A stretch of 32,885 bases of DNA from the NCBI GenBank assembly GCA_937995645.1, contig CALKJP010000168.1, forward strand, positions 1 to 32,885. Reading direction: 5' to 3'. Positions within the stretch are counted from its first letter, which is position 1. Each line of letters opens with the position of its first letter. Shown piece after piece: positions 1 through 32,885 of the stretch. This DNA is from an uncultured Bacteroidia bacterium. Lineage in GTDB: Bacteria; Bacteroidota; Bacteroidia; JACCXN01. Under the pieces are notes generated by a model, which was not told the origin of the DNA, made no database searches, and saw nothing but the letters and a program-made list of their open reading frames with translations. The position numbers and the translations under genes are program-made.

Positions 1-2
1 AT

Positions 3-566
3 ACTACATCACATAACCAAGTCGCTGCAAATGGAGTAAATGACAGAGGTTTTTATTTTAGAAATTTTAATACGTCTGGTAATGAAGCTCTTTTAGCATA
101 TATAACTGGGAATGGTGATGTCTATGGCACAAGCTTCAATAATATAAGTGACAAAAGAACTAAAACTAATTTTTCTCCATATGAAAATTCCTTAGAAAAA
201 GTTTTGAAAGTTAAAACATACAACTATATATTATTAAATAGAGAATACGATGATTTTGGAAATTTGGTTTTTTCAGAAAGCGAGAAAAAACAAGATTTTG
301 GTTTCATAGCTCAAGAGCTGTATGAAATTTTTCCTGAGTTAGTTAAAAAGCCTAAAAATGAGAATAAAGAATTATGGGCAGTAAGCTATGACAAAATGGT
401 TGTTGTTCTCACTAAAGCAATTCAAGAGCAACAAGCAATAATAGAAAAACAAAATAAAGAAATTGATATGCTTAATAAAAAATCTGCAGAAATAGATAAT
501 TTAAAAGCTGAAATTGATTTTATAAAGGCACAATTAAATGCCGATAAGCAAAGTTCAAACAGATAA
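3..566 (+). CDS. Tail-fibre-like protein, C-terminal end with S74 intramolecular chaperone domain (5' partial)
   Basis: The reading frame is open from the first complete codon (position 3), so the TTG at 204 used in the ORF track is only an artefact of the gene running in from the left. The visible part has a glycine/asparagine-rich fibre-like stretch (GFYFRNFNTSGNEALLAYIT), then the S74 signature NISDKRTKTNF, a FGFIAQELYEIFPELV core, and a C-terminal coiled coil (TKAIQEQQAIIEKQNKEID onward). In the S74 family this domain trimerises the upstream fibre and then cleaves itself off at the Ser of the SDxRxK motif; the Ser, Asp, Arg and Lys are all present here. Such domains occur in phage tail spikes but also in many Bacteroidota secreted proteins. 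No other phage genes are seen in the window, so a host surface or secreted protein is more likely. The domain assignment is firm; the function of the whole protein is unknown because its N-terminus is missing. Confidence 0.8.
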   Translation, partial: TTSHNQVAANGVNDRGFYFRNFNTSGNEALLAYITGNGDVYGTSFNNISDKRTKTNFSPYENSLEKVLKVKTYNYILLNREYDDFGNLVFSESEKKQDFGFIAQELYEIFPELVKKPKNENKELWAVSYDKMVVVLTKAIQEQQAIIEKQNKEIDMLNKKSAEIDNLKAEIDFIKAQLNADKQSSNR

Positions 567-590
567 AATATAGAGAGAACGATAATCGCT

Positions 591-624
591 AAAAATCCCG
601 AAAATATTTTTTCGGGATTTTTTT
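591..624 (+). terminator. Intrinsic terminator after the S74 gene
   Basis: A 14-bp perfect stem AAAAATCCCGAAAA / TTTTCGGGATTTTT encloses a TATT loop and ends in a T run. It starts 25 bp after the stop codon. Because the stem begins with A residues on the left it could work in both directions, but only plus-strand genes flank it. Confidence 0.85.
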
Positions 625-689
625 ATGCCCTTTTATGGAATTTTAGAATAACTTGCATCTAAGTTATAGAAAATTAAAAACGAAAAGCC

Positions 690-3600
690 ATGAACATCAG
701 AAAAATTTATGCAGTTTCCTTTATTGCTATAGTTGTATTTGTGCTGTTTTCAAACAATGCTGCATGGTCTTTATTTAAACAGGCAACAACTTATTTTCAA
801 GAAAATTACAAGCATATGAAATCATATAACAGCGAATGGAAAAAGGTAGATTCTTTAGAAAACAAAGGGCTTACCGAATCGGCTTTAAAAGCGGTAGAAG
901 CTATTTATAAAATCGCTAAGCAGGAAAATAATCATCCGCAAATTATAAAGGCGCTTATTTACAGAGCAAAATTTTATTCTTATAAAGAAGAAGATGCTTT
1001 GGTAAAATCCATTGTACAAATTGAAAAAGAAGCAGAAGAAATCTCTTTCCCCGGCAAACAGGTAGCACATTCGGTAGTGGCCGATTTATACTGGCGTTAT
1101 TATCAAAATAATCGCTGGCGTTTTTTAAACCGAACTGAAACCGTTGATTTTATTCCTGATGATATACGCACTTGGGATTTGCGTAAAATTGTAGGCAAAA
1201 CAATTTATCATTACAATCAATCGTTAAGCGAAAGCGAAAAACTTAAGCAGATTCCGGTTTCTGAATTCGATGCCGTAATTATTTCTACACAAAAAGAAAC
1301 AAGAGCTTTACGCCCGAGTTTATATGAGTTTTTAGCGTACAGATCCATTGAATTTTTTACCAACGATGAAGCCGCTTTAACTCAATCTGCAGAAGCCTTT
1401 CATTTAAATGATGAAAAATATTTCTTACAGGGAGATGTGTTTACCGAAATAAAAATTCCGGCAAACGACACTTTTTCTTTCTCTTATCAGGCAATTAAAA
1501 TTCTTCAAGAGCTTACAGCCTATCAATTAAAACAAAACAATGCCGATGCTATAGTTGATACAGAATTACAACGATTGGCATTTGTAAAACGTAAATCCTC
1601 ATTTAGCAATAAAGCAGAGCTGTATGAAAAAACAATTGACGATTTAATTAAAAAATACGAAGGACAATCTGCCGTTGCACACATAATGTATGAAAAAGCG
1701 CAGCTTTTATTTGCTATTCCATATAATGAAGAAAAACCTGAGACAAAATTTGCTAAGCAAAAAGCCGCAGCACTATGTAAAGAAGCAATGACTAAATATC
1801 CAAAATCATACGGTGCAGGTTTGTGCAGCTATTTATTAGCCCAAATAGAAGAAAAAAGTTTGTCGTTGCAAACCGAAAAAGTAAATCCTAAGGATAAAGA
1901 ATTTCGAGCACTGCTTTTATATAAAAATCTGAATAAAGTGTTTTTTAAGATTGTAGAAAATCCTTTCCCCAAATATAAGGAACGCTATTACTATGACGAT
2001 AACTTAATAAAGAAACTTCTTACACAAAAAGCTATTAAATCATGGGAAGTAAAACTACCTGCTGATGCAGATTATAACTCACATACAGTTGAGATAGCGT
2101 TTCCTCAATTACCTTTTGGTTCTTATTTTGTATTGTGTTCAGATACTTCTGCATTTACTTATAATAACAACGCTATTGCCTACGCAGAAATTAATATCAG
2201 CAATATGGCATATATCAGTCGCAATAATCCGGATGGAACAATTGACGGATATGTTTTTGAACGAACAAGCGGCGAACGATTACAAAATATTACCGTTCAA
2301 TTATGGGTTGAAAACTATAATTACATTACCCGAAAATATGAATTTGAAAAGCGCGATAAATTTATTAGCAATGCCGATGGCTACTTTAAAATACCGGTAA
2401 GTGAGAATTATAGAAATCTGCATTTTGAATTTACGAATGGAGATGATAAGTTATACAGTAATAATGCAATCTATCAGTACAAACCCAATAGCGAAGATAA
2501 GAGATGGAGAACGCACACTTATTTTTTTACTGACAGAAGTATTTATCGCCCGGGACAAACCATTTATTTTAAAGGTATAGTAGTAGAATCAAATGGCGAC
2601 AGTACGCATATTAAAACCAATTTTTCAAGCAATGTTATTTTATATGATGTCAATAATCAAAAAGTAACAGAACAATTATTTACCACCAATGAGTACGGAA
2701 CATTTAATGGTTCTTTTACATTGCCATCAGGAGTATTGAATGGACAAATGCAAATAAGTAATACCTATGGAAATTTTTATTTTAATGTAGAAGAATATAA
2801 ACGCCCGAAATTTGAGGTAGCGATAAATCCTGTTAAAGGTTCGTATCGCTTAAACGATATTGTAACAATTACAGGAAATGCTAAAAGTTATGCAGGAGCT
2901 GTGGTTGATGGAGCTGAAGTAAAATATCGTGTTTCTCGCAATGCACGCTATAACTGGTGTTGGTGGTATTACAGAGGCGGAGCTCCAAGTTCTTCTGCTA
3001 TGGAAATTACAAATGGAATTACGCAAACCAAAGAAGACGGAACTTTTACATTTGATTTTATTGCAATTCCTGATTTAAGTTTAAGCAAACAAGAATGTCC
3101 TTCGTTTTCTTACACCATATATGTAGATGTAACGGATATTAATGGAGAAACAAGAAGCACATCTTATACATTAAATATAGGCTATCAATCCTTAATGATT
3201 GATTTGGACATACCAGCACAAGTAAATTTTACGGCAAAAGAAGCGTTTCATTTAAGTACTAAAAATTTAAACAGTCAGGAAGAAGCTGCCGATGTTAAAT
3301 TAGTAGTTCATCGTTTACAGCCCAATAATCGCATTATTAGAAATCGTTTATGGAGCAAACCGGATAAATTTTTAATGTCAGAAGAAGAATATTTGAAAAA
3401 ATTTCCAAACGATGAGTATGCCGATGAAAGCTCTCCAAACCGATTTGTCAGAAAAGAAAAAATCAAAGAAACAGTTTTATCAACCAAAGAAAAAGTAAAA
3501 ATTGATCTGCCGTCATTAGGCATTAATAAAGCAGGTGTTTATTATATACAACTTTCGCTTAAAGATAAATATGGCGAAGAAGTAAAAGAAGAACGTTATG

Positions 3601-6600
3601 TAGAAGTATTTAATCCAGATTCGAAAGATTTGCTAAAGCCAAGTGCAGAATTTTTTGCTGTATTAAAAGATAAATGCGAGCCGGGCGAAAAGGCATCGTA
3701 TTTAATCGGTTCTTCTTATGAAAATGTAGAAGTGCTGATGGAAATTGAGCATGAAAATAAAATAGAGAAAAAAGAATGGATAAAACTTTCTAACGAACAA
3801 CGCGTAATTGAAATTCCTGTTTTAGAAAAGCATCGTGGAAATTTTGCCGTGCATTTTACCTTTGTTAAAAACGGACGTTCTTATGTTCATACGCAAATTA
3901 TAACCGTGCCACATACCAATAAACAACTTGATATAATTTTTGAAACATTTAGAGATAAATTATTGCCCGTACAGCAAGAAGAATGGCAAATAAAAATAAA
4001 AGATAAAAAAGGCGATAAAGTAGCTGCCGAAATGGTAGTTGCCATGTACGATGCTTCATTAGATGCTTTTAAACCGCACAACTGGTATTTGAATTTGTAC
4101 AGAAATTATTATTCCACATTTCGTTGGCAAAGCAATATTGCATTTGTAAGTTATACACAACTTTATAAAAATTTATGGAATAATTATCCGGCAATTCCAA
4201 CTCGTGAATATGATTACTTGAATTGGTTTGGTTACGAAAATTATTATGGATATTATGGAAGAGCAAGTTATAAATCAGTAGCATTGCCATCTTCATCCGC
4301 AAAAGGCGAAGTATATGATATAGCAGAACATGAAGAGGCTACTCCAAAAGCAGGTAGGATGAAAATTGAAGGCTCTAATGTAAATTTCGAAAACAAGAAT
4401 AATCAAAGCGAATCCATAAGCACACAACAACAATTAAAAGAAAATAATAATCAAAATAATTCAAAAGATGAAATTGCATTACGAACCAATTTGAAAGAAA
4501 CCGCATTCTTTATGCCGGAGTTAAAAACTAATGAGCAAGGTGAAATTATTATTTCATTTACTGCTCCCGAAGCCTTAACCAAATGGAAGTTTTTAGGATT
4601 AGCACACACCAAAGATTTAAAATATGGAATAATAACCAAAGAAACCATTACTCAAAAAGAATTAATGATAACACCTAACCTGCCTCGCTTTTTCAGAGAA
4701 GGCGATAAATTAAACATTTCAGTAAAAATAAATAATTTAGTAGAAAAAGATATACAAGGACAGGTAGAACTTCAGTTTTTAGATGCATATACGCGCGAAT
4801 CGTTAGATCGCCTTTTTTTTAATAATGAAAAGCAAAAAATATTTACAGCTAAAAAAGAACAAAGTGCTTCATCAAGCTGGACTATTTCTATTCCTGAGGG
4901 AGTATATGCAGTAATTGTTCGTACCACTGCAAAATCAGGTAAACACAGCGATGGAGAAGAAATCGTTATCCCTGTTTTAACCAATCGAATGTTGGTTACT
5001 GAAACAATGCCATTACCCATAAGAGGAAATCAAACTAAAAAATTTACGTTTGAAAAACTGATTAATCAGAATAACGGTTCAACCACATTACGAAATCATC
5101 AGCTTACATTGGAGTTTAGCGCTAATCCCGTTTGGTATGCGATACAGGCATTACCATATATGATGGAGTATCCATACGAATGTGCGGAGCAAACATTTAG
5201 TCGCTATTATGCTAATAGCATAGCAACACATGTGGCAAATTCGCATCCAAAAATTAAAGCCGTTTTCGATAGCTGGAAAATAGATTCTCCGGAAGCACTA
5301 CTTTCTAATCTGGAAAAAAATCAGGAATTAAAAAGTGTGATTTTGGCAGAAACGCCTTGGGTACTCGATGCAAAAAATGAAAGCGAACGAAAAAAACATG
5401 TAGCCTTATTATTTGATATGAACCGTATGGCTAAAGAACTTGCATCGGCAAGAAAAAAACTTATGCAGTTGCAATCACCAAACGGAGGATTTATGTGGTT
5501 TAAAGGAATGAGAGATGATAGATACATTACACAACATATCGTTGCAGGCATTGGGCATCTTCAACATTTGAATATCACCAATGCAAAAGAAGATAAAGAG
5601 ATAAAAAGCATTCTAAAAAATGCCGTGAATTATCTAGACAACCGCATTCGCGAAGATTATGAATCCCTAGTTAGAAATAAAGCCGATTTGTCAAAACGAC
5701 AAATTAATTATTTTCAGATACATTACTTCTATGCGCGTAGTTTCTTTACAGATATTAAAGTATCATCACAAAACCAAAAAGCATACGATTATTATTATAC
5801 ACAAATGCAAAAATATTGGTTAGAAAATAATCGTTATGCACAGGGGATGATTGCCTTGGTGCTATATCGTACTGGAGATAAAAATATTTCAAACGATATA
5901 GTAAAATCATTAAAGGAAAATGCATTATTTCATGATGAACTTGGAATGTATTGGAAAGAAAATATTCCGGGATATTACTGGTATCAGGCACCTATCGAAA
6001 CACATTCTTTATTACTGGAAGTTTTTAATGAAGTTGCAAAAGATAAAAAACTGGTGGATGAATTACGTATTTGGTTATTAAAACAAAAGCAGGTACAAGA
6101 TTGGAAAACTACTAAAGCAACAGCTGAAGCATGTTACGCGCTTTTATTAACAGGAAGCGACTGGACACAAACCACAGCTGATAATGTAGAAATTAAATTA
6201 GGAGATATACAAATTAATCCTTCTAAAATTTCAGGATTAAAAGTTGAAGCAGGAACAGGATATTTTAAAACATCATGGAAAGAAAAAAATGTAAATCCAC
6301 AAATGGGAAATATTGCTGTTACCAAAAATGATGAAGGGATTGGTTGGGGTGCAGTGTATTGGCAGTATTTTGAGCAATTAGATAAAATTACCGTACATGA
6401 AACTCCTCTTAAACTCAACAAAAAATTGTTTATTGAAAAAACATCTACAACCGGAAATGTAATTGTTCCATTAGATAAAAACCATGAATTAAAAGTTGGT
6501 GATAAAGTAATTGTGCGAATTGAATTACGAGTTGACAGAAGTATGGAATACGTGCACATGAAAGATATGCGGGCATCCTGCTTTGAGCCACTGAACGTAC

Positions 6601-6830
6601 TTTCAGGCTATCGTTATCAAGGAGGTTTGGGTTATTATGAAAGTACAGGCGATGCAGCAACTAATTTCTTTTTCGATTACTTGCCCCAAGGCACATATGT
6701 ATTTGAATATCCATTGCGAGTGTTTCATCAAGGAGATTTTTCAAATGGAATAACAAGCATACAAAGTATGTACGCCCCTGAATTTACAAGCCATTCAGAA
6801 GGTCTAAGAGTAAAGGTGAAAGAAAAATAA
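690..6830 (+). CDS. Alpha-2-macroglobulin family protein with intact thioester motif
   Basis: A 2,046-residue envelope protein, close to the usual length of the large Bacteroidota alpha-2-macroglobulins. The N-terminus (KIYAVSFIAIVVFVLFSNNAA) is a signal peptide or membrane anchor; there is no lipobox cysteine. About 480 residues of TPR-like/helical and linker sequence are followed by a carboxypeptidase-regulatory-like domain near 503-590 (DGTIDGYVFERTSGERL), an MG2 domain around 605-700 (RSIYRPGQTIYFKG), further MG domains, a low-complexity Asn/Gln/Glu/Ser segment near 1207-1261 in the bait position, and the A2M domain near 1270-1316 (ALTKWKFLGLAHT). The thioester-domain motif YPYECAEQTFSRYY has Cys1498 and Gln1501, consistent with CxEQ. 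A helical thioester domain continues to about 1830, then a C-terminal receptor-like MG domain. Bacterial homologues are proposed to trap foreign proteases in the envelope. The peptidoglycan glycosyltransferase PBP1C, a common partner, is not adjacent. The start has no Shine-Dalgarno sequence, as is usual in this phylum. Confidence 0.93.
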   Translation: MNIRKIYAVSFIAIVVFVLFSNNAAWSLFKQATTYFQENYKHMKSYNSEWKKVDSLENKGLTESALKAVEAIYKIAKQENNHPQIIKALIYRAKFYSYKEEDALVKSIVQIEKEAEEISFPGKQVAHSVVADLYWRYYQNNRWRFLNRTETVDFIPDDIRTWDLRKIVGKTIYHYNQSLSESEKLKQIPVSEFDAVIISTQKETRALRPSLYEFLAYRSIEFFTNDEAALTQSAEAFHLNDEKYFLQGDVFTEIKIPANDTFSFSYQAIKILQELTAYQLKQNNADAIVDTELQRLAFVKRKSSFSNKAELYEKTIDDLIKKYEGQSAVAHIMYEKAQLLFAIPYNEEKPETKFAKQKAAALCKEAMTKYPKSYGAGLCSYLLAQIEEKSLSLQTEKVNPKDKEFRALLLYKNLNKVFFKIVENPFPKYKERYYYDDNLIKKLLTQKAIKSWEVKLPADADYNSHTVEIAFPQLPFGSYFVLCSDTSAFTYNNNAIAYAEINISNMAYISRNNPDGTIDGYVFERTSGERLQNITVQLWVENYNYITRKYEFEKRDKFISNADGYFKIPVSENYRNLHFEFTNGDDKLYSNNAIYQYKPNSEDKRWRTHTYFFTDRSIYRPGQTIYFKGIVVESNGDSTHIKTNFSSNVILYDVNNQKVTEQLFTTNEYGTFNGSFTLPSGVLNGQMQISNTYGNFYFNVEEYKRPKFEVAINPVKGSYRLNDIVTITGNAKSYAGAVVDGAEVKYRVSRNARYNWCWWYYRGGAPSSSAMEITNGITQTKEDGTFTFDFIAIPDLSLSKQECPSFSYTIYVDVTDINGETRSTSYTLNIGYQSLMIDLDIPAQVNFTAKEAFHLSTKNLNSQEEAADVKLVVHRLQPNNRIIRNRLWSKPDKFLMSEEEYLKKFPNDEYADESSPNRFVRKEKIKETVLSTKEKVKIDLPSLGINKAGVYYIQLSLKDKYGEEVKEERYVEVFNPDSKDLLKPSAEFFAVLKDKCEPGEKASYLIGSSYENVEVLMEIEHENKIEKKEWIKLSNEQRVIEIPVLEKHRGNFAVHFTFVKNGRSYVHTQIITVPHTNKQLDIIFETFRDKLLPVQQEEWQIKIKDKKGDKVAAEMVVAMYDASLDAFKPHNWYLNLYRNYYSTFRWQSNIAFVSYTQLYKNLWNNYPAIPTREYDYLNWFGYENYYGYYGRASYKSVALPSSSAKGEVYDIAEHEEATPKAGRMKIEGSNVNFENKNNQSESISTQQQLKENNNQNNSKDEIALRTNLKETAFFMPELKTNEQGEIIISFTAPEALTKWKFLGLAHTKDLKYGIITKETITQKELMITPNLPRFFREGDKLNISVKINNLVEKDIQGQVELQFLDAYTRESLDRLFFNNEKQKIFTAKKEQSASSSWTISIPEGVYAVIVRTTAKSGKHSDGEEIVIPVLTNRMLVTETMPLPIRGNQTKKFTFEKLINQNNGSTTLRNHQLTLEFSANPVWYAIQALPYMMEYPYECAEQTFSRYYANSIATHVANSHPKIKAVFDSWKIDSPEALLSNLEKNQELKSVILAETPWVLDAKNESERKKHVALLFDMNRMAKELASARKKLMQLQSPNGGFMWFKGMRDDRYITQHIVAGIGHLQHLNITNAKEDKEIKSILKNAVNYLDNRIREDYESLVRNKADLSKRQINYFQIHYFYARSFFTDIKVSSQNQKAYDYYYTQMQKYWLENNRYAQGMIALVLYRTGDKNISNDIVKSLKENALFHDELGMYWKENIPGYYWYQAPIETHSLLLEVFNEVAKDKKLVDELRIWLLKQKQVQDWKTTKATAEACYALLLTGSDWTQTTADNVEIKLGDIQINPSKISGLKVEAGTGYFKTSWKEKNVNPQMGNIAVTKNDEGIGWGAVYWQYFEQLDKITVHETPLKLNKKLFIEKTSTTGNVIVPLDKNHELKVGDKVIVRIELRVDRSMEYVHMKDMRASCFEPLNVLSGYRYQGGLGYYESTGDAATNFFFDYLPQGTYVFEYPLRVFHQGDFSNGITSIQSMYAPEFTSHSEGLRVKVKEK

Positions 6831-6940
6831 TTTGTATAAACAAAAAATATTTTCTGAAAACAACATTTTAAAAATGAAAAAACAGAATTGAGAGTTTGTG
6901 TTTTTTGTGAAAATAAATTTTTAGCAGTTGCTCGGAAACG

Positions 6941-6989
6941 ATTGATTTTATTATATATTCAGAAGATATCGTATTTTTATAAAATCAAT
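6941..6989. repeat. 11-bp inverted repeat upstream of the histone-like gene
   Basis: ATTGATTTTAT at 6941-6951 is matched exactly by its reverse complement ATAAAATCAAT at 6979-6989, with a 27-nt AT-rich spacer. It lies in the 280-bp gap between the alpha-2-macroglobulin stop and the histone-like gene and could be an operator or a weak hairpin at the end of the upstream transcript. No convincing promoter or T-rich terminator was seen elsewhere in this gap. Confidence 0.4.
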
Positions 6990-7110
6990 TTGTTGTTTTA
7001 TAGATGTGATTATCAACAAATAAGTGTTGAAAAATTGAAGTGGATAAATATAGGAGTGTAACCCGATTTTGATTTACTTCGTATTAGTTAACACTTAAAA
7101 AACCAAAGTC

Positions 7111-7389
7111 ATGGCTAAAAAAGCAACAACAAAAACAGCAGCTAAACCGGCTGCTAAAAAAGCAGCAGCTAAGAAGCCAGCTGCTAAAAAAGCTGCACCA
7201 AAAAAGGCTGCTGCTAAGAAACCGACTGCTAAGAAAGCTGCTGCTCCAAAGAAAGCTGCTGCTGCAAAAAAAGCTACAGCAAAGAAGCCAGCTGCTAAAA
7301 AAGCTGCTGCTCCAAAGAAAGCTGCTGCTGCAAAAAAAGCTACAGCAAAGAAGCCAGCTGCTAAAAAAGCTCCTGCTCCTAAAAAATAA
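7111..7389 (+). CDS. Histone H1-like Lys/Ala/Pro-rich DNA-binding protein
   Basis: A 92-residue protein made almost only of Lys, Ala, Pro and Thr, with repeated units such as KKAAAKKPAAKKAAPKK. This composition matches the C-terminal tail of eukaryotic histone H1 and the small lysine-rich nucleoid proteins found in several bacterial groups. It is expected to be strongly basic, disordered and to bind and compact DNA or RNA non-specifically. No globular domain is present. Two identical 22-residue units (AAAPKKAAAAKKATAKKPAA plus KK) lie in tandem at the C-terminal half. The start codon is the only ATG upstream of the repeats and has no clear ribosome binding site. It ends 11 bp before the stop codon of the convergent epimerase gene, and its apparent terminator lies inside that gene. 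The nucleoid role is inferred from composition only. Confidence 0.8.
   Translation: MAKKATTKTAAKPAAKKAAAKKPAAKKAAPKKAAAKKPTAKKAAAPKKAAAAKKATAKKPAAKKAAAPKKAAAAKKATAKKPAAKKAPAPKK
7237..7368 (+). repeat. Perfect 66-bp tandem duplication inside the histone-like gene
   Basis: Bases 7237-7302 and 7303-7368 are identical at every position, including third codon positions. They encode 22 residues each and are followed by a partial, diverged third unit. Complete identity implies a recent duplication or ongoing slippage/homogenisation, and predicts length variation between strains in steps of 66 bp. Confidence 0.9.
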
Positions 7390-7400
7390 TTTAGAAGCAG

Positions 7401-8447
7401 TTAAAACGTTTCGGGAATCGAAAATTGAGTTCGCTCAACACCGGTTCCCGATTTTTTTTGAAGCATCACTCTCCCTTCGCTAAGTATGATTTCTTTAAAC
7501 GGATTATTTGAAATTAAATGAGCACCATCCAAATCCGCATAATCACATAAAGGCGCTATTTGAGTTGCAGCAGCTATTCCACAGCTTGTTTCAGTCATAC
7601 ACCCCATCATGGTTTTTAAATTGTTTTTACGAGCAAAGTAAATAAGTTTCATAGCATTTTTTATCCCTCCGCATTTCATTAGTTTAATAGTTATTCCATC
7701 AAAACAAGAATGATATTTTTCTAAATCTGAAAATGTAGCAATAGACTCATCTGCAAAAACCGGAAGAATATTTTTTTGCTTTAATTCACAACTTAGATTG
7801 TAAGCTTCTTTTGAAAAAGGCTGTTCAATAAAAAGACAGTTTCTTTCTTTCAAGTATTCCGTCATGTAAATGGCTTCCTGCAATGTTTTCCATCCTTGAT
7901 TGGCATCTGCAAAAAATGGCTTATCAGAGTTTTTTAATACAAAATCAATAAAGAGTTTATCGTATGCTGTTCCCAATTTTAATTTTAGTTGTTTAAAGTC
8001 TTTCGCATCATTTATCTTCTCTAATAAAACACTTTCATCTTTTTCATACGTAATGGTATAAGAAAGTAAAGGGGTTGATTTATTTTCGATATGCAACATT
8101 TCATGACATGGCACATTCATTAATTTTCCAGCCAAATCATAAATAGCTATATCAACTGCTGCCATTCCCGGGTAATTTATTTTTTCCTGATTGTTCAAAT
8201 AGTTTAAAAAATCAAGCGGAGCAGATTCATTAAAAACATTCCAGTTTATACTTTCGAAATAGGCAATAACACTATCCGGATTTTCTTTTAAATATGGCGG
8301 TAAACAGGCTTCTCCGTATGATATTAAATTACCCCATTCCATTTTAAGCAATACACATGGAGTTACGTTTCTTTTTCCATGTGCTAAATGAAACGAATGT
8401 TTTAAGATAAGCGGATAGGAAATGTAGCTAACTTTTAGCTTCGACAT
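7401..8447 (-). CDS. Dipeptide epimerase (enolase superfamily, L-Ala-D/L-Glu epimerase-like)
   Basis: A 348-residue enolase-superfamily enzyme of the muconate lactonizing enzyme subgroup. After an N-terminal capping domain (residues 1 to about 115) the barrel shows the expected catalytic set: KLKLK with the KxK pair at Lys155/Lys157, metal ligands Asp181 (ADANQGW), Glu208 (FIEQPF) and Asp233 (FADES), the second-side base Lys255 in TIKLMKCGG, and a DxD motif at Asp305/Asp307 (ADLDGAH) typical of the dipeptide epimerases. The family interconverts L-Ala-D-Glu from peptidoglycan turnover with L-Ala-L-Glu in the cytoplasm, though some members act on other dipeptides; substrate choice cannot be read from the sequence alone. 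It stands alone on its strand, convergent with the histone-like gene. The start ATG has no Shine-Dalgarno sequence. No muropeptide transporter or peptidase is next to it. Confidence 0.88.
   Translation of the reverse strand: MSKLKVSYISYPLILKHSFHLAHGKRNVTPCVLLKMEWGNLISYGEACLPPYLKENPDSVIAYFESINWNVFNESAPLDFLNYLNNQEKINYPGMAAVDIAIYDLAGKLMNVPCHEMLHIENKSTPLLSYTITYEKDESVLLEKINDAKDFKQLKLKLGTAYDKLFIDFVLKNSDKPFFADANQGWKTLQEAIYMTEYLKERNCLFIEQPFSKEAYNLSCELKQKNILPVFADESIATFSDLEKYHSCFDGITIKLMKCGGIKNAMKLIYFARKNNLKTMMGCMTETSCGIAAATQIAPLCDYADLDGAHLISNNPFKEIILSEGRVMLQKKSGTGVERTQFSIPETF
7411..7459 (+). terminator. Intrinsic terminator for the histone-like gene, inside the convergent epimerase gene
   Basis: A two-part hairpin: outer stem TCGGGAATCG (7411-7420) with CGGTTCCCGA (7442-7451, one G-U pair), inner stem TTGAG / CTCAA closed by a TTCG tetraloop, followed by a run of eight T. 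It has the orientation expected for the plus-strand histone-like transcript. All of it lies within the last 60 bp of the minus-strand epimerase coding sequence. Confidence 0.75.
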
Positions 8448-8487
8448 TTTTTTTGCTTTTGAATTATGTTATTTTTTAAAAATCACG

Positions 8488-8495
8488 TAGGTTTG
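8488..8495 (+). promoter_or_regulatory. Putative -7 promoter element (TAGGTTTG) for the lipoprotein gene
   Basis: TAGGTTTG is an exact match to the Bacteroidota TAnnTTTG -7 consensus and lies 26 nt before the ATG. A TTTTG at 8457-8461 is a little too far for a standard -33 element, so the match is only moderately convincing. Confidence 0.45.
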
Positions 8496-8521
8496 CTTTA
8501 CAATATCTAAAAACTAATGAT

Positions 8522-9061
8522 ATGAAAAAAATATTGTTTACATTATTAATCACAACTTCAACATTATCTATAACATCATGTGGAGGAAATGAAGAAAAAA
8601 CAAGCGAAACAGGAGCAATTCCCAAAGGAATGATTGAATATGATTTGAGTCAACATGGCACTATCGGTTTGCCTTGTTTAATTAATATTCCTGATGAAGA
8701 AACAGGTAAAGGCTTGCCACAAGTAATGGAAGGTCCTTTAGGTGGAACTCAAATTATAGTAGGAAAAGATTTTAATATAGAAATAGTAGTAGGCGATGGC
8801 GATATGAATCAAAAGAAGGCAGACATTGCAGCAGATGCTGTTTTTAAATCAACATATATTATAGATGAGCCAACAGCTATTTTATATAAGTCAGAAATTC
8901 CTGATGCCGGTGTGGTGCAATATCATATATATGTAATTACGAAGATAGGAAATGTAACATACGAGATTGAAGACGTACGCGGAGAAGAAAATTACACAGA
9001 AGAAGGGGTAAAACGTATGTTTGAAGCAGCAAAAAGTTTACGACCTAAAGCACAGGCATAA
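8522..9061 (+). CDS. Hypothetical lipoprotein
   Basis: A 179-residue protein of unknown function. The N-terminus MKKILFTLLITTSTLSITSC is a lipoprotein signal with a plausible lipobox ending at Cys20, followed by Gly-Gly-Asn, so it is probably lipid-anchored in the periplasm or outer membrane. The mature part is a single small acidic alpha/beta-looking domain with no motif that I recognise; a central ADIAADAVFKSTYIIDEPTA helix-strand stretch and the C-terminal MFEAAKSLRP helix are its most distinct parts. It has its own likely promoter and a strong terminator, so it is apparently monocistronic. The neighbouring epimerase is divergent; the neighbouring PdeM gene is convergent. Nothing in the context suggests a function. 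Confidence 0.75.
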   Translation: MKKILFTLLITTSTLSITSCGGNEEKTSETGAIPKGMIEYDLSQHGTIGLPCLINIPDEETGKGLPQVMEGPLGGTQIIVGKDFNIEIVVGDGDMNQKKADIAADAVFKSTYIIDEPTAILYKSEIPDAGVVQYHIYVITKIGNVTYEIEDVRGEENYTEEGVKRMFEAAKSLRPKAQA

Positions 9062-9069
9062 TTAGTTAC

Positions 9070-9096
9070 AAGGAGGCTATGCCTCCTTTTTTTTTT
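9070..9096 (+). terminator. Intrinsic terminator after the lipoprotein gene
   Basis: An 8-bp stem AAGGAGGC / GCCTCCTT with a TAT loop runs directly into a T tract extending to 9096. The end of the T tract overlaps the stop codon of the convergent PdeM gene (TAA on the minus strand at 9097-9095). Confidence 0.92.
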
Positions 9097-9733
9097 ACAC
9101 AATATAAATTTTTTCGTTACCTACTACATAAATTTTGTCATAGTCTTTTTGATTAATAAGATGTAAGCCTGTGAGTGCACCAAATGCTGGCAGCATAAGA
9201 GCGTTTTCTTTTTGAGCAAAGCAAGGGAGTTTTAAAATTGATTTTCCTGATCCTTTAATTTTTATTCCCGGATGTGTATGTCCGTAAAATTGAAAAACAC
9301 ATTTTTCATTTTCTTTTTTTTCGTGGCTAAATAAAAACCCTTCGATTTTCAGGCTTTCATTTAATGAAATATGATTTTTGAGGTATAACTCTGGTTTTAT
9401 AATATCATGATTCCCTTTAACAAGAATAAATAATACATGTGAGAAAAATTTTCTCAGCTCAATAAAACTTTCCCATTCCTTATTATAATTGCTGTGAAAT
9501 AAATCGCCCAGAAAAATTATAGAAAGTGGAGTATATTCAATTATTATATCATGTAGTTTTTCTAAATCTTTTACTGCTGATTGGTGCGAGATGGCAATTC
9601 CATGTTTTCTAAAATGAGAAGCTTTGCCCAAATGCAAGTCGGCAATAACAAGCATCTTTTTTTCTTTCCAAAAAACAGCTTTTTGGTTTAATAGAATAAA
9701 GTGTTGATTACTTATTTCAAGTATTGCATACAT
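9095..9733 (-). CDS. pdeM: Ligase-associated DNA damage response endonuclease PdeM (metallophosphoesterase)
   Basis: A calcineurin-type metallophosphoesterase with all main metal-binding motifs: IADLHLGK, IFLGDLFHS, VKGNHD and FYGHTHPG. The basic LGKASHFRKHG stretch after the first motif is characteristic of the PdeM/MPE family, a Mn-dependent DNA endonuclease or phosphodiesterase that forms a repair gene set with an ATP-dependent ligase, an Lhr-Core helicase and an MBL-fold exonuclease. All three partners lie just upstream on the same strand, separated by a convergent Hsp20 gene. The ORF track begins at 9757, but I prefer the ATG at 9733 (MYAILEISNQHF). It gives the N-terminus usual for the family, and a near-match to the -7 box (CATATTTG) ends 5 nt before it, which would make the mRNA almost leaderless. 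The family call is strong; the start choice is moderate. Confidence 0.88.
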   Translation of the reverse strand: MYAILEISNQHFILLNQKAVFWKEKKMLVIADLHLGKASHFRKHGIAISHQSAVKDLEKLHDIIIEYTPLSIIFLGDLFHSNYNKEWESFIELRKFFSHVLFILVKGNHDIIKPELYLKNHISLNESLKIEGFLFSHEKKENEKCVFQFYGHTHPGIKIKGSGKSILKLPCFAQKENALMLPAFGALTGLHLINQKDYDKIYVVGNEKIYIV

Positions 9734-9801
9734 TTCTGCAAATATGATAAAAATCATTTGCTTGTCTGATTTAAGTCATGGTAATGTGTTTTTATCAAAA
9801 A

Positions 9802-9809
9802 TAAATTTG
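9802..9809 (+). promoter_or_regulatory. Putative -7 promoter element (TAAATTTG) for the Hsp20 gene
   Basis: TAAATTTG matches the TAnnTTTG consensus. Transcription from here would leave a leader of roughly 110 nt before the Hsp20 start, long for a genome where other candidate leaders are short. No convincing -33 TTG was seen. Confidence 0.4.
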
Positions 9810-9840
9810 CCTTATCAAATAAAAATATAATACAGGTCTT

Positions 9841-9853
9841 TACAATTATTGTA
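9841..9853. promoter_or_regulatory. Perfect 13-bp palindrome in the Hsp20 leader region
   Basis: TACAATTATTGTA is a perfect 6-bp inverted repeat around a central T, between the putative promoter and the Hsp20 start. It could be a repressor site or a small hairpin in the leader. Short AT-rich palindromes also arise by chance. Confidence 0.3.
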
Positions 9854-9915
9854 ATAACGACCCTTGCACACCCGAAGCATTTATTGAATAACAACTAAAT
9901 ATAAACAATTAAAAA

Positions 9916-9923
9916 AAGGAGGT
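9916..9923 (+). promoter_or_regulatory. Strong Shine-Dalgarno sequence of the Hsp20 gene
   Basis: AAGGAGGT lies 3 to 4 nt before the ATG at 9927 and matches the anti-Shine-Dalgarno sequence at eight positions. None of the other genes in this window has a comparable site, so translation of this gene is probably controlled differently from its neighbours. Confidence 0.85.
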
Positions 9924-9926
9924 AAT

Positions 9927-10376
9927 ATGAGTAACTTAACAAAAAGAACAGGCTTTTTCCCAAGCACTTTGTTTGACGATTTCTTTACAAAAGATTTCTT
10001 TGATTGGTCAAACAAAAACTTTACAGAATTTGGCAGTACTTTGCCGTCTGTTAACATTAAAGAGGCAGATGCCGATTACAAAATTGAAATGGCAGTACCG
10101 GGGTTAAATAAAGAAGACTTTAAAATTAAATTAGACAACAACGTGTTGTCAATTTCCTCAGAAAAGAAAGAAGAAAAAGAAGAAAAGGATAAAGACGGCA
10201 AATATACTCGCAGAGAGTATAACTATCAATCATTCTGTCGTTCGTTTACTTTGCCTGAAAATACGAATGCAGAAGGTATTCAGGCCGATTATAAAGATGG
10301 CATATTGAAAGTTGTGGTTCCTAAAAAAGAAATTACACCTGCCGTTCCAAAAGAAAAATTAATTGAAGTAAAATAG
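9927..10376 (+). CDS. Small heat shock protein, Hsp20/alpha-crystallin family
   Basis: A 149-residue cytoplasmic holdase chaperone. The N-terminal arm is rich in Phe and Asp (PSTLFDDFFTKDFFDW), followed by the alpha-crystallin domain from about residue 42 (SVNIKEADADYKIEMAVPG) to the diagnostic DGILKVVVPKK at the end of the domain. The C-terminal tail LIEVK supplies the I-x-V-type motif that docks into neighbouring subunits during oligomer formation. Length and order fit the class A bacterial Hsp20 family. Its stop codon is one base away from the stop codon of the convergent helicase gene, so no separate terminator fits between them. It interrupts an otherwise co-directional repair cluster. 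A strong ribosome binding site and a long candidate leader suggest stress-linked translational control, which is inference. Confidence 0.93.
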   Translation: MSNLTKRTGFFPSTLFDDFFTKDFFDWSNKNFTEFGSTLPSVNIKEADADYKIEMAVPGLNKEDFKIKLDNNVLSISSEKKEEKEEKDKDGKYTRREYNYQSFCRSFTLPENTNAEGIQADYKDGILKVVVPKKEITPAVPKEKLIEVK

Positions 10377-10377
10377 T

Positions 10378-12786
10378 TTAGTCCGCATATTTTTTTAGCA
10401 TACGCTCAATGCGGCTTTCTAAATCTTCGTTGCTGAAGCGCTCCCTTAATCGGTCAACCATAATTGGAAATGAAAAAGGAGATGGCTTCAGCAATTTTTT
10501 TACAAGCACTTTTTTGTTTTGAATTTTTTGTAAAGCATTTCTTAAGCGAGATTCTTCCAATTGAAACGTTAGCACTTCATCAAACGCTTGGCGGAGCAAT
10601 AAATTTTCTTTGTCGTAATCTTCAAACACTTTAAAAAACAATTGCGATGATGCCTGCAAATGTTTTGTCTTTTTTTGCTTACCCGGATATCCGTTAAACA
10701 CCAAACCTGAAATGGTTGCAATATCTCTAAAACGCCTTTTGGCCATTTCGGTAATGTTTACACTTTTGTAAATATCACTTTGTAAATTTTCGGTATTAAA
10801 TAAATTGTTTTCTATTGCTTTTTTAATAGGAATATCTTGGTCGCTGAGCAATTCAAAACCGTAATCGTTTAACGCTATTGAAAACGAAATGGGTTTAATT
10901 AGCGAAATTCTGTGAGCAAACAAAGCTGCCATGCCTTCGTGCACAAAGCGACCTTCGATGGGGTAAAAAAATAAATGATGCCCTTCTTTATCGGTAAATT
11001 CTTCAATTAAAAATTCATTTTCATTAATTATGGATGATCGTTTTTTTTGAAGCTCCAATAATGGAATTAAATCTTTTAATTCATCTTTTGGTTGTTTATT
11101 TTCCACATACTCCTGCAATTTATGCTGCATCATTCTTGATAGTTCGCTCGATAAAGGCATGCGACCTCCCAACCATGCGGGAATAATTCCTTTTTTGTTT
11201 CCTGCATTTTTTACAAGCACCTGCATTTCTTTAATTTGAATAAACTGTAAACTTTTGCCGGCAAACCAAAACACATCACCCGGATTTAATTTGCTGATAA
11301 ACCATTCTTCAATGCTACCTAATTTTTTCCCGCCTAAAAGTTTTACCGTAAGCATACTATCGCTAACAATGGTGCCAATTTGCAAACGATGACGCATGGC
11401 AATGGCTCTGCTTTTTACCACATATTTCGTGTTTTCGATTTCTATTTTTTTAAATTCATCATAAGCAGTTAAACTTTTTCCTCCATAAACTAAAAAATGT
11501 AAGCACCAGTTAAATTCTTCTTTGCTGATACTTTCAAAACAATGAGTTTGTATTATTTCCTGATAGATTTTTTCCGAATAAAATCCATCGCCAACAGCAA
11601 GCGTGGTTAAATATTGCAGTAATACATCAAAACTTCTTACATAGGGTATTCGCTGCTCAATATGTTTTTGTTTAATGGCATTGCGCAAAGCGGCAGCTTC
11701 AATTATTTCTAAAGCATGGGTTGGTAAAAAATAAATCTTACATTTTGCATCGGGCTGATGTCCGCTTCTTCCGGCTCGTTGCATAAATCGCGCCACACCT
11801 TTAGGGCTTCCTATTTGTATTACACAATCAACAGGGCGAAAATCTACGCCTAAATCTAATGAAGAAGTGCAAATAACAGCTTTTAGTTTTCTTTCGTGTA
11901 GTGCATTTTCAACCCACGAACGAATTTCACCGCTTAACGAACCATGATGTAGTGCAACTAATCCGGCTAAATGTGGAGTTTTTTCCATTATGGCATGATA
12001 CCAAATTTCAGATTGTGAACGCGTATTGGTAAAAATTATAGTTGATTGATGTTGTTCAATTATTGGAATAACTTTCTCAATAAGTTTAATACCAATATGC
12101 CCAGCCCATGGCATTTTATCAATTGTTTCGGGTAGCAGGGTATATAATTCTATTGGCTTTTCATACTCGCAGCTAATAAATGCAATATCTTTTATATTTG
12201 GGTGTAAAATTTCTGCAGCTTCTTGTAAATTACCAATGGTGGCCGAAATACCCCAAACCTGCAATGTCGGATTAATGCCTCGCAATCGAGAAAGCCCCAG
12301 TTCTACCTGTACTCCTCGTTTACTTCCCATTAATTCGTGCCATTCGTCCACTACTACATATTGTAAAGAACAAAATAGTTTTTCATGGTTTTTTTGTGAT
12401 AAGAGCAGATGCAAACTTTCCGGAGTAATAATTAATAAGTCGGGCATCATTTTTTTTTGTGCAGCACGTTCTTTTAAATCTGTATCACCTGTTCTTGCGC
12501 CAACACTTATTTTTAATTGATTGTCTATACAAGGCAATTCACATGCTTTTTTAATATCCTGAGCAAGTGCACGTAAAGGTGTAATCCATATAGCTTTAAG
12601 ACCTTGCTTGTTTTTTTGTTGCGATAATTTTTTGAGAATTCCCAGCCACAATGCGTATGTTTTACCGCTTCCGGTGGGAGCATTTAAAAAGCCTGATTTG
12701 CCCGCATCAATAGCTTTCCAGCATTCTTCTTGAAAAGTTAACGCTTGCCATTTTTTTGTTTTAAGCCATTGATGAATATTAAACAT
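10378..12786 (-). CDS. Ligase-associated DNA damage response DEXH box helicase (Lhr-Core type)
   Basis: An 802-residue superfamily 2 helicase. Motifs in order: NAPTGSGKT (Walker A, residues 35-43), TPLRALAQD, ITPESLHLLL, VVDEWHE (DEWH box at 147-150), GISATIGN, TIIFTNTRSQSE, CTSSLDLGVDF and QRAGRSGH (336-343). The remaining residues form the winged-helix and Lhr-specific C-terminal core. The length of about 800 fits the Lhr-Core subfamily that lacks the long extension of full Lhr. Characterised relatives are ATP-dependent 3'-to-5' translocases that unwind DNA-RNA or DNA duplexes. It overlaps the upstream ligase gene by 8 nt and is the last gene of the five-gene minus-strand operon. Together with the ligase, exonuclease and PdeM it makes up the known four-part repair set. 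Confidence 0.94.
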   Translation of the reverse strand: MFNIHQWLKTKKWQALTFQEECWKAIDAGKSGFLNAPTGSGKTYALWLGILKKLSQQKNKQGLKAIWITPLRALAQDIKKACELPCIDNQLKISVGARTGDTDLKERAAQKKMMPDLLIITPESLHLLLSQKNHEKLFCSLQYVVVDEWHELMGSKRGVQVELGLSRLRGINPTLQVWGISATIGNLQEAAEILHPNIKDIAFISCEYEKPIELYTLLPETIDKMPWAGHIGIKLIEKVIPIIEQHQSTIIFTNTRSQSEIWYHAIMEKTPHLAGLVALHHGSLSGEIRSWVENALHERKLKAVICTSSLDLGVDFRPVDCVIQIGSPKGVARFMQRAGRSGHQPDAKCKIYFLPTHALEIIEAAALRNAIKQKHIEQRIPYVRSFDVLLQYLTTLAVGDGFYSEKIYQEIIQTHCFESISKEEFNWCLHFLVYGGKSLTAYDEFKKIEIENTKYVVKSRAIAMRHRLQIGTIVSDSMLTVKLLGGKKLGSIEEWFISKLNPGDVFWFAGKSLQFIQIKEMQVLVKNAGNKKGIIPAWLGGRMPLSSELSRMMQHKLQEYVENKQPKDELKDLIPLLELQKKRSSIINENEFLIEEFTDKEGHHLFFYPIEGRFVHEGMAALFAHRISLIKPISFSIALNDYGFELLSDQDIPIKKAIENNLFNTENLQSDIYKSVNITEMAKRRFRDIATISGLVFNGYPGKQKKTKHLQASSQLFFKVFEDYDKENLLLRQAFDEVLTFQLEESRLRNALQKIQNKKVLVKKLLKPSPFSFPIMVDRLRERFSNEDLESRIERMLKKYAD

Positions 12787-14368
12787 GTTGAGAAATTAAT
12801 TTTATTAAATCATCTAAGGTATTTGCTTCCGATATGCTTTTATCTTTTCTCCATCTGGCAATTCTTGGAAAACGAAGAGCCACCCCGCTTTTATGACGTT
12901 TAGAAAAAGCAATACCTTCGAAAGCAATTTCAAAAACGAGTTGAGGAGTAACACTTCTTACAGGCCCGAATTTTTCGATGGTGTTTTTACGCACAAAAGC
13001 ATCTACTTCTTTTATTTCTTCATCACTTAATCCCGAATAAGCTTTGGTAAAAGTTACCAGCTCGCCATTATGCCATAGTGCAAAGGTGTAATCGGTAAAT
13101 AAATTAGCCCTACGTCCATGCCCTTGCATGGCATAGGTTAAAACGGCATCAATAGAATATGGGTTTATTTTCCATTTCCACCAATCGCCTTTTTTACGTC
13201 CAACTTGATAACTTGAATTTCGATGTTTTAACATTAATCCTTCTGCTGATTTTGTTCTTGATTTTTGTTGAATTTCTTTTAATTCATCCCATGTTGAAAA
13301 ATGAATTTTTTCAGATAGATGAATCAATACATTATTGCTTGGAATAATGTTTTCTAAAATATTTCTTCTTTCTGATAAAGGTAATTGACGAATGTCTTTT
13401 GACTGATGCTCCAATATGTCGTAGGCAATAAATGCGGCCGGAAGTTCTTCCATAGTTTTTTTGCTTACGTTTTTTCTTCCTAAACGCTTTTGTAAATGCT
13501 GAAAGCTTAAAAGCTCGTTGTTTTTTAATATTACAATTTCTCCGTCTAACACTGTTCCATCTGGCAAATGTTTTTTTAAATGTTCAAACTCAGGAAATTG
13601 ATGCGTAATTAATTCTTCCCCGCGTGACCAAATAAAAATTTCGTGATTTCTAAAAATAATTTGCCCGCGTATGCCGTCCCATTTGTATTCGGCTTGCCAA
13701 TCTTTTGTATGGCCTAAGTTGTTCAGTTCATTTTCTAAGGCATAAGCCAAATAAAAAGGATATGGTTTAGAAAAATTTTCTGTTTGATTTGAAAAAAGTA
13801 ATTCGTTTAAATTGGTTTCAAAAGGATTCCAATTGCCCATTAATTTGTGAGCAATTTCATTTTCCTGAATTTTAAAAGCTATACTTAGTGCTTTAATAAT
13901 GATTTTTTCTGATACTCCAACCCTGAATGAGCCGCTTATCAGTTTATTGAAAATAAAAATTTCATCTTTTGTTAATTGATTCCAGTATTCTTTAATGAAA
14001 GCTTTTTTATCATCATCACTTTTGTTTTTTAACGAAGCAATTTCAATAATAATCTCATTAAGGTTTTTTAGAATGTTTTTTTCCGAATTGTTTGTATAGG
14101 CTAAGTGTGCAATGGTTTCGCCAAGGTCGCCTGCAATATGATGACATTCATCAACCAACCAATAGGGCAAATTAGTTTTTTCTGCTACCCATTGTTTGAG
14201 TTGTGTAGAGCTTATCGGTTTTTTAAATCGTTTGCCTATAAAGAGCGCTATGCACCATAAACTGTCATCATTACTTGCCGATAAAAAATAATTTTTTAGC
14301 AAAGCGATTTTTTCGTTGCTCGAAGTGGTTTCGTCTAATTGCTTATATAAATCCACAAATTGTTTCAC
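12779..14368 (-). CDS. Ligase-associated ATP-dependent DNA ligase
   Basis: A 529-residue ATP-dependent DNA ligase. An N-terminal DNA-binding domain (to about residue 200) is followed by the nucleotidyltransferase domain with the adenylated lysine in YKWDGIRG (Lys229), then WSRGEE, LDGEIV, AFIAYDIL, EGLMLKH and GDWWKWK motifs. A C-terminal OB-fold ends the protein. This is the bacterial ligase subgroup that joins with Lhr-Core, exonuclease and PdeM; it is distinct from the NAD-dependent replicative LigA and from LigD of end joining, and no Ku gene is seen. The start codon is GTG (positions 14368-14366); it overlaps the TGA stop of the exonuclease gene as GTGA, which favours coupled translation. 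A sealing role after nick or gap processing is inferred from the family. Confidence 0.94.
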   Translation of the reverse strand: MKQFVDLYKQLDETTSSNEKIALLKNYFLSASNDDSLWCIALFIGKRFKKPISSTQLKQWVAEKTNLPYWLVDECHHIAGDLGETIAHLAYTNNSEKNILKNLNEIIIEIASLKNKSDDDKKAFIKEYWNQLTKDEIFIFNKLISGSFRVGVSEKIIIKALSIAFKIQENEIAHKLMGNWNPFETNLNELLFSNQTENFSKPYPFYLAYALENELNNLGHTKDWQAEYKWDGIRGQIIFRNHEIFIWSRGEELITHQFPEFEHLKKHLPDGTVLDGEIVILKNNELLSFQHLQKRLGRKNVSKKTMEELPAAFIAYDILEHQSKDIRQLPLSERRNILENIIPSNNVLIHLSEKIHFSTWDELKEIQQKSRTKSAEGLMLKHRNSSYQVGRKKGDWWKWKINPYSIDAVLTYAMQGHGRRANLFTDYTFALWHNGELVTFTKAYSGLSDEEIKEVDAFVRKNTIEKFGPVRSVTPQLVFEIAFEGIAFSKRHKSGVALRFPRIARWRKDKSISEANTLDDLIKLISQHV

Positions 14369-15372
14369 GCTATCTCGTTTGATATATCAGCAGTTTCGCC
14401 TTCATATTGTGTTTTTTCAGCAATTGCCCTATAACCGATTTGACGCAACCATTTAGAAAAAATTTCGGTGTAACCGTGTGTGGCAATTACTGTTTCGCAT
14501 CCTGTATTTTTAATTGCGCTGTTTAATCCATTCCAGTCGGCATGGTCGCTTATTACAAAGCCTTTGTCAATATTTCTTCTTCTGCGGGCACCTCTTAAGG
14601 TCATCCATCCGCTTGCAAGAGCAGTTTTATATGGTTCCAATTTTCTTAACCATGGTGTGTCTTGTGCAGATGGCGGGGCAATTATTACTTTTCCTTTTAT
14701 TTTTTTTAGATCGCTTTCTTTATTAATTAAGATAGTTGGGGCAATATTTGTTTCGCTTTCGCGTAATATCTTATTGGTATTTTCAATGGCTCCATGTGTA
14801 TATAATTCTTCTACATACGGGTAAATGTTTTGAATAATTCGCTGTGCTTTTCCTAAAGCATAAGCAAAAATTACCGAGTTTATTTTATCGGCTTCGTTTT
14901 GCTTTATCCATCTTATCATTTCATTAAAAACATCTATTTGAGGATGCCAGTTGTATATAGGCAAACCAAAGGTGCATTCGGTAATAAAGGTGTTACACTT
15001 TACAGGTTCAAATGCATCGCTTATACCATCACATTCAGTTTTATAATCGCCACTAACCACCCATACTTCACCTTTATGTTCAACTCGAATTTGCGATGAA
15101 CCGATTACATGTCCTGCAGGATGTAGTGAAAAGCCTACTCCGTTTATGGTAAATGGTTCATTGTATTTCTTTGTTTCAACATTAATTTCTTTTCCTAAGC
15201 GATGATGAAGTATAGCCTTACTTTTTTCATGACACAGATAATGTTTCATTCCCCATCGTGCATGGTCAGAGTGTGCATGTGTGATGATTGCTTTATCAAC
15301 GGTTCGCCATGGGTCGATGTACACATCGGCTTGTGGACAATAAATACCTTTATTGGTAAATTCGAGTAACAT
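14365..15372 (-). CDS. Ligase-associated DNA damage response exonuclease (metallo-beta-lactamase fold)
   Basis: A 335-residue MBL-fold nuclease related to SNM1/Pso2. The metal-binding motif ITHAHSDHARWG gives HxHxDH at residues 32-37; PAGHVIGS, VSGDYK and the later VISDHADWNG and VIATHGYTE segments supply further ligands and the C-terminal part. Relatives in this repair group are Mn-dependent single-strand DNA exonucleases. Its ATG follows the DUF429 stop codon with no intervening base (TAAATG on the minus strand), and its own stop overlaps the ligase GTG start. Such tight packing indicates one transcript and coupled translation. Confidence 0.92.
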   Translation of the reverse strand: MLLEFTNKGIYCPQADVYIDPWRTVDKAIITHAHSDHARWGMKHYLCHEKSKAILHHRLGKEINVETKKYNEPFTINGVGFSLHPAGHVIGSSQIRVEHKGEVWVVSGDYKTECDGISDAFEPVKCNTFITECTFGLPIYNWHPQIDVFNEMIRWIKQNEADKINSVIFAYALGKAQRIIQNIYPYVEELYTHGAIENTNKILRESETNIAPTILINKESDLKKIKGKVIIAPPSAQDTPWLRKLEPYKTALASGWMTLRGARRRRNIDKGFVISDHADWNGLNSAIKNTGCETVIATHGYTEIFSKWLRQIGYRAIAEKTQYEGETADISNEIA

Positions 15373-15987
15373 TTATATTATTATTATGCCTTCTTTTTTG
15401 TTACCAAATTTCAAATTTTTTTTATTCAAATAGCGAAACCCGCTATACCAGCATAGTAGCGCATCTAATTGATGAGGTGTATTAGGGTGAGTAAAACTGT
15501 ATGTAATTTCTTTTTTTATTTTTCGAATCAGTTTATCGGGAATTTTATTTTCTTTTTTCTTGGGATAGTATGCTATAAGATTAAGTGTTTCAATCAACTT
15601 TTTAGGATACACCTCAATAACATTTATATTTTTTAATTTAAGCAGATTTTTTAATTGAATAGCACGTGCTGTAAATGCGCCAACAAACATAGGCGACATG
15701 GCTTTGCAGGCTTTATCACATTCTCGATACATATAATCATGAAATTTGTTTATATCAAAATAAACCCCAGGTAAACTTAAGGGGGCATCAATACAAACTA
15801 GATTGATTGAATATTTTTCAATTGTATTTAAAATTAACGTAAATTCATCTTCGCCTTTTTGGGTTTGTTTAAAATGCAATTTATTTTTTGACAGAAAACA
15901 TAAGGCAGTGTTTCCCGAACCTTTATTTCCAAGGTCAATACCTAAAATTTCAGATGTTTTGAATTGATTATGATTAATGCTCTTCAT
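15373..15987 (-). CDS. DUF429 family protein, predicted RNase H-fold nuclease
   Basis: A protein of about 205 residues matching DUF429, a family predicted to adopt an RNase H-like fold. Conserved acidic positions appear in LGIDLGNKGSGN (first strand), VCIDAPLSLP (second) and HQLDALLCWYSG (C-terminal helix), with IEVYPKKL between them. The biochemical activity of the family is not established. The ORF track starts at a TTG (15990); the next codon is ATG (15987), which I take as the start. The gene overlaps the upstream DUF2461 gene by 14 nt and abuts the exonuclease start with no gap, so it is an integral member of the repair operon. A nuclease role in the same pathway is therefore plausible but is inference. 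Confidence 0.75.
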   Translation of the reverse strand: MKSINHNQFKTSEILGIDLGNKGSGNTALCFLSKNKLHFKQTQKGEDEFTLILNTIEKYSINLVCIDAPLSLPGVYFDINKFHDYMYRECDKACKAMSPMFVGAFTARAIQLKNLLKLKNINVIEVYPKKLIETLNLIAYYPKKKENKIPDKLIRKIKKEITYSFTHPNTPHQLDALLCWYSGFRYLNKKNLKFGNKKEGIIII

Positions 15988-16636
15988 CAATTGCAGTTAA
16001 TAAAAAGTCGTGAAATGAGCGACAAGCTTTTATGAGAGAAATACTTGTTGATAAAAAACTTTCGTCATTTATTTCTTTATCACTAAAAGGATATGTTACG
16101 ATGTAACTTTTCAATTTTAAATATTCAATCATTGGATTGTCTTTGTCGTACCCTTTCGGAGTGGTTTTTACTTTTTCTCCTTCTATTTTGCTAAAATATT
16201 TTTTAAAGTTCTTATCCTTTAATATTTTGACAAAATCATTACCGTTATAATCAATCTCCTGACGAATTTTACTTAATACATCTGCAGGTGGCATCCAGCA
16301 GCCGCATGCAAAAAAACTATTGCCGGGTTCTATGTGTATATAATATCCGGGTCCGTAACTTTTTTTGCCCAATAATGAAAAATACATAGCCAGATTTTCT
16401 TTGTAAGGACGCTTGTCGTTTGAAAAACGTATATCGCGATTTATACGAAACATACAATCTTTTGCGGTAAGCCTTTGAAAACGCCTATCTATTTTAGAAA
16501 TATTAGTAATTGTTTTTTCAATATCATTTATTAATTGCACACGTATTTTATAATACCAATCTCGATTTGCATCCATCCACTCTTTGTGATTGTTTTGCTT
16601 TAAGGCTGTAAGAAATTTTATGTATTCGTTGAGCAT
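15974..16636 (-). CDS. DUF2461 family protein (TIGR02453)
   Basis: A 220-residue cytoplasmic protein of the DUF2461 family. Recognisable conserved stretches are NNHKEWMDANRDWY near the N-terminus, CMFRINRDIRFSNDKRPYKE, and GPGYYIHIEPGNSFFACGCW followed by PPADVLSKIRQEI. Length and motif order match the family, which is widespread and of unknown function. It is the first gene of the minus-strand repair operon and starts 13 nt downstream of a good -7 promoter element. The start ATG is well placed relative to the usual family N-terminus. Its place at the head of a repair operon suggests a DNA-damage-related role, but nothing in the sequence proves this. Confidence 0.85.
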   Translation of the reverse strand: MLNEYIKFLTALKQNNHKEWMDANRDWYYKIRVQLINDIEKTITNISKIDRRFQRLTAKDCMFRINRDIRFSNDKRPYKENLAMYFSLLGKKSYGPGYYIHIEPGNSFFACGCWMPPADVLSKIRQEIDYNGNDFVKILKDKNFKKYFSKIEGEKVKTTPKGYDKDNPMIEYLKLKSYIVTYPFSDKEINDESFLSTSISLIKACRSFHDFLLTAIDEEH

Positions 16637-16649
16637 AACACATTTTAAA

Positions 16650-16657
16650 CAAAGATA
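16650..16657 (-). promoter_or_regulatory. Putative -7 promoter element (TATCTTTG) of the repair operon
   Basis: On the minus strand the sequence reads TATCTTTG, a match to TAnnTTTG, ending 13 nt before the DUF2461 start. It lies in the 43-bp region shared with the divergent photolyase, so both promoters must be very close or overlapping. Confidence 0.5.
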
Positions 16658-16679
16658 TTAATATATTGTTCTTTAAGAT

Positions 16680-18218
16680 ATGATTAGAAAAACCCTTCGT
16701 TTAATTCTTGGTGATCAGCTAAATATTCAGCATCAATGGTTTAATAATGTGCGAAAGGATGTATTATATGTAATAATGGAAATACGCCAAGAAACTGATT
16801 ATGTGCAGCATCATATTCAAAAAGTATTGGCTTTCTTTTTAGCCATGCGCCATTTTGCAGAAGAATTAAAAAGTAAAGGTCATAATGTTTACTACATAGG
16901 TTTAGACGACCCTAAAAATACACAATCGCTTACTCAAAATCTCAACAACCTGATTAATGAACATCATATTGCTCATTTTGAATATCAGTTGCCTGATGAA
17001 TATCGTTTAGATGTTCAATTAAAAGAATTTTGTTCTACATTAAAAATTTCTTACAAAGCTTACGATACTGAACATTTTTACACCACTCGTTACGAACTCG
17101 CAGATTTCTTTAAAGGCAAGAAAACATATTTGATGGAAAGTTTTTATCGCCACATGCGCAAAAAGCACAGTGTTATGATGCAGGGAGAAAATCCGATTGG
17201 CGGGAAATGGAATTTTGATTCAGAAAATAGAAAAAAACTTCCTGAAAAATTTTCTTTACCAAATCCTAAGCTTTTTAATAGAAACATAAATCAAATTGTA
17301 GAAATATTGTTACAACATCAAATTAAAACCATTGGCAATATAGATGCGAATAATTTTATTTGGCCGATAACACGTAAAGAAAATATAGAATTGCTGGATT
17401 ATTTTGCTCAATATCTCCTTCCCCTTTTTGGAACGTATCAAGATGCAATGACAAGCCAATCGTGGAGTATTTTTCATTCGCGTCTTTCGTTTGGAATGAA
17501 TGTAAAATTAATTTCTCCGCAAGAAGTGATAAAGCGCTGCATCTTTGAATGGGAAAAAAGACCGAATGAAATTTCTATTTCACAAATAGAAGGCTTTATA
17601 CGTCAAATATTAGGGTGGCGCGAATATATGCGAGGCATTTACTGGGCAAAAATGCCCGAATATAGTCAGCTCAATTTTTTTAATCATCAGGCAAAATTGC
17701 CTGAGTGGTTTTGGAATGCGAAAACCAACATGAACTGCTTACATCATGCCATAAAACAAAGTTTAGATTATGCTTATGCTCACCATATACAACGCTTAAT
17801 GATTACAGGGAACTTTGCTTTGCTTGCCGGTATTCATCCCGATGAAGCAGATAAATGGTATTTGGGAATTTATATAGATGCCATTGAATGGGTAGAAATT
17901 ACAAATACGCGAGGTATGAGCCAGTTTGCCGATGGAGGAATTGTTGGCACTAAACCCTATGTAAGCTCTGCTGCTTACATAGATAAGATGAGTGATTACT
18001 GCAAAAATTGTATTTATGATAAATCAAAAAAAAGCGGCAATAAGGCCTGTCCCTTTAATTCTTTGTACTGGAATTTTTACGACAGGAATAGAAATTTATT
18101 AGAAAAAAATCCACGCATTGGTATGATGTATAAAGTGTGGGATAAAATGCAGCCAGATACTAAAGCGGAAATTTTACAACAAGCTGAAAAATATTTAAAT
18201 GAAATAGAAAGTCTGTAA
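16680..18218 (+). CDS. FeS-type cryptochrome/photolyase (prokaryotic (6-4) photolyase-like)
   Basis: A 512-residue protein of the photolyase-related family COG3046. The N-terminal antenna domain begins with TLRLILGDQLNIQHQWF; the C-terminal FAD domain contains SRLSFGMNVKLISPQEV, QILGWREYMRGIYW, MITGNFALLAGIHPDEAD and GMSQFADGGIVGTKPYVS. Four cysteines, Cys353, Cys441, Cys444 and Cys457, have the same spacing (88, 3, 13) as the four iron-sulfur ligands of Agrobacterium PhrB, so a 4Fe-4S cluster is very likely. Known members repair UV (6-4) photoproducts using light, with FAD and a ribolumazine antenna. It is divergent from the repair operon and is followed 8 bp later by the DUF2452 gene. The exact lesion repaired cannot be told from sequence. 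Confidence 0.92.
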   Translation: MIRKTLRLILGDQLNIQHQWFNNVRKDVLYVIMEIRQETDYVQHHIQKVLAFFLAMRHFAEELKSKGHNVYYIGLDDPKNTQSLTQNLNNLINEHHIAHFEYQLPDEYRLDVQLKEFCSTLKISYKAYDTEHFYTTRYELADFFKGKKTYLMESFYRHMRKKHSVMMQGENPIGGKWNFDSENRKKLPEKFSLPNPKLFNRNINQIVEILLQHQIKTIGNIDANNFIWPITRKENIELLDYFAQYLLPLFGTYQDAMTSQSWSIFHSRLSFGMNVKLISPQEVIKRCIFEWEKRPNEISISQIEGFIRQILGWREYMRGIYWAKMPEYSQLNFFNHQAKLPEWFWNAKTNMNCLHHAIKQSLDYAYAHHIQRLMITGNFALLAGIHPDEADKWYLGIYIDAIEWVEITNTRGMSQFADGGIVGTKPYVSSAAYIDKMSDYCKNCIYDKSKKSGNKACPFNSLYWNFYDRNRNLLEKNPRIGMMYKVWDKMQPDTKAEILQQAEKYLNEIESL

Positions 18219-18226
18219 ATTTGTAA

Positions 18227-18658
18227 ATGATGCAAGAAGAATTTCATAATCCAATTGACCCTGATAAAATTACCGAAACGCCCGGCTCTTTGCCTTATGC
18301 ACATAACCGTGGTAGTGCAGTTGTTAAACCAACAGAAGAAGGCGTAATTAAACATCAGGCATTAAATGCTATGGAAGAGCAAACGGATATGCAATTAAAG
18401 CAAATTCGTGAGCAAATAGAATTGTTGGCAAAACAAGCCGCAGAAATTCAGGAACGCAAAGCATTATCGCATAAAATTTATGAAGCAAAAATGAATTTTA
18501 CGCCTGTAATCAATCACATTTATTATCTCTATGAAAATAAAAACGGAGAAACCATTTTATCCATGATTTCTCCGGAAGAATGGGGTAAAAAATTACCTTT
18601 CGAAAAATTTATAGCAAGAGTAAAACAACTTGCCGATCGCACATGGACCAAAGTATAA
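18227..18658 (+). CDS. DUF2452 family protein
   Basis: A 143-residue soluble protein matching the DUF2452 family: a short N-terminal NPIDPDKITETPGSLPYAHN segment with a conserved PYAHNRGSAVVKP motif, a central amphipathic helix or coiled coil (MEEQTDMQLKQIREQIELLA), and a C-terminal INHIYYLYENKNGETILSMI then SPEEWG motif. The function of the family is unknown. Two ATG codons open the frame; either may be used. The gap of 8 bp after the photolyase stop suggests co-transcription, which is the only clue to a role. It contains no cysteines or recognisable catalytic motif. The remaining 700 bp downstream carry no intact gene. Confidence 0.72.
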   Translation: MMQEEFHNPIDPDKITETPGSLPYAHNRGSAVVKPTEEGVIKHQALNAMEEQTDMQLKQIREQIELLAKQAAEIQERKALSHKIYEAKMNFTPVINHIYYLYENKNGETILSMISPEEWGKKLPFEKFIARVKQLADRTWTKV

Positions 18659-18735
18659 TTACATACTAGTACCATTTATTTTTCCATACGGAAGTATAAA
18701 AGCATTGTTTTTATTCTCTTGCATAGAATTAAATT

Positions 18736-19004
18736 TTACTCAAAATTCCACGCAATTGTTTTTTTATTCAATACTTCATATGCTGTATTTTGCTCATGCT
18801 CAATAAAGTATTAATACTTCTTTCTGATTTACAGCGATTACGATTTTGTAAGCAATTTCATTAATATTGAGCAAAAGAATTTTTATCGAAATCTTCTACG
18901 GGAATCCATGTATGATGACAGTGTTAACACGGATTTAGTTCACCAGTCAACTCCAATTGGTATTAAAATTTCCAATTTCTATTTCCAAAACAAGGATAAA
19001 GTTT
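18736..19004 (-). pseudogene. Candidate frameshifted gene remnant, unknown family
   Basis: On the minus strand three protein-like stretches follow each other in three different frames: KLYPCFGNRNWKF and TGELNPC*HCHHTWIPVEDF (same frame, with stop codons between), then NEIAYKIVIAVNQKEVLILY, then FIEHEQNTAYEVLNKKTIAW ending NFE and a stop. Joining them needs two frameshifts and readthrough of at least two stops. The cysteine and histidine pattern resembles a small zinc-binding protein, but I do not recognise the family. The stretches are short, so chance cannot be excluded. Confidence 0.33.
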
Positions 19005-19008
19005 TTAT

Positions 19009-19028
19009 AGTGTATTTTTAAATACACT
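19009..19028. repeat. 20-bp palindrome upstream of the TetR/RND locus
   Basis: AGTGTATTT-TT-AAATACACT is a perfect 9-bp inverted repeat with a 2-bp centre. Its size resembles operators of dimeric repressors, but it lies about 340 bp upstream of the tetR gene, far from that gene's own promoter. It could also be a small hairpin followed by few T residues. Confidence 0.4.
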
Positions 19029-19128
19029 TACGATGTTTTAGCAAATTTAAAGTTATTTCAATAGATATATTTTTACCAAAGATTCTTCCGGATTAAAGTT
19101 TTCTTATTTAAGTTATTAAAGATAAATA

Positions 19129-19158
19129 AAAAAGAGCTTCTCGTTTGAAGCTCTTTTT
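19129..19158. terminator. Intrinsic terminator, probably bidirectional
   Basis: A 12-bp perfect stem AAAAAGAGCTTC / GAAGCTCTTTTT encloses a TCGTTT loop, with A residues before and T residues after, so it could work on both strands. The nearest intact upstream gene ends about 470 bp away, so on the plus strand it may end a long 3' untranslated region or an unrecognised small transcript. Confidence 0.75.
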
Positions 19159-19353
19159 AAAATCAACCAAAACCACACCGATGATATTATGTAGGGCAAC
19201 GAGTGTGCTATTTATTACAATGCAAAAAAATAATGTTTTCATCAGTTTAAACTAAAGCCAATATTAAGAGTTTGTTAATCTTTAAGTGTTGTTAAGAGAA
19301 GTTGAAGAAGAAACAAAAAAAACAAAAAATGTTTCCAATTGTTATAAAAGATA

Positions 19354-19361
19354 TAATTTTG
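19354..19361 (+). promoter_or_regulatory. Putative -7 promoter element (TAATTTTG) of the tetR/RND operon
   Basis: TAATTTTG matches TAnnTTTG and ends only 7 nt before the tetR ATG at 19369. Transcription starting at the usual distance would give a leaderless or nearly leaderless mRNA. Confidence 0.55.
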
Positions 19362-19368
19362 CACCCCG

Positions 19369-19986
19369 ATGGATAAGAAAGAGCAGATACTAATTCAGTC
19401 TTTTGAACTTTTTATGAAGTTCGGCATAAAGAGCGTAACGATGGATGATATTGCCAAAAATATGGGAATATCAAAAAAAACATTATACCTATATTTTGCC
19501 AATAAAGATGAATTAGTTCATGCCATTCTTGATAAACATCTAGAGACCGATAAATGTTATATAAAATCTCTTGAAAATTTAGAGGGTAATGCAATAGATG
19601 ATTTAATACAAATAGCAATAATGGTAAATGAAACACTAAAAAAAATTCATCCATCTATCCACTACGATTTAGAAAAGTATCATCCCACTGCATGGAAAAA
19701 ATTTGGCGAACATAAACGAAAATTTATATACAAAAGCATATACTCCAATATTGTAAAAGGCAAAAAGGAGGGCTTATTTAGAGATGATATAAATCCTGAA
19801 ATTTTAGCTGCACTTTATGTCTCTAAAGCCGATGTTGTTTTCGATCCATTTGTATTTCCTCCCGACAAGTTTGCATTTAACAAAGTTTATTTAGAAATGC
19901 TAAAACAACATATTCGCGGAATGGCTACTACAAAAGGATTAAAATACTTAGAAAAAAAACTAAAAACGATCGAATTACTTTTTTAA
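19369..19986 (+). CDS. TetR/AcrR family transcriptional regulator
   Basis: A 205-residue regulator. The N-terminal TetR helix-turn-helix is clear: ILIQSFELFMKFGIKSVTMD followed by DIAKNMGISKKTLYLYFANKDELV (to about residue 50), and the remaining helical part is the variable ligand-binding and dimerisation domain. It is the first gene of a co-directional set with a TolC-like channel, an adaptor and an RND pump, with only 17 bp to the next gene. In such arrangements the regulator usually represses its own operon and is released by a pump substrate or membrane stress; this is inference. A -7 element immediately precedes the start, so the mRNA may be leaderless. The inducer cannot be predicted. 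Confidence 0.93.
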   Translation: MDKKEQILIQSFELFMKFGIKSVTMDDIAKNMGISKKTLYLYFANKDELVHAILDKHLETDKCYIKSLENLEGNAIDDLIQIAIMVNETLKKIHPSIHYDLEKYHPTAWKKFGEHKRKFIYKSIYSNIVKGKKEGLFRDDINPEILAALYVSKADVVFDPFVFPPDKFAFNKVYLEMLKQHIRGMATTKGLKYLEKKLKTIELLF

Positions 19987-20003
19987 AACACATAAACAGA
20001 AAT

Positions 20004-21359
20004 ATGAATCATTTTAAAAAGTTTGCATTTATTCTGCTTTTTGTTTCCTCAAGCTATTTGTATGCTCAGGAAAAAAAATCGGCTGGAGCTTATAGTTTAA
20101 AGGACGCTCAGGAATATGCTTTAAAAAATTCCTACGCAGTAAAAAATGCCCAAGCTGATGTGAAAATTGCCGAAAAGAAAATATTTGAAACAACTACAAT
20201 TGGTTTGCCTCAAGTAAAAGGAGAAATTAATTTTCAAAATTTTATAGATATACCAACACAGGTGTTGCCGGCAAACGCTTTTAATCCAATGGCCGATCCT
20301 AAGGAGTTGGTTCCACTACGTTTTGGAACTGATTACAATACCAATGCCGGATTAACAGCATCGCAATTGATATTTGATGGTTCCTACATTGTTGCCTTAC
20401 AAGCATCACGATCGTATGCCATGGTTTCAAAACTTTCATTAAGCAAAACCGAAAATGATGTAAAAGAGGCTGTAGCTCAAGCATATTATACAGTAATTGT
20501 AGCCGAAGAAAATAAAAAAGTGCTTCAACAATCGTTAGATAATATGAATAAAATACTAAAAGAAACGGAAGCCATTTATAAGTCTGGTTTTGCAGAAGAG
20601 CAGGATGTAGATCAAATGAAAGTCAGTGTTGCAACATTAACCAATAGTTTAAACCGATTAAACAAACAAACCGAATTAGCCTACAAGCTTTTAAAATTTC
20701 AAATGGGGCTCGATGTTGATGCAGAAATTACCTTAACCGATAACATGAGATCATTAATTTCTGACAATACTGCTGAAACACTTGCCACTACAGAGTTTAA
20801 ATATAGCGATAATCTTGATTATAAATTATTACAAACTCAGGCCCATTTAGCAAAGCTTAGTTTAAGAAGAGAGCGATATGGCTACCTGCCCTCTGTAGGC
20901 GCATTTTTTTCGCACACACAAAATGCTTTGAGAAATGATTTTGATATTTTTGATAAGGATAAAAAGTGGTTTCCAACAACACTTTGGGGTTTAAAAATAT
21001 CAATACCCATCTTTGATAGTGGCATGAAAGGCGCCAAAATAAGTCAAGCAAAACAAGAGTATGCCAAAATATTAAACACTCAAAAGCAAATAGAGCAAAG
21101 TCTTAAAATTCAGTCAGAAAGCGCAAAGGCAGATTTTACAACAGCTATGGAACGCTACATGATTGAAAAAGAAAATTTAAACCTTACCGAAAAAATTTAC
21201 AACAAAACACTTATTAAATACAAAGAAGGATTAGCGAGCAGTTTAGAATTAGCTCAAGCACAAGGGCAGTTTTTAAGCACACAGGGCAATTATGTAAATG
21301 CTATGCTGGATTTACTAAATAGCAAAGCTCGTTTGGAAAAAATAATGAACAATAAATAA
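20004..21359 (+). CDS. TolC family outer membrane efflux channel
   Basis: A 451-residue outer membrane channel subunit. The signal peptide ends at SSSYLYA (residue 21) and the mature protein has the two-fold TolC repeat: YSLKDAQEYALKNSYAVKNA at the start of the first half, long helices of the periplasmic tunnel (ENKKVLQQSLDNMNKILKET), then a second half with YLPSVGAFF and SIPIFDSGMKG strand segments and a final helix ending in KYKEGLASSLELAQAQ. Length is typical for the family. It forms the outer membrane exit of the tripartite pump encoded by the next two genes and is co-transcribed with them. No lipobox is present, so it is not a lipid-anchored channel of the OprM type. Confidence 0.93.
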   Translation: MNHFKKFAFILLFVSSSYLYAQEKKSAGAYSLKDAQEYALKNSYAVKNAQADVKIAEKKIFETTTIGLPQVKGEINFQNFIDIPTQVLPANAFNPMADPKELVPLRFGTDYNTNAGLTASQLIFDGSYIVALQASRSYAMVSKLSLSKTENDVKEAVAQAYYTVIVAEENKKVLQQSLDNMNKILKETEAIYKSGFAEEQDVDQMKVSVATLTNSLNRLNKQTELAYKLLKFQMGLDVDAEITLTDNMRSLISDNTAETLATTEFKYSDNLDYKLLQTQAHLAKLSLRRERYGYLPSVGAFFSHTQNALRNDFDIFDKDKKWFPTTLWGLKISIPIFDSGMKGAKISQAKQEYAKILNTQKQIEQSLKIQSESAKADFTTAMERYMIEKENLNLTEKIYNKTLIKYKEGLASSLELAQAQGQFLSTQGNYVNAMLDLLNSKARLEKIMNNK

Positions 21360-21367
21360 TACTATTC

Positions 21368-22543
21368 ATGACATCATCTGTAAACAATAAATCAAAAATA
21401 AATTATATGAGAGCCCTTACAGCGCTATCTCTTATCGTTTTTTTAGCATCATGCGGAAATAAGAGTAATGGAGATTTAGAAAAGAAAAAATCGCAACTGG
21501 CAAAATATCAAAGCGAGTTAAACAATTTAAAAACGAAAATTGCCATTCTAGAAAAAGAAATTGCAGCATTAGATACAACTTCCACAACTTCTGATATAGG
21601 AATTTTAGTTGAAACAAAATTAATTCAACCTGAAAAATTTGAGCATTTTTTTGAAGTAAGTGGAACGGTTGCTACAGACGATAATGTTACTTTAAGTGCA
21701 GAAGCAGCAGGGCAAATAAAATCTATTTTGGTTAAAGAAGGCCAAAAAGTTAGTGCAGGTCAGATATTGGTTAAACTAAATACAGCAACTATCGAAAGTA
21801 GCATAGATGAGATTAAAACAGCGCTTGAATTAGCTACCACTATGTATGAGCGTCAAAAAAAATTGTGGGAACAAAATATTGGTTCAGAAATTCAATATTT
21901 ACAAGCAAAAAATAACAAAGAAAGTTTAGAAAAAAAATTAAAAACATTGCAAACGCAATTATCGCTATCAATAATTAAATCACCCGGAGAAGGAGTGATT
22001 GATGAAATATATCGCAAAGAAGGTGAAATGGTTATGCCTGGCACCCCTGTTTTGCAATTAGTAAATTTAAATAACATGAAAATGTTAGCTGACGTATCTG
22101 AAATGTATGTTAAATCAGTTAAACAGGGTGATAAAGCAAGTGTTAGATTTCCTGCATTAGGCATTGAAAATCTGGAAGCTCAAATAAACAGAACCTCTAA
22201 TGTGATTAATTTAAAAAACAGAACGTTTAAAGTTGAAGTTAGCTTACCTAATAAAGATCAAATACTTAAACCAAATGCTATTGGAATGCTTAAAATAAAA
22301 GATTTTGAGGCCGACTCTGTAATTGTTGTTCCAACAATGATTTTGGGTAAAGATTCTAAAGGAGATTATTTATTTACAACAGCCAATAAAGAAGGAAAAT
22401 TAATTGCCCAAAAAACATACGTAAAAATAGGGAAAACAAGTGGAGCCCAAACAATGATAACTGAAGGTTTAAACCCTAATGATAAAGTTATTACAGCAGG
22501 ATATAACGAAGTATCAGATGGTGCAATAATAAGAACCAAATAA
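21368..22543 (+). CDS. RND efflux periplasmic adaptor lipoprotein (HlyD/MFP family)
   Basis: A membrane fusion protein that links the RND pump to the TolC channel. A lipoprotein signal (RALTALSLIVFLASCG, lipobox LASC) is followed directly by a coiled coil (KKKSQLAKYQSELNNLKTKI), then the lipoyl half-motifs (AEAAGQIKSILVKEGQKVSA and IKSPGEGVIDEIYRKEGEMV) separated by the alpha hairpin, then beta-barrel and membrane-proximal domains up to GLNPNDKVITAGYNEV. From 21368 the protein has 391 residues with the lipobox Cys at 29. Starting at the internal ATG at 21407 (MRALTALSLIV) would give a more usual signal peptide with Cys16; I consider that start at least as likely. It lies 8 bp after the TolC-like gene and 22 bp before the pump gene. 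Confidence 0.93.
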   Translation: MTSSVNNKSKINYMRALTALSLIVFLASCGNKSNGDLEKKKSQLAKYQSELNNLKTKIAILEKEIAALDTTSTTSDIGILVETKLIQPEKFEHFFEVSGTVATDDNVTLSAEAAGQIKSILVKEGQKVSAGQILVKLNTATIESSIDEIKTALELATTMYERQKKLWEQNIGSEIQYLQAKNNKESLEKKLKTLQTQLSLSIIKSPGEGVIDEIYRKEGEMVMPGTPVLQLVNLNNMKMLADVSEMYVKSVKQGDKASVRFPALGIENLEAQINRTSNVINLKNRTFKVEVSLPNKDQILKPNAIGMLKIKDFEADSVIVVPTMILGKDSKGDYLFTTANKEGKLIAQKTYVKIGKTSGAQTMITEGLNPNDKVITAGYNEVSDGAIIRTK

Positions 22544-22565
22544 TATTTCAAAAAAAGAAAAATTT

Positions 22566-25500
22566 ATGAGCAGTAATTCTCAAAATAAAATACAAGAAAA
22601 CGATAAAGGCTTTTTACTTACCAACTGGTCGCTAAAAAATAAAACCAGTGTAATGATTATTACATTGTTGATTATATTTTTCGGATTAGGGGCTTATATC
22701 TCTATGCCAAAAGAGTTATTCCCCGAATTAAAAATGCCAACTATATATGTACGCACCGTTTATCCGGGGAACTCTCCGATTGATATAGAAAACCTAATAA
22801 CTCGTCCCCTCGAAAAACAAATAAAATCCGTTGATGGTATAAAAAATTTAAAATCAACATCGGTACAAGATAACTCTGCCATATTTGTTGAATTTAATAC
22901 CGATGTAGATGTGGAAGAGGCGCTAAATGATGTAAAAGACGCAGTTGATAAAGCCAAAAAAGATTTACCATCTGATTTGGATATGGATCCCATAGTTATG
23001 GATATTGATTTCTCTGAATTTCCAATTATGAACATAAATCTTTCCGGTGATTATAGTTTAGATGATTTAAAAAAATATGCCGAAGATTTACAAGAGGAAT
23101 TAGAAAATATTGATGAAATAAAGCGTGTTGATTTAAAAGGAGCTCTAAAACGCGAAATAAGCATTGTGGTTGATTTGCCACGCATGGAGGCCATGGAGCT
23201 ATCGTTTAACGACATTGAAAATGCCATTAAGTTTGAAAACATGACCATGTCGGGTGGAGATATTTTATTAGGCAACAACCGCAGAAATATTCGTATAGTA
23301 GGAGAGTTTAAAAATGTGAGTGATATTGAAAATATCATTGTAAAACACGAGATGGAAAAAATTGTGTATTTACGTGATATTGCTAAAGTAATTGACGGAT
23401 ACGAAGAACCCAAAAGTTTTGCCCGTTTAGATGGACTTCCGGTTGTATCTTTAGACGTAATTAAAAAGAGTGGCGAAAATCTTTTATCGGCAACCGATAA
23501 AATTAATTTGTTGATAGCTGATTTTAAGAAAACTCGCTTACCCGCAGATTTACAGGTAACTATTACCAACGATCAATCGCAAAATACCCGCAATCAGATA
23601 TCGAATTTAGAAAACAGTATAATCATGGGTGTAATACTGGTAGTATTGGTATTACTTTTCTTTATTGGTTTGCGTAACTCTATGTTTGTAGGTATTGCAA
23701 TTCCGCTATCTATGTTCATGTCATTTGCCATCCTATCATTTATGGGAGTAAGCATGAATTTGGTGGTATTATTCTCATTAATTCTTGCACTCGGCATGTT
23801 GGTTGATAATGCCATAGTGGTAGTAGAAAATGTATATCGTTTGTATGCCGAAAAAGGAATGTCTCCTTTACGAGCAGCATGGAATGGAGTAGGAGAAATT
23901 GCCGTGCCAATTATTTCTTCTACAGCTACTACCCTTGCTGCATTTTTTCCTTTGCTGTTTTGGAAAGATTTAATTGGAGAGTTTATGAAGTTTTTACCAA
24001 TGACTTTAATCATTGTACTTTCTGCATCATTGTTTGTGGCATTGGTTGTTAATCCGGTGTTTCTTTCAAATTATATCAAAAAAGAAGATGCTGAATACAA
24101 ACCCAACTTAAAAAAAGCATTGAAATATGCCGGAATTTTTGTCAGTTTGGGAATCTTGTTTTTACTAATGGGCAAAATAGCAATTGGTAATTTATTATTC
24201 ACTTTTGCTGTTTTAACTTTTATAAATACTTATGGTTTACAACCCTCAAGCATCTGGTTTCAGAATAATGTATTACCCCGTTTAGAAAATTTTTATGAAC
24301 GTACACTAAGATACTGGTTAAACGGAAAACGCCCGATATTACTAATAGCAGTGTACTTGCCATTACTGATGATTTTTTCACTTGCGCTTTTAGGAATTAG
24401 AGCCCCCAAAGTTTTATTTTTTCCCAAAAATGAACCAAAGTATATCAATGTATTTGTTGAAGCTCCTATTGGTACTGATATTACCGCAACAGATTCTATC
24501 GTTAAAAAAATCGAAAAACAAATTTTTGAACTAACAAAAGATGATAAAGACATTATTTCTTCCATAGTTTCAAATGTTGGAGAAGGCTCAAATGACCCTA
24601 ATGAAGGCCCAAGCCAAGGCAATACACCTAATAAAGCACGAATAACAATCTCATTTGTAGAGTTTAATAAACGTAAAGGGAAAAAAACTTCAGATGTAAT
24701 GAAATTAATTTCAGAAAACGTTAAAGATTATCCCGGAGTTCGAATATCTGTTGATAAAAATAGAGAAGGCCCACCGGTTGGTAAACCCATCAATCTCGAA
24801 ATTATTGGTGAAGATTTTGAAAAACTTTTATTTATAACCGATGATATTCAACAATTAATTGATGAAGAAAACATTTCAGGGATTGAAGGTTTGAAAATAG
24901 ATTTAGAAGTAAGCAAACCCGAAATGATTGTTTCTATTGATAGAGATAAAGCACGTATGTTTGGTGTTTCAACAGCACAAATAGGAACCGCTATTCGAAA
25001 TGCCTTATTTGGAAAAGAAATATCAAAATTTAAAGAAGGTGAAGAAGAATATCCAATTCAATTGCGCTTAGATAATTATTACCGTTATAACATCGCTGCT
25101 TTAATGAATCAAAAAATCACCTTCCGCGACCCTACCAATGGACGCATTTCACAAGTACCTATTTCATCTGTTGCTTCCTTTTACAACAGCAACACTTTTG
25201 GCGCTGTAAAACGAAAAGATTTAAACAGGGTAATAACCCTCTCTTCAAATGTGTTAGAAGGATACAATGCAACAGAAATAAACAATAAACTAAAAGAAAT
25301 TTTAGCAAGCTATCCAATGCCTGAGGGCTATACATATAAATTTACAGGAGAACAAGAACAGCAAGCAAAATCAATGGCTTTTTTAACCAAAGCCTTATTA
25401 ATTGCTATTGCATTAATTACTTTAATTTTAGTATCACAGTTTAATTCGGTTATCAAGCCATTTATTATTATGGTTTCTGTATTCTTTAGCACCATAGGTG

Positions 25501-25997
25501 TGTTCCTTGGTTTGTCAATTTTTAATATGGAATTTGTAATTATGATGACAGGCATAGGTATTGTATCGCTGGCAGGCATAGTTGTAAACAATGCCATTGT
25601 GTTGATTGACTATACCGATTTGGTGCGTAAACGTAAACGCGATGAAAAGAAGATGGACGATGATGATATTTTGCCTCTTAATGAAGCAAAAGAAGCCATA
25701 GTGGAGGCCGGTAAAACACGATTGCGTCCTGTATTGCTTACAGCTATTACCACCGTATTAGGGTTGGTACCTTTAGCAACAGGAATGAACATAGACTTCT
25801 TTGGCTTGCTTGAAAATCTTAATCCCGACATCTATTTTGGAGGTGATAATGTAGCCTTTTGGGGTCCCATGTCGTGGACAGTAATTTTTGGTTTAACCTT
25901 TGCAACCTTCCTAACGCTGGTTGCGGTTCCGGCAATGTATTTAGTAACCGATAAAATAAATCGCAGAATTAGAAAATGGCAGGGTAAAACCTATTAA
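22566..25997 (+). CDS. RND family efflux transporter permease
   Basis: A 1,143-residue inner membrane proton-driven pump of the AcrB/HAE1 type. The first transmembrane helix (SVMIITLLIIFFGLGAYISM) is followed by the typical periplasmic start PKELFPELKMPTIYVRTVYP, the duplicated porter domains, and two blocks of transmembrane helices (LVLLFFIGLRNSMFVGIAIP in the first, ALITLILVSQFNSVIKPFII in the second). In helix 4 the motif is GMLVDNAIVVVEN, so the first proton-relay Asp (Asp414, equivalent to AcrB Asp407) is kept but the second is Asn415. In helix 10 Asn1008 replaces AcrB Lys940. Both changes are seen in some related pump clades. Substrates cannot be inferred; no heavy-metal signature was noted. 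It works with the two preceding genes. Confidence 0.94.
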   Translation: MSSNSQNKIQENDKGFLLTNWSLKNKTSVMIITLLIIFFGLGAYISMPKELFPELKMPTIYVRTVYPGNSPIDIENLITRPLEKQIKSVDGIKNLKSTSVQDNSAIFVEFNTDVDVEEALNDVKDAVDKAKKDLPSDLDMDPIVMDIDFSEFPIMNINLSGDYSLDDLKKYAEDLQEELENIDEIKRVDLKGALKREISIVVDLPRMEAMELSFNDIENAIKFENMTMSGGDILLGNNRRNIRIVGEFKNVSDIENIIVKHEMEKIVYLRDIAKVIDGYEEPKSFARLDGLPVVSLDVIKKSGENLLSATDKINLLIADFKKTRLPADLQVTITNDQSQNTRNQISNLENSIIMGVILVVLVLLFFIGLRNSMFVGIAIPLSMFMSFAILSFMGVSMNLVVLFSLILALGMLVDNAIVVVENVYRLYAEKGMSPLRAAWNGVGEIAVPIISSTATTLAAFFPLLFWKDLIGEFMKFLPMTLIIVLSASLFVALVVNPVFLSNYIKKEDAEYKPNLKKALKYAGIFVSLGILFLLMGKIAIGNLLFTFAVLTFINTYGLQPSSIWFQNNVLPRLENFYERTLRYWLNGKRPILLIAVYLPLLMIFSLALLGIRAPKVLFFPKNEPKYINVFVEAPIGTDITATDSIVKKIEKQIFELTKDDKDIISSIVSNVGEGSNDPNEGPSQGNTPNKARITISFVEFNKRKGKKTSDVMKLISENVKDYPGVRISVDKNREGPPVGKPINLEIIGEDFEKLLFITDDIQQLIDEENISGIEGLKIDLEVSKPEMIVSIDRDKARMFGVSTAQIGTAIRNALFGKEISKFKEGEEEYPIQLRLDNYYRYNIAALMNQKITFRDPTNGRISQVPISSVASFYNSNTFGAVKRKDLNRVITLSSNVLEGYNATEINNKLKEILASYPMPEGYTYKFTGEQEQQAKSMAFLTKALLIAIALITLILVSQFNSVIKPFIIMVSVFFSTIGVFLGLSIFNMEFVIMMTGIGIVSLAGIVVNNAIVLIDYTDLVRKRKRDEKKMDDDDILPLNEAKEAIVEAGKTRLRPVLLTAITTVLGLVPLATGMNIDFFGLLENLNPDIYFGGDNVAFWGPMSWTVIFGLTFATFLTLVAVPAMYLVTDKINRRIRKWQGKTY

Positions 25998-26019
25998 ATA
26001 GTTGTTTTTTTAAAAAAAA

Positions 26020-28014
26020 ATGGATTACATTCGCAGTATTATGAATAGCAAACCATTAATTTTTTTAGTCTCCTTACTGTTTTTTATAAACACTTCATCA
26101 GCACAAAATGAAAGCGAATTTGAAGCAATAAAGAAAAAAATTCAGATTAGCACCTATTACGACTCTGCCCAAGTGTTTCAATTGGGCCAAAAAGCTATTG
26201 AAATTGCCCGAAAAGAAAACTCGCTTTCAAAAGAAGCTGAAATTTTACAGTATTATGGTAACTATTTTTATTTTTCACAAAAGAAAAATAAATCCAAAGA
26301 ATGGTATAAAAAAGCTTTGGATTTAGCTATAAAAGATAAAAATAAAACACTTCAAAATTCAATTAAAATTCGATTAGCATATATTGCCAAAGACGAAGGA
26401 GATGACCAAATTGCAGAATCGCTTTTTAAACAAATTGCTGAAGAATCAGAACAAAGAAAAGATTACATAAATCAACTAGAATGTATAAACGGATTAGGTT
26501 TATTGTATGAAGGAAAAGGTTTATCAAGCGATGCCTTAAATTATTATATAAAAGGATTAAAATTAGCTCAACAAACCAATAACAAACGACAAGAAGCAAT
26601 AATACTTAATAATTTAGGACTGATATATTTAAGAGAAGGTAAAAGAAAAAAAGCAATAGATGAATTTGAAAGAGCACTTAAAATAGCAGAACAAGAAAAA
26701 GAATATCGCTTAGCTATCAATCTGCTTATAAACATTGGGCTCTTATATATGGATGAAAACAATCAAAACAAAGCCCTCGAACACTATAAAAAATCACTGG
26801 GATATGCTAAGCAATTAGGCTTTCCAACAGCAATTGGCGTATCATTTTTAAATCTTGGAAGTGCATACTACAATATGAACGATTTTAAAAATGCTTTAGT
26901 TTATTACGATTCAGCCCTTTTTGTGTTTCAAAAAAGCAATATTTATGATTTTGTTTCTAAAGCAATATTAACAAAAGCAAGGGGTTATTTAGCTCAAAAG
27001 CAATATGCTGAAGCAGAAAAATTTGCAAAAGAAGGACATGAAGTAGCTGGCAAAAACAATGTTGTAGAAGATGTAATTCTTGCAGAAAGTATTCTTTCTG
27101 CAATTTATGAAGAAACAAATAATTACAAAAAGGCCTTAGAGCATTTAAAAAATTATTATCATTTACGTGACAGCGTAGAAGCATTAAAAAATAAAAAAGA
27201 CTTGGCCGAATTAGAAATCCGATACGATGTTGAGAAAAAAGAAAATGCCTTAATGAAAGAAAAAAACAGAGCAGCAGAATTAGAAAAAGAAAATTTAAAA
27301 CGTCAAAGCAGAATTCGTATAATATTAGGAACATCAGCATTTTTACTTTTATTGGTTGGAGGAGGGCTTTATGTAAGACATGTTCGAATTACTCGTAAAC
27401 AACAACAAGAATTTTCTTCGAAACTTATCGAAAATGTTGAAAAAGAACGAAGTCGCATATCAAAAGATTTGCATGATGATATAGGACAATCATTATCTGT
27501 AATAAAATCAAAAGTACATTTGTTTAATCAAGGCCAAATTCAAAATTTAGAAGGCTTAGAAGAAGCTATAGGAGATATAATTGAACAAACACGTCAGATT
27601 TCAAGAAATCTGTATCCTTCCTTTTTAGAAAAAATAGGATTAACACGTTCTGTAGCAAATATGCTCGATAAAGTTCAACGGGATACCAATATCGTATGCA
27701 GTTTTGAAATATGTGAAGAAACAGAATCCTTAGATCTTGAAAAGAAAACACATCTATATAGAATTATACAAGAATGTATAAACAACACCTTAAAACATTC
27801 TAATGCCACTGCACTCAAAATTGCTATCAAAAAAGAAAATGATTTGTTAAAATTAACATATCAAGATAATGGGAAAGGAATAAGCAAAAATGAATTTTCT
27901 AATGGTATGGGCTTTATGTCAATTCGAGAAAGAGTGCGTATAATCAATGGTATTTTAAGTTTTGACGATAAAAGCGATAAAGGCTTTAAACTTACATTAA
28001 AATTAGAACTATAA
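26020..28014 (+). CDS. TPR-containing sensor histidine kinase (HisKA_3 type)
   Basis: A 664-residue membrane kinase. A signal peptide (KPLIFLVSLLFFINTSSAQ) exports an N-terminal sensor region of tandem TPR repeats, residues about 70-390 (for example EAIILNNLGLIYLREGKRKK), followed by a coiled coil, a transmembrane helix near 433-452 (ILGTSAFLLLLVGGGLYV), the HisKA_3 dimerisation helix with phospho-accepting His485 in RISKDLHDDIGQSLS, and a HATPase_c domain with RIIQECINNTLKH, DNGKGI and GMGFMSIRERV. The paired response regulator follows 46 bp later. A second ATG at 26041 gives a shorter, more standard signal peptide and may be the true start. The signal sensed is unknown. It starts 22 bp after the RND pump gene, so read-through from that operon is possible. 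Confidence 0.93.
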   Translation: MDYIRSIMNSKPLIFLVSLLFFINTSSAQNESEFEAIKKKIQISTYYDSAQVFQLGQKAIEIARKENSLSKEAEILQYYGNYFYFSQKKNKSKEWYKKALDLAIKDKNKTLQNSIKIRLAYIAKDEGDDQIAESLFKQIAEESEQRKDYINQLECINGLGLLYEGKGLSSDALNYYIKGLKLAQQTNNKRQEAIILNNLGLIYLREGKRKKAIDEFERALKIAEQEKEYRLAINLLINIGLLYMDENNQNKALEHYKKSLGYAKQLGFPTAIGVSFLNLGSAYYNMNDFKNALVYYDSALFVFQKSNIYDFVSKAILTKARGYLAQKQYAEAEKFAKEGHEVAGKNNVVEDVILAESILSAIYEETNNYKKALEHLKNYYHLRDSVEALKNKKDLAELEIRYDVEKKENALMKEKNRAAELEKENLKRQSRIRIILGTSAFLLLLVGGGLYVRHVRITRKQQQEFSSKLIENVEKERSRISKDLHDDIGQSLSVIKSKVHLFNQGQIQNLEGLEEAIGDIIEQTRQISRNLYPSFLEKIGLTRSVANMLDKVQRDTNIVCSFEICEETESLDLEKKTHLYRIIQECINNTLKHSNATALKIAIKKENDLLKLTYQDNGKGISKNEFSNGMGFMSIRERVRIINGILSFDDKSDKGFKLTLKLEL

Positions 28015-28060
28015 GAAACACTCAGAAATAAAATACCTGTTTTGAATTTAATTATAAATT

Positions 28061-28714
28061 ATGCAAATAATTATTGCAGACGATCACCCGGTGTTTAGAA
28101 AAGGTTTGGCTTTTATTCTCGATTCTGCATTTGAAAATTTGCAATTAACAGAATGCGAAAACGGAGATCAGGCATATACTGTTATAAAAAAAATGCAACC
28201 GCAAATAGCCATTCTTGATATTGATATGCCAAAAAAAAACGGTTTAGAAGTTTGTAAACAATTAAACGAAGAGAATATACCCACCGCAATTATCATCCTC
28301 ACCATGTATAAAGAAGAGGAGATCTTAAAAAAAGCACTTCTCTACGGAGCCAAAGGTTACATTGTAAAAGATAATTCTGCAAACGAAATCGAAAAATGTA
28401 TAGATGAAGTATTAAATGGCCAAATTTATATAGGAAGGGGTATAAGTTTCTTTACACATCAAATAGATAAAGAACTAAATCAATTAAGAGAAACCTTACA
28501 ATCTCTTACCCAAGTAGAATTAAAAACATTGAAATTGGTTAGCAAGCGCTTGTCAAGTAAAGAAATTGCCGAACTATTATTTGTTTCAGTAAAAACAGTA
28601 GAAAATTATCGCTCACGCATCTGTAAAAAATTAGGCCTTGATGCTCGCAATAACAGCCTTTTGCATTGGGTAATTGAAAATAAAGAGTTGCTAGATTCAA
28701 TTAAAGAGTTGTAA
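28061..28714 (+). CDS. NarL/LuxR-type response regulator
   Basis: A 217-residue two-component response regulator. The receiver domain begins MQIIIADDHPVFRKGLAFIL, with the acidic pair at positions 7-8, the phosphorylated Asp53 in ILDIDMPKKNG, the switch Thr in IILTMYKEE, and Lys in AKGYIVKD. The C-terminal LuxR helix-turn-helix is TQVELKTLKLVSKRLSSKEI then AELLFVSVKTVENYRSRICK. It directly follows the TPR sensor kinase and is its evident partner. No clear terminator is seen after it. Target genes cannot be told, although the adjacent RND operon and the downstream adhesin are candidates. Confidence 0.94.
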   Translation: MQIIIADDHPVFRKGLAFILDSAFENLQLTECENGDQAYTVIKKMQPQIAILDIDMPKKNGLEVCKQLNEENIPTAIIILTMYKEEEILKKALLYGAKGYIVKDNSANEIEKCIDEVLNGQIYIGRGISFFTHQIDKELNQLRETLQSLTQVELKTLKLVSKRLSSKEIAELLFVSVKTVENYRSRICKKLGLDARNNSLLHWVIENKELLDSIKEL

Positions 28715-28811
28715 TATGAAAATTTAATAATTTTTTGATATCTGCTTTTTATTAACTGTTTCTTCAGTTTTAAGCATACGTTCTATCCCATTTGTTTTGC
28801 AAAAAAAAATT

Positions 28812-28826
28812 GAGGGGGCAGCCCTC
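28812..28826 (-). terminator. Hairpin with T tract on the minus strand
   Basis: GAGGG and CCCTC flank a 5-nt loop. On the minus strand the hairpin is followed by ATTTTTTTTT, the layout of an intrinsic terminator. On the plus strand no T run follows. No minus-strand gene is visible to its right except across the adhesin gene, so its role is unclear; it might stop antisense transcription. Confidence 0.35.
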
Positions 28827-28849
28827 TATTATATTACTTGATTTTTCGA

Positions 28850-28857
28850 TAAATTTG
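28850..28857 (+). promoter_or_regulatory. Putative -7 promoter element (TAAATTTG) of the adhesin gene
   Basis: TAAATTTG matches TAnnTTTG and lies 27 nt before the ATG at 28885, a spacing typical for a short leader. A standard -33 element was not found at the expected distance. Confidence 0.45.
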
Positions 28858-28884
28858 TATATAAAACTCCAAAACCAAATCCGT

Positions 28885-31800
28885 ATGAAAAAGCTAAGAT
28901 TTTTATTGGCATTATTCCTATTTGTAGCTTTTATTACAGCAAGCGCACAAACTACATTTAGAATAAATTATGATGTGGCTTTGTTTGATTTACCCGTAAA
29001 TGCTACAGAGGCCTTAACTGCCGATAATTATATATTCTCCGGATTTCACTCAAACTTTATCCCTTTTGTTTCTTCATTAAGTCAAATAGATGGTAGTGGG
29101 AACTTGATGTGGGCTAAGCGCTATTCCGATGCCAGCTTAAGTTTTATGTTTGGCGATTTTAAAAAAGATGCCGCCTTAAACAGGTATTATGTGTGTGGGG
29201 GAAGCGATAGTGGTCCTGCATTTTTATTTTTTGTTGACGCAAACGGAAATTTTATTAGTGGACGAAGATTTTCCATTGCTCAAGCCGATGGTGCTTTTTT
29301 TAATAAAGTTATAAAAACTAATGACGGAGGCTATTTATGTGTTGGTTATGTAATAGGTTATGATCCCGATGGAGCAGGTCCCGAAGTAAAATTTTCTCCT
29401 GTAACCAATAACGATCCAAGTTGTAGCGGTCCGGCAACAGAAGTAATATCTTCTCCCTTAATCGTAAAATTTGATGCAAGTGGATTGCACCAATGGCATA
29501 GGGTTTTCAGATATTATGTAACCTCAGCTACTCCCGCAAATAGAATATACAACGATGCAAGCTTCGTAGATGTAGTTGAAGTTACAGACGGCTATATTGC
29601 AATCGGTAACTACAAAGTAAACAATGTGTTTTCAACTTTTGATAGCGATTGTGAAGATACAACTCCAACCGATGCAATGTTTTTAAAAACTGATTTTGCA
29701 GGTAATATTTTATGGCACCGTCAAATTGATAATCCATCAAACAGCACCTCTCAATCAAGTAAAAGTTTAGCATCAGCATCTAAAACAGCCGCAGGATTGC
29801 CCATATTTTCCGGCACAGATAATGCCGGTGGTACCACACGACCATGTATATTACTTAGATTACCATCCTCTGGAGCCACATGGTCAAATCCTACCTGGAT
29901 AAGAAGAGTAGGAGGAGGTATGTTAGTTCCTTTATTAGGCCCTTATTTTCCTTTGATACCTAATAGAATTTTTGAAACCAGTGATGGTCAATATGCTGTT
30001 TGGGCTAATTATTTACCTTTTCCTTCCTTTGGTAATTTATTATTTAAAATTAACCCCTCTAACAATGCTATAGCATGGTCAAGGCAACACACATTTAATT
30101 TTGCATCTATTTTACCTTATGGCGAACAGGTGTCTGATGGAGGATATATTGGTCTTTCATATAATTTATCCGGAACCGGACATGATTTACATTTTATAAA
30201 AACAGATGTAAACGGGAATGCACCAACTGCTTGTGCTGCTACCAACGTAAATCTTACAACCGATGGGCCTTCATATACTTATGGTACACCAATATATAAC
30301 AGTTGGAATTCTAATACTGTAACCAATACTACCATTACTCCTGTAGTAACTAACATTACTCCTGCATCAGCAGTACAATGTATTCAAACAGTTTGTATTC
30401 CACCACCAGCCCCAACCACAGTTTCAGCCACCCCCAATCCAATTTGTGCCGGCAGTTCTACTACAATTACCGCAAGTGGTGGAGGCCCAGGAAACAATTA
30501 CAATGTTTATACCGCTGCCACTGGTGGTACTAATTTAGGAGCTACTCCATTAACCGTTTCTCCCGGTTCAACAACCACCTATTATGTAGAAACCGTATCA
30601 GGGTCTGACCCAACTTGTGTAAGTACTACACGAACCGCCATTACAGTTAATGTTACCCCCTTAAATACTGTTACAGGTCCAGAATCTGCAACGGTTTGTG
30701 TAAATGTTCCTATGTCTAACATTACGCATACTACCACCGGAGCAACAGGAATTGGAACACCAAGCGGTTTACCTCCGGGAGTTACTGCATCGTGGAACTC
30801 TAATACCATTACCATAAGTGGTACTCCAACTTTAACTGGCACTTATAATTATACCATCCCATTAACCGGGGGGTGTGGTAATGTTGATGCAACCGGAACC
30901 ATTACGGTAATTTCCAACAATACGGTTACAGGTCCTGTTTCTGAAACTGTTTGTGTGAACGAAGCAATTTCACCCGCAATTACCCATACAACAGGTGGAG
31001 CAACAGGAATTGGAACACCAAGCGGTTTACCTTCGGGGGTTACTGCATCATGGAATGCTAATACTATAACTATTAGTGGTACACCTACTACTACAGGAAC
31101 ATTTAATTATACCATTCCATTAACAGGAGGTTGCGGAACAGTAAATGCAAGCGGAACAATTATAGTAAATCCTACAAATACCGTTACAGGGCCAGGTTCT
31201 GCAACGCTTTGTATAAATACAGCTTTATCGCCTAATATTACCCACACAACAACCGGAGCAACGGGAATTGGTACACCAAGCGGTTTGCCTGCGGGAGTAA
31301 CAGCAACATGGAATGCCAATACCATTAACATAAGCGGCACCCCAACCGTTGCAGGAACATTTAACTATACCATTCCATTAACAGGTGGTTGCGGTACTGT
31401 AAATGCAACGGGCACTATTACGGTAAATCCGGAAAATACAGTTGCAGGAACATCAAATGCAACCGTGTGTGTAAACACAGCCATATCACCCGCAATAACA
31501 TTAACTACAACAGGTGCTACCGGTATAGGAACCCCAAGTGGCTTACCTGCGGGAGTAACAGCAACATGGAGCGCCAATACTATTACCATAAGCGGTACTC
31601 CTACAACAACCGGAACATTTAACTATACCATTCCACTAACAGGAGGGTGTGGTACAGTAAATGCAACAGGTACGATTACTGTAAACCCTGAAAATACAGT
31701 TACAGGAACATCAAATGCAACCGTGTGTGTAAACACAGCCATATCACCTGCAATAACATTAACTACAACAGGTGCTACCGGTATAGGTACCCCAAGCGGC

Positions 31801-32885
31801 TTACCTGCGGGAGTAACAGCAACATGGAGCGCCAATACCATTACCATTAGCGGAACTCCTTCCGCAACCGGTACATATAATTATACCATTCCTTTAACAG
31901 GGGGATGCGGAATGGTTAATGCAACTGGAACTATTACCGTTATATCAAATAATACGGTTAGTGGACCTATATCGGCATCGGCTTGTGTTAACCAAACAAT
32001 AAATCCTGCTATTACACATACTACCGGAGGCGCTACCGGCATAGGTACGCCAAGCGGCTTACCTGCGGGAGTAACAGCAACATGGAATGCCAATACTATT
32101 ACCATAAGTGGGACACCAACTTCAACAGGTACATTTAACTATACCATTCCATTAACAGGTGGTTGCGGAACAGTAAATGCAACCGGAACTATTATAGTTA
32201 ATCCTGCTCCTTCTCCAGTAATTACTGGCGATTCCGTTATTTGTCAAGGACAAACAGCAAGCTTAACTACCGGAAGTTTCAGCTCTTACAACTGGAGTAA
32301 TGGAGGGGTTAATCAAAGTGTAACTGTTTCTCCTACAGCTACTACTACTTACTATGTAGCCGTAACCGATGCAAATGGATGTATTGGAATTGACAGTATA
32401 AATGTGGTGGTGAATCCTTTACCAAATATTGTAATATCAGGTAATACTACTATTTGTCAAGGGCAATCAACAACTCTTACAGCTACAGGAGGAGGAAGTT
32501 ATGTGTGGAATAATGGAAATACAAGTAGCTCAATAACCGTTTCACCGTCCACACCTGCTACATACAGTGTTGTTGTAACAACTAATGCAGGGTGTGTAGA
32601 TTCCGCAAGTGTTAACATTAGTGTTTTACAACAGCCCAATGCGCAGATTTCTGGAACCACAAGCATGTGTAGCGGTAAAGAGTATGTATTAACTGCAAGT
32701 GGCGGAGGAACTTATTTGTGGAATACCGGAGATACAACAAACATAATTAATGTTTCAACAACAGTTGATACTTCATTTGTTGTGATGGTATCTAATGGTT
32801 CATGTTCTTCTTATGATACATTATATGTTTCTGTATTGTCCAACCCAACAGCAAATGCCGGCACAGATGTAACTATTAATCAAAT
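28885..32885 (+). CDS. Secreted adhesin-like protein with Ig-like repeats (3' partial)
   Basis: The frame is open from the ATG at 28885 to the window end (1,333 codons); it is absent from the ORF track only because no stop is reached. A signal peptide ([20 protein letters not shown]) leads into a region of about 450 residues with recurring DGGY-type and KTDxxGN motifs ([32 protein letters not shown]), which resembles the propeller-like start of many Bacteroidota surface proteins. Then come a Ser/Thr-rich Ig-like unit, six repeats of 85-86 residues (from residue 594), and three different PKD/Ig-like units beginning near [25 protein letters not shown] and [12 protein letters not shown]. Each repeat carries two cysteines (VCVN and GGCG positions). 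Such proteins are usually exported by type IX secretion with a C-terminal sorting domain, which would lie beyond the window. Confidence 0.85.
30664..32208 (+). repeat. Six tandem 255/258-bp repeats coding Ig-like domains
   Basis: Units start at 30664, 30919, 31177, 31435, 31693 and 31951; the first is 255 bp, the other five 258 bp. All keep [21 protein letters not shown] and [10 protein letters not shown] at protein level. Copies 4 and 5 differ at only 7 of their first 168 bases, then diverge. The minus-strand ORFs of the track in this region are shadows of the repeat. Confidence 0.93.

Follow-up and report, generated by a model that had tools for sequence, protein, structure and literature searches.

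Does a run of five overlapping minus-strand genes (10378-16636), found in a 32,885-nt stretch of DNA from an uncultured Bacteroidia bacterium (the window), extend a known DNA-repair operon by two new members, or does it join genes that belong to different neighbourhoods? By the ORF calls, the run consists of DUF2461, DUF429-like, exonuclease, ligase and Lhr-Core helicase genes, and a sequence-only reading had taken the first two for members of the ligase/Lhr pathway. The evidence below points instead to a DNA-repair island in which a photoreactivation neighbourhood has been fused with a ligase operon in one lineage, a reading to which we give a probability of about 0.62.

Layout of the run and its flanks

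The first gene of the run (15974-16636, minus strand) encodes a protein whose assignment to the DUF2461 family is certain from its sequence (PF09365, E 1.5e-70; TIGR02453, 220 bits). It is followed on the same strand by the genes for a DUF429-family RNase H-like protein (15373-15987), assigned by a sub-threshold PF04250 match, its homologues and its model, the ligase-associated MBL exonuclease (14365-15372; TIGR04122, 473 bits, cut-off 325), the ligase-associated ATP-dependent DNA ligase, which has a GTG start (12779-14368; TIGR04120, 600 bits, cut-off 400), and the Lhr-Core DEXH helicase (10378-12786; TIGR04121, 1113 bits, cut-off 850). The ORF coordinates bear out the dense packing described in the sequence-only reading, with overlaps of 14, 0 (TAA|ATG), 4 and 8 nt down the run. 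The DUF429-like ORF has an ATG start; an in-frame TTG at 15990 would make it one codon longer and its overlap with DUF2461 17 nt.

The exonuclease, ligase and helicase, together with PdeM, had also been named as a recognised repair set. All four do score above the curated TIGR cut-offs of the ligase-associated set (for the PdeM/MPE endonuclease, 9095-9757, minus strand; TIGR04123, 217 bits, cut-off 150), but PdeM stands outside the five-gene run, because the opposed gene of a small heat-shock protein, Hsp20 (9927-10376, plus strand; PF00011, E 1.3e-25), sits between it and the convergent helicase gene. The stop of hsp20 is 1 nt from the end of the helicase gene. The Lhr-Core helicase also scores 250 bits to the PADLOC model SngC and 214 to BrxHI/II, which shows that these defence helicases are closely similar to repair helicases.

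At the other end, the earlier description stopped at 16636 and so missed a photolyase gene only 43 nt from the operon head. This gene (16680-18218, plus strand), divergent to DUF2461, is by sequence that of an FeS-containing prokaryotic 6-4 photolyase (DPRP, CryPro/FeS-BCP type; PF04244, E 7.8e-78). The protein matches the solved 6-4 photolyase 7ykn/8a1h over nearly its full length (residues 5-512, 5.4e-175), and the cysteines of its CL, YCxxC and ACP motifs, which we take to be the cluster-binding ones, are aligned with those of 7ykn/8a1h. A DUF2452 gene (18227-18658, plus strand; PF10504, E 9.1e-20) lies directly 3' of the photolyase gene, and DUF2452 is a neighbour at one other DUF429 locus (L238). 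The divergent intergenic region (16637-16679) is 84% A+T and contains one Bacteroidota-type -7 box (TATCTTTG) pointing towards DUF2461; a -33 box at the usual spacing from it was not found in these 43 nt. The only inverted repeat in the region is an imperfect, A+T-rich palindrome with 9-nt arms, which we do not interpret. Elsewhere in the window, the stretch 19369-28714 has genes for a TetR regulator, an outer-membrane efflux protein, an HlyD-type adaptor and an RND pump in a row, and after them the genes of a TPR histidine kinase and of a LuxR-type response regulator; a large secreted-type protein with near-identical repeats (28792-32883) is open at the contig end.

Neighbourhoods of the ligase set, DUF429 and DUF2461 in other genomes

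The trio of exonuclease, ligase and helicase was surveyed in a sample of 295 genomes of the class. The exonuclease is above its cut-off in 81 of them, and about 8 kb on each side was taken for the 80 besides the window; the exonuclease ORF was called in 77 of these, here termed the other trio loci. Near the exonuclease, ligase was found in 50, Lhr in 24 and PdeM in 14 of the 77 loci, and DUF429, DUF2461 and the 6-4 photolyase in none. Meanwhile, a protein search of the 295 genomes gave DUF429 homologues in 31 besides the window's own, with 31 loci in addition to the window, none of which has exonuclease, ligase, Lhr or DUF2461 nearby. In a second sample, consisting of the best 80 DUF429 loci of a wider collection (genome_contigs), the trio is near DUF429 in one. 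In the samples searched, the claim that DUF429 and DUF2461 are members of the ligase/Lhr pathway is thus not supported by their neighbourhoods, and the outcome is the one that the sequence-only reading had itself named as a refutation.

It could still be argued that both are working parts of this pathway, with DUF429 as a nuclease that attacks RNA-containing or flap structures once Lhr-Core has opened them. The overlapping genes in one run would fit, as would the RNase H-like fold and invariant acids of DUF429 (see below), its co-occurrence with the exonuclease over the 295 genomes (odds ratio 5.5, p 1e-5, though the genes are not adjacent), and a locus, L251, where DUF429 and the exonuclease lie within 6 kb. 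However, besides the counts of zero at the 77 trio loci and the 31 class DUF429 loci, 12 of the 32 genomes with DUF429 have no exonuclease above the cut-off, and the exonuclease commonly has close upstream neighbours of unrelated kinds, so that we consider this explanation quite doubtful. The genome-level co-occurrence possibly reflects a lifestyle that the carriers share, which would be a confounder, or a genuine functional tie between genes that are not linked. The TAAATG junction between DUF429 and the exonuclease, which had been regarded as a sign of coupled translation and matched amounts, turns out to be weak evidence of matched function, because genes with no relation to it are often just as close to the exonuclease: a same-strand ORF lies at most 60 nt upstream of it in 26 of the 77 other loci, and these ORFs are mostly unrelated to each other. 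Therefore, close packing at this junction carries little weight.

The recurrent neighbours of DUF429 in the class are photolyases. A 6-4 photolyase lies within 3 kb at 13 of the 31 class loci, and any photolyase or cryptochrome within 8 kb at 15, compared with 0/80 and 4/80, respectively, at the control exonuclease loci. In five genomes of one family, Cry-DASH (TIGR02765), DUF429 and 6-4 photolyase follow one another in this order on the same strand with gaps of -15 to 52 nt; DUF429-photolyase tandem pairs are present in two further families, and a head-to-head pair in another. Presence of DUF429 is associated with presence of the 6-4 photolyase over the 295 genomes (odds ratio 8.9, p 2e-7). 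Counts inside one family are not independent, and binomial estimates of ~1e-26 (13/25 adjacencies) and ~3e-8 (four families of eleven) are rough, since the remaining relatedness is ignored. On the DUF429 tree, in which many branches are weak, the photolyase-adjacency label needs 8 changes by parsimony, at least 3 of them forced, and fewer than in any of 500 shuffles, so that the adjacency is grouped on the tree without being restricted to a single clade. The nearest tree relatives of the window DUF429 are mostly beside TIGR03643 or a cryptochrome. Among the best 80 loci of the wider collection, a 6-4 photolyase is near 5, a cryptochrome near 5 and TIGR03643 near 14, and the low photolyase count suggests that the DUF429-photolyase link is recurrent but lineage-dependent. 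In the open literature searched, DUF429 is mentioned in four papers and DUF2461 in three, and no report of the link was found; most subscription journals were outside the search, and its novelty is provisional.

TIGR03643, which has a core of ~70 residues, is near 18 of 60 6-4 photolyase genes, and its loci near DUF429 include L183, L174, L177, L179, L180 and L220. It seems to be a further member of photolyase clusters that has gone unstudied, and no mention of it was found in the open literature searched. The Pontibacter DUF429 loci (L202, L234, L235, L240, L241, L245, L247 and L248) have a stable neighbourhood of another kind, without photolyase, in which the neighbours, named by eye, are a deaminase-like and a DinB-like protein, a methyltransferase and a small lipoprotein.

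DUF2461 is present in 246 of the 295 class genomes, mostly away from photolyases, and its genome-level co-occurrence is uninformative because the family is near-universal in the class. Loci of two other families (L252, gap 57 nt; L258, gap 96 nt) have DUF2461 and a 6-4 photolyase gene as same-strand neighbours, with DUF2461 immediately upstream; in the window the two genes are divergent, on either side of the 43-nt region.

L251, from a Flavobacteriales metagenome assembly, has the exonuclease and ligase genes head-to-head with those of a 6-4 photolyase and Cry-DASH; DUF429 lies ~2-3 kb beyond the photolyases, as does TIGR03643. A common origin of this arrangement and that of the window was considered and is not supported: the L251 ligase ranks first in similarity to the window copy, by a narrow margin, but the L251 exonuclease ranks only 16th. 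As the two exonucleases are not especially close, L251 looks like a separate event, and these two cases of exonuclease-photolyase adjacency do not prove more than chance. This rarity also speaks for the explanation that a rearrangement has placed five functionally unrelated genes on one transcript, as do the varied genes that tightly precede the exonuclease elsewhere and the occurrence of the exact five-gene order in one genome only; of the three genomes that represent the window's taxonomic order, the two besides the window's own have neither DUF429 nor the exonuclease. Nevertheless, every one of the photolyase, exonuclease, ligase, helicase and PdeM genes around the junction is a DNA-repair gene, and photolyase neighbours were found independently for both DUF429 and DUF2461, which makes a chance operon unlikely in our judgement.

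Predicted properties of the DUF429 and DUF2461 proteins

Sequence comparison upholds the assignment to DUF429, but only weakly for the window copy, which scores 19.9 bits against the Pfam cut-off of 23 for PF04250; five of ten relatives scanned with the model are above the cut-off, the best at 40.7 bits. The Pfam model gave no matches over 60 relatives because this branch is too divergent (the relatives are 31-45% identical to the window copy), and the protein search was used instead. The RNase H-like fold that had been predicted for DUF429 is supported by a structure model of RNase H-like topology (pLDDT 92), for which the closest PDB folds are YqgF/RuvX and other RNase H-like resolvases and integrases, with modest match scores (prob up to 0.99, E only 1.6e-3, TM to target ~0.4-0.55). 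A sequence search of the PDB gave nothing meaningful. The catalytic carboxylates expected of an RNase H-like enzyme have candidates in D18, D67 and D175, which would correspond to the acids of the first and fourth strands and of the C-terminal helix, and which, with E125 and H172, are invariant in 30 sequences. The part of PMC3985635 that treats DUF429 predicts an RNase H-like clade with RuvC/YqgF/RuvX and likely nuclease activity, and the model and acids agree with this assignment. A metal-dependent, structure-specific nuclease is thus the natural guess from the model; specificity for RNA-DNA hybrids over branched DNA is not indicated, contrary to the RNA-containing substrates that had been suggested.

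The N-terminal part of DUF429 (residues 13-73) scores 38.8 bits against PDC-S44, a candidate family of PADLOC, so that an anti-phage nuclease carried in a repair island might be imagined. Yet the match is partial and to a candidate family only, no defence genes surround DUF429, its context is recurrently chromosomal and with photolyases, and no homologue was confirmed in viral contigs; such a role appears highly improbable.

DUF2461 was modelled with a pLDDT of 87.6. A fold search of the PDB gave no convincing match (best 2a8e, E 0.025, TM 0.4; matches to PprA were very weak), a PDB sequence search returned nothing meaningful, and nothing was confirmed in viral contigs.

Probable joining of two repair neighbourhoods and its relation to known systems

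The reading of the locus as two fused neighbourhoods has its observed basis in gene order, family identities, neighbour counts, the predicted fold and the conserved acids. One neighbourhood would be the known ligase-associated set of MBL exonuclease, ATP ligase, Lhr-Core and PdeM; the other, recurrent in the class, would comprise the FeS 6-4 photolyase, Cry-DASH, TIGR03643, SDR, flavin reductase, carotenoid genes and DUF429. DUF429, and sometimes DUF2461, appear to travel with the photolyase, and in the window both lie between photolyase and exonuclease, so that transcription of the ligase set would begin at the end of the run that faces the photolyase. The five-gene operon probably arose by a local merger and would not represent a newly found part of one conserved pathway; its genes are probably transcribed together from the 43-nt divergent region. 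The ligase operon and the photolyase gene may thereby come under common control, with light or UV as a possible signal. DUF429 could then act as a RuvX/YqgF-type metal-dependent nuclease on branched or lesion-stalled DNA that photolyases leave, and the exonuclease, helicase and ligase would process and seal the same lesions. As a tentative extension, to which we would give a rather low chance, photoreactivation operons in Bacteroidota might have in DUF429 a third component that has gone unrecognised. As a RuvX-like metal nuclease, it would work alongside Cry-DASH and the FeS 6-4 photolyase, dealing with lesions or structures that these two cannot reverse, and this locus would physically couple it to the Lhr/exonuclease/ligase route.

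The new part is the DUF429-photolyase link: in several bacterial families, genes of this predicted nuclease family are repeatedly found next to photolyase genes of two kinds, and the function of DUF429 can therefore be tested by UV survival with and without light. A tempting guilt-by-association call, DUF429 with the ligase set, is replaced by a better supported one, DUF429 with photolyases. Co-expression of the fused operon with the photolyase, if it occurs, would also suggest that UV-type damage is handled in some bacteria by the ligase-associated set, which is poorly understood.

Compared with DUF429 as treated in PMC3985635 (PF04250), the window protein shares the predicted fold, the strand-1 and strand-4 acids and the single-domain architecture, but represents a divergent branch below the Pfam cut-off, and a photolyase context is not mentioned in that treatment. 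In Pseudomonas, photolyase, SDR, FolE and CryB genes are light-induced, according to the part of PMC9758184 dealing with the LitR/PplR regulon, and by analogy light control is plausible in the window. The likeness to this regulon lies in the 6-4-type cryptochrome/photolyase gene in the window and in the Cry-type photolyase, SDR, FolE-like and carotenoid genes in its relatives. In contrast, no LitR/CarH-type light-regulator gene was identified within the window, the two class I photolyase matches of the genome are on another contig (C72), and DUF429 and DUF2461 are not named where PMC9758184 treats the regulon. Finally, relative to the ligase-associated set (TIGR04120-04123), whose Lhr-Core/MPE repair cluster is cited in PMC7437997, the window differs by its two extra upstream genes and by the opposed hsp20 that cuts off PdeM, whereas it shares the exonuclease, ligase and helicase in one overlapping run, with PdeM/MPE close by.
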